Assembly: GCF_000233695.2 (NCBI RefSeq)
Contig: NZ_CM001488.1
Location: forward strand, 2,044,403-2,108,402
Length of the DNA stretch: 64,000 nucleotides
Source: Desulfobacter postgatei 2ac9
GTDB lineage: Bacteria > Desulfobacterota > Desulfobacteria > Desulfobacterales > Desulfobacteraceae
Direction: 5' to 3'
Every line of letters starts with the position of its first letter. Position 1 is the stretch's first letter. Under the pieces are notes generated by a model. It had not been told where the DNA came from. It worked only from the letters and a program-made list of their open reading frames with translations, and made no database searches. Position numbers and translations under genes: made by a program. This document shows positions 1 to 64,000 of the stretch, one piece after another.

Positions 1-2
1 AT

Positions 3-148
3 TCATATTTCTTCTACGGTTTCACAGGTTTCGGCTTTTTGAGCTTCATGCTGTTTTCTTTCCCATCGAGTTATCGTTGAAGGAAAGCATAGCTGCTTTT
101 GTTAAAATGATAGGCTGTTTTGAAACCGGCAAAATGGGAATGCGCCCC
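3..148 (-). pseudogene. 3' remnant of an unidentified gene
   Basis: On the minus strand an open frame of about 48 codons runs from the edge of the IS fragment at 149 to a TGA at 3-5. It contains GFKTAYHFNKSSYAF and a charged tail ending TVEEI. It has no start codon of its own and its upstream side is cut by the IS fragment. I do not recognise the family. It could be the tail of another transposase, given the surroundings, or chance coding. Confidence 0.22.
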
Positions 149-290
149 TTTTATTCTGCTCAGTGGAGGCTGGCCAACCGATGGGTGAGATATCAGCTGG
201 AATAGTTGGTATTATACCATCGACTTGACCAGCCTTTACATTTCCCAATATTGTGACATTGTCTAAATCCCAAAAACTGGATCATCGAGT
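149..290 (-). mobile_element. Truncated end of the 6.1 kb IS (inverted copy)
   Basis: About 142 bases here are nearly identical to the reverse complement of 6118-6262, the left end of the complete IS at 6118-7799. The outer end, reading ATCATCGAGT to position 290, is the IS terminal inverted repeat. The transposase gene is missing, so only a non-autonomous stub remains. It lies inside the ISAzo13-like relic to its right, so this IS jumped into an older IS and was then largely deleted. Confidence 0.8.
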
Positions 291-589
291 ATTAACTTCT
301 AAAAATGCATCATCCAATCCTTGAGTCGTTGCCAAGAGTGATTTGCGTCCTCCACCTATCTTCCGAATGCGTTGGGCTTCACCGGATATACCTCGCCCCC
401 AACTCCTCGTTGCCCCCGACGAATGGTGCGATCATCAACAACCGAAAAGCCTACGCATATAGCTCGCACCGCCATGTCCTAATTTTGAGGTTTCAATGGC
501 AGCATAACGACGCCGATCTTTTCTGATAGGCTATTATAAAAATCACGCATTTGCGCTTCTATCTCTGGAGAGTAAGTTTGTATCGTCAT
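291..589 (-). pseudogene. ISAzo13-like transposase N-terminal relic
   Basis: The minus strand starts MTIQTYSPEIEAQMRDFYNS and, after a frameshift near 530, continues in another frame with DRRRYAAIETSKLGHGGASY, which resembles the N-terminal DNA-binding part of ISAzo13-family transposases. Further on another frame reads RKIGGGRKSLLATTQGLDDA, again typical of the family, and stops at the IS fragment boundary at 290/291. With at least two frameshifts and no catalytic domain the gene is dead. Family assignment is from remembered motifs and needs a search. Confidence 0.55.
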
Positions 590-708
590 AATCGAATATG
601 AATACTGAATTTATAGTCTGTCCACAACCACTATCTGTATATTTTTAAACATTCCAAAAATTTGAAGTGCTGTTTTTTGCATAACTACTAAGACAGTAGA
701 GGAGATAC

Positions 709-1694
709 ATGAGATCATATTCGGAAATTATTAAATCCTTGGTCCTTATTGAATTTTCGGATGAAGAGTCAAACCGTACTAAACTCAGGGCTCAAGCACT
801 CCGATTGAGCAACTCTGGGTATAGTATCAGTCAGATTTCACAAATATGTTTGACCACTCAGGAAACAGTTTCGAAGTGGATTGATGGATGGGAAAATATC
901 AATTTGACTCTTTAATTGATAAACCACGTTCTGGAAGAACGCCGCTGATCCATAGTGAGATGCATGATGAAGTTATTGATATTGTGAAGAAAAATCCAAG
1001 ACAACTTAAAAGTGCCATTACTGAAATACAGGAAAAGTTTGGTAAAAAAGTCAGCGTAAAAACCCTGAAACGGATTATAAAAAAAACTGACGTTGGTGTC
1101 GAGGACGGAAATCTCTCAAAAGCAAAACGCAATGAGAACGAGTTCAGGGAAGCGCAAAAGGAAATTGAGATCTTGAAAGATGAAGATAAGGCAAATATCA
1201 TTGACTTGTATTATTTTGATGAATCTGGATTTACCGGCGTTCCTGAGATTCCATATGCCTGGCAAGATGAGGATGAGCAGCTTTTGCTTCCGAGTGGAAA
1301 AACCTCAAGAATCAATGTGTTGGGATTCTTGAATAAGCAAAATGATTTCTTTCCTTGCGTTTTTGACTGCTCAGTTACTTCAGATATTGTAACCGCCTGC
1401 TTTGATGCGTTTTCACGTTACATAACAAAAAGAACCATTGTTGTTCTGGATAATGCTCCAATACATCACAGCGCCATTTTTAAATCTCAAATTGGGACAT
1501 GGGAAGAAAGAGGCCTTTTTCTATACTTTATTCCCAAATATTCACCGGAGTTGAATCTGATTGAAATTTTATGGAAACATATCAAGTACTTTTGGCTATC
1601 AACATCTGCTTATAAAGGATTTGAATTTTTGAAAACTGAGTTAAATAATATATTGGCAAGCGTCGGTAAGGAATTTACAATTTCGTTTTCTTAA
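709..1694 (+). pseudogene. IS630-family transposase, split by a -1 frameshift
   Basis: Two overlapping frames (709-915 and 888-1694) together make one IS630-type transposase. The first encodes the N-terminal helix-turn-helix (about residues 28-62). The second encodes the linker 'DKPRSGRTP' and the DDE catalytic core with YYFDESGF (first D), VVLDNAPIHHS (second D) and PELNLIEILW (E). The join lies around 889-900, where GGAAAAT could allow a -1 shift, but this is not a classic slippery heptamer. It is either programmed frameshifting or an inactivating mutation. I could not find convincing terminal inverted repeats, so the element borders are not defined. Confidence 0.7.
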
Positions 1695-1717
1695 CCTGGA
1701 TTTATATTTGTCCATGT

Positions 1718-1954
1718 ACTTAAAATCAAAATATTGGCCTGGCTGAGCCGTATTGAAAACGGAAATTTCGGAGATCACAAACAAATTGATACAACCCTTT
1801 ATGAACTGCGCTTTTTATTCGGCCCCGGGGATACAGGGTTTACTACACAATCCATGGAACCACCGTTGTGCTGCTGCTGGCCGGTGGCGACAAATCCACC
1901 CAGCAGAAAGATATCCGGGCAGCCAAAAACATGCTTAAAGAAATGGAGGAATAA
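1718..1954 (+). pseudogene. Truncated, frameshifted HI1419/RelE-type toxin gene
   Basis: The frame reads LAWLSRIENGNFGDHKQIDT then LYELRFLFGPG, and after a two-base insertion near 1827-1831 resumes in another frame as YRVYYTIHGTTVVLLLAGGD and continues to a TAA at 1952-1954. These two blocks are the middle and C-terminal signature of the 'addiction module killer' family (RelE/HigB superfamily). The first third of the protein is missing next to the IS630-like relic. The antitoxin gene begins 3 bases later and is intact, so the pair has become an orphan antitoxin. Confidence 0.7.
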
Positions 1955-1957
1955 AAA

Positions 1958-2236
1958 ATGACCCTTGAAAGAAAACCCTTTGACATTGCAGAGCACTTGA
2001 ACACACCGGAAGATATCAGAAATTTTTTACAGGAAGTGCTTGATACAGGAGATGAATCCGATTTTATACACGCATTAAGTACGGCGGCCCGGGCCATGGG
2101 CATGAGCGAAGTGGCCAAAAAAGCCGGTGTCACCCGGGCAAGCCTTTATAAATCACTGTCAGAAAATGGGAACCCGGGGTTCATTACGATCAGCAAAGTC
2201 ACCAAGGCTCTGGGGTGCAAACTGGCTGTGACATAA
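1958..2236 (+). CDS. HI1420-type addiction-module antitoxin (HTH)
   Basis: This 92-residue protein matches the 'putative addiction module antidote' family: an N-terminal segment with FDIAEHLNTPEDIRNFLQEV that contacts the toxin, followed by a Cro/CI-type helix-turn-helix (MSEVAKKAGVTRASLYKSLS) and the conserved ending ALGCKLAVT. It starts at ATG with AGGAGG-like bases (ATGGAGGAATAA) at the end of the preceding toxin relic. The family normally binds and neutralises a RelE-like toxin encoded just upstream and represses the operon; here the toxin is broken, so it may persist as a free repressor. Confidence 0.8.
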   Translation: MTLERKPFDIAEHLNTPEDIRNFLQEVLDTGDESDFIHALSTAARAMGMSEVAKKAGVTRASLYKSLSENGNPGFITISKVTKALGCKLAVT

Positions 2237-2404
2237 TAGAAAAAGGCTTTATTCCCTTTAATTTTTATGGCTCTACGAAAAATAGCTCACTATAGTTTCA
2301 GCATGTTACGGAGATATTTCATATTTCTCAATCATGGCGAATGTAGTGCCATAAAATTAAATAATTTTTTATTTTCCATTGTAACTGTGCGCATAATCAG
2401 TTCC

Positions 2405-2893
2405 ATGTATATACGAAGGACGACTATCAAAAGCCGGAAAGACGGCGCACAATATTATACCTACAGGCTGGTTGAGTCTGAACGTACCGCCAACGGGGTA
2501 CGCCACTACACCCTGCTCAATTTGGGTTCGGGATTCTCTTTGCCAGAGGCATCTATATTTACAGGAAAAGAAGCTGTTTGGGTTCCAGGAGACCATCACG
2601 CTGTATGATCTGACCAATACATATTTCGAAGGTCAAAATAAGCGTAACAGGTTGGGAAAACGGGGGCATTCCAAAGAAAAACGCTCTGATTGTCCTCCGG
2701 TAACCTTGGCCCTGGTGCTGGACAGCAGCGGTTTCCCAAGATGCAGCAAAGTATTTGAGGGCAATATCAGTGAAGCCGGCACCCTGGCCAACATCATCAG
2801 TACCATGGACGCCGGACGGAAATCACATGATATGTTTGATGCCCCCAAAGCAACAATTGTTATGGATGCAGGGATTGCGTCCGAAGAGAATAT
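2405..2893 (+). pseudogene. IS1634-family transposase relic
   Basis: The reading starts MYIRRTTIKSRKDGAQYYTY, a typical IS1634 (IS4-superfamily) N-terminus, continues through TLLNLGSGFSLPE, then skips a large internal part and resumes in another frame as ETITLYDLTNTYFEGQNKRN and VTLALVLDSSGFP, with the catalytic-core segment ATIVMDAGIASEENIK. It stops matching near 2893 where an intron-like sequence begins. An internal deletion plus frameshift near 2560-2590 and loss of the C-terminal third show it is non-functional. Confidence 0.7.
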
Positions 2894-3074
2894 CAAGCGC
2901 AAGTCTTACAATGAAGAATATCGGAAAGCCGTGTACGGGAAAACCGTACACACGGTTTGATGAGGGAGCACTGAGGATGCAAGGCTTTTGGAACACGTAG
3001 TAGCCGCGTGCGGCAAGGCGTCTCGAATATAGAAAGGGCTGAAGAAACCGGCTGAATCAGTGCTCTACTCTACC
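2894..3074 (+). ncRNA. 3' end of a group II intron (domains V and VI)
   Basis: Positions 2925-2958 form a 34-nt hairpin of the length and shape of group II intron domain V: it opens with an AGC triad (2927-2929), has a lower stem AAAGCCGUGU/ACACGGUUU, a two-base AC bulge on the 3' side, an upper stem and a GAAA-type loop. It is followed by a domain VI-like stem, GAGCACTGA (2965-2973) pairing with TCAGTGCTC (3057-3065), and a CTACTCTACCC 3' end near 3074. No intron-encoded reverse transcriptase is present. The 5' boundary, where IS1634 homology ends, is approximate. It is a truncated, inactive remnant. Confidence 0.55.
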
Positions 3075-3093
3075 CGGAATTTTAAACGTGAGA

Positions 3094-3342
3094 TTAAGCC
3101 CTGAATTCTTCACGGATTACCCGGCGCAGGATGTTTTCAATGGGCTCCTTTTCTGTGGAAATATACTGCCGCAGGGCTTCATTAATCATGGTTTGATAGC
3201 TGCCACCGCCGGAGTCATGGACTTTGATTTTAAACCAAGCCAATATATCATTGTCAAGGCGGATGGTGATTCTTGTTTTGTTGGCCGGTGGGGCGGAAAC
3301 CGGTCCGCGTTTGCCCTGGCTGAAATCGTATTCTTTTTTCAT
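3094..3342 (-). CDS. brnA: BrnA-like antitoxin
   Basis: An 82-residue protein downstream of a BrnT-like toxin and overlapping its stop by 4 bases. The centre reads KTRITIRLDNDILAWFKIKV followed by GGGSYQTMINEALRQYI, the BrnA signature: a ribbon-helix-helix-like DNA-binding segment in a toxin-binding antitoxin. BrnA neutralises BrnT and autorepresses the operon by binding its promoter. In most type II modules the antitoxin comes first; the toxin-first order here is normal for brnTA. Confidence 0.88.
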   Translation of the reverse strand: MKKEYDFSQGKRGPVSAPPANKTRITIRLDNDILAWFKIKVHDSGGGSYQTMINEALRQYISTEKEPIENILRRVIREEFRA

Positions 3343-3608
3343 AATCCTACCTCATATTGACGGCGTTCGTTTTTTGTTGCTTTCCGTGCTGAAATAATAC
3401 GGATGCTATTGTTTCTCCATGTATATGAAACCACCAGCACCCGGGATAAAAAATCCAACCCGATGGTGATAAAGCGCTGTTCATACGGGTGTGGATCATC
3501 AATAGTCAAGGCGTTCAGGTCTTCAAAAATCCCTACGGCGTCTGCAAAATCAACCCCGTGAGCGATAAGATTTGATTTCGCCTTGTTGTTGTCCCATTGA
3601 TAATTCAT
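3339..3608 (-). CDS. brnT: BrnT-like ribonuclease toxin
   Basis: An 89-residue BrnT-family protein with the N-terminal signature YQWDNNKAKSNLIAHGVDFA and the C-terminal RIISARKATKNERRQYE. The family has a RelE-like fold and cleaves RNA to stop growth under stress; BrnA (3094-3342) inhibits it. All conserved blocks are present, so it appears intact. It is transcribed from the promoter at 3614-3642, whose -10 box lies so close that the start codon would be at or near the transcription start. Confidence 0.88.
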   Translation of the reverse strand: MNYQWDNNKAKSNLIAHGVDFADAVGIFEDLNALTIDDPHPYEQRFITIGLDFLSRVLVVSYTWRNNSIRIISARKATKNERRQYEVGL

Positions 3609-3613
3609 GCCTT

Positions 3614-3642
3614 ATTGTATGTATAATATGTGTACAAGTCAA
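3614..3642 (-). promoter_or_regulatory. brnTA promoter and probable operator
   Basis: On the minus strand TTGACT (3642-3637), a 17-base spacer and TACAAT (3619-3614) form a good sigma-70 promoter. The spacer contains TGTACACATATTATACATACA-like inverted repeats (TGTA...TACA), a plausible BrnA operator. The predicted transcription start, about 6-7 bases after the -10 box, falls on the brnT ATG (3608-3606), suggesting a leaderless or almost leaderless message. Confidence 0.55.
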
Positions 3643-3663
3643 TTGGTATTGCGGAATTTACAT

Positions 3664-3703
3664 GACAATGACCCCAAGCCATGACCCCATGACCCCAAGC
3701 CAT
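3664..3703. repeat. Short tandem 'atgacccc(aagcc)' repeats
   Basis: The motif atgaccccaagcc occurs twice with an extra atgacccc between. It resembles the gacccc-containing ends of the longer repeats at 4392-4475 and 5340-5550 and lies between two toxin-antitoxin operons. It looks like a decayed copy of the same dispersed repeat family. Confidence 0.5.
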
Positions 3704-4050
3704 TAAACATCCAAATCAAGATGAACTTTAATGGCATTGTCAACCTGAAGCATCAAGTCGTGATCGAGATGCCCAATGGGCTTTATTAATCTGGCTTTAT
3801 CCAATGTACGAATCTGATCGGCTTTCCCTTTGGAGTCTTTGACTAATCCGGTATTGTTTTGGGATAAAAAAATTTCAAAAGGATATATCTTTGATATGTT
3901 CCTGGACGTAACGGGGATAATGGTAACCGTTCCTGAATATTGATTCCCAATATCATTCGAAACAACTACAACGGGTCGTGTTTTTGAAATTTCATGGCCG
4001 ATTACTGGGTCAAGGACTGCCAGAAACAGATCGCCTCTTTTAATATTCAT
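3703..4050 (-). CDS. mazF: MazF/PemK-family mRNA interferase toxin
   Basis: A 115-residue MazF/PemK-type protein starting MNIKRGDLFLAVLDPVIGHE, with the conserved KTRPVVVVSNDIGNQYSGTV and TIIPVTS segments and the KADQIRTLDKARL motif that shapes the RNA-binding site. Family members are sequence-specific endoribonucleases. I start it at 4050 because the family begins at the (M)xIKRGD motif; an upstream ATG at 4062 would add MRTG. It overlaps the antitoxin gene by about 11 bases, so translation is probably coupled. Confidence 0.88.
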   Translation of the reverse strand: MNIKRGDLFLAVLDPVIGHEISKTRPVVVVSNDIGNQYSGTVTIIPVTSRNISKIYPFEIFLSQNNTGLVKDSKGKADQIRTLDKARLIKPIGHLDHDLMLQVDNAIKVHLDLDV

Positions 4051-4288
4051 CCCAGTTCTCAATGTCTATTGATTCAAATTCCTTTGTAATTTCAAGGCTT
4101 TCATTTTTTGTTTCTTTATACCCTTCAGCCAGAAACTTTTTCGTTTTTTCCTGTTTTATCTGTAAAATTCTAAATTTTATTGCCTCAGCAATAAATGAAC
4201 TTCTTTTCCGAGGTTCGGAATGTTGATACAATTCTTTGGCAATTGATAAAGGAAGCGTGATATTTAATCTTACCTTTTCGGTATTCAT
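4040..4288 (-). CDS. MazE-like antitoxin
   Basis: An 82-residue acidic-tailed protein encoded immediately before the MazF-like toxin. Its N-terminal half (KVRLNITLPLSIAKELYQHS, then RKRSSFIAEAIKFRI) is a ribbon-helix-helix DNA-binding domain, and the C-terminal half (ESLEITKEFESIDIENWDEY) is the flexible acidic toxin-binding arm. It has a strong AGGAGG ribosome-binding site (complement at 4294-4299). The arrangement and the RHH type fit a MazE/MazE-like antitoxin rather than the AbrB-type MazE of E. coli. Confidence 0.82.
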   Translation of the reverse strand: MNTEKVRLNITLPLSIAKELYQHSEPRKRSSFIAEAIKFRILQIKQEKTKKFLAEGYKETKNESLEITKEFESIDIENWDEY

Positions 4289-4317
4289 GATATCCTCCTA
4301 TTAATTATATATGTATT

Positions 4318-4346
4318 ACTATGCGCATATATAAGAGCATTGTCAA
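4318..4346 (-). promoter_or_regulatory. mazEF-like operon promoter
   Basis: On the minus strand TTGACA (4346-4341) is separated by 17 bases from CATAGT (4323-4318), a plausible -10. The region around it is rich in ATATAT/GCGCATAT palindromic sequence that could bind the RHH antitoxin. Unlike the neighbouring brnT and higB promoters, it leaves a leader with a strong ribosome-binding site. Confidence 0.5.
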
Positions 4347-4391
4347 GCATATTGATGCATTGATGCATTGATGCAAATTATTGTCGTTTTG

Positions 4392-4475
4392 TCTGCCAAT
4401 TTCGGAATTATACCGGTGTTTCAGAGAGTCGATTGCAGGAACTGGCTAAAATATCAAAATATCAAGCCTGACCCC
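4392..4475. repeat. Dispersed 85-bp repeat, copy 1
   Basis: The stretch beginning tctgccaatttcggaattat and ending with 'caagcctgacccc' is repeated almost exactly at 5418-5500, and a diverged shorter copy lies at 5340-5390. Copies flank the HigBA-like module on both sides. The reverse-complement core ggggtcaggcttgacatttt resembles REP-like sequences that I associate with REP-associated tyrosine transposases; no such transposase is in the window. Confidence 0.7.
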
Positions 4476-4541
4476 ATCATGACGGTACAGCATGTCGGAA
4501 TAATAATCAGCCAGCTCTTTTTCAATGAAACTGTCCTTACC

Positions 4542-4832
4542 CTAAGCTGCAACGTGTTCGACGGTGATCGTCACCTGAAGCCCGGCCTTGGAGAGCATAT
4601 CCACCAGTGCGTCAATGGTGAACTTGTCTATTTTACCGCGCATTACATCGCTGATCCGGGGTCGGGTCACACCCATAAGTCCTGCAGCATGGGCCTGGGT
4701 CATGCCTTTATTTTTGATAAAGGATTCAATTTCCATCATCAGCCTGGACTTAATTATAAGTTTATCTGATTCCTCCTGGGGAAACCCCAGATCCTTGAAT
4801 ACGTTTCCACTTGATTCAATAATTTCCATCAT
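4542..4832 (-). CDS. higA: HigA-like XRE-family antitoxin
   Basis: A 96-residue protein with a Cro/CI helix-turn-helix (MTQAHAAGLMGVTRPRISDVMRG, about residues 43-65, given here as MTQAHAAGLMGV plus TRPRISDV) and an N-terminal acidic part (PQEESDKLIIKSRLMMEIES). This is the toxin-downstream XRE antitoxin type paired with Gp49/RelE-like toxins. Its start overlaps the end of the toxin gene by 17 bases, indicating coupled translation. It probably represses the operon at the palindrome at 5167-5182. Confidence 0.82.
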   Translation of the reverse strand: MMEIIESSGNVFKDLGFPQEESDKLIIKSRLMMEIESFIKNKGMTQAHAAGLMGVTRPRISDVMRGKIDKFTIDALVDMLSKAGLQVTITVEHVAA

Positions 4833-5157
4833 TTTCTCCTCTTGTTTTTTGTACGGCCTTCAAGCGTTGTGCTGCGCTATCCAGATCCCGTTTTGTGGTT
4901 TTCTGGGTCTTTTTTAGAAAAGCATGAAGGACATAGACAGCATCGGTAAAGGATGCTGTGTAAATTATTCGGTATTGATCTCGAATTTGAATCCGGATCT
5001 CCCTGACGCCTGTTCCGATGGTTTTCATCAGCTTCCAGTCGCTGGGGTCTTTCCCCTCTTGTACTTTGTTGAGCTGATGCCCAGCCTCTTTCTGTGCCGG
5101 CTTAGGAAAAAATTTCAGGTCGTTTAGACTATTACCGACAAATTTTAGTGGTTTCAT
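4816..5157 (-). CDS. higB: HigB/Gp49-family RelE-like toxin
   Basis: A 113-residue protein of the phage-derived Gp49/HigB-like family (RelE superfamily): KPLKFVGNSLNDLKFFPKPA at the start, GTGVREIRIQIRDQYRIIYT in the core and AVYVLHAFLKKTQKTTKRDL at the end. Such toxins cleave mRNA on the ribosome. The basic and aromatic residues of the C-terminal 'HAFxKKTxKT' block are present. It is followed by the XRE antitoxin gene, the usual hig order. Confidence 0.85.
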   Translation of the reverse strand: MKPLKFVGNSLNDLKFFPKPAQKEAGHQLNKVQEGKDPSDWKLMKTIGTGVREIRIQIRDQYRIIYTASFTDAVYVLHAFLKKTQKTTKRDLDSAAQRLKAVQKTRGENDGNY

Positions 5158-5163
5158 AGATGC

Positions 5164-5192
5164 AATGTATAAAATTTTATACCCATTGTCAA
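5164..5192 (-). promoter_or_regulatory. higBA-like promoter with perfect palindromic operator
   Basis: On the minus strand TTGACA (5192-5187), a 17-base spacer and TACATT (5169-5164) form the promoter. A perfect 16-bp palindrome, GTATAAAATTTTATAC (5167-5182), overlaps the -10 and spacer and is the obvious operator for the XRE antitoxin. The predicted transcription start coincides with the higB ATG (5157-5155), so the toxin message may be leaderless. Confidence 0.6.
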
Positions 5193-5339
5193 TTCAAGAA
5201 TTAACATACAGGCTGGATTATTTCCCTTCAATTTTGAGAATTACATCAAAGTCTGTGCCGGTTATCAGTAATATTTGTTTTAGAAATTGGTATCATAGAT
5301 GTCCCCGAATTCTCCGGCCCGACATCCGATGGTATTAGT

Positions 5340-5550
5340 CTCAGATAGTTGATTGCAGGAGTTGACTCAAATATCAAAATGTCAAGCCTGACCCTATTCA
5401 ATGACTATTCCTATTCCTCTGCCAATTTCGGAATTATACCGGTGTTTCAGACAGTCGATTGCAGGAACTGGCTAAAATATCAAAATGTTAAGCCTGACCC
5501 CTATATGACCCCTATACTAAAGCCTGACCCCTATATGACCCCTATACTAA
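5340..5550. repeat. Dispersed repeat, copies 2 and 3, with tandem tail
   Basis: A diverged copy (about 5340-5390, gttgattgcaggagttgact) is followed by a full copy (5418-5500). The full copy's end, 'aagcctgacccctatatgac', is then duplicated in tandem (about 5490-5550). Together with the copy at 4392-4475 they bracket the HigBA-like genes. No protein-coding potential is evident. Confidence 0.65.
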
Positions 5551-5825
5551 AAATAAATAGGGACCCCTTTTTTTTGACCCCTTTTTTTCTTTTTTTTTTG
5601 CTGTTGTGTACTTTTTTACAACAACTATGAAAACTTTTTCATAATAATTAGTGTATTTTTTGTCATATTTGCATGCGACTATGTTTTTAATAGCGCTGCA
5701 GAGGCTTTGTTTTTTGATTTTTCAAAAAAATTATCATCATATCAACCTACTTTAATTATTATATATTTTTTTTGTAGTGTTGTTGTAATATAATCAAAAA
5801 AAAAGGCTTTTTTACAAAAAAAGAA
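5551..5825. other. AT-rich spacer with poly-T tracts, no gene seen
   Basis: This stretch contains long homopolymer T and A runs (for example 5567-5600 and around 5797-5822) and no open frame with a credible start or family match. It separates the toxin-antitoxin island from the sigma-54 promoter of the PEP-CTERM gene. Confidence 0.5.
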
Positions 5826-5826
5826 T

Positions 5827-5843
5827 TTGGCACGATCATTGCT
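5827..5843 (+). promoter_or_regulatory. Sigma-54 (-24/-12) promoter of the PEP-CTERM gene
   Basis: TTGGCACGATCATTGCT matches the sigma-54 consensus YTGGCACG-N4-TTGCW at every fixed position, with GG at 5829-5830 and GC at 5841-5842, ten bases between. Transcription should start near 5854, giving a 247-base leader to the ATG at 6101. In organisms with exosortase systems, PEP-CTERM genes are known to be driven by sigma-54 with the PrsK/PrsR two-component system, which fits this location. Confidence 0.8.
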
Positions 5844-5877
5844 AAAAATTGCTAAAATTTGATTGTGTCCTGTTTCC

Positions 5878-5905
5878 GACTTTAGTATCGACTTTAGGAC
5901 TTTAG
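5878..5905 (+). repeat. Triple GACTTTAG direct repeat in the leader
   Basis: GACTTTAG occurs at 5878-5885, 5890-5897 and 5898-5905, just downstream of the expected sigma-54 transcription start. It could be a regulator binding site or a structured leader element; nothing else in the sequence decides this. Confidence 0.4.
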
Positions 5906-6047
5906 TAGGGATGGATGTGAAAGGAAAGGGATGAAAGGGATGAAACAATTGAAAAACATGTACTGGCAGAAAGGAGGTGGTACTGGCTAAAAGGCTAAAA
6001 GATTACTTTAAAAAGTTAACTTAAAACAGCTTTGAAGAAACGACTCG

Positions 6048-6067
6048 AGACTCAATATTTTGAGTCT
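6048..6067 (+). promoter_or_regulatory. Leader hairpin before the PEP-CTERM start codon
   Basis: AGACTCAA-TATT-TTGAGTCT is a perfect 8-bp stem with a 4-base loop, lying 33 bases upstream of the PEP-CTERM ATG. There is no T run after it, so it is not a typical terminator; it may stabilise the mRNA or act in translation control. Confidence 0.45.
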
Positions 6068-6100
6068 ACGCTAACCGAAACAACTAAAGGAGCAATTTAA

Positions 6101-6117
6101 ATGAAAAAATTCTTAAT
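6101..6117 (+). pseudogene. Severed 5' end of the PEP-CTERM protein gene
   Basis: An AAAGGAG ribosome-binding site (6086-6092) and ATG at 6101 begin MKKFL-, then the IS at 6118 interrupts codon 6. The last three bases, AAT (6115-6117), are repeated at 7800-7802 after the IS as a target-site duplication. Joining 6117 to 7803 restores the frame and yields MKKFLITGLLSFFFFCGSAY, a complete secretion signal running into the gene body at 7810. Confidence 0.82.
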
Positions 6118-7799
6118 ACTCGATGATCCAGTTTTTTGGGATTAGACAATGTCACAATATTGGGAAATGTAAAGGCTGGTCAAGTCGATGGTATAATACC
6201 AACTATTCCAGCTGATATCTCACCCATCGGTTGGCCAGCCTCCACTGAGCAGAATAAAATAAGTTTTACTTGAATACAAGGGTTCCATTGCGATATATGC
6301 TTCATTTCTGCAAATAATAAATGAGGCGGATGTGTTAATAGAGAAGCTGTTGCCGTTTGTTGAAAATTATACCGAGTCACTGAATACTGAGTTAACAGAG
6401 TCTTCCCCTGGGATGACCTTAAGTAAATCACAAAAATTCTGGCTGGGTTTCTGCATCACTGGAATCATTTTAACCAACAGCATCAATTGGACTGCTTTTT
6501 CCCGTATCAGCATAGGACGGTATAAAAAAACAGCACTTTCCTGGATGTTTCGCCATTCTAAAATTGCTTGGGAGCATTTGTTCCACCTCAGCCTCAAAAT
6601 TATTTTCAAAGTATATGATATCACCAAAGGTGTTGTCAGTATTGATGATTCCGATAAAAAACGCAGTAAATGCACAACAAAAATTTTTGGCGTCCACAAA
6701 ATAAAAGACAAATCAACAGGCGGTTTTTGCATGGGTCAAGGCTTGGTATTTTTGGTATTGATAACACCGAAAATAACCATTCCAATAGGCTATGGCTTTC
6801 ATGTTCCTGATCCAAAAATCAGCGAATGGGTCAAGGAGGATAAAAGGTTAAAAAAGGCTGGAGTTCCAAAATCAGAACGCCCGAAAAAGCCGATGCGATC
6901 AGATGAATATCCAACTATTTCAAGTATTTCTATAGCTCTTTTAAAAACCTTTGTACAGCAACACCCTGAAATAAAAATAGAAGCAATTGTTGCAGATGCC
7001 TTGTATGGTAATGCTGAGTTCATGGATGAGGCTTCAAAAATTGCAGGAAGCGCTCAAGTCATTAGTCAAATAAGGTACAATCAAAATATTTCATTCAAAA
7101 ACAGTAAAAAATCAGTGGAAAAATATTTTGAAAATATTCAACCGATTCAAAAAACCATACATATACGCGGAGGCAAAGGGGTTGTTGTACTTATTAAAAG
7201 TGCCAGAATACATGTGTGTGCCCATAGAAAAAAACGATTTGTCATTGCAATAAAATACACTGGAGAAGAGGACTATCGGTACCTTGTCGCTTCGGACCTG
7301 ACCTGGCGATATGCTGATATAATAGATGCTTTTACACTCAGATGGTTAGTAGAGGTTTTTATTCAAGACCACAAGGGTAATGAAGGGTGGGGAAATTTGA
7401 CCAAACAACCTGGTAAAGATGGGTCTTACAGAAGTTTGACCCTGAGTCTGTTGGTTGATCATTGTCTCCTCCTTCATCCGGACCAGGTGGCCTCGATAAA
7501 TAACAAACTGCCCGCAAAAACTGTTGGCAGCCTATGTGATATCGTCAAAGTTGACAGCATCTTATCCTTTGTCGAACAAATCATTCACAGTGATGACCCA
7601 GAATCCCATTTCAAGCAGATCTCGGTATTTTTAAAAGAGCATTTTGTAAAGTCAAATGATTCCAAAAAACACATGAATCTAAAACCTTGGGGAAATTATC
7701 AATCCTCCCCATCATTAAAATATAAAGCATTCTGTTAACATGGGGATAATAACTGGTAGATACGTTCCATGTCAATTTTTAAAAACTGGATCATCGAGT
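6118..7799 (+). mobile_element. Complete IS element (IS4-superfamily-like), 1682 bp
   Basis: The element is bounded by perfect 19-bp terminal inverted repeats, ACTCGATGATCCAGTTTTT at 6118-6136 and its complement at 7781-7799, with a 3-bp AAT target duplication outside. It carries one transposase gene (6332-7738). A truncated copy of its left end lies at 149-290, so the IS is multicopy. The insertion cuts the signal peptide of the PEP-CTERM gene. The exact IS family is not certain. Confidence 0.88.
6332..7738 (+). CDS. DDE transposase of the 1682-bp IS
   Basis: A 468-residue transposase. The catalytic aspartates are probably in VVSIDDSDKKRSK (about residue 93) and IEAIVADALYGNAEF (about residue 213), and the glutamate in LRWLVEVFIQDHKGNEGWGN (about residue 345), an RNase H-like core of the IS4 superfamily. 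It fills the IS between its inverted repeats and is uninterrupted, so it is probably active. The start is taken as GTG at 6332; a nearby ATG is out of frame. The family label (IS4 versus IS701 or an unclassified group) is unsure. Confidence 0.8.
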   Translation: MLIEKLLPFVENYTESLNTELTESSPGMTLSKSQKFWLGFCITGIILTNSINWTAFSRISIGRYKKTALSWMFRHSKIAWEHLFHLSLKIIFKVYDITKGVVSIDDSDKKRSKCTTKIFGVHKIKDKSTGGFCMGQGLVFLVLITPKITIPIGYGFHVPDPKISEWVKEDKRLKKAGVPKSERPKKPMRSDEYPTISSISIALLKTFVQQHPEIKIEAIVADALYGNAEFMDEASKIAGSAQVISQIRYNQNISFKNSKKSVEKYFENIQPIQKTIHIRGGKGVVVLIKSARIHVCAHRKKRFVIAIKYTGEEDYRYLVASDLTWRYADIIDAFTLRWLVEVFIQDHKGNEGWGNLTKQPGKDGSYRSLTLSLLVDHCLLLHPDQVASINNKLPAKTVGSLCDIVKVDSILSFVEQIIHSDDPESHFKQISVFLKEHFVKSNDSKKHMNLKPWGNYQSSPSLKYKAFC

Positions 7800-7809
7800 A
7801 ATAACAGGT

Positions 7810-8730
7810 TTGTTATCTTTTTTCTTCTTCTGCGGGTCTGCATATGCTATCACCCAAACACCATTTGACATGTACACTCCCTATGGTACAAACTTCAACA
7901 TTCTTGGAGATTCAATTGAGCAACTTGATTTTGCATCAAGTTATGGGGTAGCAGTAAATGCCAATACATTAGCAGGAACGCCCGACGATCCTTTTAATTT
8001 TGTTTTTCAGTCTAATGTCACTGGTTTTACCGACATTAATGGTAATAGCGCCGCAACGCCCGGAATCAACTTACCGGCAAGTCCGTCTTTTGATCAATAC
8101 GAGTACACCTTAGTTGGTTCTATTTGGGAGACTTATGATGGATTAGGCGGATTAGGTGCAAGTTTTACTTTAGCCAATGCTCCAGCCGGCGAGACAAACT
8201 TTATTGAAATTTACGCCGATACATATGATGCAGGAACAGTCCAATCCAACCTAAACACAGGTATGGGTTTTACGGATGGAACACTCATATTGAGGGCAGA
8301 AGCCGTATCGGGAGATGGACTTTTTACCATAACTGATGATCTTAATTCTAATGCAGTACCCGACAACCAGGATAGAGGCATTGGCTCAACTAAAATAATT
8401 TGGAAGGTGTCTTTTTTTGATTCCACATACTTTGATTTTGGTGGAATTGATTTGTCTGATCCAACTAATTTCCTGTATTCACAGTTTGATGGTACATTGA
8501 ACCTGCCTCCACCTGCTGCTGCCAATTCAATAGTAATGTGGGATGGAACCGATCCTAATTTTTTTACTGGACTTGCAGATGGAACAACTCAATATAATAC
8601 TAACGACTTTTTATTTCAAGTTGACGCTTTTAAAATTTTCCAGCCAGGTGTTGTTCCTGAACCTGGAACATTCTTTTTATTTGGGCTTGGTTTGCTTGGT
8701 TTAAGTGCAACAGCTAGAAGAAAAAAATAA
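7810..8730 (+). pseudogene. PEP-CTERM sorting-domain protein, 5' end cut off by IS
   Basis: The body of a secreted protein of about 314 residues in its original form. After the signal peptide (cleavage expected after AYA, just before ITQTPFDMYT) it has a Ser/Thr/Asn/Gly-rich, cysteine-free extracellular domain of no recognised family. It ends with the PEP-CTERM sorting signal: VVPEPGT, a hydrophobic helix FFLFGLGLLGLSA and the basic tail TARRKK. Such proteins are cut and anchored by an exosortase and are usually linked to exopolysaccharide and floc or biofilm. The native start at 6101 is separated by the IS; a TTG at 7810 would keep only half of the signal peptide. Expression is therefore probably lost. 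No exosortase gene is in the window. Confidence 0.85.
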
Positions 8731-8776
8731 AGTCCTTATACCTATAAATCAACCAAAATAGTTTATTAAAAAAAAT

Positions 8777-8812
8777 AAAAAAAGACTTGATTTATTAATC
8801 AAGTCTTTTTTT
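8777..8812 (+). terminator. Rho-independent terminator after the PEP-CTERM gene
   Basis: AAAGACTTGATT (8781-8792) pairs perfectly with AATCAAGTCTTT (8797-8808) around a 4-base loop, with A-rich bases before and a T run after. The symmetry (A run and T run) suggests it could work in both directions. Confidence 0.85.
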
Positions 8813-8868
8813 ATTGACTTTATGACTGAATAGTGAAATTAGATAATTAATCTATCTTAGGAGAAATC

Positions 8869-9837
8869 ATGGAAACCGTTGCTTGCCAATTATGTAACAG
8901 TAGAAAATACACCGTCCAATTTTCGGCCTATGATTATATAACGAATGAAGCCCACGTTCTTGTCAGGTGCGATAATTGTAATTTTTCCTATGTTAATCCT
9001 CAACCTACAGTTGATCAGCTTCAAAAATACTATCCTGAGTCTTATTACGGAGATGATCAATTTTTGTATGAAAAAATAGATAACTTCATTAGGTTTAAAA
9101 AAATCAAGGAGCTATTCCCTGATACTACTGGCACTATTTTAGACATAGGTTGTGGTAAAGGTTTATTATTAAAAGCATTGGAAGATATTAACTGGAAAGT
9201 TCACGGAATAGAACTATCTGAGACTTCAGCTCTGTATGCAAAAAAAAAACTAAACATTAAAATTGCAACTCAGATGTTGGATACATGTAATTTCCCGAGT
9301 AATCATTTCGATCTTGTTACGATGTTCCATTCTTTGGAACATATGAAAGAGCCTAAAAAAATACTTAAAGAAATTCATAGGGTTCTATCAGACGACGGAA
9401 TTTTGTTAATTGAAGTTCCAAAATTCGATAGTCTTTTTTCAAAGCTTTTCAAAGAGAAATGGTTCCACCTTGATTTACCACGCCATTTATATCATTTTGA
9501 GAATTTTAGTATAAAAAAAATTTTAAAAGATTCTGGTTTCCAAATAATTGACCACAAAAATTTTGCTTTTTTTTATGATATTTTTGGTAATATTCAAAGT
9601 TGTTACAATTTTATCTGCTCAAAAGTTAATCTTTTTAACGATTTTAACACTAAACGACTTACTATAAAATCTATTAAAAAATTCAGACATCGTAATAGAA
9701 TATATTTAGACCTTTTGTTCTGCCATTTAACATTTCCGGTCTTTTTTTTGGTCATGTTGCTTTTATCGATTGTGTTATCACTTTTTAATCAAGGTGGTAC
9801 ACTGATCATTCTTGCGCAAAAACATCCAACTATTTAA
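8869..9837 (+). CDS. SAM-dependent methyltransferase with zinc-ribbon start and membrane tail
   Basis: A 322-residue class I methyltransferase. Residues 5-60 hold a zinc-ribbon-like set of cysteines (CQLC and CDNC) typical of methyltransferases in polysaccharide or sugar-modification loci. The SAM-binding motif I is ILDIGCGKGLLLKAL (about residues 91-105), followed by HGIELSE and DLVTMFHSLEHMKEP. The C-terminus (about residues 285-310) is hydrophobic and could attach the protein to the membrane. AGGAG lies before the ATG. Seven bases separate it from the next gene, so the two form an operon, likely for surface glycan modification. Confidence 0.78.
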   Translation: METVACQLCNSRKYTVQFSAYDYITNEAHVLVRCDNCNFSYVNPQPTVDQLQKYYPESYYGDDQFLYEKIDNFIRFKKIKELFPDTTGTILDIGCGKGLLLKALEDINWKVHGIELSETSALYAKKKLNIKIATQMLDTCNFPSNHFDLVTMFHSLEHMKEPKKILKEIHRVLSDDGILLIEVPKFDSLFSKLFKEKWFHLDLPRHLYHFENFSIKKILKDSGFQIIDHKNFAFFYDIFGNIQSCYNFICSKVNLFNDFNTKRLTIKSIKKFRHRNRIYLDLLFCHLTFPVFFLVMLLLSIVLSLFNQGGTLIILAQKHPTI

Positions 9838-9843
9838 AAAATA

Positions 9844-10530
9844 ATGAAATTCTCGGCAATAGATGTTCTGATAACTTGTGTTTGTCTCATTTCAATAATT
9901 TTTTGTTCAACTATCATTACTATTATATTCTCTTCTGTATTTCGAAGTAGTGACGAATATTTACCTATCATAAAAATGATTTTATTTTTAGTGTTTTTTT
10001 TTCTCCTATTAGGCGGTATATATCCACGAGTATTACGATTATTTTGTCCGGCTAAAGATTCAATTTTCTCTTCTGAAGATTCAACTATTGAGTGTCTTTT
10101 CTGGAAGCAGACCGTGTTCAGTTATGAGTTGACCGTTTCTATATTTGCCTATATTATTCCAGTTCTTCTCAGAGCCCCAGTCTACAGATTATTGGGGGCA
10201 AGAATTGGCAAAGGCGTTTTGATCGCTGGCAAGATAGTCGAACCTCAGATGGTGACTTTAGGCAATTACTCTCTTTGTGGAGAAATGTCTCTATTAATGG
10301 CTCATGCGATAATGGGAGATAAAGTTGTTTTAAAAAAAATAACTATTGGGGACAACGTGTCCGTGGGGGCTCATGCCATCATTATGCCCGGAGTAGCTAT
10401 AGGCGATAATTCTATAATTGCAACTGGATCCCTTGTACCTATGGATACAATAGTCCCTGCAAATGAAATTTGGCGCGGGATACCAGCCAAGAAATGGAAA
10501 TCAGTAGACCCTTTTGATGTCAAATCTTGA
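9844..10530 (+). CDS. Membrane-anchored hexapeptide-repeat acyltransferase
   Basis: A 228-residue protein with two N-terminal membrane helices (about residues 5-30 and 40-62) followed by a left-handed beta-helix of hexapeptide repeats (IGKGVLIAGKIVEPQMVTLG, IGDNVSVGAHAIIMPGVAIG, then GDNSIIATGSLV) and the closing IWRGIPAKKWK. This is the acetyl/acyltransferase family acting on sugars. Its place after a methyltransferase and before a glycosyltransferase suggests polysaccharide decoration. The catalytic His common to the family may be H167-169 in GAHAIIMPG, by analogy. Confidence 0.7.
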   Translation: MKFSAIDVLITCVCLISIIFCSTIITIIFSSVFRSSDEYLPIIKMILFLVFFFLLLGGIYPRVLRLFCPAKDSIFSSEDSTIECLFWKQTVFSYELTVSIFAYIIPVLLRAPVYRLLGARIGKGVLIAGKIVEPQMVTLGNYSLCGEMSLLMAHAIMGDKVVLKKITIGDNVSVGAHAIIMPGVAIGDNSIIATGSLVPMDTIVPANEIWRGIPAKKWKSVDPFDVKS

Positions 10531-10536
10531 TAAAGC

Positions 10537-10706
10537 TTGGCTCATGTTGCGTTTCAGGGTCTTTTTAGGGGATGATAAGTCTAACTATTTAAAATATATA
10601 ACAAAATAATCCAGCCTTGTAATATACAAAACATTGATATTACTAATTATTTCAAATACATAGGGCTTTTATCAAAAATAAAATCCCAAAACACAACATG
10701 AGCCAA
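10537..10706. mobile_element. MITE-like 170-bp element with terminal inverted repeats
   Basis: TTGGCTCATGTTGCGTTTCA at 10537-10556 is matched by the complement of 10687-10706 (TTGGCTCATGTTGTGTTTTG), differing at few positions over 20 bases. The interior of about 130 bases is AT-rich and non-coding. It fills the gap between the acyltransferase and glycosyltransferase genes. No transposase or clear target duplication was seen. It could instead be a large terminator-like structure. Confidence 0.5.
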
Positions 10707-10743
10707 AAATAATTTAGGGCTCGAATTGCCTTGGAACCAATTA

Positions 10744-11991
10744 ATGACCCGACCAAATATACTAATTTTACCCTATATGCCAACCTTATCACATACCTCA
10801 AGACCGCTTGAGATAGCTAAACTTTTAAGGGCGGATGGCTGTAATGTTTTATTTGCAGGATTTAATACAAATAAGTCCAAGTTTTCTTTCATAGAAAAAG
10901 AAGGATTTAAATGTTTAGCATTGTTTGAACCCGACCCAGATACTCTTTTTACTAATATCAGAAACGGGAAAATGAAATTTGTTTCTGCCTTAACGTTGGA
11001 TCAAATAGTAAAAGCAGATATCAATTTATTCAAAAAAGTTGCTCCTGACTTGATTTTATCGGACGGCAGGTTTTCAGCTATGATATCAACTCAAATTGCA
11101 GACATACCGCATGTAGCCGTTGTAAATGCATCATCCACAGAATATCGAAGCATTCCTTACATACCATTTTTTGAAAAAATCTTTCCTCTCTGGATGCGCG
11201 AACATAAAAACTTTCGTCAATTTTGCGATAAAATGAATCTGAAAATAGAAATGGCCGTTTTTGACAACGCTATGAACCATTTTAAACGTCTTTCCAAAAA
11301 ATACAACCTGAAACTACCGGTTACAGCAACCAACTGCCTTGCCGGCAAAGATCTTACATTGTTGGCTGATATTCCTGAATACTTCCCAGTTAAAAATCAA
11401 CCTGATAACTACCATTACATTGGCCCCATTACTTGGAAGAGATCTGTTAACACGCCCAAGCCAAGGTGGTGGCCCCTTCCTGAAACGGATAAACCTAAAA
11501 TTTATCTGACCATGGGCACAACCGGTGAAAATAATCTTTTTTCATTAATATACAACTACCTCAAAAAGTCCGATTTTATAACCATCATTACAACAGGCAG
11601 CCAAAACGATCAGTTTAAAACCATCCCTGGCAGAATTTATGTTGAGGACTACATTGATGGAGAAGCCGTTCTTAAAAAATCAGATTTAGTTATATGTCAT
11701 GGCGGAAACGGCACCATATACCAGGCTATTGGCAAGGTAACGCCAATTATTGGCATACCCACAATCCCTGATCAGGATTTTAATATGCGACGAGTAGAAG
11801 CACTGGGTGTCGGGATTAGGATACCCATAAAAACCATTTTAAAAAAACCGGACATCCTGATGGATAAAATTCAGACAATTCTGACGAACAAAGATTATTT
11901 TAAAAAGAATCTATACAAACTGCAAACAAGTCTTAAAAAATATACAGGGGCAGATATTGCTGCAGATTTAATTCAATCTTATTTGTCGTAA
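10744..11991 (+). CDS. UGT/MGT-type (GT1/GT28-like) glycosyltransferase
   Basis: A 415-residue GT-B fold glycosyltransferase. The N-terminal domain reads ILILPYMPTLSHTSRPLEIA, the acceptor-side pattern with a conserved His; the C-terminal domain has YLTMGTTGENNLF and the nucleotide-sugar motif SDLVICHGGNGTIYQAIGK followed by PTIPDQDFNMRRVEALGVGI, as in MurG/UGT/EryCIII families. I prefer ATG at 10744 over a TTG at 10726 because the family starts at (R)PNILI. It may transfer a sugar to a lipid or small molecule in the local surface-glycan pathway. Confidence 0.78.
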   Translation: MTRPNILILPYMPTLSHTSRPLEIAKLLRADGCNVLFAGFNTNKSKFSFIEKEGFKCLALFEPDPDTLFTNIRNGKMKFVSALTLDQIVKADINLFKKVAPDLILSDGRFSAMISTQIADIPHVAVVNASSTEYRSIPYIPFFEKIFPLWMREHKNFRQFCDKMNLKIEMAVFDNAMNHFKRLSKKYNLKLPVTATNCLAGKDLTLLADIPEYFPVKNQPDNYHYIGPITWKRSVNTPKPRWWPLPETDKPKIYLTMGTTGENNLFSLIYNYLKKSDFITIITTGSQNDQFKTIPGRIYVEDYIDGEAVLKKSDLVICHGGNGTIYQAIGKVTPIIGIPTIPDQDFNMRRVEALGVGIRIPIKTILKKPDILMDKIQTILTNKDYFKKNLYKLQTSLKKYTGADIAADLIQSYLS

Positions 11992-11993
11992 AA

Positions 11994-12122
11994 TCAATCG
12001 ACCCTTTTTAAAAATTTTGCTGGATTCCCGCCCCATATTTTTTTCACCGATTACCGTATTGGGGGTACTACTGAGTATGCCGCCACAATCGGATCATTTT
12101 CAATGTTGACACCGGCCCATAG
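11994..12122 (-). pseudogene. C-terminal remnant of a hexapeptide acetyltransferase
   Basis: The minus strand reads WAGVNIENDPIVAAYSVVPP, an in-frame TAA, then IWGGNPAKFLKRVD and a TGA at 11994-11996. 'GNPAKFLK' and 'IVAAxSVV' are the hallmark end of WcaF/LpxA-like acetyltransferases. With an internal stop and no upstream part this is a gene scar. The remaining intergenic sequence up to 12215 shows no further gene. Confidence 0.6.
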
Positions 12123-12215
12123 CAAATAAACAAGAATCGGTTAGACTCACTGAGAACAATAAGAGAAATAATAATATGGCATTGAGCCGGATTGTTCTCA
12201 TAAAAAGCCCTTTAA

Positions 12216-13787
12216 TCAAAAGGTGTATAACACTTCAACGTATCCCCGGTCGTTCTCATTAAAGAGCCCAAAATCTCCGTCGCTTTCTCCATAAAAAATA
12301 TCCACCCCGCAAATGATTTTTAGATAATCATTATGATTATAGGTGATTTTTGGCCGAAGCAAATAATCCCTCTGATTCAAGCTTGAAACCATGAACAATT
12401 CCAGTTCGATCTTATCTTCAAAAAATTCTTTTTTCATCCAAATAGAAAGAGCGGTAGTATACTCCTTTTGAGTCATGTCTGCCTGATAATCCAGAATGAT
12501 TTCCTGCAGGAGCTGGAAATTTGTTTCCAGGGAGTTTAAGAATGTATAATCCACACCAAGCAGCCACTTGAAGGTATCACTTCTAACTATTCCGTCATTG
12601 TCAGCAGGATTCTGCGAAGAGATAAACATCTCATGATTATAAATAAATTCCCCCTTGAAAACAGCGTCCATGTACTCTTTGGAAAAGGTGTGTCCAAACC
12701 TGTGCATTCGTTCATATTCCGGTTGGTATGTAATGCTTATGGGCTGGCTACTCCCGACTGGATTAAATGAAATATACCGGTAGCTCACTGGAAAGTTATA
12801 ATAATCGTATAAATAGAATACGGACAGATCCCATCCGTCCATCAACTTTGACGCCCGGAATCCCAGTTCGCTATTATCAAGACTGTTCGCCGGCTCATGG
12901 CCTTCATTCATAACGATATCTGCATTTTGTTCATAAATCAATCTGGAGAAATCAAATTCCGAACCCTGTTTGCCAAATTCATTAAATTCAGGATACGGAA
13001 TAAAAACAAACTGGAGATACAAGCTGCCAGGGTAATACTCCAGGTTAATTGCAGGGACGGGAATTCTAATCTGATCCAGATCCGGCAGGATATATTCCCT
13101 CAAATCATTAGGGTTGACAATATCGGCAAAGAAGAGTCCCACAGCCTCCCCCCAGACAATCTGTTGATTTCCAATTCGCAATTCGGCATTTCCCCAACTA
13201 AAATCCACGTAGGCATCCCTTAAATCTGTCTGCTTTTTTTGATCACTTTCAACACCTTCATTATAGTTGTCGGTTAGATCAAAGACAGCGTCATAGGACA
13301 ATCTGCCTCCAAACACATAGGACAAATTATCAGAAACCCTTCCGGATAGATTAAAATTGAAATCTGTTTTAATTTTCGAAAATTGATGGGGTTTTTTCAA
13401 ACGATAAGCGGTTTGGTTTCTCAAATCACCATTTACGGTCATGGATGCTGCCGTCCGGCTTTTTTCAGGCAACTGCCGGGATGGCATACCGGTATCAAAT
13501 GAGGGAAAAAGAGCGTCCAGACTTTCCTGGTCCAATTCGCCTGTATTATCCGGCTGAGAAGTATCGGTATTATTTTTTATAGTTTCATCATGATCCATCG
13601 ACCCAGCATCTTTTTGAACTGTAGTTGATTTGGCAATACCCATAGTTTCGATTTGGTGCTTTTGCTGATGGGCAATATTAAGGTGTCTGTTGGACGCTGA
13701 TGCGTCAGATGGATCAAGGCTCCATATCCACATGTGGATGACAAAAATAATGAAGCAAAAACAAGCTTTTTCCATCATTGAACGCAT
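12216..13787 (-). CDS. DUF1302-like outer-membrane beta-barrel protein (copy 1)
   Basis: A 523-residue protein with an N-terminal hydrophobic export signal (FCFIIFVIHMWIWSL), a low-complexity linker to about residue 100, and a barrel of alternating amphipathic strands ending in an aromatic residue (EVLYTF), as outer-membrane barrels do. The block ELRIGNQQIVWGEAVGLFFA followed by NPNDLREYI is shared with the protein at 21109-22578 and is characteristic of DUF1302-type barrels. It is the last gene of a four-gene minus-strand set (ATPase, permease, LolA-like, barrel). I infer that it is the outer-membrane end of an export route for a lipid or hydrophobic compound. Confidence 0.72.
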   Translation of the reverse strand: MRSMMEKACFCFIIFVIHMWIWSLDPSDASASNRHLNIAHQQKHQIETMGIAKSTTVQKDAGSMDHDETIKNNTDTSQPDNTGELDQESLDALFPSFDTGMPSRQLPEKSRTAASMTVNGDLRNQTAYRLKKPHQFSKIKTDFNFNLSGRVSDNLSYVFGGRLSYDAVFDLTDNYNEGVESDQKKQTDLRDAYVDFSWGNAELRIGNQQIVWGEAVGLFFADIVNPNDLREYILPDLDQIRIPVPAINLEYYPGSLYLQFVFIPYPEFNEFGKQGSEFDFSRLIYEQNADIVMNEGHEPANSLDNSELGFRASKLMDGWDLSVFYLYDYYNFPVSYRYISFNPVGSSQPISITYQPEYERMHRFGHTFSKEYMDAVFKGEFIYNHEMFISSQNPADNDGIVRSDTFKWLLGVDYTFLNSLETNFQLLQEIILDYQADMTQKEYTTALSIWMKKEFFEDKIELELFMVSSLNQRDYLLRPKITYNHNDYLKIICGVDIFYGESDGDFGLFNENDRGYVEVLYTF

Positions 13788-13809
13788 GTGAATCCGTATA
13801 AAATGGTTT

Positions 13810-14562
13810 TTAGTATTTTAATTTTTTTAAATAATTTTTCGTAAATACTCTGTCAGGAAAATCATCCAGGGTCATGTTTGAATAATCAATGATGGTCTTC
13901 TGACCTTCAACCAAGGGATTATCAAGAACCAGCCGGGTAGGCCTAATTTGGTCTAAAAGCTTTTCATAGTTTGTGTAATAGCAAGTTTTTAAAAGTTTGC
14001 CGGAAAAAGCATAAAACTCACCTTTTAAAGGATAATAGGTATCCTTCATCACCCATAAATTAACTTTGTGATAGGTTACCCTTTCATCCTTGGCCGTCAG
14101 TTCAAGGATATAAAATTCTTTCCCTTTGATAATCACCGTATCTTTCAGTACAGGATCATAATCTCCTGAAAAATTGGCTCTGGCAATGTCCCCGTTTGCA
14201 GCCTCACCGAAAAGTCTTTGCTGAAGAGAAATCCTTAACGGTTTGGAGATATTCTGTAAGAAAGCCCATAAATCATAGCGTAGCATTAAAAGGGAGGTTC
14301 CTTTGTCCATCGCGGGTTCCAATGTCTTAATGATGGTTTTATCCTTGCCCTTCATCCATATTTCATAAACAGCAATTTTATCTTCTTTACCCGGTTTTTT
14401 GCTGATGATCCTGGCGGTTACCCGGTAATCTTTTTTAGGGGCTCTTATTTCATCTGCATATTCAAGAATTTTTAGGGCTGTAATTTCTTCAGCCGTTAAT
14501 ATTTTTAAAGGAAAAACTGAACATATAAAAATAAGAGCCAGTATTATTGTTATTTGCTTCAT
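13810..14562 (-). CDS. LolA-like periplasmic lipoprotein/lipid carrier (copy 1)
   Basis: A 250-residue protein with a signal peptide (KQITIILALIFICSVFPLKI, cleaved near TAEE) and the 'outer membrane lipoprotein-sorting protein' fold: TARIISKKPGKEDKIAVYEI, IWMKGKDKTIIKTLEPAMDK, WAFLQNISKPLRIS and the C-terminal strands KTIIDYSNMTLDDFPDRVFT. It is the LolA-superfamily type that accompanies RND/MMPL or ABC transporters and carries hydrophobic cargo across the periplasm. It sits 9 bases after the permease gene and 22 bases before the barrel gene. A paralogue is at 20307-21080. Confidence 0.75.
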   Translation of the reverse strand: MKQITIILALIFICSVFPLKILTAEEITALKILEYADEIRAPKKDYRVTARIISKKPGKEDKIAVYEIWMKGKDKTIIKTLEPAMDKGTSLLMLRYDLWAFLQNISKPLRISLQQRLFGEAANGDIARANFSGDYDPVLKDTVIIKGKEFYILELTAKDERVTYHKVNLWVMKDTYYPLKGEFYAFSGKLLKTCYYTNYEKLLDQIRPTRLVLDNPLVEGQKTIIDYSNMTLDDFPDRVFTKNYLKKLKY

Positions 14563-14571
14563 AAAAGGATC

Positions 14572-15828
14572 CTAATAGTGCCTGAGGGCATCCGTAATGT
14601 TAAGGTTTGACGCTTTATATGCCGGATAAAAAGAAGATATTAACGAGGCAGCAACAGATATGAACATTGACGAAATCAGAAGATCCGGCACAATTCTTAT
14701 AAGAGCTGTCCAGCCGACCGTGGCTCCCGGCGGAGGTGGCATGGGAATTCCGAAAAATGATATTATCTTGGCCAGAATCACACCAAGGGCGATACCTGCT
14801 GCACCTCCAAGTACCCCAAGAATAAAACCTTCAGCCAAAAACAATCGTAAAACATCATTTTTTTTATATCCCATGGCCATTATTGTCCCGATTTCCCTGG
14901 TTCGCTCCCATATAGCCATATTAATGGTATTAAAAATACTCAGGACGACAATAACCATGATAATCAGCTTTAGTATAAAAAACTGTTTTCCATACAATTG
15001 AACCGTTTTGTTGTAAAAGTCAGCCAATTGCTTCCATATCTTAAGCTCTAAAGGCAGCTTCCCCTTTTGAATGATTTTCAACACTTCATCTCTTGCTTTT
15101 TCCGTGTTTTCAGTCCGGTCCAGAAGAACTACCAGGGTCTGGACCCCCTCAGTCCGTATTAAATTTTGCGCCATTTCAATGGGAAGCCTTAGCGCCCTGT
15201 CATCAAACTCTTTAGCTGCTGTAAAAAATATTCCTTTTACATTCATGTCAAAGGCGTTTAGAGACCCGCCCACTGTATTTGTCAGCAATACCAATGAGTC
15301 CCCTGGCTTTGCCCCTAAATTTTTAGCAAGCCCTCTTCCAAGAATGACCTCAAATTGATCCTTTTTGGCAAGATTATCCCCCTCCTGGATAGCAAGCCCG
15401 GTCTCAGCATCTTTAATATTTTCAATTTTATTTAAAAGCAACTCGCCTTCCGGATTAACCCCCTCACAAAAAACAGAAACCGTATTATCTCCTGTACTGA
15501 TCATTCCTGAAAAAGCGATCCTTGGTGTCACCAATGTAACATGCTCTATAGCAGAAATTTGCCGGATAATTTCTTCAGTATCCTCAATCAAATAATCAAA
15601 GGGTGCTGATGCGCCATGATCGATGTAACCTTTGGCATATATTTGGACGTGTCCCAAATGGCTGTGAATCACAGCCTCTCTCATCTGCAAAAACGTATCT
15701 TCAAAGAACCCCCCGGCAATGATGATAGAAACCGATCCGAAAGCGATGGCGGCAAGGGTTATGAGCGTCCTGATTTTATTTCTGAATACGTTTCTTATTG
15801 CCAGCTTGATACTGATTGGAATGTTCAT
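14572..15828 (-). CDS. FtsX/LolC-type ABC transporter permease
   Basis: A 418-residue permease with an N-terminal membrane helix (RTLITLAAIAFGSVSIIIAG), a large periplasmic MacB_PCD-like domain (to about residue 270) and three C-terminal helices (FILKLIIMVIVVLSIFNTIN, GFILGVLGGAAGIALGVILA and one near 14680). This is the LolC/E-MacB topology for extracting lipids or lipoproteins from the inner membrane. I start it at MNIPISIKLAIRN (15828), 4 bases after the ATPase stop, rather than at an upstream ATG (15894) that would overlap it. Confidence 0.85.
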   Translation of the reverse strand: MNIPISIKLAIRNVFRNKIRTLITLAAIAFGSVSIIIAGGFFEDTFLQMREAVIHSHLGHVQIYAKGYIDHGASAPFDYLIEDTEEIIRQISAIEHVTLVTPRIAFSGMISTGDNTVSVFCEGVNPEGELLLNKIENIKDAETGLAIQEGDNLAKKDQFEVILGRGLAKNLGAKPGDSLVLLTNTVGGSLNAFDMNVKGIFFTAAKEFDDRALRLPIEMAQNLIRTEGVQTLVVLLDRTENTEKARDEVLKIIQKGKLPLELKIWKQLADFYNKTVQLYGKQFFILKLIIMVIVVLSIFNTINMAIWERTREIGTIMAMGYKKNDVLRLFLAEGFILGVLGGAAGIALGVILAKIISFFGIPMPPPPGATVGWTALIRIVPDLLISSMFISVAASLISSFYPAYKASNLNITDALRHY

Positions 15829-15832
15829 TTGT

Positions 15833-16606
15833 TTACTCTTCAGTTGATCTTCTACCTTGAACCCGGTTCCGGTAATCACCATCACAATTGCCATTTTTTT
15901 TTATATTACCTTTCCGGTCAAAATAATCGTGTTCCACAATTTTACCGTCAGTAATTCGGATAATCCGGCTGGCCATTTGCATGACCTTTAAATCATGGGT
16001 TGAGAAGATAAACAACGTATTTGAATCTTCATTTATTTTTTTCATGATATTCAGCACATCTTCGCCTGTTTTCTGATCTAGGTTGGCTGTCGGTTCATCC
16101 GCCAGTATGATCCTGGGTTCCGTTACCAGAGCCCGGGCAATGGCCACCCGCTGCCGCTGCCCTCCGCTCAATTCATCCGGCCTGTTTTTCATATACTTTT
16201 CCAGATCCACACTTTCCAGGGATGCTCTTACCCGGTCTGAACGCTCGCCCCTGTTCCTAACGGTTTTCAACAGAGGATATTCCACATTTTCAAACGCTGA
16301 CAGCACCGGTATCAGGTTGAAGGTTTGAAAGATGAAGGAAAGCTTGGCAAGCCGGATGTCAGCCAGCCGATTGGAAGAGAGCGTGGACACCTCTTCGCCG
16401 TCTATTTTGATACTCCCGCTGCTGGGCTTGTCAATACATCCAATCAGGTTTAAAAGTGTTGTTTTGCCGCTACCCGAAGGGCCGGCAATGGCAAGGAATT
16501 CTCCCTCGTTGATTTCAATATTGATATCATCCAGTGCCTGCACCTTTGTCTTGCCCAGATAAAATACCCGTGAGACCTTTTCGGTTTTTACAACAACCCC
16601 GGCCAT
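15833..16606 (-). CDS. LolD/MacB-like ABC transporter ATPase
   Basis: A 257-residue ATPase: Walker A GPSGSGKTTLLNLIG (about residues 39-53), signature LSGGQRQRVAIARAL (about 143-157), Walker B IILADEPTANLD and the switch His in FIFSTHD. It is of the LolD/FtsE/MacB subtype that partners with FtsX-like permeases, here the gene just downstream. The C-terminal 30 residues (DYFDRKGNIKKNGNCDGDYR) are an unusual extension. It heads the four-gene export set. Confidence 0.88.
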   Translation of the reverse strand: MAGVVVKTEKVSRVFYLGKTKVQALDDINIEINEGEFLAIAGPSGSGKTTLLNLIGCIDKPSSGSIKIDGEEVSTLSSNRLADIRLAKLSFIFQTFNLIPVLSAFENVEYPLLKTVRNRGERSDRVRASLESVDLEKYMKNRPDELSGGQRQRVAIARALVTEPRIILADEPTANLDQKTGEDVLNIMKKINEDSNTLFIFSTHDLKVMQMASRIIRITDGKIVEHDYFDRKGNIKKNGNCDGDYRNRVQGRRSTEE

Positions 16607-16623
16607 TAGATAACTCCCCCCTC

Positions 16624-17208
16624 CTATTTTGATTCAAACTCAACATCCCAATAAATTTCAGACAACGGCAATTCACAATTAACTGATTCCATTTTTAGAA
16701 TCCGGTCTGCACCTTTGTATGAACGGTATAGCCAGCCATCACCACTGCGTGTATATTGTTCAACACGACACTCTTTTTGGGAAACAAGGATATATTCTTG
16801 AAGCGTGGGGATCGTTTGGTAATAAGCAAACTTTTTCCCTCTATCAAATACTTCCGTTGAATCTGAGAGAATCTCCATGATGACAACCGGGTTCGTCAAT
16901 GTGTCAAATTCATCATCCTCAAACTCTGCATCACCGCAATAAATTACAATATCCGGGTAAACATAATTCTCGGCAATTTTAACCCGCATGTCATTGGAAA
17001 ACAGATTACAAGTGGATTTATCTGCTTTGAATTTTCCCCCTAACGCTACTGTAAGATTAACATTGATACGGTTATGATTTCTTCCGGCCCCAACCATGGC
17101 AAAAGCTTCACCATCAAAAAATTCATATTTAATATCAAGGGCGCTTTTTTCAAGTGCAAGATATTCCCCCGGTGTCATCTTATTTTTATCCTGCAGTTGT
17201 GCGGTCAT
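16624..17208 (-). CDS. Uma2-family (DUF820) putative endonuclease
   Basis: A 194-residue protein of the Uma2/DUF820 family, a PD-(D/E)XK nuclease fold: MTPGEYLALEKSALDIKYEF, FDGEAFAMVGAGRNHNRINV, the catalytic-type segment VKIAENYVYPDIVIYCGDAE and the EILSDSTEVFDRGKKFAYYQ block. Members are abundant in cyanobacteria and some deltaproteobacteria; the biological role is not established. It lies between the ABC genes and the ThiF fusion on the same strand and is probably a passenger. Confidence 0.85.
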   Translation of the reverse strand: MTAQLQDKNKMTPGEYLALEKSALDIKYEFFDGEAFAMVGAGRNHNRINVNLTVALGGKFKADKSTCNLFSNDMRVKIAENYVYPDIVIYCGDAEFEDDEFDTLTNPVVIMEILSDSTEVFDRGKKFAYYQTIPTLQEYILVSQKECRVEQYTRSGDGWLYRSYKGADRILKMESVNCELPLSEIYWDVEFESK

Positions 17209-17264
17209 ATCCCTTAATCCTTCCCTCTTAATTTTTAAAAAGAATGAGACAACAAGCCTCAGAT

Positions 17265-19292
17265 CTAAATTAAAAAGCTTTCAATGCCCTTTCGACGTGT
17301 AAAATGCCGGATCGGGCGTCCATGCCCCACCCTGAAAAGCATCACCTGGCCGTTCTTAGCATCAACACTCCGGAAAAGTTTGAAATAGTCTTCTCTGACT
17401 GAATTCAGTAAATCCTTGTGTTTTTGCATAAACTTTCTCCCCTGATTCAAAAACAGCCGCATAAAAAAAAGTGTAATTGCTGTCATTGGCTGAATATGAT
17501 ACCCCTGCCGCGTCAATTCAAGCCAGACCCGTTCCAGCGCTCTGCCTCCCACCAAAAAGTCCTTATTGCCACTCCCCTCAACTGTTAAGAGTATGACGGC
17601 AGAAGAATTAATAATTCCCTGATAAGAATGAAACGCAACCATCCGACCTATACCCGCGTTATTAAATGCATTCATAACGGCCCACGGTTTGGAGATTTTC
17701 AAAAAGATTTCGCCTGCCGGACCGGCCTGGAGATTTTTCAAAGGAAGCCCGTCACCGGTTTTTTCAACCTCGCCGGGAGAAAAACGAATCATCTTCATAA
17801 GATGCTCATGGAGTGAACGGTGTTCCGTTCTGATACGGTCAATGGTATATACAATTTTTGCAAGCTTTTTTATATCTTCTCTTTGGGTGACAACATGTAA
17901 TTTTGCCCCAGGAAAACCGGATATAACACCATCAATAAGATTTAGTGCTGATTTTGAAAAAGATTCCCGGCGAAACATTGTCCGGTTTGTATGTCTTTTC
18001 CATATAAACTCGTGCAAAGGATCTTTTTGAACATGGGCCATGGGTTTAAAATGAATTCGGGCACCGATTCCTGATAGATTATCTTTTAATTCAATTTCAG
18101 GTTCAACCCCGAAAAGGCCGGCGGCGACGTTTATGTTTTCAATGGCCGCCCCACAAGAGATAATTGAGGCGATTTGATTGACATTAAAAAAGGAGTGGTC
18201 GGCATCCGGGTCTATCCAAACGGAAACCTGGTTATCGGTGATAGAAAATTTCCATGGTTGGGCATTATCCCCCGACGGCGCCTGGATACCCGCCATAACA
18301 AGATATCTTAAAGCCTTCTCCGGGAGGGGTGTTTTTTCCATAGATGATATTTGGGGGATCTCCGGGATATTAACAGGCGCTTTATTTTTTCGAGATTCAA
18401 TCATTTTTTTCACAATACCGATCTTCATTCGCTGAATAGGATTCCGATTTCCGAAATGTAATTTTCCCTTTCTTAATTTCATCAAAAAAGGGTCAAACTG
18501 GAAATAGTGCGGAACCGGCTTAAGGCCTTTTCTGTTTAAAATAATACGCAACGCTTCCGTTCCGGCCATTCCCGCACAAATCTGGCAGGCAACATTTAGG
18601 GAAGGGCCTGCTTCTTGTTTCAGATTCACTGTTGAAAAATCCATGTACTTGATGTGGGTTGCCCTGGGCGCCAGACCAAGAGCAAATGACAAAGATTTCT
18701 CTTCCGGGCTCATATTCTCAACAATATTGAAATATTCATCAAATCCCATTCCCTGGTTCGGAGCAAAGACTAAAAGCGCGGAACTAAAGCCCATAGGGCC
18801 GGCAGTTACGACATAAATCCCTTTTTCCCTGGCCCGCTTGAAAAGCTGCCGCCTGATGTCAAAGCAAAAAAAATCAAGCCCATCAAGAACGACATCCACC
18901 CCTTCTAAAAATGCGTCAATATTATCCGGTTTAATTCCATGGGGAAACGTTTTAATATTTATATGAGGGTTTATAAGAAGGGCTTGTTCTTTCATGACAT
19001 CCAGTTTAGGTTTTCCAAAACAACCGGTATGTGCCCCATATTGCCTGTTGATGTTAACGGGTTCAAAAACATCAAAATCAGAAATATGAAAGTTGCCAAC
19101 GCCTGAGCGAACCATGGTGATCAAATGGAGACCGCCAACCCCACCCATGCCTGGAATTGCAATTTTTGCTCTTTTTAATTTTTTTTGTTCAGCCCGGGTT
19201 AATAATCCTATATTTCGTGAAAATGCCTGGTCATAATATTCTGAGGCGGAATGGATATCATAGGATTCTAAGTGGCTTGAAAATTTTGGCAT
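17265..19292 (-). CDS. ThiF/E1-like adenylyltransferase fused to a nitroreductase
   Basis: About 675 residues in two domains. The first (to about residue 310) is an E1/ThiF/MoeB nucleotide-binding domain with IAIPGMGGVGGLHLI, FDVFEPVNINRQYGA and VDVVLDGLDFF, ending with VACQICAGMAGTEALR. The second (about 340-675) is a nitroreductase-like FMN domain beginning LRYLVMAGIQAPSGDNAQPW, with HTNRTMFRRE in the middle. E1-like enzymes adenylate a carboxyl group; the flavin domain may then reduce or oxidise it. I start at MPKFSSHLE (19292); an upstream TTG (19400) would add 36 residues and neither has a clear ribosome-binding site. It is divergent from the acyltransferase at 19544. Confidence 0.8.
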   Translation of the reverse strand: MPKFSSHLESYDIHSASEYYDQAFSRNIGLLTRAEQKKLKRAKIAIPGMGGVGGLHLITMVRSGVGNFHISDFDVFEPVNINRQYGAHTGCFGKPKLDVMKEQALLINPHINIKTFPHGIKPDNIDAFLEGVDVVLDGLDFFCFDIRRQLFKRAREKGIYVVTAGPMGFSSALLVFAPNQGMGFDEYFNIVENMSPEEKSLSFALGLAPRATHIKYMDFSTVNLKQEAGPSLNVACQICAGMAGTEALRIILNRKGLKPVPHYFQFDPFLMKLRKGKLHFGNRNPIQRMKIGIVKKMIESRKNKAPVNIPEIPQISSMEKTPLPEKALRYLVMAGIQAPSGDNAQPWKFSITDNQVSVWIDPDADHSFFNVNQIASIISCGAAIENINVAAGLFGVEPEIELKDNLSGIGARIHFKPMAHVQKDPLHEFIWKRHTNRTMFRRESFSKSALNLIDGVISGFPGAKLHVVTQREDIKKLAKIVYTIDRIRTEHRSLHEHLMKMIRFSPGEVEKTGDGLPLKNLQAGPAGEIFLKISKPWAVMNAFNNAGIGRMVAFHSYQGIINSSAVILLTVEGSGNKDFLVGGRALERVWLELTRQGYHIQPMTAITLFFMRLFLNQGRKFMQKHKDLLNSVREDYFKLFRSVDAKNGQVMLFRVGHGRPIRHFTRRKGIESFLI

Positions 19293-19453
19293 CGTATTTT
19301 TTTGTCTAAATCCAGAATTGTCTGGAATTAAAGTATCTTTGTTGGAAACGTGTAAACAAAATGAATTTTTCAAAATACCATCGGATATCGCTAAAGACAA
19401 GGTTAAAATTATACCCGGTGATTATGTTTCATTGTGCTCTCAGGGGAAAGCGC

Positions 19454-19483
19454 TTGACAAATAATTTTAAAAAATACACGATA
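19454..19483 (+). promoter_or_regulatory. Possible sigma-70 promoter for the acyltransferase operon
   Basis: TTGACA at 19454-19459 is a perfect -35 box; the -10 is weak (ACGATA at 19478-19483, 18-base spacing). It lies 60 bases before the acyltransferase start and in the divergent gap with the ThiF fusion gene. Confidence 0.35.
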
Positions 19484-19543
19484 GTACAGTGACTTTCGAT
19501 AGAATTTTCACACAAAAAAAGAGTAACCCAGGGTAAAATAAAG

Positions 19544-20284
19544 ATGATCACCAAAAGCCTTACCTACGACAAATTTCGTTTCGGTCAAGTCATAGATGAT
19601 GATGTCTTAAAAGATACCTTCCGGATGAGGTATGAAGTCTATGTGGAGGAGTTCGGGTTTGAAGATAGAGCCGACCATCCGGGTGGATTGGAAACGGATG
19701 AATACGAAAAAGAGTCGATCCATTTTGCCTGCCTGAATGAAACAGATTCCGTGGTCGGCACCATACGCCTGGTGCGCCATTCAGACAAAGGGTTTCCCAT
19801 TGAACATGCCACAAAATTAAGTTTACCGGGGGAAAAACCTGAGCCGGACAAAATCGGCGAAATTTCCAGACTTACGGTAACCAAAGACCTCAGGCGCCGT
19901 AAAGAGGACGGCATGTATGGCGTGGAGTCTTATTTAAAGAAAAAAGAAGGCGGGATACTGCCCGATGACGGGAGCATTCCAAAAGAGATGGCGGGCAGGA
20001 AAAACCCTATCATTGTCCTGGGGCTTTACCAGGTGATGCTCCATGAAAGTTTGCGACAGGGGCTGACCCATTGGTACATGATCACTGAAAAAAAATTATT
20101 CTATGCCCTGAAAAAATATGGATTTTTATTCCACCAAATCGGAGATCCTGTACAATATCATGGTGAGAGGGTTCCCTATTTTGCAGATATTCATGAACTG
20201 CTGGTCAATCTGAAGCACACCGATGCAGGCATGTATGACCTTATGCTTACCGGATTGGAAGAAGCGTATCGACCGGATATTTAA
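19544..20284 (+). CDS. PEP-CTERM/exosortase-associated acyltransferase (GNAT, LuxI-like)
   Basis: A 246-residue member of the GNAT-like acyltransferase family named for its co-occurrence with PEP-CTERM/exosortase systems and related to autoinducer synthases. Typical blocks are DDDVLKDTFRMRYEVYVEEF, ESIHFACLNETDSVVGTIRL, DKIGEISRLTVTKDLRRRKE and NPIIVLGLYQVMLHESLRQG. It probably transfers an acyl chain from ACP or CoA to an amine. It is the first gene of a plus-strand operon with a LolA-like carrier and a DUF1302 barrel (22 and 28 bases apart), suggesting that its product is exported to the outer membrane. Confidence 0.82.
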   Translation: MITKSLTYDKFRFGQVIDDDVLKDTFRMRYEVYVEEFGFEDRADHPGGLETDEYEKESIHFACLNETDSVVGTIRLVRHSDKGFPIEHATKLSLPGEKPEPDKIGEISRLTVTKDLRRRKEDGMYGVESYLKKKEGGILPDDGSIPKEMAGRKNPIIVLGLYQVMLHESLRQGLTHWYMITEKKLFYALKKYGFLFHQIGDPVQYHGERVPYFADIHELLVNLKHTDAGMYDLMLTGLEEAYRPDI

Positions 20285-20306
20285 TTTGGGAAGCAAACAA
20301 AGAATA

Positions 20307-21080
20307 ATGAATATCAAAGGTTATACCTTTATTATTATAGTTGTATTGCTGGTTTGGGTATGTCCGGCAGTGGCTATGGATGGTGCGCAGATCGCACAGA
20401 AGGTGGTGGACCGGGATCAAGGGCAGGATGCCACCTTAAAAATCCGTATGCTGCTGATCGACAAGGGAGGCAAAAAGCGATTCAGAAGCCTGATCACTGT
20501 GGTTAAAAAATACGGGAATGTATCTAAAAGCTATATACGCTTTACCTCTCCTGCCGATATAGAGGGAACTGCTTTTTTAACCTGGGAAAACAAAGCCAGT
20601 GACGATGATCAGTTCCTCTACCTGCCGGCACTTCAAAGGGTGCGGCGGATTGTCTCCAGTCAGAAATCCAATCGTTTTGTCAACACGGATTATACCTACG
20701 AAGACCTGCAGTCCAGGGAAGTGGACCAGGACGTACATACGGTCCTAAGAGAAGAAAAGTTAGATGACCATGACTGCTGGGTTCTTGAAAGCATCCCCAA
20801 AGCCACAGATGATTCCCAATATGGAAAACGGGTTACATGGGTTGTCAAAGAGATCTATCTGCCCATTAAGACCGAGTTTTATGATAAACGGAACAGACTT
20901 CATAAGATACTCACCGGTAAAGAAATTCAGAAAATCGAGGGGATCTGGACGATCCTTGATGCAGAAATGAATGATTTAAATAAAAACCATCGTACACTGC
21001 TGAAGACCGATGAAATAGGATATAATCGCGGCATTCCTGATGAAATTTTTACCAAGGGATATATGAGACATAATCAGTAG
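20307..21080 (+). CDS. LolA-like periplasmic carrier (copy 2)
   Basis: A 257-residue protein starting MNIKGYTFIIIVVLLVWVCP with signal cleavage after AVA, then AQIAQKVVDRDQGQDATLKI, the RVRRIVSSQKSNRFVNTDYT patch and VTWVVKEIYLPIKTEFYDKR. This is the 'outer membrane lipoprotein-sorting protein' family often placed beside RND (MMPL) transporters and DUF1302 barrels. The start ATG at 20307 follows the acyltransferase stop by 22 bases. Paralogue of 13810-14562 but clearly diverged. Confidence 0.78.
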   Translation: MNIKGYTFIIIVVLLVWVCPAVAMDGAQIAQKVVDRDQGQDATLKIRMLLIDKGGKKRFRSLITVVKKYGNVSKSYIRFTSPADIEGTAFLTWENKASDDDQFLYLPALQRVRRIVSSQKSNRFVNTDYTYEDLQSREVDQDVHTVLREEKLDDHDCWVLESIPKATDDSQYGKRVTWVVKEIYLPIKTEFYDKRNRLHKILTGKEIQKIEGIWTILDAEMNDLNKNHRTLLKTDEIGYNRGIPDEIFTKGYMRHNQ

Positions 21081-21108
21081 AACCTATTATTCTTCAAAAT
21101 GCCATTTA

Positions 21109-22578
21109 ATGCCCCTTTTATCAAGATATCGCTACGGTTTTTTTATTTTATCAAGCTTTATTTTCCTGTTTTTTTTATGTCCGCAATCCGCATTTTGTTT
21201 CAATCCCATAATGATTTGCCAGTCTACCGATTCAACTCAGAGTCAGTCGGTGAAGTCTTTGGAAGAGGGGGATGAACGTACGGATGACACCAGTAACCCA
21301 TGGGCCGGGGAAAGCTCACGGGATAGCGACAAGGATGAAGGCCTGTTTAAGCTGTCGGGGGAAGTGCACAACAAGTTTGCCCATGATGTAAGTGAGGACA
21401 ATAATTCAGAAGACGATATGATAAATCATTTCCAGGTGAGGATCGGAACACGCCTGGTGCATGGGGACCGGTGGCGTGCAGTGCTTTTTGTGGATGCAGA
21501 TTATTTTTCTTATGGCAATGATGGAGACTGGAAAGAAGATGCGGATATCCGGCTGGGTGAGGCCTATCTCAACTTCAGAGGCGACGGGTTTAATATGAAG
21601 ATAGGCAACCAGATCATCCGGTGGGGTAAAACTGATGCCTACAGTCCGCTGGATAATTTGAATCCCGAGGATTTTCGTGATGATCTTTCCGGTCGCCGGG
21701 AGGACCGCAAACGTCCCATTCCCATGGCTTCCATGGAGGTTTATGCCGGCAATTTAACCATTTCCGGGGTTTTTGTTCCGTTTTTTGTCAAATCGGAATA
21801 CGATCTTATAGGAACAGACTGGGCAGTATTCGGGCGAGCGGACGGGATACCGCTTATGGAAGAAGACCCTTCTGATTCTCTGGGAAACAGCGAAGGCGGA
21901 ATTCGTTTGTCCGGCATTGTTGAACGCCTGGACTGGGCACTTAGCTGGTTGTCTGCCAGGGAAGATCTGCCAACACCGGATACCCTTCTTCATCTCCCTG
22001 TGGGGTTTCCGCTTTCTGCAGGCAATCTGACAACATCTCAATTGGCATATTTTTTAAATGCCACCGGGAAGTCGGTGCTTCTCATTCATGACCGGCAAAA
22101 TATTTTCGGTTTTGAATTTGAAACTACATTGGATTCTTTCGGGGTGAGAGGTGATCTGGCCTATATTGATCACACCAGTTATTTTACCCGGGACCTGGAG
22201 CGGATTCGAAAACCCGTGTTTCAGGCTATGGCAGGAATTGATTATAGCGGCGTAAACGACTGGTATGCCAATTTCCAGGTTTTGATCAGCCGGATCCGGG
22301 ACTACGAAACCCGGATTGTCTGGGCCAAGGAGACAACACGGGCCATCAACGGCACCCTGTGGAAGGATTTTTTCAATGGAGATTTAAGAGTGGAATGCCG
22401 CTATTATTATGACCTGTCAGGAGATGCGACTGTTTTGACTCCCAAGGTCCGTTTATCTTTCTGGACGCCGGTGATATTTGAAATCGGCGGGGAATGGTTT
22501 GATGGAACCGAGGAGACGATTCCAGGCCGTTTTCAAAACAACGATCAGGTGTATTTAACTGCTGAAATAAAATTTTAG
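21109..22578 (+). CDS. DUF1302-like outer-membrane beta-barrel protein (copy 2)
   Basis: A 489-residue protein with a signal peptide (LSSFIFLFFLCPQSAFC), an acidic low-complexity linker (about residues 40-80) and a barrel ending in LTAEIKF with a terminal Phe, as expected for BAM-dependent insertion. NMKIGNQIIRWGKTDAYSPL followed by NPEDFRDDLSG aligns with the copy at 12216-13787. Both barrels are the last genes of their operons, each after a LolA-like gene. No RND pump is encoded nearby for this second set, so it may share the ABC exporter encoded at 14572-16606. Confidence 0.75.
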   Translation: MPLLSRYRYGFFILSSFIFLFFLCPQSAFCFNPIMICQSTDSTQSQSVKSLEEGDERTDDTSNPWAGESSRDSDKDEGLFKLSGEVHNKFAHDVSEDNNSEDDMINHFQVRIGTRLVHGDRWRAVLFVDADYFSYGNDGDWKEDADIRLGEAYLNFRGDGFNMKIGNQIIRWGKTDAYSPLDNLNPEDFRDDLSGRREDRKRPIPMASMEVYAGNLTISGVFVPFFVKSEYDLIGTDWAVFGRADGIPLMEEDPSDSLGNSEGGIRLSGIVERLDWALSWLSAREDLPTPDTLLHLPVGFPLSAGNLTTSQLAYFLNATGKSVLLIHDRQNIFGFEFETTLDSFGVRGDLAYIDHTSYFTRDLERIRKPVFQAMAGIDYSGVNDWYANFQVLISRIRDYETRIVWAKETTRAINGTLWKDFFNGDLRVECRYYYDLSGDATVLTPKVRLSFWTPVIFEIGGEWFDGTEETIPGRFQNNDQVYLTAEIKF

Positions 22579-22625
22579 ATGCTACATATAATAAAATGCA
22601 GGCTGAAAAGACGAACATGCCGTCT

Positions 22626-23495
22626 TCAGCCGGAAGTCAGGGGAAGAATCTGCCCGGTTGCTGAATATGCGATAACACGCTCGATCATATCTGCCCCATA
22701 ATATCTTTTCACCTTCTCTTCATCTTCATTTTCTTCAAAGGGCAGCTCAATGGGGGTTGATCCTGATTCAAAAAAGAAATGATACAGGTTTTTCTTTTTT
22801 GGCATGTTACCATAAATTTCTTTAAATCTTTGTGCGACTGTATTTAGATCCACGCGAAGGGCCACGGCAGGGTTATTGTTTACATAGGAAAAGGAGGAAA
22901 TTTGTCCGATTTTTTCAAATAAAAGGATATCTTCGTAAATTTTTAAATACTTTGGGTGAATCGTAATTAATAAGTCGTCCGCGCAAATGGTGTTAATCGC
23001 ATATGACACTAGGAGACGGTTCCCCAGCATAGGGATATGTTTATTCCCTTTTCGGTATAACGGATGTGATGCCAGGCACCCGACTTCAACAAGGCGGCGC
23101 CCCTGGCTTCTTAACTCGTCCACCTGAGGTTTAAATCCAATATCCATGGGAAGGCCTTCTTGTTTATCATCCGGAAATAGGCTTGCAGTATATATGGGCG
23201 TTTTTCCAGCCTGATTATCCGTCAAGCAGCCCATAAAGACCCTTGCTTCGGGATTAGAATGGTGCCGGATAATTCTCAATGGGGGAGAGGTAGGTTCAAT
23301 AAACCCGGCTTTTACATAAACATCATGCAGCAGCCTGAAACAGGACATATACTCTTCGATACTGCATGCCTCACAAAAGGTGATGTCGTCCAGATTGGTT
23401 TGAAGATCAGGAAGACGGCCACGGATGATTCTTTTTCTAAAGTACGCCGGCACATAAGGCAACAACAATTTTGTTAATGTATTTGAAATATTCAT
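22626..23495 (-). CDS. FeeM-like N-acyl amino acid synthase (GNAT)
   Basis: About 290 residues. The core from residue 35 on (DLQTNLDDITFCEACSIEEY, SCFRLLHDVYVKAGF, MDIGFKPQVDELRSQGRRLV, EVGCLASHPLYR, LLITIHPKYLKIYEDILLFE) matches the N-acyl amino acid synthase FeeM-type GNAT fold, a relative of LuxI-like autoinducer synthases. Such enzymes join an acyl-ACP chain to an amino acid. Several in-frame upstream starts exist (up to 23684); I use MNISNTLTKLLLP at 23495. It converges with the DUF1302 gene and follows the signalling operon on the minus strand, so it may be co-transcribed with the latter. Confidence 0.68.
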   Translation of the reverse strand: MNISNTLTKLLLPYVPAYFRKRIIRGRLPDLQTNLDDITFCEACSIEEYMSCFRLLHDVYVKAGFIEPTSPPLRIIRHHSNPEARVFMGCLTDNQAGKTPIYTASLFPDDKQEGLPMDIGFKPQVDELRSQGRRLVEVGCLASHPLYRKGNKHIPMLGNRLLVSYAINTICADDLLITIHPKYLKIYEDILLFEKIGQISSFSYVNNNPAVALRVDLNTVAQRFKEIYGNMPKKKNLYHFFFESGSTPIELPFEENEDEEKVKRYYGADMIERVIAYSATGQILPLTSG

Positions 23496-23700
23496 AACGC
23501 TTGAAATGAAAGCAGTTATCATGCCAGTGTAAGGAAATACCCGTTTCAGCGAGTTTAGACATAAATACTTCATGAATAAGAAAAAAAAGTTACGAAAACT
23601 ACAACAGCAGTTACAAAAATTGCACTGCCTGAGTCGAGTCAGATCATATAGGGTGACAATCAAACTGTTTAACAATATATTCAATAGATATTTAAAACTC

Positions 23701-24090
23701 TTACATTTTCTTCCAGCGGTTCACTTTTTCGAATGCGGATTCAGCTGTTTTCAATAGTGTTGATACATTCACCGGCTTTTTAAAATAATCCTCAAAGCCG
23801 ACATCAAGGCATTCCGACAGTTCAAATAAAGAGGCATAGCCGGTAATGGCATAGATAATAGACATGGGCTTAATGCTTTTTACTCTCTTACATAATTCCA
23901 TACCGTTCATCACCGGCATATTTAAATCAAAAAACATGACCATAATGTTATTCTCTTCGATGATTTTTAATGCATCCCGTGCATTTTCTGCGGTGAAAAC
24001 CTCATAACCGGCTTTGGTAAATACCTGGGAAAGCAATCTTAAAATGGGGGGTTCGTCATCAACGATTAATATTTTTTTATTTTCCATCAT
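23701..24090 (-). CDS. Single-domain response regulator
   Basis: A 129-residue CheY-like receiver with the acidic pair in ILIVDDEPPI, the phosphoacceptor Asp in VMFFDLNMPVMNG (about residue 54), Thr in YAITGY and Lys in YFKKPVN. No output domain. Its start overlaps the stop of the PAS-HisKA gene by 4 bases, so it is the likely partner of that protein. Confidence 0.88.
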   Translation of the reverse strand: MMENKKILIVDDEPPILRLLSQVFTKAGYEVFTAENARDALKIIEENNIMVMFFDLNMPVMNGMELCKRVKSIKPMSIIYAITGYASLFELSECLDVGFEDYFKKPVNVSTLLKTAESAFEKVNRWKKM

Positions 24091-24863
24091 TCTTTCTCCT
24101 TGTCTGGGTTGGGGTCTGAGATATTAATAGAAGATGCTGCGTCAAGGTCCAGGATTTCCGAACTTAAATACATTTTTGTTTTGTACTGGGTGATAGCCAT
24201 CAGCTTATTTGTAATCTCAGCCAGCCGTTGTGCCTGGTCTCTAATTTCCTTAACATTTTCTTCTTGGATTTGTCCATCAGCGATTTCATCAATTAATAAT
24301 TCTGAAAAACCTAAAATTACCATTAAAGGCTGATTAATTTCGTGGCATATGGCGCCTGCGGTTCGAATCACCGCTGTCAGTTTTTCCTTTTCTATTTTTG
24401 CGCGCTCATAGTTCTTTGCGTTTGTAATATCCTCAATTGACAGTAAAACGGCTGTTCTTTTTTGTAATTGAAAGGGTTGGGTCGTTATTCTTAAATGCCT
24501 GCGCCCTATGGATTTAAAGGTCATGGATGTTTCAACCTGAAAATGCCCCTTGGTATTTTCAAAGGTATCATTCACTGTCATCCTCAATTTACATTTACTG
24601 CACTCTTTCCCAAATCCGCAGCCCTCAGGGGCATCTTCGTGATGAATGCAGCCAAGGGCGGTCCCACCTACAAGCCCGACGAGTTGATTATCCTTCTTAT
24701 TTACAAATATGCAGACCATTCTGTTGGCCAAAACCAGTTTCAGGTCCGCGTCAATCACCGCGACCGCAATCGGTAAATTGTTAATAACCCGCAGGATATC
24801 ATCCTTAGAAAACACTGTCGGAACATCCAATATGGTTTCTTTTATTTTAATTTCATTGGACAT
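24087..24863 (-). CDS. PAS-HisKA protein without an ATPase domain
   Basis: A 258-residue protein with a PAS domain (about residues 20-150) and a HisKA dimerisation/phosphoacceptor domain with H174 in AICHEINQPLMVILGFSELL. It ends at residue 258 without any HATPase N, G1 or G2 box, so it cannot phosphorylate itself. The PAS domain contains a Cys cluster (GC at 72, then C82, C88, C91) seen in some deltaproteobacterial PAS domains. Because the CheA of the same operon has an ATPase but no phosphoacceptor His, H174 is a candidate substrate for CheA. It could also be a decayed kinase. Confidence 0.8.
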   Translation of the reverse strand: MSNEIKIKETILDVPTVFSKDDILRVINNLPIAVAVIDADLKLVLANRMVCIFVNKKDNQLVGLVGGTALGCIHHEDAPEGCGFGKECSKCKLRMTVNDTFENTKGHFQVETSMTFKSIGRRHLRITTQPFQLQKRTAVLLSIEDITNAKNYERAKIEKEKLTAVIRTAGAICHEINQPLMVILGFSELLIDEIADGQIQEENVKEIRDQAQRLAEITNKLMAITQYKTKMYLSSEILDLDAASSINISDPNPDKEKE

Positions 24864-24880
24864 TGAAACGCCCTTTGCCG

Positions 24881-25336
24881 TTATTGACTCATACTGGTAG
24901 ACAGTAAAATAGCCATTTTCGAATCCATGGTTTCAACCAGCGTGCATGTTGCACAGCCATCAAGATCCGTACCGGTAATCATTCCGGGGATGCCGATCTT
25001 AAAAGGCAACGTGCATTTTACATTTTTTAAGGCATTCCCGGACACCATATTAAGCATTTCAGACAATGTCCCAAACCGCTTCTCCCAAGTCAGTTCATCT
25101 TTGCTTTCGCCCAAAAAATTGGATGCAAGTTCTGCTACCAGTGGTGCCGGTGAAATAAGATCTATATTTCCACAGATATCCCCGGTAAAATTCAACCGAC
25201 ATGCCAATGCTGTATTCAGGTCGATGCCGGACTCATTTAAAATCGTTTCAGGACCTGTTTCAACCGGCATAAAAAACATGGTCTCCATAACTTCAGAAAT
25301 CGAATTCGTTATCGCTGTCATCAATACTTTCTTCAT
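24881..25336 (-). CDS. cheX: CheX-family phosphatase
   Basis: A 151-residue CheX-like protein: FFMPVETGPETILNESGIDL, CRLNFTGDICGNIDLISPAP, and the catalytic ExxN helix in TLSEMLNMVSGNALKNVKCT. CheX removes phosphate from CheY-type regulators. I start at MKKVLMTAITNSI (25336). The gene still overlaps the 3' end of the cheY-like gene by 44 bases in a different frame, a notable overlap that implies coupled translation. Confidence 0.8.
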   Translation of the reverse strand: MKKVLMTAITNSISEVMETMFFMPVETGPETILNESGIDLNTALACRLNFTGDICGNIDLISPAPLVAELASNFLGESKDELTWEKRFGTLSEMLNMVSGNALKNVKCTLPFKIGIPGMITGTDLDGCATCTLVETMDSKMAILLSTSMSQ

Positions 25337-25718
25337 AATCGGCCTCTCCAATTATACTGACAATTAAATCTCTGAGCGCCTCAGGGGTAAACGGTTTGGT
25401 AATATAACCGGCAGCACCGGTATCTATAAATTCTTTAATTTTTGAATCATTTCCCTCGGTTGAAATAACAATAACCGGAATTTCTTTGAACAGTGCTTCG
25501 GTCTTTACTGTTTTTAAAAAGCTGAGCCCATTCATTTCGGGCATGTTGTAGTCGGTCATAATCAAATCGACCCACTCTCCTTTGAGTACCGTTAACGCCT
25601 CTTTCCCGTTTGAGGCTTCAAGTATCCTGGAACCGCCGTATCCCGCAGCTGCAAGAGATCGTTTCAAAACGGTCCTCATCGGCATTGAATCATCTACAAT
25701 CAATATTGAATAAGACAT
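25293..25718 (-). CDS. CheY-like response regulator
   Basis: A 141-residue receiver: ILIVDDSMPMRTVLKRSLAA, phosphoacceptor Asp in LIMTDYNMPEMNG, VISTEGND with the conserved Ser/Thr, and AGYITKPFTPEALR with the Lys. A 15-residue acidic tail (DYEESIDDSDNEFDF) follows the receiver, encoded in the region that overlaps cheX. It is the obvious substrate of the CheX-type phosphatase downstream. Confidence 0.88.
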   Translation of the reverse strand: MSYSILIVDDSMPMRTVLKRSLAAAGYGGSRILEASNGKEALTVLKGEWVDLIMTDYNMPEMNGLSFLKTVKTEALFKEIPVIVISTEGNDSKIKEFIDTGAAGYITKPFTPEALRDLIVSIIGEADYEESIDDSDNEFDF

Positions 25719-25734
25719 TTGCTTCCCTTTAGTT

Positions 25735-25865
25735 TCATTGAGCCATTTTTAATAAAATTTTCACTTCATGCATGTTGACCCCGAATTCGGCCATAATAGG
25801 TTAGCAACCGCCGGCATTGGCGTTAATTCCTTTATTTCACAGATCATGTTCTCCAGTGATGTCAT
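25735..25865 (-). pseudogene. Possible remnant of an HDOD-domain gene
   Basis: Minus strand: an ATG at 25865 overlapping the cheD stop reads MTSLENMICEIKELTPMPAV then AN, the usual opening of an HDOD domain (LPxxPxVa), but the frame fails soon after; another frame reads MAEFGVNMHEVKILLKMAQ to a TGA at 25735-25737. It looks like the scar of a deleted or frameshifted small gene between cheD and cheY. Low certainty. Confidence 0.3.
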
Positions 25866-26341
25866 ATCTTCACTTCCTTGGATCCTGATGTTTTCAGGAA
25901 AATATCCCCCGATGCAATTTCAATTCGAACCGTGCGGTTGATGTTACCTCCCACTTCCTGCTTGTCTATCATCACCCTGTTCTTAAAAAACATTTTTTTT
26001 AACGCCAGATAATTGCGTTTTCCGATATTAAAAAAACCATTTTGATCAAGGATTTCAGCACCGCCTGCGACAAATATTTTAATTCTGGGCTTCATTGCGC
26101 CCATTGCGTAAGCGGTTTTAAACAGGCGAGGGATGCCGGTATCTGCGAACATGAATGGTTTTTGGACGGCTTTCTCTTTGTCTATGGCGGATTCCGGAAG
26201 CATATAGTGAAGAATCCCCCCGACTCTTACGACCGGATCATAAATAACCAGCCCTATGCATGATCCAAGAGAGTAAGTGATCACATCATCTGCGGGATTA
26301 TTGCTTACTTTCATGTCTGCAACGCCGACAATTTGTTTCAT
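25862..26341 (-). CDS. cheD: CheD chemoreceptor glutamine deamidase
   Basis: A 159-residue CheD: VITYSLGSCIGLVIYDPVVR with the catalytic Cys, GGILHYMLPES with the catalytic His, then KIFVAGGAEILDQNGFFNIG and GGNINRTVRIEIASGDIFLK. CheD deamidates receptor glutamines and in some bacteria works with CheX/CheC-type phosphatases, fitting the cheX gene in the same operon. No receptor gene is in the window. Confidence 0.9.
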   Translation of the reverse strand: MKQIVGVADMKVSNNPADDVITYSLGSCIGLVIYDPVVRVGGILHYMLPESAIDKEKAVQKPFMFADTGIPRLFKTAYAMGAMKPRIKIFVAGGAEILDQNGFFNIGKRNYLALKKMFFKNRVMIDKQEVGGNINRTVRIEIASGDIFLKTSGSKEVKI

Positions 26342-26390
26342 CTATTCGTCCTCATCTCATTTCCTCATCTCATTTTTGCCGTCACAGTCC

Positions 26391-28484
26391 TTATTTTTTC
26401 GAGACAATGGAAAAGATGCCGTGGACATCCAGAATCAGTCCGACTTTTCCGTCAGCCAGAATCGCACCTCCGGCAATACCCCGGATATCATCCATATTCC
26501 CGCCAAGATTTTTAATGACATACTCGTCTTTGCCTAAAAGCTCATCAATTAAAAAAGCCCGTCTTTCTTCTTTTGACTCAACAACAACAACCAGGCTTTG
26601 TTCGACGGATTTAACATCATTGCTTGTTTTAAAAATTTCATTTAATCGGATTAGAGGAACCAGACGGCCACGATCTTTAATCATCTGACCTTTTCCTTCT
26701 ACGGTGAAATATTCCCCCGGCCCCGGTCTGAATGCTTTTTGAATAGCGATGGTCGGAATAACATATCTCTCGTCATCAACCCTGACCAGCATACCGTCGA
26801 TAATGGCCAGTGTCAGAGGAAGAGTGATAATGAATCGAGAGCCGACTCCCTTTTCGGATTCAATATTCAAATGGCCTCGAAATTTTTCAATCCCCGCTTT
26901 GACCACATCCATGCCGACCCCCCGACCGGATATATCGGTAATTTGCCTCGCTGTTGAGAATCCGGGCGAAAGAATCAGGCTAAAAACCTGTGCATCCGTC
27001 ATCTGCTCATCTCCGGTAATCAGTCCGGTGGCAGTCGCCTTTTTAAGGATTTTCGCCCTGTCCAACCCCTTGCCGTCATCCTCAATTTCAATGACAATAT
27101 TCCCGCCTTTATGATAGGCACGAAGATCAATATTTCCCTGTGGGGGTTTATTATTTGCCGTGCGCTCCTGTATGGATTCAATCCCGTGATCACAGGCATT
27201 CCTGATCATATGGACCATGGGCTCATAAAGGGCATCCACCATATTCCTGTCAATTTCGGTTTCTTCTCCGGTCATTGATAAGTTGATCTGTTTGCCCGAT
27301 TTTCGGGACAAATCTCTTACCAGGCGAATCATTTTCATAAAGGTGGCTTTAATGGGTATCATACGCATGGATATGGCAATATTCTGCATATTGTTTACAA
27401 TCTGTCCCAATTGTCCAACGGTCTGGCTTAGGGCGGAATTTTTCATAGTTTGCTGTCGCAGCATGGACTGGGCAATGACAAGTTCACCGGCATAATCTAC
27501 AAGATCGTCCAATTTCTGCGTGCTGACCTTAACTTGGGAGTCCACTCTTTTTTTAACTGCGGATTGTTCCATTAACGCCGAGGCAACCTGAGCCGACGCG
27601 ATCTTTTTATCTTCGATCAGAATTTCACCAATCTTTTTTTCCGGATGCCTTTTCTGGATTTCCAGTGCTTGGTCAATATCGTGTTTTTTAAGATTGTTTT
27701 TTCTGACAAGAATTTCTCCTAAAGGTTCTTTTTCCCCTTTGGTTAAAAAAATCTGGATATTTTTAAGTTTATCTCTCAAGATATCTACATCTATGTGGTC
27801 ATCCTCTTGCCGATAACCGCTGACAAGCCCCTGTTTTACACTATCAATCAGGTGTTTTAATAAATCTACGGACTCAAGAATTGCATCCGTGGCAGAGTGG
27901 TTAATGATAAAATCTCCGCTTCTGGCGCTGTCCAAAAGATTTTCCATATATTGTTTACATCGCTTTGAAATATCATAAAAAGTTGACGGCTTAATATTTG
28001 CGGAAATGTCGATAAGATCTTCTACATTACCAATGATCTCTTTTATCTCAGGATCTTTTCCCGGGCATAAACCGGCGATAAGCATTGAAAGCTCATTCAA
28101 TTTTCTCTCTAACTCGTTGTATTCGCCGTTTTGGGGTTGATCATCGGATTGAAAGCGCTTGCGGACAAATAAAGTGTTGCTCTCTTTTTCACCCATATTT
28201 TTCAGTTTCGTGCTGAAGTCTGTAACAACCATCTCAAGATTTGACAATAAGTTGCTTTTCACCCGGGGTCCGTCTTTTATTATGGCATCAACAATGTGTC
28301 TGACCTTTAGAATTTGCGCAGCCTCCGACAATAGGTTCTGCGCTTTGCATTGCGCATGTATGCTCTTGAGAATGGGCAGCAGCGTCTTGATCGAGTCCGG
28401 TTGAGCCGGGTCGGATAGGATCAATTCTGATGCCAGCCTTTCCGTCGTTGCGATTATATTTTCATAAGACATTGGCTTTTCCAA
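26391..28484 (-). CDS. cheA: CheA-like histidine kinase lacking the phosphoacceptor His
   Basis: 697 residues. About residues 130-225 align with a CheA HPt (P1) domain (KRCKQYMENLLDSARSG matches the second half), but the H-S-I-K-G site reads S-A-N-I-K-P (161-166), with Ala where the phosphoacceptor His should be. Residues 250-305 (EPLGEILVRKNNLKKHDIDQ, KKIGEILIEDKKIASAQVAS) resemble the MshEN/GSPII_E N-terminal domain, unusual in CheA. Then come the P3 dimerisation domain (LDDLVDYAGELVIAQSML), the ATPase (HMIRNACDHGIES, DDGKGLD, GRGVGMDVV) and a C-terminal CheW-like domain. The ATPase looks intact, so it must phosphorylate another protein, if active. Confidence 0.85.
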   Translation of the reverse strand: MEKPMSYENIIATTERLASELILSDPAQPDSIKTLLPILKSIHAQCKAQNLLSEAAQILKVRHIVDAIIKDGPRVKSNLLSNLEMVVTDFSTKLKNMGEKESNTLFVRKRFQSDDQPQNGEYNELERKLNELSMLIAGLCPGKDPEIKEIIGNVEDLIDISANIKPSTFYDISKRCKQYMENLLDSARSGDFIINHSATDAILESVDLLKHLIDSVKQGLVSGYRQEDDHIDVDILRDKLKNIQIFLTKGEKEPLGEILVRKNNLKKHDIDQALEIQKRHPEKKIGEILIEDKKIASAQVASALMEQSAVKKRVDSQVKVSTQKLDDLVDYAGELVIAQSMLRQQTMKNSALSQTVGQLGQIVNNMQNIAISMRMIPIKATFMKMIRLVRDLSRKSGKQINLSMTGEETEIDRNMVDALYEPMVHMIRNACDHGIESIQERTANNKPPQGNIDLRAYHKGGNIVIEIEDDGKGLDRAKILKKATATGLITGDEQMTDAQVFSLILSPGFSTARQITDISGRGVGMDVVKAGIEKFRGHLNIESEKGVGSRFIITLPLTLAIIDGMLVRVDDERYVIPTIAIQKAFRPGPGEYFTVEGKGQMIKDRGRLVPLIRLNEIFKTSNDVKSVEQSLVVVVESKEERRAFLIDELLGKDEYVIKNLGGNMDDIRGIAGGAILADGKVGLILDVHGIFSIVSKK

Positions 28485-28593
28485 ATTTTAAAAGTCCTTG
28501 TGAATTTTTTAGGAAAATCTGCGGCACATGCTGTCAACTTGATGAATTTTTATATAGTTTCATTCAGAAGAAGCGTTTCATTTCCAACACACT

Positions 28594-28996
28594 TTATAAG
28601 AAAGTCCGGGTAACTTGCCAAGATCTTTCAAGCTTTGTTGTGGGCTCTGTCTGGCAGTTGATATGTCAGGGTCAGCCTATGGCTGTTATATTGAGCAACT
28701 TGAGAAAAAACGCCTTTTCATATGATATACTGACGCAGAATATATTAAGAAAATCGTAAAATAAAGATTTTTTATCGATATTCACCGTTTGTTGTGTCCG
28801 TCAGGATATGGGGGTTAAATTTTTTCGCCGTATTCTTTGCAATTTCAGAATAAACATTCTAAATTGCAAGGCATGATTCCTTGGTGGATTATAAAAATGA
28901 AATAATTGCCATGGGCTGGCCTGACATATCAACTGCCAGGCAGAGCCAACAACAAAGCTTGAAAGATCTGAGTAAGTTACGCAGACTTTCTTATAA
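28594..28996. repeat. Fold-back element with 95-bp inverted arms
   Basis: 28594-28689 (containing agatctttcaagctttgttg) and 28902-28996 are inverted copies of each other, over 80 percent identical by eye, separated by about 212 bases. The arms could form one long hairpin or be the ends of a non-autonomous mobile element. The spacer contains the conserved box and hairpin at 28787-28867. The right arm ends about 30 bases before the DAHP synthase start, so it may affect that gene's expression. No protein-coding frame is convincing here. Confidence 0.75.
28787..28867 (+). ncRNA. Conserved box plus hairpin, copy 1 (candidate RNA element)
   Basis: A 25-base box starting GTTTGTTGTGTCCGTCAGGA (28787-28811) recurs with one change at 40859-40883. 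In both places a hairpin of different sequence follows after nearly the same distance: here GCAATT...AATTGC at 28839-28867, 27 bases after the box. Conserved box, conserved spacing and compensating stem changes suggest a structured RNA or a repeat family. Not a known class to me. Confidence 0.4.
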
Positions 28997-29026
28997 AAAG
29001 ATAATAAGGATAAGGCGGTATAAGAT

Positions 29027-30373
29027 ATGACAAATCAAAATGGATGGACAAAATCAAGTTGGAAAAATTATACGGCCCTTCAACAACCTAACTGGCCGGA
29101 TCAAACAGCGTTGGAAAAAGTGACTAAAGATTTGGCGTTGCTGCCGCCGTTGGTTTTTGCAGGGGAAATAAGAACATTGAAGGACCTGTTGGCTAAGGCC
29201 TCAAAAGGGGAGGCGTTTCTGCTTCAGGGGGGGGACTGTTCTGAAGATTTTTCCCAAATTACGGCACCCATCATCAGGGAAACCATGAAAGTTTTGCTGC
29301 AGATGGCCGTTGTTATGGCCTATGCCGGTGGGAAACCAGCCATAAAAGTGGGCCGGATCGCCGGTCAGTTTGCCAAGCCCCGTTCGTCAGATACGGAAAC
29401 TGTAAATGGTGTTGAACTCCCGTCTTATCGGGGAGACATGGTTAACAAAAGTGAATTCTCCATCAACGCGCGAACCCCGAATCCTAAATACATGCTCAAA
29501 GGATATTATCTGGCCGCCTCCACCCTGAACCTGTTGCGGGCATTTACCCGGGGCGGATTCGCAGCCCTGCACAGAGTGCAGGCCTGGAATCAGGAGTTTG
29601 TGGCCCAATCTCCCATGGGACGGTCTTATGACCGTCTGGCCAAGCAGATTGACCAGGCCATCAAATTTATGAATACTATCGGGATAACCACGGATATTCC
29701 CCAGATCAATCAAACCCAGATTTTCACCTCCCATGAAGCCCTTTTATTGCCTTATGAAGAGGCATTGACCCGGATTGATTCCACCACCGGGGACTGGTAT
29801 GATTGTTCGGCACATATGCTTTGGATTGGAGAGCGGACCCGGCAGGTAGACGGGGCTCATGTTGAATTTCTAAGAGGGGTGCTCAATCCGATCGGGGTAA
29901 AAATCGGCCCGGATTATGATATTGAAAATATCAAGCAGCTCATTCAAATTCTTAACCCTGAAAATGAACCCGGACGGTTGACCCTGATCACCAGAATGGG
30001 CTGTGACGTTATAGAAAAGAAACTGCCCCCCCTGCTTCGTGAGACCAGAAAAGAGGGGTATCATATTGTGTGGAATTGCGACCCCATGCATGCCAATACA
30101 TATACATCGGAATCCGGACACAAAACCCGGGATTTTAATGATATTTTAAAGGAGATCACCCGGTTTTTTGAAATTCACTGGGCCGAAGGAACGATTCCTG
30201 GAGGTGTTCATCTTGAAATGACCGGTAAAAACGTAACCGAATGTGTCGGCGGTGCCAGAAATATTGTCAGTGAGGAACTTCACAATCGATATGATACCAC
30301 TTGTGATCCGAGACTCAATGCGGAGCAAAGTCTTGAAGTGGCGTTCCAGATCGCTGATATGATCAAGCGCTAA
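29027..30373 (+). CDS. aroG: Class II 3-deoxy-D-arabino-heptulosonate 7-phosphate synthase
   Basis: A 448-residue plant/actinobacterial-type (class II) DAHP synthase, the first enzyme of the shikimate pathway, joining phosphoenolpyruvate and erythrose 4-phosphate. Conserved family blocks are AFLLQGGDCSEDF (about residues 63-75, metal-binding Cys), KVGRIAGQFAKPRS, NLLRAFTRGGFAALHRVQAW, HMLWIGERTRQVDGAHVEFL, LITRMGCDVIEKKLPP, WNCDPMHANT and GVHLEMTGKNVTEC. Length and motifs are complete. GGATAAGGCGG precedes the ATG. The fold-back repeat lies directly upstream. Confidence 0.95.
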   Translation: MTNQNGWTKSSWKNYTALQQPNWPDQTALEKVTKDLALLPPLVFAGEIRTLKDLLAKASKGEAFLLQGGDCSEDFSQITAPIIRETMKVLLQMAVVMAYAGGKPAIKVGRIAGQFAKPRSSDTETVNGVELPSYRGDMVNKSEFSINARTPNPKYMLKGYYLAASTLNLLRAFTRGGFAALHRVQAWNQEFVAQSPMGRSYDRLAKQIDQAIKFMNTIGITTDIPQINQTQIFTSHEALLLPYEEALTRIDSTTGDWYDCSAHMLWIGERTRQVDGAHVEFLRGVLNPIGVKIGPDYDIENIKQLIQILNPENEPGRLTLITRMGCDVIEKKLPPLLRETRKEGYHIVWNCDPMHANTYTSESGHKTRDFNDILKEITRFFEIHWAEGTIPGGVHLEMTGKNVTECVGGARNIVSEELHNRYDTTCDPRLNAEQSLEVAFQIADMIKR

Positions 30374-30401
30374 AAGAATCGTATACCTTAAAAATGGAGA
30401 C

Positions 30402-31196
30402 ATGATCACGAAAACAAAGTTTAAAGCCGGGGCGGTGCAGTTTGATATAAAAAACGGGGATGTCCGGGGTAATCTCTCTGTTGCTCTCGGGCATTTAGGT
30501 CATCTGGCTGACCAGGGGGCATGCCTTGGGGTCTGTCCTGAGTTTTTTTTAACCGGGTTTGATAATGAAAATATGGGGCGGCTTATGCCGGCTGTTAAAG
30601 AGAGCCTGCAAAGTCTGACTGAATTTGCCCGGACGCGGTCCATGGCCGTTGCAGGCACTCTGCCTGAGCAAAGGGGTGGTCAGATATTCAATACCCTTTA
30701 TTTCATTGACCGGGATGGTGAGATCCGGGCCCGGTACCGCAAATTGCACCTGTTTCCTTTGACCGGTGAGGATCTGCATTATGCCAGGGGAGATGAGATG
30801 GTGACGGCAGACACCAGCCTGGGTCGCGTCGGGATAATGATCTGCTATGACCTGCGATTTCCCGAGCTTGCCCGCCGCCTTTTTCTCGACGGGGCGCGGC
30901 TTTTTGTGCTCAGCGCCCAATGGCCCCTTGCCCGGGTGGCACACTGGCAGGCACTGATTCGGGCAAGGGCCATTGAAAATCAGGCCTGGTTTGTCTGCAG
31001 TAACCGTGCGGGAACTGATCCTGACGGGCTGGTTTTTCCAGGCACTTCCATGATCGTTGATCCCAACGGGTCCGTTCTTGTTATGGGCGATGATAAACCG
31101 GGTATCATCATGGCTGACATTGACATGGACCTGATTGACCTGGTGCGGCAAACCATCCCCGTTGGGCAGGACCGCAGGGGGGATGTCTACGGTTAA
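30402..31196 (+). CDS. Carbon-nitrogen hydrolase (nitrilase superfamily amidase)
   Basis: A 264-residue nitrilase-superfamily enzyme with the Glu-Lys-Cys triad: E in GVCPEFFLTGFD (about residue 47), K in RYRKLHLFPLTGED (about 113) and C in GIMICYDLRFPELARRLFLD (about 147), plus QALIRARAIENQAWFVCSNR. The pattern is closest to omega-amidase/YafV-like amidases that hydrolyse 2-oxo-amides or damaged metabolites; the substrate cannot be told from sequence. It ends 1 base before the rfaE2 start. Confidence 0.85.
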   Translation: MITKTKFKAGAVQFDIKNGDVRGNLSVALGHLGHLADQGACLGVCPEFFLTGFDNENMGRLMPAVKESLQSLTEFARTRSMAVAGTLPEQRGGQIFNTLYFIDRDGEIRARYRKLHLFPLTGEDLHYARGDEMVTADTSLGRVGIMICYDLRFPELARRLFLDGARLFVLSAQWPLARVAHWQALIRARAIENQAWFVCSNRAGTDPDGLVFPGTSMIVDPNGSVLVMGDDKPGIIMADIDMDLIDLVRQTIPVGQDRRGDVYG

Positions 31197-31197
31197 T

Positions 31198-31686
31198 ATG
31201 GTTAATAAAATTGTTACGCTCGATGAGATGTGCCGTCTCTCTCATGAATATACAGAACTTGGCCGGACCGTTGTGTTTACCAACGGTTGCTTTGATATTC
31301 TTCATGCGGGCCATGTGGCCTACCTTGAAAAAGCAAAATCATTCGGGGATGTGCTTGTACTGGGCCTGAACTCCGATGCCTCCGTCCGACAGATCAAAGG
31401 CGATCTTCGGCCGGTGATCTGTCAGGCCCAGCGGGCGCGCGTGGTAGCTGCCTTAAGCTGTGTGGATCATGTGGTACTGTTTGATGCGCCGGATCCTAAT
31501 GATTTGATCCGGGGTATTATTCCCCATGTCCTGGTCAAGGGGGCGGACTGGCCCGAGGATAAAATTATCGGGGCCGAGTTTGTCAAAGGATGCGGCGGGC
31601 GCGTGGCACGGGTGGCATTTGAGGAAGATATCTCCACGTCAAAAATCATTGAACGCATTGGAAAACGATTTTATGGCGGTGCCTAG
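31198..31686 (+). CDS. rfaE2: D-glycero-beta-D-manno-heptose 1-phosphate adenylyltransferase
   Basis: A 162-residue cytidylyltransferase-fold enzyme with the HxGH nucleotide-binding motif in VFTNGCFDILHAGHVAYLEK, LVLGLNSDASVRQIKGDLRP and HVLVKGADWPEDKI. It is the RfaE domain II (HldE C-terminal) type, which activates heptose-1-phosphate to ADP-heptose for lipopolysaccharide core. It is a stand-alone enzyme here, without the kinase domain. Start at ATG 31198 (31183 is an alternative adding MSTVN). It overlaps pgeF by 14 bases. Confidence 0.88.
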   Translation: MVNKIVTLDEMCRLSHEYTELGRTVVFTNGCFDILHAGHVAYLEKAKSFGDVLVLGLNSDASVRQIKGDLRPVICQAQRARVVAALSCVDHVVLFDAPDPNDLIRGIIPHVLVKGADWPEDKIIGAEFVKGCGGRVARVAFEEDISTSKIIERIGKRFYGGA

Positions 31687-32455
31687 GCCTTTGACATTTG
31701 CTCATTTGGACCTCTTCCCTGGGCTGGTCCATGGCGTTTTTCCCAGGACCGAAGGATACAGCAAGGGTCCCTTTCTCGGATTGAATGTCGGATTGAGCAC
31801 CGGAGATGACCCTGATATTGTAAACCAAAACAGGGCGTTGATGCTGTCATCCATAGGCCTGACCCGGGTTCTGTTTTTAAATCAGGTGCACGGCAGTGAC
31901 GTTGCTGTACTCAAATCGGAAGAAGATGCGGCAGGCGCTCTCTGGGAAGGGCAGGGGGCAATACCTTCTAAAATATTTAAAGCCGATGCGGCTGTGACAA
32001 ACCTTAAAGGGGTAGGGCTTGCGATCCAGGTGGCAGACTGCCAGGCCGTAGTTCTGTACGACCCGCAAAAAGAGCTGATTGCCAATGTCCATTCCGGCTG
32101 GCGGGGCAGTGTGGCAGATATTATAGGCTGCTGCATTAATACCATGGTTACACAGTTCGGGTGCAGCCCTGTAAGCATCCGGGCGGGCATTTCTCCCTCC
32201 CTTGGCCCTTGTTGTGCACAATTTATTAATTATAAGCAGGAAATTCCCAAAGCATTGTGGCAATATAAAAAGAAGGATCGCCCCTATTTTGATTTCTGGC
32301 AGATCTCCCGGGATCAGCTTGGGGCCCACGGTGTGTTGGATAAAAATATTGAAAACATGCGGCTTTGCACCCGGTGCCGTACGGATCTGTTTTACTCCTT
32401 CAGGGCAAATAAGGCCACCGGACGCTTTGCCGCAGTGATTGCACTTAAGATTTAA
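31673..32455 (+). CDS. pgeF: PgeF/YfiH-family (DUF152) multicopper-type polyphenol oxidase / purine nucleoside enzyme
   Basis: A 260-residue PgeF/YfiH (LACC1-like) protein: FLNQVHGSDVAVLK with its His, LAIQVADCQAVVLYDPQKEL with the Cys, IANVHSGWRGSVADIIGCC with the second His, and AGISPSLGPCCAQF. The family removes wrongly incorporated serine/alanine from peptidoglycan precursors or acts on purine nucleosides. The ATG at 31673 lies within rfaE2, so translation is coupled. The upstream in-frame extension from 31526 is a shadow of rfaE2. Confidence 0.88.
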   Translation: MAVPRPLTFAHLDLFPGLVHGVFPRTEGYSKGPFLGLNVGLSTGDDPDIVNQNRALMLSSIGLTRVLFLNQVHGSDVAVLKSEEDAAGALWEGQGAIPSKIFKADAAVTNLKGVGLAIQVADCQAVVLYDPQKELIANVHSGWRGSVADIIGCCINTMVTQFGCSPVSIRAGISPSLGPCCAQFINYKQEIPKALWQYKKKDRPYFDFWQISRDQLGAHGVLDKNIENMRLCTRCRTDLFYSFRANKATGRFAAVIALKI

Positions 32456-32467
32456 GGATGCCAGACA

Positions 32468-33517
32468 ATGGATAAATCCAAACATTTTTTTTTAACCCGC
32501 ACGGTAAAAGCAGCTGGTTGAGCTGCCAAACTGGATCCAGGGGCCCTGGATAAAATCGTGTCAAAACTTGAACTGCCGTCCCATCCGGATTTGATCATCG
32601 GGCTTGAATGCCCGGATGACGCGGGTGTGTTCCGCCTCTCCGATGAGACTGCCATTGTCCAGACCCTTGATTTTTTAACGCCTGTGGCTGATGACCCCTA
32701 TGAGTTCGGTCAGATTGCCGCGGCCAATTCTTTGTCCGATGTTTATGCCATGGGTGGCACACCCATTACGGCTATGAATATTGTCTGTTTTCCGTCATGC
32801 GATCTTGACGCAGGCATCCTTCCCCGGATTCTCGAAGGCGGACTTGATAAAATTAAAGAATCGGGCGCAATCCTTGTGGGCGGCCATTCCGTGGATGATC
32901 CCGAAATCAAATATGGGCTGTCGGTAACCGGCATCGTGCACCCGGACCGGGTCTGGGCAAACAGCCGCGCAAAGGAGGGGGATGCCGTTATTTTGACCAA
33001 ACCCATCGGCACGGGTATTATTTCCACGGCGCTCAAAGGCGGACTTGCATCCGAGGACCAGGTCAGGCAGGCTGTAAAAACGATGGCCACCCTGAATAAA
33101 AATGCGGCCCTGATCGCTAAAGAGTTTAATGTTCATGCCTGTACTGATGTTACAGGCTTTGGGCTTGGCGGGCATTTGATTGAAGCGGCTAAAGGTGCGG
33201 GTGTGCGTATTGAAATTTATACGGAAAAGATCGGGGTGCTGGACGGCGTAATGGAGTTTGCGGCGATGGGCCTGCTTCCGGGCGGTACCCATAAAAATAA
33301 AAGTTTTTTTGCCCCGCATGTCCGCGTGGCACAAGGAACAGATCGGATGCGAAGTGATTTAATGTTCGACCCCCAGACATCCGGTGGGCTTTTGCTTTTT
33401 ATGGCCCAGGATCAAGCTGTGCAATGCGTGGATATTATGGAAAAAAAAGGCATTCCGGCAAAATTGATCGGAAGGGTTAAAGGGCCGTATACCAACGGAT
33501 TCCTTGATATTATATAA
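32468..33517 (+). CDS. selD: Selenide, water dikinase with selenocysteine (SelD)
   Basis: A 349-residue SelD read from ATG 32468 through an in-frame TGA at 32519-32521. The start reads MDKSKHFFLTRTVKAAG-U-AAKLDPGA, matching the SelD active-site context (AAG-C/U-AAK), so residue 18 is selenocysteine. Downstream it has CPDDAGVFRL, QTLDFLTPVADDPYEFGQIA, ANSLSDVYAMGGTPITAMNI and TDVTGFGLGGHLIEA. SelD makes selenophosphate for selenocysteine and selenouridine. A gene caller that ends at TGA would start it at 32558 and lose the active site. A stem-loop follows the TGA. Confidence 0.95.
32519..32551 (+). promoter_or_regulatory. UGA selenocysteine codon and candidate bacterial SECIS
   Basis: Thirteen bases after the TGA (32519-32521), ATCCAGG (32535-32541) pairs with CCTGGAT (32545-32551) around a 3-base loop, possibly extended by the preceding CTGG. 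The position suits a bacterial SECIS element read by SelB. The loop sequence is not diagnostic by itself. Confidence 0.6.
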
Positions 33518-33633
33518 AACGTTTTTTCACGTTGACTTCATCCTGATCATATGATATTTGCTCTCAGGATAATTTGAAAACCAAGAGCTGCCGGGTGACC
33601 GGCAACCAAGCTGCCGGTGAAAGGTTGATTAAA

Positions 33634-33861
33634 ATGGCAGACAACGATAAAGGAAAGACCTTTCGTGAGCTGGGATATTTTGCAAGTCTTGGCATATCCG
33701 TGGCTCTGGCCATTGTCATAGGACTGGCACTGGGATACTGGCTGGATACAATTTTTGGTACAAAACCGGTTCTTTTGCTGGTGGGGCTTGGGTTCGGCAT
33801 AGCAGCCGGGTTCAGCAACATTATCAGAGCTGGAAAAAAAGCAGAAAAATTTAATGGATGA
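33634..33861 (+). CDS. atpZ: AtpZ/AtpI-like F0 accessory protein
   Basis: A 75-residue membrane protein starting MADNDKGKTFRELGYFASLG with two helices (ISVALAIVIGLALGYWLD and PVLLLVGLGFGIAAGFSNI) and a basic tail. This is the short AtpZ/AtpI-type 'F0F1-ATPase subunit' family often found first in atp operons. GAAAGG precedes the ATG at 33634. It overlaps the next gene by 8 bases. Confidence 0.8.
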   Translation: MADNDKGKTFRELGYFASLGISVALAIVIGLALGYWLDTIFGTKPVLLLVGLGFGIAAGFSNIIRAGKKAEKFNG

Positions 33862-34255
33862 ACTTGAGAAAATAGTAAACTTTATCACACGGACTAACTG
33901 GCTTCTGTTTCTGGGGTCAAGTCTTGTGGCATTGCTTATATTCTCCCCCAAAGTGTATATCGGGGTTTTTCTGGGCGGTCTGATTGTGACAATCAACTTC
34001 CATGTTCTCAAAAATACAGTGACCAAAAATTTCAACCAAAAGCGGGTGCTTGAAAAGGGAAAATCTCTGATCGGTGCGCTTCTGGTTAAATATTATCTGC
34101 GTTTTGCACTGACGGCAGTGATTATATTTCTGCTGATCGCAAAGCGCAGTGTACATCCGGTAGGGCTTCTGGCGGGCCTTTCCGTAGTAGTGGCAAGCAC
34201 GTTTATAGCAGCGGCAATTGAATTAACCAAGATAATATTCAGGGAGGCGGTTTAA
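33854..34255 (+). CDS. atpI: ATP synthase subunit I
   Basis: A 133-residue protein with four hydrophobic segments (WLLFLGSSLVALLIF, YIGVFLGGLIVTINFHVL, YLRFALTAVIIFLLI and VGLLAGLSVVVASTFIAAAI), the AtpI pattern. AtpI helps assemble the c-ring. It overlaps the preceding gene and ends 1 base before the atpB GTG start, so the F0 genes are one tightly coupled operon. Confidence 0.82.
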   Translation: MDELEKIVNFITRTNWLLFLGSSLVALLIFSPKVYIGVFLGGLIVTINFHVLKNTVTKNFNQKRVLEKGKSLIGALLVKYYLRFALTAVIIFLLIAKRSVHPVGLLAGLSVVVASTFIAAAIELTKIIFREAV

Positions 34256-34256
34256 G

Positions 34257-34946
34257 GTGGAACACCCATATCTATTTCTTACTTCGTTGTTTGGTTCGTT
34301 TGGTCTGGAACATTGGGCAGGGGCCCATGCGCATGTCACTTACATGTGGCTTGCAATGATTATTCTCGTTATTCTTGGCTGGATTGGCGGCAAAAGTGTC
34401 ACCCTCGTGCCCAAGAGCGTTCAGAATGTTTTTGAGGTAATCATCTCCGGGCTTGAAGAGTTTATGGTTGGTATTACCGGAGAAGAGGGAAGAGATTCCG
34501 CTCCTCTGCTGCTCACTATTTTCCTGTTTGTCCTGTTAGGTAACCTGTTCGGCCTGGTTCCCGGATTCTATCCGCCCACAGCATCCATTAACACCACTGT
34601 TGCCTTGGCCATCATTGCCGTGTCCTGGAGCCATATCATCGGCATCAAGAAACATGGTGTAAAATATATTAAACATTTCCTGGGACCCGTACCGGTACTT
34701 ATGCCGCTTTTCTTTATCATTGAAGTCATCGGTCACTTGGCACGCGTACTCTCCCTGACTTTGCGTCTCTTCGGTAATATGATGGGTCATGAGCTGGTGG
34801 TAGGCATCCTTCTGATGCTGGCCGGCCCTTTTCTGATACCCCTTCCCATCATGGCAATGGGTATTCTTGTATCTTTGATTCAGGCCATAGTATTCTTCCT
34901 GCTGCCGACGATGTACATCGCAGGCGCCATTGAAGAAGCCCACTAA
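34257..34946 (+). CDS. atpB: ATP synthase F0 subunit a
   Basis: A 229-residue subunit a with the GTG start at 34257. Conserved a-subunit blocks: MVGITGEEGRDSAPLLLTIF, LGNLFGLVPGFYPPTASINT, IIEVIGHLARVLSLTLRLFG-NMMGHE, which holds the essential Arg (in LTLRLFGN), and IQAIVFFLLPTMYIAGAIEE. It forms the two half-channels for ion flow across the membrane to the c-ring. Confidence 0.95.
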   Translation: MEHPYLFLTSLFGSFGLEHWAGAHAHVTYMWLAMIILVILGWIGGKSVTLVPKSVQNVFEVIISGLEEFMVGITGEEGRDSAPLLLTIFLFVLLGNLFGLVPGFYPPTASINTTVALAIIAVSWSHIIGIKKHGVKYIKHFLGPVPVLMPLFFIIEVIGHLARVLSLTLRLFGNMMGHELVVGILLMLAGPFLIPLPIMAMGILVSLIQAIVFFLLPTMYIAGAIEEAH

Positions 34947-35034
34947 ACTTGATGAATACAAAAAATAAGCCTTTTTACGGGATTTTGGAAGAAGCCCGTT
35001 CATTTATAATACTTTATTAAAAGGAGTAAATCTC

Positions 35035-35304
35035 ATGGAATTTCTCGTTGGTAGTGTCTGGGCAGCAGCTTTTGCCATTGGTGTCGCTGCATTTGGTTGC
35101 GGCATTGCGCAGGGTCTGGGTTTGAATGGTGCCATGGCTGGTATCGCAAGAAACCCTGAAGCAGCTGGTAAAATCCAGGTGAACATGCTGATCGGTCTTG
35201 CCCTGATCGAATCTCTGTGTATCTATGCTTTGGTTGTTGCGATGATCCTTCTGTTTGTTCATCCTGCAATCGGTCCTGCTGTTGCTACACTTGGCGGACA
35301 TTAA
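35035..35304 (+). CDS. atpE: ATP synthase F0 subunit c
   Basis: An 89-residue c subunit with two membrane helices joined by the polar loop IARNPEAAGKIQVNM. The ion-binding carboxylate is E59 in IGLALIESLCIYALVV. Q26 (GIAQGLG) and S60 (next to E59) are positions used as ligands in sodium-type c-rings, while the position two before E59 is Leu rather than Val and residue 61 is Leu rather than Thr, so ion specificity is ambiguous. AAGGAG precedes the ATG. A strong terminator follows; F1 genes are not here. Confidence 0.95.
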   Translation: MEFLVGSVWAAAFAIGVAAFGCGIAQGLGLNGAMAGIARNPEAAGKIQVNMLIGLALIESLCIYALVVAMILLFVHPAIGPAVATLGGH

Positions 35305-35334
35305 TACGCAGCTGTTCAACGATACATTCGTTTA

Positions 35335-35376
35335 AAAACGGGTGTCTCCTTATGGAGACGCCCGTTTTGTTTTTTC
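35335..35376 (+). terminator. Rho-independent terminator of the F0 operon
   Basis: AACGGGTGTCTCC (35338-35350) pairs with GGAGACGCCCGTT (35355-35367; one G-T pair) around a TTAT loop, followed by a T-rich run. Clean end of the atpZ-I-B-E transcript. Confidence 0.9.
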
Positions 35377-35591
35377 TTGCATCAACACGGGGGACCTGAT
35401 ATTATTTCATGTATGAGAATTCCATAGATTTCCAGCCGATACCCGGAGAAAATACCGAGGAAGGACGGGTTCGCCATTTGTTCCGGGTGGCGATCTCTTT
35501 AAAATATTATATACGAGCAAAATTGGGCGGGAATGAATATTGAGTAATCGACTATTGAGTAATCAATGATAAGCATAATGGTAACACTGGA
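35377..35591. other. Intergenic stretch with short direct repeats
   Basis: No gene seen. It contains a nearby repeat of 'ttgagtaatc' (about 35540-35567) and possible promoter sequence for the hypothetical gene at 35592. Confidence 0.4.
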
Positions 35592-35906
35592 ATGGTGAAA
35601 AAAAATGTCATGGACAGCCTTCTATGCACTGATGATAAAGCGTTTGAAGGTTCAACAAAGGAATTGGACTGCCTGATATACCGGGGCAATAAGAATGAAT
35701 CCAAATCCGATTTGCCGGAACCGATTACAAATCCCTCATGGACTGAGTTCAGGGGAAATGTTTCTGTGGAAATATGGGAAGGAAAGGCCAAAATCAGAAT
35801 AAAGGTCAGCGGTGATGACAACGCCCATGTATCCATGCGAAAACTGGCAAATATTGCTGTTGAAGCTATTATGGCCGAGTTACAAAAGGAGAAGGAGCAG
35901 CAGTGA
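35592..35906 (+). CDS. Hypothetical protein next to ParA-like ATPase
   Basis: A 104-residue, cysteine-poor, soluble protein with no family I recognise. The centre (TEFRGNVSVEIWEGKAKIRI, KVSGDDNAHVSMRKLANIAV) looks like a beta-rich region followed by a helix, and the tail is helical and charged (MAELQKEKEQQ). Its stop overlaps the ParA-like start by 4 bases, so the two are co-translated and probably work together. It could be an adaptor or cargo partner of the ATPase. Confidence 0.7.
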   Translation: MVKKNVMDSLLCTDDKAFEGSTKELDCLIYRGNKNESKSDLPEPITNPSWTEFRGNVSVEIWEGKAKIRIKVSGDDNAHVSMRKLANIAVEAIMAELQKEKEQQ

Positions 35907-36862
35907 TTATTACCTGTCCCAAATGTGCCAGAGACCATAAAGTAAACCCCGACACTTTGAAACCTTTTGCAGATGCTGGTAAAAAAACCATCCTGGCTAG
36001 CTGCAAATCATGTAAATTTAAATTCCCTGTATCCCTTTCCTCTCTTCTGACAGTGGAGGAAAAACCAGTCCATGCCAAACGCCGACCAGGGGCTGTGGCC
36101 AGAAAGGTTTGCATCACCCTGAGTAAGGGGGGCGTAGGCAAAACCACCACCAGTGTAAATCTTGGTGCAGGTCTTGCTTTGGCCGGATATAGAGTCCTTT
36201 TAGTGGATACCGATACCCAGGGGCAGTCATCCTATATTCTCGGGAAAAAACCGGGTGCCGGCCTAACCGAGCTTTTAACCCATGAACTGTCGGTTTCTGA
36301 CTGCCTGACCGAGGCCCGGAATAATTTATGGCTGCTTTCGGGTGGAAAATCCCTGGCAGGCGTTAAACGAATTATTGACAAAAAAAGCTTTGGTGCGGAG
36401 TTTACTTTGTCCGAAGCCCTAAGCCCTTTGGATAATCAGTTTGACTTTATTTTGATTGATACATCTCCTGGGTGGGACCAGTTGATTGTTAATGTCCTTT
36501 TTTATTCAACAGAGGTACTTGTGCCGGTTGCTCTTGAAGTCATGCCTTTGCATGGGATGTCCGAATTCATAAAAAGCCTTGGTGCCATTCAAAAGTACAG
36601 AAGTGAAATACAACTAAAATACATTGTGCCCACATTCCTTGACTTGCGGATCAAGGGTCCGAAGATGCTGTACGATCAACTTAAAAAATTGTATCCAGAA
36701 CAATTATGTAAGCCCATTCGCTACAATGAAAGTCTGGCTGAGGCACCTTCCTTTGGGAAAACCATCTTTGAATTTGCACCAGGATCAACGGCCTCCGAAG
36801 ACTATCGAAGTCTGGTTCGTAGAGTCTCCGGAAACGAATCCGCTCTTCTTAAATTTAAATAA
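35903..36862 (+). CDS. ParA/MinD-like ATPase with N-terminal zinc ribbon
   Basis: A 319-residue protein starting at GTG. Residues 1-45 have CPKC and CKSC pairs, an MJ0042-type zinc ribbon. Residues 70-300 form a deviant-Walker ParA ATPase: CITLSKGGVGKTTTSVNLGA (P-loop KGGVGKTT), YRVLLVDTDTQGQSS, FDFILIDTSPGWDQLIVNVL and PTFLDLRIKGPKML. ParA-like proteins position cargo such as plasmids, chemoreceptor arrays or polar structures. No ParB or parS is seen, so a cargo-positioning role is more likely than plasmid partition. The histidine kinase 180 bases downstream may be related. Confidence 0.82.
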   Translation: MIITCPKCARDHKVNPDTLKPFADAGKKTILASCKSCKFKFPVSLSSLLTVEEKPVHAKRRPGAVARKVCITLSKGGVGKTTTSVNLGAGLALAGYRVLLVDTDTQGQSSYILGKKPGAGLTELLTHELSVSDCLTEARNNLWLLSGGKSLAGVKRIIDKKSFGAEFTLSEALSPLDNQFDFILIDTSPGWDQLIVNVLFYSTEVLVPVALEVMPLHGMSEFIKSLGAIQKYRSEIQLKYIVPTFLDLRIKGPKMLYDQLKKLYPEQLCKPIRYNESLAEAPSFGKTIFEFAPGSTASEDYRSLVRRVSGNESALLKFK

Positions 36863-37043
36863 CAGCCATGGGCGAATTCGGTCTATTAATACCCAGGCTC
36901 AACCCAAAACAAAACATAAAATTAATTCAATAACTTATTTAGACTTTCATATAAAATATCCGTCCAGAAATATGATTCGACCGCATCCGGTCTGACCGAA
37001 CCGCTTGTCGTTGCAATCATTTAGTGGTAACCAGAGAAATCAT

Positions 37044-38843
37044 ATGGGATTAAAGACCCGCATCATTGCAGTCGTCATTGTGGCTTTCAGTGTCATGAAT
37101 CTGTTTTTGTGTTCCTACATCACCCACCAGGTAAAGGCCCTTGAGTTAGAAAGCCTCCGGGCTCAAATTGACAAATCCACCTATCTCATGAAAAAGATCA
37201 ATACCCTTCCCCTTTATAATGTGGATATGGACGCCTTAAAAATGAACATGGAGACTTTTTTTGATGACAAAAACATGAAACGTTTTGCCATCCATGATTC
37301 GGAACTTAATATTAATATCAATCTTATAAGAGAGTTCCCTTTGGGCGGAACGGATATAAAGAAAAGTTTTGTTATTGACTATAATGGATTGACGCTCGGA
37401 AGCTTGACGGTTGTTTATTCAACCAGCCTGATTGAAAAAAATTTGGCTAAATTTCGGACAAAAATGCTTGGGGTTGCTTTCTTCGTGACCCTGGTCATGG
37501 CTGTGGTGCTTATTTTTTTGATTAACATCATTACCAAGCCGGTTGCAAGGCTTGCCCGCATCACCTCTGAGATAACTTCAGGAAATATCCATAATGAAAT
37601 TGACCAAACAAGTGTGGGGGAAGTGGGGATACTTTCACGTAATTTTGCGCGCATGCGTGATGCCATTAAAGAAAAAACAGAAGATCTGGCGCGTACCAAT
37701 ACAATATTAGAAGGTGAGGTACAGCAGAAAAATTTGCAGGAGAAAAAAATTTTTCACCAGCGCATGGTTATCTCCTCTGTGAATACATTTTTTCAACGAT
37801 CAATGACCGCACAGTCCGTTAAAGAAATCGCAAAAATTTTTATTTCCATTGCTCAAGGCGTGGTTCCAGCTCCCTATTGTTTTGTAGGGCTGGTCTGTGA
37901 GAGGGAGGAGTATTTGAATATCCTGGCGTTTTCCGATCTGGTTGGCAAACAGTATCAAAAGGTTAATGACGTCTCTATAAATCAGGGAGTTAGACAACAG
38001 ATATCCGGCAAACTGCTCAAAACAATTACTGATAAAACCCCTTTAATATTGAATAACGTAAGTTTGAATCCTGAATTTGCTTTTTTGCCCAGGGAACATC
38101 TGCCCATCGAGACCATTATGGCGCTCCCCATGCTGCACGGTAAGGATGTGCTTGGCCTTGTCGTTTTTGCAGGTATGGAAGGCGAATATACGTTTGAGGA
38201 CCAGGAAGTTGCCATGATGATGGTTATGGCTCTGGTTGAGGCATTAAGCCTTCGAACCCTGCAGGATGAAAAACAACGATTTGAAGAAATCGTGATTCGC
38301 TCTCAAATTGCTTCAAACATGCTCTCTTTTTCCGGAAGAAGAAACAAAATGGATTTTGCTGTTGAAGATATAGCCCTTCTCCTGGATCAATCACTTGAAC
38401 TGGCATCCAATGAATCTACTCTGGAGGATGATTTCCATTTTGGTGCCATCCAAATTATGAAGGATTATGACCCTGATTTACCAAAAGTTAAATGCCGGGG
38501 CGGCGAATTAAAACAAGTGTTTTTCAATATTCTGTCAAACGGGGCATATGCAATGGCCGGCAACACAGATAATCCGTGTCCGACTTTTTTTATGAGAATT
38601 TATTGTAAAGAAGATCAGGTATGCGTTGAGATAAGAGATAATGGCCCAGGCATGTCCGAAAATATCCGCAGGCACATTTTTGAACCGTTTTTTTCCACCA
38701 AGCCTGATAAAGAGGGTGCCGGGCTTGGACTGTTGATCGCCAATTTTATCATAACGGAAAACCATAAGGGCACAATTGACGTGGAATCGACCCTTGGGGA
38801 AGGAACATGTTTCAGAATTTTTTTACCCACCAATCTTGTTTGA
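37044..38843 (+). CDS. Membrane sensor kinase (HAMP-GAF-HATPase) without visible H-box
   Basis: About 600 residues from ATG 37044: membrane helix 1 (TRIIAVVIVAFSVMNLFLCS), an extracytoplasmic sensor region of about 115 residues, helix 2 (FFVTLVMAVVLIFLINIITK), HAMP, a coiled segment, a GAF domain (APYCFVGLVCEREEYLNILA onward) and a complete HATPase: N-box ELKQVFFNILSNGAYAM, G1 DNGPGMSE, F FEPFFSTK, G2 GAGLGLLI. The second HisKA helix (EEIVIRSQIASNMLSFSGRR) is present but the first helix with the phosphoacceptor His is not apparent. No response regulator adjoins it. Confidence 0.82.
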   Translation: MGLKTRIIAVVIVAFSVMNLFLCSYITHQVKALELESLRAQIDKSTYLMKKINTLPLYNVDMDALKMNMETFFDDKNMKRFAIHDSELNININLIREFPLGGTDIKKSFVIDYNGLTLGSLTVVYSTSLIEKNLAKFRTKMLGVAFFVTLVMAVVLIFLINIITKPVARLARITSEITSGNIHNEIDQTSVGEVGILSRNFARMRDAIKEKTEDLARTNTILEGEVQQKNLQEKKIFHQRMVISSVNTFFQRSMTAQSVKEIAKIFISIAQGVVPAPYCFVGLVCEREEYLNILAFSDLVGKQYQKVNDVSINQGVRQQISGKLLKTITDKTPLILNNVSLNPEFAFLPREHLPIETIMALPMLHGKDVLGLVVFAGMEGEYTFEDQEVAMMMVMALVEALSLRTLQDEKQRFEEIVIRSQIASNMLSFSGRRNKMDFAVEDIALLLDQSLELASNESTLEDDFHFGAIQIMKDYDPDLPKVKCRGGELKQVFFNILSNGAYAMAGNTDNPCPTFFMRIYCKEDQVCVEIRDNGPGMSENIRRHIFEPFFSTKPDKEGAGLGLLIANFIITENHKGTIDVESTLGEGTCFRIFLPTNLV

Positions 38844-38944
38844 CAATATTGGTTTTGGGTAAATAGAAGCGCCATGATACAGACTAAAATTGAGTATTGC
38901 TGTCTAAAATTTGATGATCAATCAATTAGAGACGGAGAGCTTTT

Positions 38945-40735
38945 ATGTCAATGATAAATATACCCGTTGTTTTGGTCTCACTGATTCTGATTGTGACATT
39001 AGTCCTTCTGATTTCAGAGAAAATTTCGGTTGATAAGACAGCCATAGGAATTATGGTGCTGCTTGCTCTGACTGGAATACTTTCCCCTTCAGAGACCGTG
39101 GCAGGGTTTGCCAATCCCGCTGTGATAACCGTAGGATCCATGTTTCTATTAAGTCATGGACTGATACGGACCGGCGCTGTCGGCTTTTTGACCGAATTGG
39201 TATTGAAATTTTCAAAAGGAAGCCGGAAATCTGCTTTTTTCATTATCCTTGTTGGGGGAGCTGTGTTGTCGGCATTCATTAATAACACACCTGTTGTGGC
39301 TCTTTTTATCCCTATTGTCATGGGGTTGAGTTGTGAATGTGATTTTTCCCCGTCAAAATTGCTCATCCCGTTATCTTATGTATCAATTCTGGCGGGCACG
39401 TCTACACTGATCGGCACGTCGACCAATATCATTGTCAGCGATCTTGCAAACCTCAACGGGTTTGATCAATTATCTATGTTTGAACTCGGCCGCCTTGGTG
39501 TTCCCATAGCGGCAATCGGAATCCTTTTTTTATTTCTGGCTTCGCCAAAACTCATGCCCGGCCGGACTGCACCTGTATGTGAACTGGATGAAGGAAAAGA
39601 AAAAAAATACATTGCAGAACTGATAGTCACTGAAAAAAGTGCCTTGATCGGAAAAAGAGATATCACTGTATATGCCAAAGAAAATTTAGGGCTGAGCGTG
39701 ATTGAAATTTTCAGAAACGGAGGTGTTTTTGATCCGTCCAGAACCAGACTGAGCATAAAGCAGAATGATATTTTTCTGGTCAAGGCGGCGGCACAGGACA
39801 TCATCTCCTGTCTGAAAAGCAAAGAATTATCTTTGATTCATGGGAAAAAAAATCTCACATTTGGCGGGAGCCCTGAAGATGATCTCATTGTTGAACTCGT
39901 TATCCCTCCACTTTCATCCCTTCTGAGGGAACCCTTGATGTCAGATGAACTGCAAAACGACGCCGATATATGTATTATTGCGATACGAAGCCGAACAAGT
40001 TATTTTTCATATAAAGAATTACAAAACGGGAGGTTGAAAATCGGGGACATTCTCCTCGTACAATGCCCGAGAAACAAATTGGATAAAATAAGAAAGAGTC
40101 AAGACTTTGTGATCATTGAGGATATTCACCACGCTATTGTTGACAGGGAAAAGGCCGGCATTGCCACCGGAATTTTTGTCGCTGTTGTGCTTGCTGCAAC
40201 ACTGGGGCTTGTCGATATAATGATATGCGCTCTTACCGGCGTTTTTTTAATGACGTTGACCCACTGCCTGAGTTTAAAAGATGCCTATCGTTCACTTGAG
40301 TCTGAAGTACTCCTTTTGATTGTCGGAACACTGGCTTTGGGGCTGGCCATGCAGAAAACAGGTGCAACCGAACTCTATTCAAACGCGTTTTTAAGTCTAT
40401 TCGAAGGCAAAAGTCCACATATGATCCTTTTTGCCATCATAGTATTAACCAGTATATTCACCCATATTTTAAGCAACAATGCAACTGCGGTACTCCTGCT
40501 TCCCATCGCGATCTCTACCGCAGTCTCACTTGGCGTGGATCCCCGGCCATTTATTATCGGCATCTGTTTTGGGGCCAGCGCCTGTTATGCCAGCCCCATT
40601 GGTTACCAGACGAATCTGTTGGTCTATGGTCCTGGCGGATATAGATTTTCAGATTTTCTCAAGCTGGGTCTGCCATTGAATGTAATTGTAATCGTTATCT
40701 CAAGTGTTTTTATTCCTGTTTTCTGGCCTTTTTAA
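38945..40735 (+). CDS. SLC13-family permease with TrkA-C (RCK) domains
   Basis: A 596-residue transporter of the DASS/CitM-SLC13 superfamily. Two membrane blocks (about residues 1-195 and 400-596) carry the paired signature segments INNTPVVALFIPIVMGLS with LAGTSTLIGTSTNIIVSDLA, and LSNNATAVLLLPIAISTAVS with GASACYASPIGYQTNLLVYG. Between them lie two TrkA-C domains (about 205-390) that bind ligands or nucleotides. Such proteins in sulfate reducers are candidate sulfate, sulfonate or dicarboxylate importers driven by sodium or protons; the substrate is not decidable here. Confidence 0.85.
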   Translation: MSMINIPVVLVSLILIVTLVLLISEKISVDKTAIGIMVLLALTGILSPSETVAGFANPAVITVGSMFLLSHGLIRTGAVGFLTELVLKFSKGSRKSAFFIILVGGAVLSAFINNTPVVALFIPIVMGLSCECDFSPSKLLIPLSYVSILAGTSTLIGTSTNIIVSDLANLNGFDQLSMFELGRLGVPIAAIGILFLFLASPKLMPGRTAPVCELDEGKEKKYIAELIVTEKSALIGKRDITVYAKENLGLSVIEIFRNGGVFDPSRTRLSIKQNDIFLVKAAAQDIISCLKSKELSLIHGKKNLTFGGSPEDDLIVELVIPPLSSLLREPLMSDELQNDADICIIAIRSRTSYFSYKELQNGRLKIGDILLVQCPRNKLDKIRKSQDFVIIEDIHHAIVDREKAGIATGIFVAVVLAATLGLVDIMICALTGVFLMTLTHCLSLKDAYRSLESEVLLLIVGTLALGLAMQKTGATELYSNAFLSLFEGKSPHMILFAIIVLTSIFTHILSNNATAVLLLPIAISTAVSLGVDPRPFIIGICFGASACYASPIGYQTNLLVYGPGGYRFSDFLKLGLPLNVIVIVISSVFIPVFWPF

Positions 40736-40791
40736 AGGGCTGGGGAAAAATAAATGCTACGGCGTCGATCAATTTTTATATATGAAAGTTA

Positions 40792-40840
40792 TGAGTATTG
40801 AGATTTAAAACAAGCTGTTTTTCTCACTACTCAATACTCA
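40792..40840 (+). terminator. Inverted repeat after the SLC13 gene
   Basis: TGAGTATTGAG (40792-40802) pairs perfectly with CTCAATACTCA (40830-40840) with a 27-base AT-rich loop. A second CAATACTCA follows. It may terminate the SLC13 transcript or be another dispersed repeat. Confidence 0.4.
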
Positions 40841-40858
40841 ATACTCACATCTTTCATT

Positions 40859-40939
40859 GTTTGTTGTGTCCGTCAGGAGATGGTTGTTTATTCGTATCCT
40901 ATGAGTGGCTTAGGGCGCATATTCTGGAAATATGTGCCC
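40859..40939 (+). ncRNA. Conserved box plus hairpin, copy 2 (candidate RNA element)
   Basis: The box (40859-40883) is the same as at 28787-28811 except one base. After 29 bases comes a strong hairpin, GGGCGCATATT (40913-40923) with AATATGTGCCC (40929-40939), sequence-unrelated to that of copy 1 but at the matching place. It lies between the SLC13 gene and the convergent ACT gene. Confidence 0.4.
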
Positions 40940-40989
40940 TTCAGTCGCAACGAAGAATATGGATAAAAAGGCTATGTATGGACAAGCTC

Positions 40990-41418
40990 TTAGAGCTTTG
41001 AGATTTCCTCCGTCTCTATAACTTTAATACCCTGTTCGGCCAAAATAATTTTTGCCTTTTCAATGTCATCAAAGCGGAAAATCATGATGGCGTTTTTGCA
41101 CTGGGGGTTGGCAAATGCATACATGTACTCCACATTAACATCTTGTTCACTTAACGGATCCAGCACTTGGTTCAGACCGCCGGGTTCATCATTCACCTCC
41201 ACGGCCAAAACACGGGTTTTGCCGACGGTGAATCCCTGATTCCGTAAGGCTGCGGTGGCTTTGTCATTATCATTGACAATGAGGCGCAGCACACCGAAGT
41301 CCGTGGTATCTGCAAGGGAAAGCGCCCGGATATTCACTCCGGCATCCCTTAAAATGGCCGTGACTTCAGCAAGACGCCCTTCTTTATTTTCTATGAATAT
41401 GGATATCTGTTCAGCCAT
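40990..41418 (-). CDS. ACT-domain protein linked to phenylacetate-CoA ligase
   Basis: A 142-residue protein made of two tandem ACT domains: QISIFIENKEGRLAEVTAIL and TRVLAVEVNDEPGGLNQVLD. ACT domains bind amino acids and regulate enzymes; this tandem type is regularly encoded beside phenylacetate-CoA ligase/indolepyruvate oxidoreductase genes in anaerobes. It lies 14 bases after the paaK-type gene, so it is in the same operon and may sense aromatic amino acids. Confidence 0.85.
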   Translation of the reverse strand: MAEQISIFIENKEGRLAEVTAILRDAGVNIRALSLADTTDFGVLRLIVNDNDKATAALRNQGFTVGKTRVLAVEVNDEPGGLNQVLDPLSEQDVNVEYMYAFANPQCKNAIMIFRFDDIEKAKIILAEQGIKVIETEEISKL

Positions 41419-41432
41419 AATAATCTCCTTGG

Positions 41433-42737
41433 TTAAAATTGGCGGTTATCTATAACTCTGACAGCCTTGCCCTGGCTTCTTTCTATGGTTTTAGGCTCCA
41501 CAAGGGCCACCTTGGCAGATACGCCCAAGTGCTCCTTGATATCGTGGGAAATTTTACCTTCCATGGCCTGAAGCCCCTTGATGTCATCGCTGAAGGAAGC
41601 TTCGTCGATTTCCACTTTGACCGTCAGAGTATCCAGGTTGCCCACCCGGTCAACCACCAACTGGTAGTGGGGGGCAACTTTCCGGCTTTCCATAAGAACG
41701 CTTTCGATCTGGGATGGGAATACATTGACGCCTCGAATGATAAGCATGTCGTCCGTACGGCCTGTGGGTTTGTTCATCCGTATGTGGGTCCTGCCGCAGG
41801 TGCAGGGAACAGGGTTCAAGGAGGTGATGTCCTTGGTGCGGTAACGGATGACCGGGAAGGCTTCCTTGGTAATGGTTGTGAACACGATTTCACCGGGATC
41901 TCCCGGGGGAACGGGTTCCAGGGTATCCGGGTCCACGATCTCCACAATAAAATGATCTTCGGCAATATGAAGGCCTTTTTGTTCTTCAACGCACTCTACA
42001 GATACCCCCGGCCCCATGACTTCGGACAGACCGTAAATGTCCACGGCCTTGAGATTGAGCTTGGTTTCCAGTTCATGTCGCATTTTTTCCGTCCAGGGCT
42101 CTGCACCAAAAATACCGGATTTAAAAGACAGATTCTTGAAATCCACACCCATTTCCAGGGCCACTTCGGCCAGGTGGAGGATATAGGAGGGGGTCCCGCA
42201 CAGGATCGTGGGCTTGAAATCCTGCATAATGGTGATCTGGCGCTTGGTATTACCGCCGGAAACCGGAATAACCGATGCGCCTAAACGTTCAGCCCCGTAG
42301 TGGGCCCCAAGACCGCCGGTGAAAAGACCATAACCCCAGGCATTGTGGATAATATCTCCCGCCGTGGCGCCGGCTGCGGCCATGCTTCTGGCCATCAGAT
42401 CGGCCCAGGTGTTGATATCCCGTTTGGTGTAGCCCACCACCGTGGGTTTGCCCGTGGTGCCCGAGGATGCGTGGATGCGGATCACCTGCTCCATGGGAAC
42501 GGCAAACATGCGATAAGGGTAGTTGTCCCGAAGGTCCTGTTTGGTGGTAAAGGGTAGGCGCCTTAAATCATCCAGGCGTTTTATATCAGATGGCTTGATT
42601 CCGGCTTTGTCATAAGTTTCCTTGTAGAATGGAACCGTGGCATAAATTCGTTCAATAGTTGTTTGGAGACGGCGAAGCTGGATCGCCTCCAAGCCCTCCC
42701 TGGGCATGGTCTCATAGTCAATGTCGTAAATGGGCAT
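41433..42737 (-). CDS. paaK: Phenylacetate-CoA ligase
   Basis: A 434-residue adenylate-forming ligase of the PaaK family: AMP-binding P-loop [20 protein letters not shown] (about residues 90-110), [52 protein letters not shown] and the C-terminal lid [20 protein letters not shown] with the catalytic Lys near the end ([13 protein letters not shown]). It activates phenylacetate or another arylacetate made from aromatic amino acids. It is co-oriented with the ACT gene downstream and the crotonase upstream (14 bases). Confidence 0.93.
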
Positions 42738-42751
42738 GTTTATCTCCCTGG

Positions 42752-43546
42752 TTAAATATTACCGCCGAATTCAGGCTTTCTTTTTTCTAAAAATGCTGAT
42801 GTGCCCTCCTTTGCATCCGGGCTTGCAAAGGTTATGGCAAATGCATCGTTTTCAAACAGACAGGCGGTTTCAAGGTCACAGCCCAGTCCGGCCTGGATAG
42901 CCTCTTTGGCCGCTCTCAAGGAGACGCTGCCTTTGGCTGCAATGCGCCGGGCTGTTTTTTGAACCTCATCCATAAGGGACTCATGGGGGCACACCTGGTT
43001 GACCATACCATATTCCAGCGCTTTGTCAGCAGTAATATTGCTCCCAGTGAAAATCATCTCCTTGGCCCTGTTTCTTCCCACAACCCTGGAGAGCCGCTGG
43101 GTGCCGCCAAAACCGGGAATAAGGCCCAGGTTTATTTCCGGCAGTCCAAAAATTGCCTTTTCCGAGGCATAGATAAAATCGCAGGCCAGGGCCACTTCAC
43201 TGCCGCCGCCCAGGGCAAAACCGTTTACTGCGGCAATGGCTGGGAAGGGCAGGGCTTCGATTTTGGAGAAAATTTTCTGCCCCTTGCGGGAGAAGTATTT
43301 TGCTGCCAACGCATCCATTTGGGTCAGTTCCGAGATATCTGCACCGGCTACAAAGGCCTTGTCTCCAGTGCCTGTGAAAATGAGCACCCGGATTTCTTTG
43401 TTGGCCAGTACCTGGTCCAAAGCAGTATCCAGTTCATCAAGCAGTGCGTTGTTCAGTGCATTCAAGGCTTTGGGACGATTAAAATAGATCATGCCAATGG
43501 CATTGTCCATCTCAAGGATGATGTTTTCAAAGGACATAAATTTCAC
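42752..43546 (-). CDS. Enoyl-CoA hydratase/isomerase (crotonase family)
   Basis: A 264-residue crotonase: oxyanion-hole segments [20 protein letters not shown] and [20 protein letters not shown], with the catalytic Glu pair region [20 protein letters not shown]. Both glutamates typical of hydratases (E in GGGSEVAL and E in LPEINLGL) are visible, favouring enoyl-CoA hydratase activity. It could act in beta-oxidation or in the catabolism fed by the neighbouring ligase. Confidence 0.88.
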
Positions 43547-43566
43547 CTATTATTTGATTTTTATAG

Positions 43567-45474
43567 TTATCTGTGCTTGGGATTTGTGGCATTGATGTAT
43601 TTTTCTATCCCGTTGGCAATGGCGTTGCAGATGTCATTGCGGTAGGAAGCGGTCATCAGACGTTTGCATTCGGTTTTGTTGGAGATAAAAGATGTCTCAA
43701 TGAGAATTGCAGGCATCCGCGCTCCGAGCAGTACATAGAACGGGGCCTGTTTAACCCCCAGATCACGGATATTGCTGTATCTTTTTTTCATGCCTGATAT
43801 CATGGATTTGTGAACGTTACCGGCAAGTCGCGTGGATTCCTCTATCTTGGTATGCTTCATCAGATCATTGAGGATATAGGCCAGATCCGAGATGTTTTTT
43901 TCAGATGTGGCATTTTCTCTGGCAGCCACGGCAATGGACTGTTCATCAGTGGCAAGGTTTAAAATATAGGTTTCAATGCCGGACAGTTTTTTGTCGTTGG
44001 CAGCATTGCAGTGCATTGAAATAAACAGATCAGCCCGCTTGGTATTGGCAATGGCAGTTCGTTCCTCCAGGGTCAGTTTTTGGTCTGTGCTCCGGGTAAG
44101 CAAAACTTCACAGTTCAAGCGTTTGCGCAGTTTTTCTGCAAGATTTGTTGCCAGTTTAAGCACAATGTCCTTTTCCCATACGCCTCCAATATATCCTGGA
44201 GCACCAGGATCCTTGCCGCCGTGGCCGGGATCAATGACGATTTTTCTGACACCTAAAGCCAGCTGACGGGCAATGTCAGAGGATTTCAGATGGTCCGTGG
44301 TGATGCGGTCCGGCCTTTCATACACCGGCCTTTCATACACCGGCTTTTCATACATCGGCGTTTTATACACCGGCTTTTCATGCACCGGTTTTTTATACAT
44401 CGGCGTTTTATACATCGGCTTTTCATGCACAAGGTTTTTCATCGGCGCGTTTTTAAGGGTAACCTCGTCCATGGGCACAGTGCCGTCTTTTCCCCACAGG
44501 TCAATGACAATGCGGAAAGGGTCTTTTAAAGAAAAAATCTTATAATTATCAAAATTTTTGATATCCACCACCACCCTGACGGTGTGGCAATCAAACTGTG
44601 CGGCCCGGGCCTGTTTAAGCAGATCATCGTTTATGGGGGTATGCTCCGGAATGTTCCGGCCAAGTTTTGCCTGTTCAATATCCACATACAATCTCTGGAA
44701 GGGGACGTTTAGGGCCGGGTCTTTGTTTAAAAGTTTATGGGTGAATTTTCGGTCTCTGTCTGCATTGATCACGACCCTGCTGTATTCCGGGTTGGACCAG
44801 AACCTTAAGTCCGTAACTGTTGTATCCTCTTTGGGAGGCGACGGGTTCGTATCATCCCGTTGGAGGGGCTCGAGACCGGAATCGGAAAGATTCTGTCTGT
44901 CCTTTTTTATAATATCCGACGGCTGCTGATATTCCCCTGTATCTGCAGCTTCAGCCTGGGCCAGCTTTTGCGTGTGATATTCTGTAATGGCCTCGTCATT
45001 GCGTGTCAACGCTTTTTGGGATTGTTTTGTTTTTACTTCACCGTTGTTTTGTCGGGGGCTTGAGGCGTTTGCTGCGGCAAGGGTTTTGGCGCGGGCACTG
45101 TAGGCACTTTGGGGATAAAATTTGTTGAGGCGGGCGATAAGATCATCGGCCTGCTGGTTCCAGTTGACATTGCCCGATTTTTTGGCCAGTTGTAAATAGA
45201 GTTCTGCGGCCTTATAAAGTCCGGCCGGTGCCCAGGAATCGCCGGGAAAATCCTGATGAATGGATTTGTATTTTTCAATACAGGCCAGCCAGGCCGTTAC
45301 CTTATTTATATCCACTGCAGACCGTTTCAACTTTTTAAGACAGGTATCTGCTGTCAAGTACCTTTCTTTGGCCGTATCACCGGCAAGGGCTGTTCCCTTG
45401 CTCCAGGCAAGCAGGCAAAGGCAGGCCAGAATTGGAATAAAAACGGTGAATAAGCAATTAAACCGGATATTCAT
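43567..45474 (-). CDS. amiC: N-acetylmuramoyl-L-alanine amidase (AmiC-like) with AMIN domain
   Basis: 635 residues: signal peptide (CLFTVFIPILACLCLLAWSK), a helical repeat region (about 35-110), an AMIN domain (about 215-330; VTDLRFWSNPEYSRVVINAD), a run of eight pentapeptide repeats of the form E/K-K/T/R-P-M/V-Y/H (about 345-390), and an Amidase_3 zinc domain: KIVIDPGHGGKDPGAPGYIG, LFISMHCNAANDKKLSG, ILIETSFISNKTECKRL. It cleaves the stem peptide from glycan during cell separation. The pentapeptide linker is unusual and may bind cell wall or act as a spacer. Its start overlaps the mutS stop by 4 bases. Confidence 0.9.
   Translation of the reverse strand: MNIRFNCLFTVFIPILACLCLLAWSKGTALAGDTAKERYLTADTCLKKLKRSAVDINKVTAWLACIEKYKSIHQDFPGDSWAPAGLYKAAELYLQLAKKSGNVNWNQQADDLIARLNKFYPQSAYSARAKTLAAANASSPRQNNGEVKTKQSQKALTRNDEAITEYHTQKLAQAEAADTGEYQQPSDIIKKDRQNLSDSGLEPLQRDDTNPSPPKEDTTVTDLRFWSNPEYSRVVINADRDRKFTHKLLNKDPALNVPFQRLYVDIEQAKLGRNIPEHTPINDDLLKQARAAQFDCHTVRVVVDIKNFDNYKIFSLKDPFRIVIDLWGKDGTVPMDEVTLKNAPMKNLVHEKPMYKTPMYKKPVHEKPVYKTPMYEKPVYERPVYERPDRITTDHLKSSDIARQLALGVRKIVIDPGHGGKDPGAPGYIGGVWEKDIVLKLATNLAEKLRKRLNCEVLLTRSTDQKLTLEERTAIANTKRADLFISMHCNAANDKKLSGIETYILNLATDEQSIAVAARENATSEKNISDLAYILNDLMKHTKIEESTRLAGNVHKSMISGMKKRYSNIRDLGVKQAPFYVLLGARMPAILIETSFISNKTECKRLMTASYRNDICNAIANGIEKYINATNPKHR
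44320..44440 (-). repeat. 15-bp tandem repeats coding the amidase pentapeptide linker
   Basis: About eight units of a 15-base repeat (for example cggcctttcataca and variants) encode the [EK]xP[MV][YH] repeats of the amidase. Nearly identical neighbouring units imply recent copy-number change by slippage; unit number likely varies between strains. Confidence 0.85.
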
Positions 45475-48143
45475 GCCTCAACCTTGAGCTTGAGTTCATT
45501 TAAAAAATTCAGGGCATCCAGGGGGGTCATTTGTGCAATATCCACGTTGTGCAGCATCTGGCGCAGATCATCGTCCGATGGACCGAACAGGTTCATCTGT
45601 CCACTGTTGCTTTGTTTTTTAGATCCTTTTTTCTTTTTGACGGGCACGGGCAAAGGCGCCGGTGTCATGGGGTGGTGTTCCGCAGACGCCAGAACTGATT
45701 TGGCAAGATCAATAATATCATCGGGAACCCCTGCCAGGCGGGCCACCTGGATGCCGTAACTGCGGTTGGTGCCTCCTTTGACCAGGCTGCGCAGAAACAC
45801 AATATTGTCGTTGAACTCCTTGACTGCAATATTGTAATTTTTGATCCGGGGTTTGATCTCCTCAAGCTGGAGCAGCTCATGGTAATGGGTGGCAAAAAGG
45901 GTTTTTACCCCTTTACCATTCAAGTCATGCAGGTACTCGGCCACGGCCCAGGCAATGCTCATACCGTCGTAGGTGGATGTGCCCCTGCCGATTTCGTCAA
46001 GAATCACCAGGCTTTTTTCTGTGGCATTATTAACAATATTGGCGGTTTCTTCCATCTCAACCATGAAGGTGCTCTGCCCGGAGGAAAGGTTGTCCAGTGC
46101 CCCCACCCGGGTGAATATCCGATCAGTGATGCAGATGGAGGCACTCACTGCCGGCACAAAGGAACCCATCTGGGCCATGAGTACGGTTAAGGCCACCTGG
46201 CGAAGCACCGTGGATTTGCCTGCCATGTTTGGACCGGTGATCAGGATCTGCTGGCACTGGGTATCGTCCAGAAAAATGGAATTGGGTACATACCGCTCAC
46301 CCTGGATAAGCTTTTCCACCACCGGATGCCTGCCGTCCTGAATGTCAATATGCCGGTCATCATTGATGTCAGGCTTTACATAGGCATTTTCAACGGCAGC
46401 CCTGGCAAGTCCCTGTACCACGTCCATTGCGGCAATAAATTGTGCCATGGTCAGGATATCCTTTGTCCGTTGGGCCACCTTCTCCCGGACCGTACAGAAA
46501 ATTTCGTATTCCAGCGCGTTTCGGCGTTCCTGGGCATTGAATATGGTATCTTCCACCGCTTTCATCTCCTGGGTGATGAACCGCTCTGCATTGACAAGGG
46601 TCTGTTTCCGGATATAGTGATCCGGTACCTGGGCAGACTGGGCCTTTGAGACTTCAATGAAATACCCGAACACCTTATTGTATTTTATTTTAAGCGAAGA
46701 AAGCCCTGTGCTTTCCTTTTCCTTTTTTTCCGTTTTTGCAATCCAGGACTTTCCGTCCCTCGTGATAGATAAAAGTTCATCCAGCTCCGGGCTGTAGCCG
46801 TCGTTGATGAGGTTGCCTTCGTTGAGTACGTGTACGGCATCTTCCCGGATGGCTTTGCCGATCAATTGGGCCAGTTCTTCCAGGCCCTCAACCAGGGCCT
46901 GCTTTTCATCTGTGCCGGCACCATTGAGGCCGTCACCATTGAGAATCGGGCTTTCAAATATTTCGACCTCCTTGAACAAAACGGGCAGGACAGAAAGTGA
47001 ATTCTTAAGAGAAAGCATGTCCCGGGCATTACCCTGGCCCATGGATATACGGGAGCCTAATCGCTCAAGATCATATACGGATTTAAGAAGATAGCCAAGT
47101 GTCTGGTGGGTGGATGGTGCGTCAATCAGCTCCTCTATGGCATGAAGGCGCTGCTGTATCAGGTCTTTATCCACCAGAGGATATCTGACCCACTGCTTGA
47201 TCAGCCTGCCGCCCATGGCCGTGACGGTTTTGTCCAGAATTTGGATCAAAGAGCCTTTTGGACTCTGCGTCTGGATATTGGTCAGAAGTTCCAGGTTTTT
47301 GCAGGACCTGTCGTCAATGACCATGAAGTCATTGAGATTATATGGAATGACTTTATAAATATGACTGGTGTCCGACAACTGGGTGTCCCGGACATAGGAG
47401 ATGGCGGCGCCTGCGGCGCATATACAGGCCTGCATGCGTTCAATGCCGAATCCTTCAAGGCTGCGGGTGGCAAATTGTTCCGTCAGAAGCTGCCGGGCAT
47501 TGTCAGGCCGGAACGTATAGTTGTCCAGATATGTGATTTCAACGTGGGAAAAGGTTTTCCTGATGGCGGCCATGGCCGGATCGGATTTGAAGCTCTCCGG
47601 CAGCAGCACCTCCTTAGGGGACAGCTTTAAAGCCTCGTCTAAAAGGGCGTAGGGGATGGTGCCCGAGGTGCGTTTTACCTGGCAGGTGGTAAAACTGCCC
47701 GTGGAGATGTCTATGCAGGCAAGACCGGCGTGTTCGGGCGTTTTGGAAATCGCCACCAGAAAGTTGTTTGTTTCCCGGTCCAAAAGGGAATCATTGAGGA
47801 TCATGCCCGGGGTGATGACCCGGATAATCTCCCGTTTAACAAGCCCCTTGGCCTGGGCCGGATCCTCCACCTGCTCACACACCGCAACCTTGCAGCCCTT
47901 TTCAATGAGTTTGGCAATATAAAGATCGGCTGCCTTGTAAGGTACGCCGCACATGGGAACGGGGTCCGGGTCGTTTTTATTCCGGGATGTCAGCGCGATT
48001 TCAAGGATACCGGCCGCCTTGACCGCATCCTCAAGAAACATTTCATAAAAGTCCCCCATCCGGTAAAAAAGTATGGCGTCCTGACAGGTTTCTTTGATGG
48101 CCAGATATTGGGCCATCATGGGTGTTTGTTTCTTTTCGACCAT
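45471..48143 (-). CDS. mutS: DNA mismatch repair protein MutS
   Basis: An 890-residue MutS1. The mismatch-wedge Phe-x-Glu is in ILFYRMGDFYEMFLEDAVKA; the Walker A is ITGPNMAGKSTVLRQVALTV; DEIGRGTSTYDGMSIAWAVA is the Walker B/dimer signature; FATHYHELLQLEE follows. All domains are complete and the length is normal. MutS recognises mismatches and recruits MutL. The gene is preceded by lapA on the same strand and followed by the amidase with overlap. Confidence 0.97.
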   Translation of the reverse strand: MVEKKQTPMMAQYLAIKETCQDAILFYRMGDFYEMFLEDAVKAAGILEIALTSRNKNDPDPVPMCGVPYKAADLYIAKLIEKGCKVAVCEQVEDPAQAKGLVKREIIRVITPGMILNDSLLDRETNNFLVAISKTPEHAGLACIDISTGSFTTCQVKRTSGTIPYALLDEALKLSPKEVLLPESFKSDPAMAAIRKTFSHVEITYLDNYTFRPDNARQLLTEQFATRSLEGFGIERMQACICAAGAAISYVRDTQLSDTSHIYKVIPYNLNDFMVIDDRSCKNLELLTNIQTQSPKGSLIQILDKTVTAMGGRLIKQWVRYPLVDKDLIQQRLHAIEELIDAPSTHQTLGYLLKSVYDLERLGSRISMGQGNARDMLSLKNSLSVLPVLFKEVEIFESPILNGDGLNGAGTDEKQALVEGLEELAQLIGKAIREDAVHVLNEGNLINDGYSPELDELLSITRDGKSWIAKTEKKEKESTGLSSLKIKYNKVFGYFIEVSKAQSAQVPDHYIRKQTLVNAERFITQEMKAVEDTIFNAQERRNALEYEIFCTVREKVAQRTKDILTMAQFIAAMDVVQGLARAAVENAYVKPDINDDRHIDIQDGRHPVVEKLIQGERYVPNSIFLDDTQCQQILITGPNMAGKSTVLRQVALTVLMAQMGSFVPAVSASICITDRIFTRVGALDNLSSGQSTFMVEMEETANIVNNATEKSLVILDEIGRGTSTYDGMSIAWAVAEYLHDLNGKGVKTLFATHYHELLQLEEIKPRIKNYNIAVKEFNDNIVFLRSLVKGGTNRSYGIQVARLAGVPDDIIDLAKSVLASAEHHPMTPAPLPVPVKKKKGSKKQSNSGQMNLFGPSDDDLRQMLHNVDIAQMTPLDALNFLNELKLKVEA

Positions 48144-48165
48144 GGATGTTCAAAGTGGGGGAGCT

Positions 48166-48570
48166 TCAGTCCTTTTTCTTTTCCTCTGTTGCAGCCTGTT
48201 CTTTATCTTTACGGGCTTCTTCTTCCAGGTGTTTTTTGATGTAAGGATCATGAATAAATATGTCAAGACGTGTCTGGAGAGAATTGATTTCTCCTTTCAT
48301 ACTTTCAATCCGTTCGTCTCTGGTTCTAACCTGACGGCGCAGGCGAAAGGCTGCGATAAGTCCGCGAATCCCGGTGATCAAAAGACCTAAGACCAGGCAG
48401 AGCACCCAATAGCCCCAGTTGGGAAGTTCCATGACCTTGTAGTTCAGGGATGCTACTTTGAAGTCAATGTAGAGCGGTGTACCTGTCAGAAAGTAACCTT
48501 GGTTCTGAATGCCGAAAAGGGCCAGAAGCACCAGGAAAATTATGAATAATATAATTTTAAAAATTTTCAT
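48166..48570 (-). CDS. lapA: LapA-domain (DUF1049) inner-membrane protein
   Basis: A 134-residue protein with two membrane helices (KIILFIIFLVLLALFGIQNQ and WGYWVLCLVLGLLITGIRGL) and a cytoplasmic coiled-coil (about residues 90-134, rich in R, E, K). This is the LapA/YciS pattern, a regulator of lipopolysaccharide synthesis with LapB in enterobacteria. No lapB is adjacent. Located just upstream of mutS, 22 bases apart. Confidence 0.78.
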   Translation of the reverse strand: MKIFKIILFIIFLVLLALFGIQNQGYFLTGTPLYIDFKVASLNYKVMELPNWGYWVLCLVLGLLITGIRGLIAAFRLRRQVRTRDERIESMKGEINSLQTRLDIFIHDPYIKKHLEEEARKDKEQAATEEKKKD

Positions 48571-48733
48571 TTGTTCTCTCCGTTATAAATTTTGAGTATA
48601 TCCCTACAAAATTGACGGTGACTATAGATCAAAATTAGTTATTTATCAATTCTTCTTTTGGTTTGCAACGGTTTGAACAGTGAATGTTCAGCTTTTTATA
48701 GATAAATTTACAGCTAATTTTTTATCTTTTAAC

Positions 48734-49390
48734 TTATGGCGTCTCCGGTTGTAAGAGATTAACCCTGGGGGCTTCATTTTTTTCAAGGTCAATAATGGCC
48801 CCTGATCCTGGGCCTGCTATGGCGCAGTTAACCACAGTACTTTCATGCAGGAGGCTAAGCCCAAAGTCTTCGTGGATATGGCCGCAAAGCACAAGACTCG
48901 GGGATGCAGCTTGGATAAATCGGGCCAGATTCCGGCTGCCGGCATGGATTTTTTTGCACATACGGTCACACGTCCCTTTTGGCGGTGTATGGACCACAAA
49001 AATCGTGTCCGGCTCCATGGGGCAGGGCAGGGCGGCAAGCCGTTTTTTTTCATTCAGGCCGACTCTGTTGGCAAAGGGCAAAGACAGAGTCCCTGAAGTC
49101 CCAACAAAAGAAAAGCCTTCGATCTGAAGAGGCGTTTCGGTCAACAGCGTGATGTTCGCTGCTTGTTTTACCCGGGGTTCAATGCGCTTTAAGTCCGTAT
49201 TTCCCCGGACCACCAGTACAGGAACCGGCAGACTGTCAAGTTGGGAAAGGACGGTGGACCAGTTGAAAAAATGGGTCATATCCCCGGGGACAACTATTAA
49301 CTGCGGCTCGTAAAGGTCTAAAATTTTGTAAATGGTTTCCATATGTTGGGATTTGCCGTGGATGTCGGCAACTGCATATATGCGCATCAA
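48734..49390 (-). CDS. Metallophosphoesterase (YfcE/MJ0936-like)
   Basis: A 218-residue calcineurin-like phosphoesterase with the metal ligands in YAVADIHGK, VVPGDMTHF, VVRGNTDLK, FVVHTPPKG and LVLCGHIHEDFG. The closest kind is the archaeal-type single-domain phosphodiesterase; the substrate is not known. It stands alone between lapA and hutI on the minus strand. Confidence 0.85.
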   Translation of the reverse strand: MMRIYAVADIHGKSQHMETIYKILDLYEPQLIVVPGDMTHFFNWSTVLSQLDSLPVPVLVVRGNTDLKRIEPRVKQAANITLLTETPLQIEGFSFVGTSGTLSLPFANRVGLNEKKRLAALPCPMEPDTIFVVHTPPKGTCDRMCKKIHAGSRNLARFIQAASPSLVLCGHIHEDFGLSLLHESTVVNCAIAGPGSGAIIDLEKNEAPRVNLLQPETP

Positions 49391-49435
49391 TCCTCCCTCA
49401 AGGGGCTGTCAGTGTAAGTAAAAGTAGTACCTGCT

Positions 49436-50674
49436 TTAGGCGTTATATGCGATTTTGCCTGCAATCACAACCTTGTTTACAAGGCTTATGCCCACCTGGT
49501 AGCTCAGGTCTGCCGGTGCATCAATATCCCACACCACAAAGTCGGCATCTTTTCCTGTTTCCAGGCTGCCTTTGCGTTTGTCAAGGCCCAGGGCTTTTGC
49601 CCCGTTGATGGTGGCTCCGGCAAGAGCCTGTTCACAGGTCAGTCCGAACAGTATACAGCCCATATTCATCACAGCGGTCATGTCATACACCGGGCTTGTG
49701 CCCGGATTCAGGTCCGTGGCCACAGCCATGGGTATTTCAAGGCGGATAAGATCTTCCACCGGCGGTTTCCGGGTCTCTTTAAGCATGTAAAAGGCGCCCG
49801 GTAAAAGGACGGCAATGACACCTGCATGGGCCATGGCCTTTGCGCCCTCAAGGGAAAGGTATTCCAGGTGGTCACAGGACAGCGCCTTGAACTGCGCGGC
49901 AAGGGTCGCGCCTCCCGAATCGGAGAGCTGTTCTGCATGGAGTTTGACCGGCAGACCTAACGCTGTGGCTGCGGCAAACAGCTGTTTTGTCTGCTCTGGG
50001 GAAAAAGCGATTGATTCGCAGAATACATCCACTGCACAGGCAATGCCCTGGCTTTTGATTCTGGGCAGCATGGTGTTGATGATCAGGTCCACATAGTCGT
50101 CAGCCCGGCCTTTGTATTCCGGGGGCAGGGCATGTGCCCCGAGAAAAGTGGGGGAAACATGCAACGGAAAGCATTGGTCCAGACGCTGCGCAACAGCCAG
50201 CATTTTCAGTTCATTTTCAAGATCCAGTCCATATCCGGACTTAATCTCCACACAGGTGGTGCCCCGGCTTAGAAAATGGCTGATGCGCCGGGATGCGATG
50301 TTAAACAGCTCGTCTTCAGACGCCCCACGCACAGCTGCAACCGTGGCGGCAATCCCACCGCCCTGTTTTGCAATATCTTCGTAACTTGCGCCGGACAGCC
50401 GCATCTCAAATTCATTGGACCTGGAACCGGCCCAGATCAGATGGGTATGACAGTCGACAAATCCGGGAAGAATCCACTTGCCTGAACAGTCAATGATCTC
50501 ATCGGCAATGGCCGAAGATGAGGCCTGAAGTCTGTCAGAGGAACCGATCCACTGGATTTTTCCTTTGGTCACCCCGATGGCGCCGTCTTTGATGATGTTG
50601 TAGCGGCCCCGGGCCATGGTGGCAATATCTGCATGAGCAAATAGGATATCCCAGTATCCCTGTGCATTGGTCAT
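49436..50674 (-). CDS. hutI: Imidazolonepropionase
   Basis: A 412-residue amidohydrolase: the metal-binding HxH in FVDCHTHLIWAGSRSNEFEM, RGTTCVEIKSGYGLDLENEL, KLHAEQLSDSGGATLAAQFK, ALSCDHLEYLSLEGAKAMAH and AVATDLNPGTSPVYD. It opens the imidazolone ring in the third step of histidine degradation. It is divergent from hutH at 50830; hutU is not in the window. Confidence 0.95.
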   Translation of the reverse strand: MTNAQGYWDILFAHADIATMARGRYNIIKDGAIGVTKGKIQWIGSSDRLQASSSAIADEIIDCSGKWILPGFVDCHTHLIWAGSRSNEFEMRLSGASYEDIAKQGGGIAATVAAVRGASEDELFNIASRRISHFLSRGTTCVEIKSGYGLDLENELKMLAVAQRLDQCFPLHVSPTFLGAHALPPEYKGRADDYVDLIINTMLPRIKSQGIACAVDVFCESIAFSPEQTKQLFAAATALGLPVKLHAEQLSDSGGATLAAQFKALSCDHLEYLSLEGAKAMAHAGVIAVLLPGAFYMLKETRKPPVEDLIRLEIPMAVATDLNPGTSPVYDMTAVMNMGCILFGLTCEQALAGATINGAKALGLDKRKGSLETGKDADFVVWDIDAPADLSYQVGISLVNKVVIAGKIAYNA

Positions 50675-50769
50675 AGGTCTCTTTCTCTTATGAATGTTGA
50701 CATGGCATCGGCAATTTTATACTGCTTGTCTATACAATGTGGTCGTGTCGCGTCAAGCAATTAGTCAAC

Positions 50770-50802
50770 GCCCCCTCCTGATTCTGTGATTCAGGAAGGG
50801 GC
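50770..50802. promoter_or_regulatory. Inverted repeat in the hutI-hutH divergent gap
   Basis: GCCCCCTCCTGA (50770-50781) pairs with TCAGGAAGGGGC (50791-50802) with one mismatch and a 9-base loop, 28 bases before the hutH start. It lacks a T run. It may be an operator shared by the divergent hut genes or a leader hairpin of hutH. Confidence 0.5.
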
Positions 50803-50829
50803 TCGTTGATAAATATAAGGGAATAAGAA

Positions 50830-52365
50830 ATGACGAATGGTCCTGTTCAGCTCAATGGGCAGAATTTTACCCTTGGCCAATTGGTTGATATTGCCCGTAA
50901 CGGCAGAGCCGTTGCGGTGTCCGTAAATTCCGAAGCCCGGATTAAAAAAGCACGGAACCTGGTGGAGCATTGGGTAAAAAAGGGCACGCGCATTTATGGT
51001 GTGACCACGGGATTCGGGGCGTTGTCCGATGTTACCATCTCATTTGAGGATACAAAAACCTTGCAGCGCAATATTCTTTTATCCCATGCGGCAGGTGTGG
51101 GCAACTGCATGGCGGATGATGTGGTCAGGGCCATGATGGCCTTGCGGATCAATGATTTCTGCAGGGGAAATTCCGGGCTGCGTCTTGAAACCATTCAAAC
51201 CCTTGCCCATCTCCTCAATGCCGGTATTATTCCTGTGGTGCCTGAAAAAGGGTCGGTGGGGGCCAGCGGCGATCTTGTGCCCATGGCCCATCTCTCCCTG
51301 GTGCTGATCGGCGAAGGAGAAGCCTTTGTGGACGGGGTGCGCATGCCCGGGGCACAAGCCCTGGCGGCAAAAAATATTGAACCTCTGGAACTTGATGCAG
51401 GGGAAGGGCTTGCCCTGATCAACGGTACCCAGTTCATGCTTGCTTTGGGCTGCCTTGCCCTTCATGATGCATTAAATCTTTGCAAACATGCTGACATTGC
51501 CGCTTCCATGAGTCTTGAAACCCTGATGGGCACACGAACCGCCTTTGATCCCAGAATTCATAATGCCCGGCCCCATTTAGGACAGATGAAAGCTGCCTCC
51601 GATATGATGAAAATCACCCAGAATTCCGAAATCATATCTTCCCACAGCGACTGTTCAAGGGTCCAGGATGCCTATACCCTGAGGTGTTCCCCCCAGGTCC
51701 ATGGGGCATCCTGGGATGCGTTCGGTTATGTGGAACGGGTGATCCGGGTGGAGATGAACTCCTCTACAGAAAATCCGCTGATTTTTCCGGAATCCGGCGA
51801 GTTCCTTTCCGGGGGTAACTTCCACGGCCAGCCGTTGGCCCTGGCCTGTGATTTTTTAGGCATTGCCATTGCAGAGCTTGCCAATATCTCCGAACGCCGG
51901 GTTGAGCGCCTGGTCAATCCGCAGCTCTCGGGCCTGCCTGCCTTTTTGGTTAAGGACACGGGGCTCAATTCCGGATTCATGATTGCTCAGTATGTGGCGG
52001 CCTCCCTGGTCTCTGAGAATAAGATTCTTGCACACCCGGCTTGTGTGGACTCCATTCCCACCTCCGCCAACAAGGAGGATCATGTCTCCATGGGCGCCAT
52101 TGCGGCGCGCAAATGTCGGGATATCGTGGAAAATACTGAGCAGGTTATTGCCATTGAGCTTTTATGCGGAGCCCAGGCCATTGATATGTTCACCAATCTT
52201 AAAGCCGGCAAAGGCACCATGGCTGCATATCAAACCATCCGCAGCAAGGTGACCTGCATGACAAAGGACCGATTTTTGTCAGCAGATATTGCCGCTGTTC
52301 GAAAGCTTTTGCACAGCGGCCGGATTGTTAAGGCTGTGGAGAATGCCGTAGGCAGACTCTACTAG
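50830..52365 (+). CDS. hutH: Histidine ammonia-lyase
   Basis: A 511-residue HAL with the Ala-Ser-Gly triad that forms the MIO electrophile in GSVGASGDLVPMAHLSLVLI (about residues 146-148), the tyrosine loop YGVTTGFGALSDVTI, and EMNSSTENPLIFPESGEFLS, GNFHGQPLALACDFLGIAIA, SIPTSANKEDHVSMGAIAAR. It deaminates histidine to urocanate. AATAAGG-type bases with AAGGGAATAAGAA precede the ATG. Together with hutI it indicates histidine use. Confidence 0.96.
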   Translation: MTNGPVQLNGQNFTLGQLVDIARNGRAVAVSVNSEARIKKARNLVEHWVKKGTRIYGVTTGFGALSDVTISFEDTKTLQRNILLSHAAGVGNCMADDVVRAMMALRINDFCRGNSGLRLETIQTLAHLLNAGIIPVVPEKGSVGASGDLVPMAHLSLVLIGEGEAFVDGVRMPGAQALAAKNIEPLELDAGEGLALINGTQFMLALGCLALHDALNLCKHADIAASMSLETLMGTRTAFDPRIHNARPHLGQMKAASDMMKITQNSEIISSHSDCSRVQDAYTLRCSPQVHGASWDAFGYVERVIRVEMNSSTENPLIFPESGEFLSGGNFHGQPLALACDFLGIAIAELANISERRVERLVNPQLSGLPAFLVKDTGLNSGFMIAQYVAASLVSENKILAHPACVDSIPTSANKEDHVSMGAIAARKCRDIVENTEQVIAIELLCGAQAIDMFTNLKAGKGTMAAYQTIRSKVTCMTKDRFLSADIAAVRKLLHSGRIVKAVENAVGRLY

Positions 52366-52377
52366 ATAGTACACCAA

Positions 52378-53217
52378 TTACAAAATAACCGTTCTATTCC
52401 CGTGCAGGAATATCCGTCTTTCGGCGTACATTTCAATAGCGCGGGCCAGCACTCTGGCCTCCGTGTCCTGCCCCCGGATTTGCAGCTTTTTCGGGCAATC
52501 CCGGTGATCGATACGCATGACGTCTTGTTCTATAATCGGCCCTTCATCAAGATTTCTTGTAACAAAATGCGCGGTCGCTCCGATAAGCTTCACACCTCGC
52601 TCATACGCCTGATGGTAGGGCTTTGCGCCTTTGAAGCCCGGCAGGAATGAGTGGTGAATATTGATCAGCCGCCCGGCATATCTCTCGCACATATTTTCGG
52701 AAAGGATCTGCATATAGCGGGCAAGCACAATGAGCTCTGCATCCGTTTTCTCGATAATCCTGAAATGCTGCTCATCAACGGCGTCTTTATCCCCCCCCTG
52801 CGTGGGGACATAATAAAACTTAAGCCCGAAGTACTCGGAAAGCGCACGGTTTACCTCATGATTTGAGACTATGCCAACGATTTCAATGTTAAGGTGCTTT
52901 GTCCTCCAGCGATAGATAATATCGTTCAGACAATGGTCATCCTTCGACACCAGAACAAGCGTCTTGACGGGCTCATCCATTTCTCTCATATACCAGTTCA
53001 TGCCGAATTCCTTGGCCACAGCCTCAAACATGGCTCTAAACTTTTCCTGCGCCCCTTCAGTTACGGCAGAAAACATAACGCGCATAAAAAACTGGTTGGA
53101 ATATGGATCGTAAAATTGTGAAGATTCTTCAATATTACAGTTTGAATCACACAAAGCGTTGGCAACCGCCGCAACAATTCCCGGACGGTCATTGCAATTC
53201 AGGCAAAGTATGTACAA
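52378..53217 (-). CDS. purU: Formyltetrahydrofolate deformylase
   Basis: A 279-residue PurU: an N-terminal ACT domain (YILCLNCNDRPGIVAAVANA) and a formyl-transferase-fold hydrolase domain with ELIVLARYMQILSENMCERY, INIHHSFLPGFKGAKPYHQA (catalytic Asn/His) and HFVTRNLDEGPIIEQDVMRI (catalytic Asp). It releases formate from 10-formyl-THF, here possibly linked to the histidine-derived one-carbon flow of the adjacent hut genes. It converges with hutH 12 bases apart. Confidence 0.95.
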   Translation of the reverse strand: MYILCLNCNDRPGIVAAVANALCDSNCNIEESSQFYDPYSNQFFMRVMFSAVTEGAQEKFRAMFEAVAKEFGMNWYMREMDEPVKTLVLVSKDDHCLNDIIYRWRTKHLNIEIVGIVSNHEVNRALSEYFGLKFYYVPTQGGDKDAVDEQHFRIIEKTDAELIVLARYMQILSENMCERYAGRLINIHHSFLPGFKGAKPYHQAYERGVKLIGATAHFVTRNLDEGPIIEQDVMRIDHRDCPKKLQIRGQDTEARVLARAIEMYAERRIFLHGNRTVIL

Positions 53218-53496
53218 GAAAATCCACCCTCCTCTTTTCTGTTCAAAAATATTTGGTCGAAGTCTTTATAGTAGACACTTCTCCTGACGACAAGAGCAAA
53301 TATTTTTGAACCCCCATTGATTTCGGCATTAGCAATTGTTACTTGTTCACAAATACCAAAAAGGCCACAGGCATTTTTGGTATTTACTCCAATGAAAGTC
53401 TAAATAGGGCGTAATTCAAATACGCATTGGGATATCAAATCAAAAGAATACCGACCCACAAAAAATAGCAACGCTGAAAGATTGGAAATCTGAAAA
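53218..53496. other. Intergenic region without a recognised gene
   Basis: No gene is supported. It should contain the purU promoter (minus) and the promoter of the YheU-like gene (plus). An inverted pair, CCAAAAA...TTTTTGG (around 53358-53381: accaaaaaggccacaggcat then tttttggtat), forms a hairpin near the middle. Confidence 0.35.
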
Positions 53497-53736
53497 TTGA
53501 AAGCTGTTAAAATCCCCTATGACCAGTTGAGCCCAGGAGCTTTGCATGGTGTCCTTGAAGAGTTTGTAACCCGAGACGGCACGGATTATGGTGAGGTTGA
53601 GATCCCGGTAGAAACAAAAATTGCCCAAGTTTTGGCCCAATTCCGGTCCGGCAAGGCCGTTATTGTTTTTGACCAGGAAACTGAATCCTGCACTATTTTA
53701 AGAATTGATGATCCTTTGGTTAAGACACTTGGATGA
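53497..53736 (+). CDS. YheU-like (UPF0270) protein
   Basis: A 79-residue protein starting at TTG: KIPYDQLSPGALHGVLEEFV, TRDGTDYGEVEIPVETKIAQ and GKAVIVFDQETESCTILRID. This is the YheU/UPF0270 pattern (IPxxxLxPexLxxLxExFVxRxGTDYGE). The function of the family is not known. It is a stand-alone gene in a convergent arrangement with the QueG-like gene. Confidence 0.8.
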   Translation: MKAVKIPYDQLSPGALHGVLEEFVTRDGTDYGEVEIPVETKIAQVLAQFRSGKAVIVFDQETESCTILRIDDPLVKTLG

Positions 53737-53858
53737 GCTTTTGCTGGGTGATTGCTGGCTGTGCTGATTTTTTCTCCTCGGTCTCCTCTGTTCTTGATAC
53801 GGTGACGCTCGCGGTTTGGATTGTTGTCGCTGGTTCATTTTACTGTTTATACAAAAAA

Positions 53859-54602
53859 TTAAATCCGGCTGACCGAATTGGTTTTCTTTGTTTTATGACC
53901 CCATGGACAAACTTTAATGCATATGCCGCAGATAAGAGGCGCGATATTGGGAAGTTGACCAAAAACATCCCGTACTTGATGGACGCATTTTTCAAGATTT
54001 ATCGCCTCTGATCGGGTGGAATAGTGACTGTCGGTATTTACACCAAGGATAGCTCCGGCAGGACAATGTTCCTTGCATTGATTACATTTTCCGCATCTAT
54101 TTTTAATTGGTGAATCAGGCTGAAAATCAGCATTCGTAAGAACGGTCGTCAACCTGATTCTTGGTCCAAAATCCGGGTTGACAATTAAAAGGCTTTTGCC
54201 CTGCCAACCGATACCTGCCGCTATTGCTACAGCTTTGTGTGATATATATGAGAACCATTTTTCTGAATCGAGTATCTGGCTTGCGGGGATGGGGACTGCC
54301 TGAGCACCATTTAGTTGTAATAGATTTGTTGTACGTATGGCAATGTCATCAAGCAGTGCATTTATCCGACTATAATGTGATGAATAAAGAGGCGTAGGTT
54401 GCATGTCAATCCCATCTATGACTGAATCGGAAAGACGTATTGCAATACTCACTGCTCGTGAATAATTTTCTAATAGATCTTCAGGGTATGTGTCAATACC
54501 TGCCAACGTGAAGGTGTCAGCTATACGGACAATGCTCGCACCCCAATCTTGGATTTGGTCAATGAACTCGGTTTTACCTATTTGGGATTTCATCGTATTC
54601 AT
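53859..54602 (-). CDS. QueG-like 4Fe-4S protein (epoxyqueuosine reductase family)
   Basis: A 247-residue protein with an N-terminal region like epoxyqueuosine reductase (SYISHKAVAIAAGIGWQGKS, GPRIRLTTVLTNADFQPD) and two ferredoxin-type cysteine sets: NRCGKCNQCKEHCPAGAI and LICGICIKVCPWG, spaced by a CVHQVRD segment. It is shorter than true QueG (about 350-380 residues) and lacks the HEAT-like C-terminus, so it is more likely a related reductive-dehalogenase-like or QueG-like protein of unknown substrate. Confidence 0.72.
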   Translation of the reverse strand: MNTMKSQIGKTEFIDQIQDWGASIVRIADTFTLAGIDTYPEDLLENYSRAVSIAIRLSDSVIDGIDMQPTPLYSSHYSRINALLDDIAIRTTNLLQLNGAQAVPIPASQILDSEKWFSYISHKAVAIAAGIGWQGKSLLIVNPDFGPRIRLTTVLTNADFQPDSPIKNRCGKCNQCKEHCPAGAILGVNTDSHYSTRSEAINLEKCVHQVRDVFGQLPNIAPLICGICIKVCPWGHKTKKTNSVSRI

Positions 54603-54676
54603 TTCTTTTTTTGTTGCGGGTTAAGCCTGGGTGCTGATAGACCAGCTCTATCCAATTGTTATTATTATATTCTAAA

Positions 54677-55621
54677 CTATTTTGAATAAAGCGGCATCTG
54701 GTTTTTTTCCAGTCTGCGGATATTTTGTGATACCACCTTCACAATGCCGTTCATTGAAACATCCGTCGACCCCCCGATATGAGGGGTGGACATGACATTA
54801 TATTTGAATATACCGTCATCAGGATCAGGGGGTTCTTCCCAGAACACATCCAGACCCGCCCCGGCAATTTTTCCTGTCGCAAGCGAGTTCTCAAGTGCTT
54901 CCTTATTTATTACCCCGCCTCTGGAAAGGTTTATGATAAAAGCCCCTTCTTTCATATATGAGATCGCATCGCTATCAATTATGTTCCTGCTTTCTCCTGT
55001 CAGAGGCAGGGTCAGGATCACATAATCGGATTCTTTTAACAATCTGCCGATTTCTTCGGGCGCACCGACCCATTCCAGATCCAGTTCCTTTTTTGCGCGT
55101 TCAGTGTTATTCCGCTTTATGCCAATTATTCTCATATCAAATGTTTTCAATCTTCGGATCAGAGCCTTTCCGATACCGCCGAGACCGATAATTCCGGCTG
55201 TTTTACCCTGCAGGGAAATTCCCTGCGGTTCACCCATTTTCCTGTTTGCCATATTGTTCGCCATCACAGGAACGTTTCTGGACAATCCGATCATCATATA
55301 TATTCCCAATTCCGCAACCGAGTCAGCATTACCTGAGATATCTGTGGGAACATTGCAGACCCGTATATTTCTTTTTTCGGCAGCTTCTATATCAACCGCT
55401 TCAAGCCCCGAGCCGCATTGCTGTATCAGTTTCAGTCGGTCAGCACTGTCCAGTATCTTTTCAGTCACAGGGGACATTGTCGGAATTAAGACATCAATAC
55501 CCTTCAGGCTGTCAATCTGAAATTTGCCGGTTGCCTCAAAGCAGTGATGGGGTAACTCTGAGCGGATTATATCGAAAAAACCTCCCCACGAATTTTCATA
55601 TGCGGCAAAAAGAATATTCAT
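54677..55621 (-). CDS. D-2-hydroxyacid dehydrogenase (NAD-binding)
   Basis: A 314-residue dehydrogenase of the D-isomer-specific 2-hydroxyacid family: substrate-domain IQQCGSGLEAVDIEAAEKRN, the Rossmann fingerprint TAGIIGLGGIGKALIRRLKT, catalytic Arg in INLSRGGVINKEALENSLAT, Glu in DVFWEEPPDPDD and His in STPHIGGSTDVSMNG. The closest subgroup resembles 3-phosphoglycerate/hydroxypyruvate dehydrogenases without an ACT domain. Start at MNILFAAYE (55621) rather than 55633. Confidence 0.88.
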   Translation of the reverse strand: MNILFAAYENSWGGFFDIIRSELPHHCFEATGKFQIDSLKGIDVLIPTMSPVTEKILDSADRLKLIQQCGSGLEAVDIEAAEKRNIRVCNVPTDISGNADSVAELGIYMMIGLSRNVPVMANNMANRKMGEPQGISLQGKTAGIIGLGGIGKALIRRLKTFDMRIIGIKRNNTERAKKELDLEWVGAPEEIGRLLKESDYVILTLPLTGESRNIIDSDAISYMKEGAFIINLSRGGVINKEALENSLATGKIAGAGLDVFWEEPPDPDDGIFKYNVMSTPHIGGSTDVSMNGIVKVVSQNIRRLEKNQMPLYSK

Positions 55622-55633
55622 ATTTCTGATCAA

Positions 55634-56011
55634 TCCTTTTTTTAAATGTCAGTAAAACCACCTAACGTTATGGGTCAGGGGTGCATGGCGCAGCGCGTAA
55701 CGCATTCCTTGCCCCTTTTTATGTGCGTCGGGCGGGGCACATGTTCTTAAAAATGGGTTAAATGTAATGGATTTCCAAACAGGTGGCAAGTCTTGGAATA
55801 TTGTCGAGTTGGTCATTTGTTACTAAAAGTTTGTGCTCTTACATGTCCACCATAGAAAAGCGCAGTAAGGGGCAAATAAAATGTTTCTTCCTGTTTAATT
55901 CTTTTCTTGATCTCATATGCTGGTAAGGTTAATCTTCAAGACTTTATTATAAAGTAGGCGTGATAATACAGGAGCTCTTAATGGCTGAAATCAAAAACAT
56001 AAAAAATAGAA
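55634..56011. other. Intergenic region with a minicistron before birA
   Basis: No conserved gene. At its end AGGAG (55972-55976) and ATG at 55981 open a 14-codon frame (MAEIKNIKNRIVRF) that stops at 56023-56025, overlapping the TTG start of birA at 56012. It may be a leader peptide coupling translation to birA or the frameshifted original start of birA. Confidence 0.4.
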
Positions 56012-56938
56012 TTGTCAGGTTTTAGCGCGGTTTCTGCTTATATGACGCTTCCTGTCTTGATGATGCCTCCTGAGCAAATTGCAAAGCGGCATCGATTGTG
56101 GATGAAAGAGATCGCAGTGTTGGGTCCATGGGAACAGATAGACCGGCAGGACTTTTCCCCTGCAGTCTGGTATCCGTCCGCTGAGTCAACGAGACGTGCG
56201 CCGAGGGTTCTGATCTGGGATCAGTACAGTTCGAGCATGAATCTGGCCTGGGAACTTTTGAACCGCCGGGAAATCCATACCTGGGATTCGGTCATCGTCA
56301 CCGAGCAGACAGCCGGCAGAGGACAGTTCAGGCGAAACTGGGTTTCCCCCGTTGGAAATCTTTATGCATCCTGGGTGTGGCCCGAATTGTCCGGCAGTAA
56401 TATTTCCAATTCGTATCAGGAAAATTTATTGCCCCTTGTCGCCGCTTATATTGTTGTCCGTGGTCTTGAATTGCTGGGTATAGATGTCCAGATAAAATGG
56501 CCGAACGATCTTCTATATAAAAATCGGAAAATCGGTGGTATTCTAATTGAACAGCGCGACAGGAAGATTATTGCGGGCATCGGTATCAATATGGCTTCGG
56601 CCCCGTCTCTGCAGACAGCCGGCACCAAGATATTCATGCCGGCGACCGGTCTGTCTGCAGAAGGGTTTGATCTCTCTCCTCTGAAGGTCTGGTCTCACCT
56701 GGTGGACTCGGGCATCCATTGTTTCCGGATGTTGATCAACCAGATCCATGCATCCGAATTCATACACCTCGTTAATAGCGGTCTGGCATGGCGCGGCAAG
56801 CACGTCCATATTTTGAAAAATGAAGAGGAGATTTGCTCGGCAATCATTATCGGTGTTGCTGAAAATGGCGGACTGCTGATAAAAAGAAATACCCAAACGG
56901 AGGTCATTTATTCCGGAAGAATTTTAACGGTTGAATAA
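56012..56938 (+). CDS. birA: Biotin--[acetyl-CoA-carboxylase] ligase
   Basis: A 308-residue biotin protein ligase without the DNA-binding N-terminal domain of E. coli BirA. Catalytic blocks: VIVTEQTAGRGQFRRNWVSP with the GRGxxxR biotinyl-AMP loop, NLYASWVWPE, VQIKWPNDLLYKNRKIGGIL with the KWPND motif, and IAGIGINMASAP. It attaches biotin to the carboxylase encoded 107 bases downstream. Start is TTG at 56012 with the ribosome-binding site possibly shared by the minicistron; ATG at 56042 is an alternative. Confidence 0.9.
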   Translation: MSGFSAVSAYMTLPVLMMPPEQIAKRHRLWMKEIAVLGPWEQIDRQDFSPAVWYPSAESTRRAPRVLIWDQYSSSMNLAWELLNRREIHTWDSVIVTEQTAGRGQFRRNWVSPVGNLYASWVWPELSGSNISNSYQENLLPLVAAYIVVRGLELLGIDVQIKWPNDLLYKNRKIGGILIEQRDRKIIAGIGINMASAPSLQTAGTKIFMPATGLSAEGFDLSPLKVWSHLVDSGIHCFRMLINQIHASEFIHLVNSGLAWRGKHVHILKNEEEICSAIIIGVAENGGLLIKRNTQTEVIYSGRILTVE

Positions 56939-57045
56939 CTTTATGCAAAATTGATCTTTTGTCACGGAGTTTAATGAATTATATTTTTTGGGATATGCAA
57001 CTCTTAACCAAAACACATCCATATGTTAGGAAAAGTTAAAAAATT

Positions 57046-60000
57046 ATGAAACCAAAAACCCTTGAACAGGTTCTGGCTGAAAATAAGGGCAAACCCATCC
57101 TCGTCGCAAACCGGGGTATTCCTGCCCGCCGGCTCTGCCGTTCAATTTCTGAGATGGAAGCCATCTCAATTATGACTGCAACCGATATCGATAAAACCTC
57201 CCCCTCTACCCGCAGTGCTCAGGAACTGATGCTGTTAGGAGAATATCCTACCTCTTATCTTGATATTGATCTTATTATTGAAAAAGCCAAAAAACGCGGA
57301 GTTATTGGCATTCACCCCGGTTGGGGCTTTGCTGCGGAGGATGAAGCTTTTCCTCTGAAATGTGAAAAAGCCGGTATTCACTTTATCGGCCCACCCCATG
57401 ATGCCATGCGGCTTCTCGGCAACAAAGTTGCCGTCCGTAAACTGGCCATTGAACTGGATGTTCCGGTCGTTCCGGGTACGGAAGGTGCCGTTACGCTGGA
57501 AGAGGCACGTCTCTTTGCCCAAAAAATCGGTTATCCGGTCATGCTGAAAGCTGAAGGCGGCGGTGGCGGCCGGGGAATCTACGAAGTATATTCCGAAAAA
57601 GAACTTGAATCCGCTTTTATCAAGGCCTCGGCATTTGCCCAGGCCTCTTTCGGCAATCCCAAACTGTTCATGGAAAGACTGCTGATCAACGTGCGTCATA
57701 TTGAAATTCAAGTTGCCGCCGATCAGCACGGCAATGTTTTTGCTTTTGATGAAAGGGACTGCACGATTCAGAGAAATCATCAGAAACTGGTCGAAATTAC
57801 CCCTTCCCCCTGGCCGGGCATGACCGATGAACTTCGCTCCAAACTCAAAGAGTATGCGGTCAAGCTGGTCAAGCATGTGAATTATCATTCTCTGGCAACG
57901 GTCGAATTCCTGGTGGATATGGATGGAACACCCTATCTCATTGAGGTTAACACCCGGCTTCAGGTTGAACACGGGATTACGGAATGCCGTTACGGTGTGG
58001 ATCTTGTGGCTGAACAGATCGCTATTGCCTTTGGTTCGACGCTCAGTTTCAACGAAGAGGATACCAAACCGTACCAGCATGCCATGCAGGTCAGAATCAA
58101 CTGTGAAGATCCCCAGAATAATTTTTCACCCAATGCGGGTCTGATAACGCGGCACGCACCACCGGGCGGTACGGGTGTCCGGCTCAATACCTGTATCAGT
58201 TCAGGATACGAATTTCCATCCCAGTATGACTCGGCCGCGACCCTGCTGATCTCTTTCGGCCGCAGCTGGAACAAATGCGTCAAGGTAATGCGGCGCGCTT
58301 TGCGTGAGTATCATATCGGCGGCGTGAAGACGACCATCCCGTTTCATCTTCAGGTTCTCGAAGACCCGGTTTTCAATTCAGGCGTTTATGATACCAAATT
58401 CATTGAAAAAACACCGGAACTGATGAAATATGTTTATCAGGCACCCGAGACCGTAAGGCTTTCACGTCTGGTGGCTGAAATTTCGGCCAAGGGATATAAT
58501 GAGTTTGTCCAGCTAGGCGAATATCGTGGACGGGATGACAAACGGGTCGGACCTTTCAAACCGGTCCCACCCCCTGAAGTGAACAACAATTTTGTCTACC
58601 CGTATCCCCGTGGAGACCGCCAGGCTATTCTGGATTTTGTTCGGGACAGCGGTTATATTCATTTTACGGATACAACGACCCGTGATGTGACCCAGTCCAA
58701 CAGTGGAAATCGCTTCCGTCTGGCCGAGGACAGACTGGTCGGTCCGTATCTGGATAGATGCGGTTTCTTCTCTTTGGAAAACGGCGGCGGTGCCCATTTC
58801 CATGTCGCCATGCTGGCCAACATGACCTACCCGTTTACCGAAGCCGCAGAGTGGAATCAATTTGCTCCTCAGACGCTCAAGCAGATTCTGATCCGCTCAA
58901 CCAATGTACTGGGATACAAACCGCAGCCTCGTAATCTGATGCGTAAGACCGGTGAAATGATCTGCGAACATTATGATGTGATTCGTTGCTTTGATTTTTT
59001 AAATCACATTGAAAATATGCGTCCCTTTGCTGAAGTGGCCATGGCTTCCCAAACCAATATCTTTGAGCCGGCCATTTCTCTTTCCTTTGCACAGGGCTTC
59101 GACGTAAAGCATTATCTGTCGGTGACGGATGAAATCGTGTCGATGATCGTGGGCGTTTCCGGCCTGACAATGAATAAAGCGCTCCGTACAATTATACTGT
59201 GTCTCAAGGACATGGCCGGTGTCTGCCCCCCCAGATTCATCCGTGAGCTGGTGGCCGCGATTCGCAAAAAATATCCTGAACTTATCATTCATTATCATCG
59301 TCATTATACCGACGGATTGTTTGTTCCGGCCGTGGGTGCGGCGGCCCAAGCCGGCGCCAACATCGTGGACACCGGAATCGGTGCATCCGTCCGCTGGTAT
59401 GGCCAGGGTGAAGTGCTTTCGACAGCAGCCTACATTGAAGATGAACTCGGCCTGAAAACCAACCTGAACAAAGACATGATCCGTTCCTGCGGCTTCATGC
59501 TCAAACAGATCATGCCCTACTACGACCGCTACTGTTCACCCTATTTCAAAGGCATCGATTATGATGTCGTCGAACACGGCATGCCGGGCGGCGCGACCTC
59601 TTCTTCCCAGGAAGGCGCCATGAAACAGGGATATATCCATCTTCTGCCGCATATGCTGGAATTCCTGAAAGGAACACGCAAGGTCACCCGTTATCATGAT
59701 GTGACGCCGGGCTCTCAGATTACATGGAATACCGCATTCCTGGCAGTTACCGGAGCTTATCAGCGCGGCGGTGAAGAAGCGGTCCAGCGTTTGATAGATA
59801 CCCTAAAAGCCGTCAATACCATCCCTGAAAAGGATCTGTCCAGGGAGAGCAAGGCGGCACGGTTGGAACTGTACCGCGACAGCAATGACGCTTTCCGGGC
59901 TCTGCTGCGGGGCAATTTCGGTAAACTGCCGCTCGGTTTCCCGCCGGATTGGGTTTATGAAAGTGCATTCGGCGAGAATTATCAGGAGGCCATCGCCGGC

Positions 60001-60759
60001 CGGACAGAGGAATCACCGCTGAATACGCTTGAAGATATTGATCTTGATGTGGAACGTGACAAGCTCAGGGATCTGATCCACCGGGAACCCACGGATGAAG
60101 AATTTGTTCTGTATCTGAACCATCCAGGGGATGCACTGAAAACCTTCGAGTTTACGGCAAAATTCAGCGACCCGAACAATCTTCCCGTGGATGTCTGGTT
60201 TGAAGGTATGGAAATCGGTGCTGAAATGGAATTTACGGACAGCAGCGGCAAACCCCATCAGATCACCATTCTGGATATTTCCCCTCCGAAAGAGACCGGA
60301 CACTGTGTGGTCCGTTACCTTTTCGATTCGGAAGTTTTTATATATAAAGTGAAAGTCAGTGAAGCCTCCGGCAGAGGAACAGAATCCGTTGAAATGGCCG
60401 ATGTCCGCAATATCTATCATATTGCGGCGCCGAGCAACGGCGATCTGTGGGTGATGTATGCCAATGAAGGAGACTTTATCCAGAAAGGCCAAGAAATTTT
60501 CAACATTTCGATCATGAAACAGGAGAAAGCTGTTCTCTCTCCGGTTGACGGTATTGTCAAACGGGTTCTGAAAAGAGCCAATTATCAGGAAACCAAAAAG
60601 ATGGTCCCGGTTGTCAACGGTGAACTCCTTGTGGAACTTTCACCCGCATCGGATACCTGCCCGAACTGCAAAAGTCCCATCAACGTGGATCAGCAGAAAT
60701 TTTGTCCGATATGCGGACACAAAATCGGTGCCCGTATCGAAACGGATATACAGGCTTAG
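57046..60759 (+). CDS. pyc: Pyruvate carboxylase-like biotin enzyme with zinc-ribbon tail
   Basis: 1237 residues in one chain: biotin carboxylase (about 1-460; MLKAEGGGGGRGIYEVYSEK ATP grasp, VEFLVDMDGTPYLIEVNTRL), carboxyltransferase (about 520-1050; HFTDTTTRDVTQSNSGNRFR, and LKDMAGVCPP with the carboxylated Lys), a linker, a biotinyl domain with K1158 in FNISIMKQEKAV, and a C-terminal zinc ribbon (CPNCKSP...CPICG, about 1208-1230). The biotin site is xMKQ, not the usual AMKM. It should make oxaloacetate from pyruvate. The zinc ribbon is unusual for pyruvate carboxylases. BirA precedes it. Confidence 0.88.
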   Translation: MKPKTLEQVLAENKGKPILVANRGIPARRLCRSISEMEAISIMTATDIDKTSPSTRSAQELMLLGEYPTSYLDIDLIIEKAKKRGVIGIHPGWGFAAEDEAFPLKCEKAGIHFIGPPHDAMRLLGNKVAVRKLAIELDVPVVPGTEGAVTLEEARLFAQKIGYPVMLKAEGGGGGRGIYEVYSEKELESAFIKASAFAQASFGNPKLFMERLLINVRHIEIQVAADQHGNVFAFDERDCTIQRNHQKLVEITPSPWPGMTDELRSKLKEYAVKLVKHVNYHSLATVEFLVDMDGTPYLIEVNTRLQVEHGITECRYGVDLVAEQIAIAFGSTLSFNEEDTKPYQHAMQVRINCEDPQNNFSPNAGLITRHAPPGGTGVRLNTCISSGYEFPSQYDSAATLLISFGRSWNKCVKVMRRALREYHIGGVKTTIPFHLQVLEDPVFNSGVYDTKFIEKTPELMKYVYQAPETVRLSRLVAEISAKGYNEFVQLGEYRGRDDKRVGPFKPVPPPEVNNNFVYPYPRGDRQAILDFVRDSGYIHFTDTTTRDVTQSNSGNRFRLAEDRLVGPYLDRCGFFSLENGGGAHFHVAMLANMTYPFTEAAEWNQFAPQTLKQILIRSTNVLGYKPQPRNLMRKTGEMICEHYDVIRCFDFLNHIENMRPFAEVAMASQTNIFEPAISLSFAQGFDVKHYLSVTDEIVSMIVGVSGLTMNKALRTIILCLKDMAGVCPPRFIRELVAAIRKKYPELIIHYHRHYTDGLFVPAVGAAAQAGANIVDTGIGASVRWYGQGEVLSTAAYIEDELGLKTNLNKDMIRSCGFMLKQIMPYYDRYCSPYFKGIDYDVVEHGMPGGATSSSQEGAMKQGYIHLLPHMLEFLKGTRKVTRYHDVTPGSQITWNTAFLAVTGAYQRGGEEAVQRLIDTLKAVNTIPEKDLSRESKAARLELYRDSNDAFRALLRGNFGKLPLGFPPDWVYESAFGENYQEAIAGRTEESPLNTLEDIDLDVERDKLRDLIHREPTDEEFVLYLNHPGDALKTFEFTAKFSDPNNLPVDVWFEGMEIGAEMEFTDSSGKPHQITILDISPPKETGHCVVRYLFDSEVFIYKVKVSEASGRGTESVEMADVRNIYHIAAPSNGDLWVMYANEGDFIQKGQEIFNISIMKQEKAVLSPVDGIVKRVLKRANYQETKKMVPVVNGELLVELSPASDTCPNCKSPINVDQQKFCPICGHKIGARIETDIQA

Positions 60760-60808
60760 CTGCATATATTTATTCATATCGTTTAATTTTTATAGCGGAA
60801 ACTTAACC

Positions 60809-60860
60809 CGGGCCTTTCAATCCGAGCTATTTCCAAAGCGATTGAGAGGCCCGTTTTTTT
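60809..60860 (+). terminator. Rho-independent terminator after pyc
   Basis: CGGGCCTTTCAATC (60809-60822) pairs with GATTGAGAGGCCCG (60840-60853), one G-T pair, with a 17-base loop, followed by seven T (60854-60860). Confidence 0.9.
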
Positions 60861-61053
60861 AGTCTGGCAATCCTATTTCAACAGGCTTGCTCATGGGAGG
60901 TTTTGCGACCAAGCACAAAAAGCCGGCTATGATGAGAAGAAAAGTGAAGGCTGAAAAGGGAATCCGGTAGTTATGGGAAAGGTCAAAAGAGAACGCCGTC
61001 TCGAATCGTTCCGTACACAAGGGCAAATGAAGTTGCCGGTATTTTTTAATCAA
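60859..61053 (-). pseudogene. C-terminal remnant of an MFS-type transporter
   Basis: The minus strand encodes FDLSHNYRIPFSAFTFLLII then AGFLCLVAKPP to a stop at 60859-60861: the 'G..fDxtxxYxxpF' plus final helix pattern of major-facilitator transporters. Upstream (to 61053) homology is lost and no other helix is seen, so it looks like the stub of a deleted transporter gene. The short open frame itself is probably not a gene. Confidence 0.35.
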
Positions 61054-61168
61054 TGATTTTTCATACGATTACCGCGCAGGAGCAACAGCTTGTTGCTGGT
61101 TAAGCGGATCCATGATATGGTTACGCTGAACCTGAAATGCGCAAGCCAGATGACAACTGATTGTATTT

Positions 61169-61198
61169 GTTTAAATTTATTATCAATTGAATTTAAAC
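61169..61198. promoter_or_regulatory. Inverted repeat upstream of iorA
   Basis: GTTTAAATT (61169-61177) and AATTTAAAC (61190-61198) form a perfect 9-bp inverted repeat with a 12-base centre, 66 bases before the iorA ATG. It could be an operator. Confidence 0.4.
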
Positions 61199-61264
61199 GT
61201 TTCTAAAAACGGCGTTGCAGCTTTTAGGTTAAACTTCAATCTTTTTTCCTACAGGAAGTGCGAT

Positions 61265-61736
61265 ATGAAAAAATTAGGTGACATCCTGATGGGCAATGAG
61301 CCGTTTGAAGAAATTCTTATGGGCAATGAAGCGATCGTCAGAGCGATGGTGGAAACCGGAACAAAAGTGGCGACCTCCTATCCGGGATCGCCGACACCTG
61401 AGATCGCAGCGGCCATCAACAGTATCCCTGAAGAAAAACGGCCATTTTACTTTGAGTTTTCCGTCAATGAAAAGGTGGCCAGTGAAGTGGCCTTCGGCGC
61501 GGCAGTTAACGGCAATTTAAGTTGCGTTTTTTTTAAAAGCGTGGGGTTGAATGTCGCATTGGACACTGTTGTTCAGTTCAGTTTGATGAATATTATTGGC
61601 GGTTTAGTGATTGTTGTGGGCGATGATCCCGGTGCGAATTCATCCCAAAATGAACAGGACAACCGGAATGTTTATCATATGGCCCGGCTGACTGTCTTTG
61701 AGCCGGCATCGCCGAAAGAGGCCTATTTATATTATA
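61265..61736 (+). pseudogene. iorA: iorA 5' part: indolepyruvate:ferredoxin oxidoreductase alpha
   Basis: From ATG 61265 (ribosome-binding site CAGGAAG), residues 1-157 of the alpha subunit: MGNEAIVRAMVETGTKVATS, YPGSPTPEIAAAINSIPEE, NEKVASEVAFGAAVNGNLSC, VVVGDDPGANSSQNEQDNRN and EPASPKEAYLYY. The IS1380-family element at 61737 cuts it; the residual frame stops at 61741 after one extra codon. The gene resumes at 63465. The enzyme oxidatively decarboxylates arylpyruvates from aromatic amino acids to acyl-CoA, matching the phenylacetate-CoA ligase at 41433. A longer upstream extension from 61187 is not supported. Confidence 0.88.
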
Positions 61737-63459
61737 CCTGAGTTAGCGGCATAAAGATTGCTTTTTTAATTATAACATATTGAAATTTTAATATAAAATT
61801 AATACAATGGCATTAAAAAAACATTCACTTCGGAGGTGAAGACCGATGCCGACCACTATCAATGTAAAACATGGAAATGAAAACCTTGTCAGTCAAAGCG
61901 GATTGCTCCCTGTAGGTGCATTGCTTAAGTCGATTAATTTTGCCCAGCGGTTCAAAAATTTACCGGATGTACATTGTGTTGATCCTAATATTTCTCATGG
62001 AGAGATCCTTTCGTCCATGTTGGGACTTATTTGTGTTGGTAAGCCAGACTATATCGCTATTGAAATTTTCAGGCAGGATCCATTTTTCTTTACACAATCT
62101 CTGGGAATCAGCAATTGTCCTTCTCAATCAACATTGCGTGAACGCATTGACCTGATCGGGGAATCTGCCAATGAACTTATCAAGGAGGCTTCAGTTGAAA
62201 TGATTCGAGGCAAAGCACCCGCCATTTCACCGGTTCAGACGAGTGTCGGCAATTATATTCCCTTAGATCTGGACGTTAGCCCTTTTGACAATTCAAAAAC
62301 GAAAAAGAGGGAGTTTCCAGGACATACAAAGGCTGTGATGGCTATGCACCAATGTTCGGATATTTAGGAACTGAAGGATACTTAATCAATGTAGAGCTTA
62401 GAGAAGGCAGCCAGCATTGTCAAAAAAACACCCCGGAATTCATTCAAGAAATATTAAAATTAACCAGGCAGATTACCCAGGAACCTCTTCTTATCCGTCT
62501 TGATTCAGGAAATGACAGTCAGGATAATTTTGAAGTAATAAAAACATGCGAAGGTGTTGATGTCTTGGTTAAGCGCAATTTACGTAAAGAATCTTTGGAT
62601 GGTTGGCTTATCCTGGCCCAGAATACTGAAAGCGTTAGATTGATTCGCTGTGGACACAAAAGTGTGTGGGTCGGGCAAACAACTGTTGACCCAAAAGGGC
62701 GGGCATTGCCACGTCCGATTGTCTTCAAAGTGACTGAACGATATGAAGAAAAAGGGGAGCCCCTGCTTTTTCCCACAATTGAAGTCGAGACCTATTGGGT
62801 TACCATCGCCGGGCTGAGCCCCCAAGAGGTCATCAATTTATACCATGATCATGGAACCAGTGAACAATTTCATTCAGAAATCAAAAGTGATCTTGGGTTA
62901 GAACGCTTCCCCAGTTGCCGTTTTAGCAGCAACAGCCTGATTCTCCATCTTGCTCTTTTGGCGTATAACATTCTTAGAATCATAGGCCAAATTAGCCTTG
63001 AGGAGCAGGATGAGAACAATCTTCCGATCAACCGTAGAAAAAAAGTCTCACGAAGGAGGTTAAGAACAGTTATGCAGGATTTAATGTATATGGCTGGCCG
63101 TTTAATATATAGTGGTCGGCGGTGGAGCATTTCATTTGGTAAGATCAACCCGTTTGCCCAATTGGCTGAGAACGTATTGTACCGGTTACGTTGTTCTCCA
63201 GGATAAGCACATTATTGGGTAAAAAATCGGGATGGAGAAGTTATGCGCAGAGCGCTAATGGTGAACTGTGCCTATCTGGCGTGATTTGACCATGGGTAAT
63301 CAAGTATAGTTCAGTAAAAAAATGGATTAGCTAAGATTGCTGGCCAATAAGTCATCAAATATGATCTTGGGTCAGGGTTTGCAGAGGCCAAGCCTCAGCA
63401 GATTTTTATGTATCAGAGCGCAAGGGTTGGCTAAGCAAATTTTATGCCGGGAATCCAGG
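61737..63459 (+). mobile_element. IS1380-family insertion sequence, 1723 bp
   Basis: Left end CCTGAGTTAGCGGCATAAAG and right end (complement) CCTGGATTCCCGGCATAAAA are imperfect inverted repeats of about 25 bases. A 5-bp TTATA duplication lies outside both ends (61732-61736 and 63460-63464). Deleting the IS and one copy rejoins iorA in frame as ...AYLYY-KYAAEF.... It carries one transposase gene with a frameshift. The clean duplication suggests a recent insertion. Confidence 0.92.
61846..63206 (+). pseudogene. IS1380-family transposase with -1 frameshift
   Basis: Two frames (61846-62367 and 62352-63206) make one transposase of about 453 residues. Frame 1 has SQSGLLPVGALLKSINFAQR, GISNCPSQSTLRERIDLIGE and IPLDLDVSPFDNSKTKK; after that the family continues EGVSRTYKGCDGYAPMFGYL, which here is found only in the -1 frame, then LEREGSQH-type text and ...SEQFHSEIKSDLGLERFPSC (E of the DDE core). 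The break is at the AAAAAG run near 62303-62308: five A where six would keep frame. Either a deletion (dead copy) or programmed slippage. Confidence 0.8.
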
Positions 63460-64000
63460 TTATAAATATGCGGCCGAGTTTGTAAAAAAAGAACATACCG
63501 CCGCTGTACTGCGACTGACCACCCATGTGTGTCATGCCAGGGAAAAAGTCGGATTCGACAGATTCGACCCGCCGCCTTTGTTTCGTAATGATTTCAATCC
63601 GGACAACGGTCCGTATATTCCCCTGACATCCGCGGCACTGGAGATGAAAGCTACGGCGATCCAGAAATTAAAGCAGGCTCGACGTTTTGCGAGAACCAAA
63701 AACCTGAATACCATTCTATCTTCCGATGGAAACCAGGGCCTGGGAATCATCACATCCGGCTTGACCTACCTGTCTGTTCTGGATGTCCTTGAAACAACCC
63801 AAGTGCGCCCGGACATCTTAAAACTGGGCATGATCAATCCCCTGGACGAAGAGATTCTTATTGATTTTCTGTCATCACACAAGCAGGTGCTGGTGCTTGA
63901 GGAACTGGACAATATACTGGAGCTTCAGATCAAATCCCTGGCATTTGACAAGGGGATAAGTACTTCCATCATCGGTAAAGTTGATGATGACGATTTTATT
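63460..64000 (+). pseudogene. iorA: iorA 3' part, continues beyond the window
   Basis: After the IS1380 element and its TTATA duplication the alpha subunit resumes: KYAAEFVKKEHTAAVLRLTT, HVCHAREKVGFDRF, NTILSSDGNQGLGIITSGLT, DILKLGMINPLDEEILIDFL and QVLVLEELDNILELQIKSLA. These are the middle domains of IorA; the TPP-binding and ferredoxin domains should follow outside the window. There is no start codon or promoter for this half, so the enzyme is probably lost unless the IS provides read-through. An apparent minus-strand frame here is a shadow. Confidence 0.88.

Follow-up and report, generated by a model that had tools for sequence, protein, structure and literature searches.

A candidate N-acyl amino acid biosynthesis cluster with Lol-like export genes in Desulfobacter postgatei 2ac9

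What does a sulfate reducer make with two acyltransferases and a ThiF-nitroreductase fusion, and do the two LolA-like/DUF1302 sets encoded beside them carry the product outwards? The question arises from the window, the whole stretch of 64,000 nucleotides of the D. postgatei 2ac9 genome analysed here, where a preliminary description placed these genes at 12216-23495. Pfam and NCBIfam model searches of the window proteins found every gene named there at its place. The core of the interval thus stood, but its limits and contents did not entirely: the called FeeM-like ORF extends to 23684, beyond 23495, and the gene list omitted a Uma2 gene, a glycosyltransferase and a hexapeptide transferase, the last two of which sit just outside the interval yet belong to the recurrent set.

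The putative biosynthetic core comprises a ThiF cyclase-flavin oxidase (FDO) fusion (17265-19400, minus strand) and two acyltransferases. The fusion scored 156 bits with the ThiF model and 25.5 bits with that for nitroreductases, the latter barely above the cut-off of 23.5. Divergent from it lies a PEP-CTERM acyltransferase of TIGR03694, an N-acyl amino acid synthase (NAS) family (19544-20284, plus strand; 176.9 bits, cut-off 111.95), whose best PDB matches were AHL synthases; a FeeM-like NAS (22626-23684, minus strand) reached 117 bits with PF21926 (cut-off 27) and matched FeeM in the PDB (2G0B, E 6e-6). With both families above cut-off, the window is predicted to encode N-acyl amino acid synthase. 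The fusion was 44-55% identical to 11 fused relatives. Its ThiF domain holds the nucleotide-binding motif GMGGVGG, and D175, invariant in the 12 sequences, is in register with the aspartate of CTDN in E. coli ThiF and would correspond, via a published comparison with that protein, to the ATP-site D217 of TrzS. In the FDO domain, for which the structure match was Acg (2YMV), R523 and Q636 were invariant in the same 12 sequences and stand 113 residues apart, as against 111 for R540/Q651 of TrzS, positions being compared without alignment. ThiF-FDO did not reach the curated cut-off of any of the PRK14851, PRK14852 and Rv1355c-family models; with NF005901 (Rv1355c/TrzS family) it gave 269.9 and 211.7 bits against a cut-off of 476, and therefore it was not filed as a TrzS equivalog. 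The window proteins tiled PRK14852, the FeeM-like NAS covering positions 26-230 and ThiF-FDO positions 303-986, and NAS, ThiF and FDO form one fused protein at loci L044 and L045. Molybdopterin or thiamine biosynthesis (ThiF/MoeB) was rejected, since the best models were PRK14851/14852 and the context was NAS.

The preliminary description knew of no pathway with exactly this combination. This holds for the export part, but the biosynthetic part has been described as OxzAB, TyzABC and TrzAS and proposed for stieleriacines. In these systems, from Pseudoalteromonas rubra, mycobacteria and Rhodococcus, a NAS likewise stands beside a ThiF cyclase and a nitroreductase-superfamily oxidase, and OxzB and TrzS are ThiF-FDO fusions as in the window (PMC10404671, PMC12856293, accessible text). 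The window protein shares 31-36% identity with ThiF-FDO of proteobacterial loci, the likeness to OxzB, TrzS and TyzB/C being one of description. Because the characterised relatives of the nitroreductase domain, as far as those texts go, oxidise (desaturate) their substrate (PMC10404671, PMC12856293), this domain should oxidise rather than reduce, and the reduction of the product initially proposed was rejected; an N-acylated amino-acid product and its activation by the E1-like domain, also proposed, are supported by context and homology. The same three functions have been put forward for N-acyl dehydrotyrosines at the stieleriacine, thalassotalic acid and kyonggic acid loci, where the portion of the report seen names methyltransferases and no exporter or glycosyltransferase, its figure being limited to presumed biosynthetic genes (PMC12479983). 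In contrast to OxzAB, TrzAS and TyzABC, the window belongs to a sulfate reducer and has two NAS, a LolDE-type pump, LolA-like carriers, DUF1302 barrels and a glycosyltransferase.

On the minus strand, the first export arm consists of a DUF1302 outer-membrane barrel (12216-13787; PF06980, 75.1 bits), a LolA-like periplasmic carrier (13810-14562; PF17131, 165.5 bits), an FtsX/LolCE-type permease (14572-15894; MacB_PCD and FtsX domains) and a LolD-like ABC ATPase (15833-16606; PF00005, 122.7 bits). The exporter announced as LolCDE-like was therefore present, but with a single FtsX-type permease instead of a LolC plus LolE pair. For this reason, and as both scores were under the NCBI cut-offs (permease, TIGR02212, 119.3 against 362.45; ATPase, TIGR02211, 231.7 against 307.75), an ordinary LolCDE was rejected. 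The AF2 model of the permease (pLDDT 84) matched LolE chains of LolCDE best, then MacB and LolC; the top match was 9rld_E (LolE; TM 0.66/0.70, 17% identity), with MacB fourth, so that the permease is predicted to have the LolCE fold. A loop of low confidence at about residues 151-170 is at issue for the LolA-docking Hook of LolC. The barrel was modelled as such (pLDDT 76), with weak TM scores to porins and AlgE. Permease fold, ATPase family and LolA-type carrier are thus shared with the LolCDE/LolA lipoprotein-sorting system, whereas the window differs in its one sub-cut-off permease gene, tied to NAS, glycosyltransferase and DUF1302 barrel. The best fold match being LolE in complex with Lpp, and the LolCE and LolD models matching below cut-off, the set could be read as a second Lol system for particular surface lipoproteins, e.g. 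PrsT, unrelated to the acyl amino acid.

We examined the neighbourhoods of 110 loci with a ThiF/FDO match, reduced to 100 by dropping those at least 95% identical and then to the 63 flanked on either side by 7 kb or more; the 37 short loci were excluded from the counts. ThiF and FDO occurred together in 55 of the 63 (as one ORF in 40), ThiF alone in six and FDO alone in two. As controls we used 20 regions of 20 kb, hand-picked at round coordinates; the six genomes they come from all belong to the GTDB family of the window. NAS was found in 53/63 loci and 0/20 controls (Fisher p 4e-12), and an exporter, defined as MMPL, FtsX with LolA, or LolA with DUF1302, in 27/63 and 0/20 (p 2e-4), both tests ignoring phylogeny and the controls being without other phyla. 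Ten loci showed no NAS, among them L078 with a sub-threshold fused NAS, and L125, whose FtsX had no LolA in view as the locus ends, was not counted in the 27. The same neighbourhood turned up in further Desulfobacterota families as well as in Gamma- and Betaproteobacteria; hosts of the full set include Nitrosospira multiformis and Methyloversatilis universalis (L107, L111). Two genes of the window scarcely take part in it: the Uma2-family gene within the run (16624-17208, minus strand; PF05685, 108.6 bits), carried by only 2/63 loci, missing between ThiF-FDO and LolD in L037, L040 and L041 and rejected as a member, is probably outside the function, and the membership of a class I methyltransferase (8869-9837, plus strand; PF13489, 95.8 bits), matched in 4/63, is uncertain.

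Two unrelated pumps occupy the same place around this core, a LolDE-type ABC pump (FtsX) in ten of the 63 loci and an MMPL/RND pump in 18, mostly with LolA-like carrier and DUF1302 barrel; neither pump was within reach in 35, and no locus had both. A statistical exclusion between the two was rejected as not significant in independent pairs (0 concordant, 2.5/6 opposed; raw Fisher p 0.05). Among the pairs listed, near ThiF relatives had exchanged pumps in L077 (ABC) and L052 (MMPL), L051 and L048, L055 and L054, and L063 and L084. The short loci L051, L055, L085 and L118 also carry FtsX, L051 showing the glycosyltransferase as well. That HAE3-like MMPL/RND pumps stand where the ABC pump does argues against a second Lol system, as does the permease tracking glycosyltransferase and NAS (10/10 FtsX loci) more closely than PrsT. 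PrsT, an NCBI-named PEP-CTERM lipoprotein family, occurs in 24/63 loci, including four of the ten with FtsX, and could be a Lol-type cargo; overall, we consider lipoprotein sorting an improbable function for this arm.

The GT1/UGT-like glycosyltransferase (10726-11991, plus strand; EryCIII-like_C, Glyco_tran_28_C and UDPGT) scored 108.5 bits with TIGR01426, under the cut-off of 260, and matched UDP-glycosyltransferase 202A2, YjiC and oleandomycin glycosyltransferase in the PDB. Present in 18/63 loci, it accompanied all ten FtsX loci, and was found in all ten of the Desulfobacterota genomes searched that encode a close permease (>480 bits); after correction for phylogeny, a mean of 5.2/6 independent pairs were concordant and none opposed (median p 0.06). 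Among 297 genomes of the phylum, six had a permease >480 bits, and all six had a ThiF(-FDO) match, found in 16/297 overall (Fisher 9e-9), and the glycosyltransferase, found at >100 bits in 8/297 (3e-11) and on the same contig in 3/6; these tests ignore phylogeny, and three of the six genomes are of one genus. Similarly, a permease >590 bits and a glycosyltransferase >100 bits co-occurred in the same 5 of 59 relatives. The hexapeptide (LbH) acyltransferase (9844-10530, plus strand; PF00132, 38.7 bits), in 10/63 loci, adjoins the glycosyltransferase in L071, L077, L090, L091, L093, L100, L114, L119, L195, L197, L198 and L199 (corrected for phylogeny, 3.5/7 pairs concordant, 0 opposed, p 0.25).

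These associations bear on a further reading, namely that the N-acyl (dehydro)amino acids made by the core, signals or antibiotics, are free and exit independently of the linked pump, the two LolA/DUF1302 sets serving exopolysaccharide or PEP-CTERM surface biogenesis and sitting by the core only as members of one surface island. It is consistent with stieleriacines being described, in the accessible part of the source, as secreted N-acyl amino acids (PMC12856293), with the XrtA/PEP-CTERM genes (PrsT/PrsR/PrsK) seen in 28/63 loci, though also in 3/20 controls, and with the TIGR03694 gene being present in 18/59 relatives, 10 of them without ThiF-FDO match. Against it, none of the 297 phylum genomes had a permease >480 bits without a ThiF match, different pumps are swapped around one core, and the PDB relatives of the glycosyltransferase are of the UGT type, enzymes that act mostly on small molecules. 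We judge a free product unlikely, if less so than lipoprotein sorting. The exception to the pairing of permease and ThiF, among the relatives, is G344 (L146), with permease (592 bits), carrier, barrel, glycosyltransferase and two NAS, and no ThiF-FDO at E<=1e-40, so that an oxazolone is not necessarily the cargo. In G173 (L158), a more distant LolD/FtsX/LolA operon has no NAS, glycosyltransferase or ThiF nearby. ThiF-FDO was matched in 11/59 relatives, G305 and G309 matching the ThiF half only; eight of these genomes encode the TIGR03694 acyltransferase, and the other three, G318, G328 and G331, a NAS fused to ThiF, the reading frame of which is broken in G328.

The second arm, on the plus strand, comprises a LolA-like/DUF1329 carrier (20223-21080; PF17131 227.5 and PF07044 48.5 bits) and a DUF1302 barrel (21109-22578; PF06980, 42 bits). 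This carrier was 29-51% identical to nine MMPL-locus carriers and 19-23% to seven of ABC loci, whereas that of the first arm was 39-55% identical to seven ABC-locus carriers and 17-23% to ten of the other clade; the window thus carries both clades. The first-arm barrel was 28-39% identical to eight ABC-locus barrels and 15-24% to 11 others. The second was 26-32% identical to five Desulfobacterota MMPL-locus barrels, 13-19% to five other MMPL-locus barrels and 16-21% to the eight ABC-locus barrels, and because its identities span 13-32% across the ten MMPL-locus barrels its assignment to a clade is less certain than that of the carrier. There is no RND pump beside this pair, the nearest MMPL homologue (G000:C1:958298-960547) being about 1.1 Mb away. 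A like set, HAE3 RND pump, DUF1302 and DUF1329/LolA-superfamily protein, as in the MMPL loci, forms AmeABCD of Castellaniella defragrans, in the accessible text a monoterpene exporter set in monoterpene metabolism (PMC6394551). In the 63 loci, the association of MMPL with LolA plus DUF1302 gave 2.3/5 concordant pairs and 0.2 opposed (p 0.5). Carriers of either LolA clade are repeatedly found next to the same core, and so the two sets are not each tied to unrelated genes. Export as first proposed is supported by context and homology, but not the two arms as one system: with carriers split into two clades tied to two engines, a single route is disfavoured, and the arms look like alternative export routes.

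Taken together, we lean, with modest confidence, towards an envelope-lipid pathway in which an N-acyl dehydroamino-acid or oxazolone lipid, perhaps bearing a sugar, is made and exported to the outer membrane. One or both acyltransferases would acylate an amino acid, by family most likely an aromatic one, with a fatty acyl chain. By analogy with TrzS/OxzB, the ThiF domain would adenylate the carboxylate and close a 5-oxazolone, and the FDO domain would abstract two hydrogens, yielding the alpha,beta-dehydro product, whose ring may open afterwards to leave an N-acyl dehydroamino acid. The tight FtsX-glycosyltransferase pairing suggests that the UGT-like enzyme attaches a sugar to the product, which the hexapeptide transferase might in addition O-acylate. 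Fold and conservation, finally, point to the LolDE-like pump pulling the lipid out of the inner membrane, with LolA-like carrier and DUF1302 barrel receiving it for the outer membrane or medium. Several points count against this pathway, among them the 35 loci with neither pump, the ten without NAS, the six with ThiF alone, and the gene sets of G344 and G173. The characterised FDOs are, in the text available, O2-dependent (PMC10404671, PMC12856293), whereas this sulfate reducer encodes dissimilatory sulfite reductase, which the pathway leaves unexplained; and the oxazolones reported there were found mainly in cell pellets. The chemistry is of a known kind, and the novelty lies in the dedicated route for export and in the oxygen-free setting. 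The fate of acyl-oxazolones has been called important, with attention drawn to the MmpL transporter gene mmpL9 adjoining tyzABC (PMC10404671, in part). That the recurrent exporter around one core is driven now by one, now by the other of two unrelated engines suggests the envelope as the destination of these lipids or of close kin; DUF1302 and LolA_like proteins gain a candidate cargo, and the question is raised of how an oxidase with O2-needing characterised relatives works in sulfate reducers.

A bolder version of the pathway, a long shot in our opinion, is a new surface glycolipid (a glycosylated N-acyl dehydroamino acid or reactive azlactone), formed without O2 via another acceptor, placed in the outer membrane by Lol- or MMPL-driven export and possibly used by exosortase as nucleophile or anchor for PEP-CTERM proteins. 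If true, the anchor role would account for exosortase and N-acyl amino acid synthases having been noted as linked. Craig et al. (2011; cited in PMC11072679) reportedly treated the TIGR03694 acyltransferase of the PEP-CTERM/exosortase system; the D. postgatei genome has this family, exosortase and PEP-CTERM protein, but here about 240 kb separate exosortase from the cluster. The PEP-CTERM surface protein of the window (7810-8730, plus strand; PF07589, 30.2 bits), a possible member of the set, has a TIGR02595 domain over cut-off and is weakly PepA-like (46.3 bits, below the cut-off of 80). PEP-CTERM proteins with a similar sub-cut-off PepA match also lie near the glycosyltransferase in L041, L195, L197 and L198.

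The genes named in the preliminary description, which had placed a candidate biosynthesis-and-export system of acyltransferases, a ThiF-nitroreductase fusion and two LolA/DUF1302 arms at 12216-23495, were recovered by profile searches, and that observation holds. The cyclase-oxidase fusion ThiF-FDO (17265-19400, minus strand; FDO, flavin oxidase domain of the nitroreductase superfamily) begins a single minus-strand run (19400-12216) that continues with Uma2, LolD-like, FtsX permease, LolA-like and DUF1302 genes, spaced 9 to 56 bases apart or overlapping, which makes an operon likely. A TIGR03694 acyltransferase gene starts divergently 143 bases from this run and, in the ORFs as called, overlaps the second LolA-like gene, with DUF1302 next. 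Profile searches placed the FeeM-like N-acyl amino acid synthase (NAS) at 23684-22626 on the minus strand, and a hexapeptide transferase and a UGT-like glycosyltransferase lie upstream, beyond 12216-23495. The Uma2-family gene (16624-17208) separates ThiF-FDO from LolD and has no counterpart there in three compared loci (L037, L040 and L041); a homologue (362 bits) occurs at 4358-4945 of locus L038. On the strand of the FeeM gene, 16 bases separate it from a response regulator gene upstream, beyond which come HisKA kinase, CheX, second regulator, CheD and CheA genes; with this neighbourhood (22626-28484), expression of the NAS may be coupled to a chemosensory operon.

The core of the cluster is of a known kind. 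In the OxzAB, TyzABC and TrzAS pathways (PMC10404671, PMC12856293, PMC12479983), an aromatic amino acid is first acylated by an NAS, then cyclised by a ThiF domain using ATP and desaturated by an oxidase of the nitroreductase superfamily. TyzC and TrzS are reported to depend on O2, the latter being a ThiF-FDO fusion whose FDO has Acg as its nearest solved homologue. Similarly, the best solved match of the window FDO domain is Acg (2YMV). The window protein shares 44-55% identity with 11 fused relatives, and the ThiF glycine motif and D175 are invariant among them all. Loci L044 and L045 encode NAS-ThiF-FDO in a single frame, and the model PRK14852 is matched in its N-terminal part by the window FeeM protein and in the remainder by ThiF-FDO, both under the model cut-off. 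Among 59 relatives, 11 have a ThiF-FDO match, with a TIGR03694 gene in 8 and NAS fused to ThiF in the other 3. These reading frames tie the predicted NAS to ThiF-FDO through gene fusion. In L043 and L075, the single frame of relatives is split into NAS-ThiF and FDO, through either gene decay or assembly error.

At a threshold of E<=1e-40, ThiF(-FDO) matches were patchy (16 of 297 phylum genomes and 11 of the 59 relatives), several covering the ThiF half only. Their flanking regions were retrieved, and 80 named loci, kept from at least 481 confirmed, were added from a contig scan. Mapping with profiles grown from window proteins, in the 63 loci left after deduplication that had at least 7 kb of sequence to either side, found NAS in 53, an exporter (MMPL, or FtsX with LolA, or LolA with DUF1302) in 27, FtsX in 10, MMPL in 18, glycosyltransferase in 18 and hexapeptide transferase in 10, each in 0/20 control regions; Prs genes occurred in 28/63 loci and 3/20 controls, and LolA alone in 1/20 controls. 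Exporters were present in 18/28 Desulfobacterota loci and 9/35 others. LolA and DUF1302 accompanied FtsX in 9/10 loci and MMPL, an RND-type pump, in 14/18. With 174 bits, under the model cut-off, the MMPL protein is HAE3-like, the same class as AmeD, which likewise works with DUF1302 and DUF1329/LolA partners (PMC6394551).

FtsX and MMPL were found together in 0/63 loci. On a quick-method ThiF tree of 66 rows (state changes counted on 62), FtsX changed state 9 times and MMPL 10, and the engine differs between near relatives: L077 and L052; L051 and L048; L055 as against L054 and L061; L063/L085 and L084; and L037 as against L038 and L068. Of these, L051, L055 and L085 belong to the short loci, and support for the L037 group is weak. 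The LolA-like carriers form two clades. The first window carrier is 39-55% identical to 7 ABC-locus carriers, against 17-23% for 10 carriers from the other clade, and the second is 29-51% identical to 9 MMPL-locus carriers and 19-23% to the same 7; these identities indicate that the window contains putative carriers of both clades. The ABC pump adjoins the first carrier, and the genome's MMPL homologue is about 1.1 Mb distant, without such neighbours. Locus L159 of genome G309 groups acyltransferase, DUF1302, LolA-like, PrsT, MMPL and ThiF genes on a single strand. One region of genome G313 (L149) holds several TIGR03694-type acyltransferase genes together with an MMPL gene and a stretch that weakly matches the ThiF/FDO profile.

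The AF2 model of the permease resembled LolE of LolCDE (TM 0.66/0.70, 17% identity), with MacB fourth, and that of DUF1302 was a beta barrel with weak likeness to porins and AlgE. Our preferred explanation, held with somewhat better than even confidence, is a possibly glycosylated N-acyl dehydroamino-acid/oxazolone lipid exported to the outer membrane. That the FtsX/LolD/LolA set is instead a second lipoprotein-sorting (Lol) system seems improbable, but PrsT-like proteins recur in 24/63 loci, and for this reason we rated the lipoprotein explanation slightly up and the envelope lipid slightly down.

In reverse searches, the permease exceeded 480 bits in 6/297 phylum genomes, all six with ThiF and glycosyltransferase matches. 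Permease and ThiF share a contig in four (the window's own genome, G091, G147 and G162), joined there by the glycosyltransferase in three (the window's own, G147 and G162), and are on separate contigs in the fragmented assemblies G120 and G148; near a seventh, weaker permease match (328 bits, G173), NAS and ThiF were not found. Among the 59 relatives, permease (>590 bits) and glycosyltransferase (>100 bits) occur in the same 5 genomes. ThiF-FDO adjoins in 4 of them; in the fifth (G344) its place is taken by a thioester reductase, an AMP-ligase-like gene and a pair of NAS genes. Pump and glycosyltransferase therefore seem tied less closely to the oxazolone step as such than to the chemistry of N-acyl amino acids. 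The G344 locus, L146, has pump, carrier, barrel and glycosyltransferase alongside its two NAS, and WbuX-like, AMP-ligase-like and thioester-reductase genes stand where ThiF-FDO would be, possibly a sister pathway with another tailoring step.

The genome encodes DsrA (602.5 bits, over the cut-off), from which we infer a sulfate or sulfite reducer, probably an anaerobe. Characterised relatives of the oxidase require O2 (PMC10404671, PMC12856293); either another acceptor serves the window oxidase or the pathway runs on O2 exposure. Among the papers listed by searches of literature that takes in few subscription journals, none, judged by its listing, describes LolA/DUF1302 export or glycosylation at an oxazolone or N-acyl amino-acid locus, which is weak evidence of novelty. 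From its genes, the cluster would be a variant on a known core, new in its engine-swapping export, glycosylation context and anaerobic setting. More speculatively, its lipid might be the exosortase acceptor, left as an unknown periplasmic nucleophile by Haft et al. 2006 (PMC1569441).

Transposase genes lie at 888-1694 (DDE_3 type) and 62352-63206 (DDE_Tnp_1 type), and 2472-2960 and 6332-7738 are transposase-like in appearance, with no match in Pfam. The cluster may be mobile on its left side.
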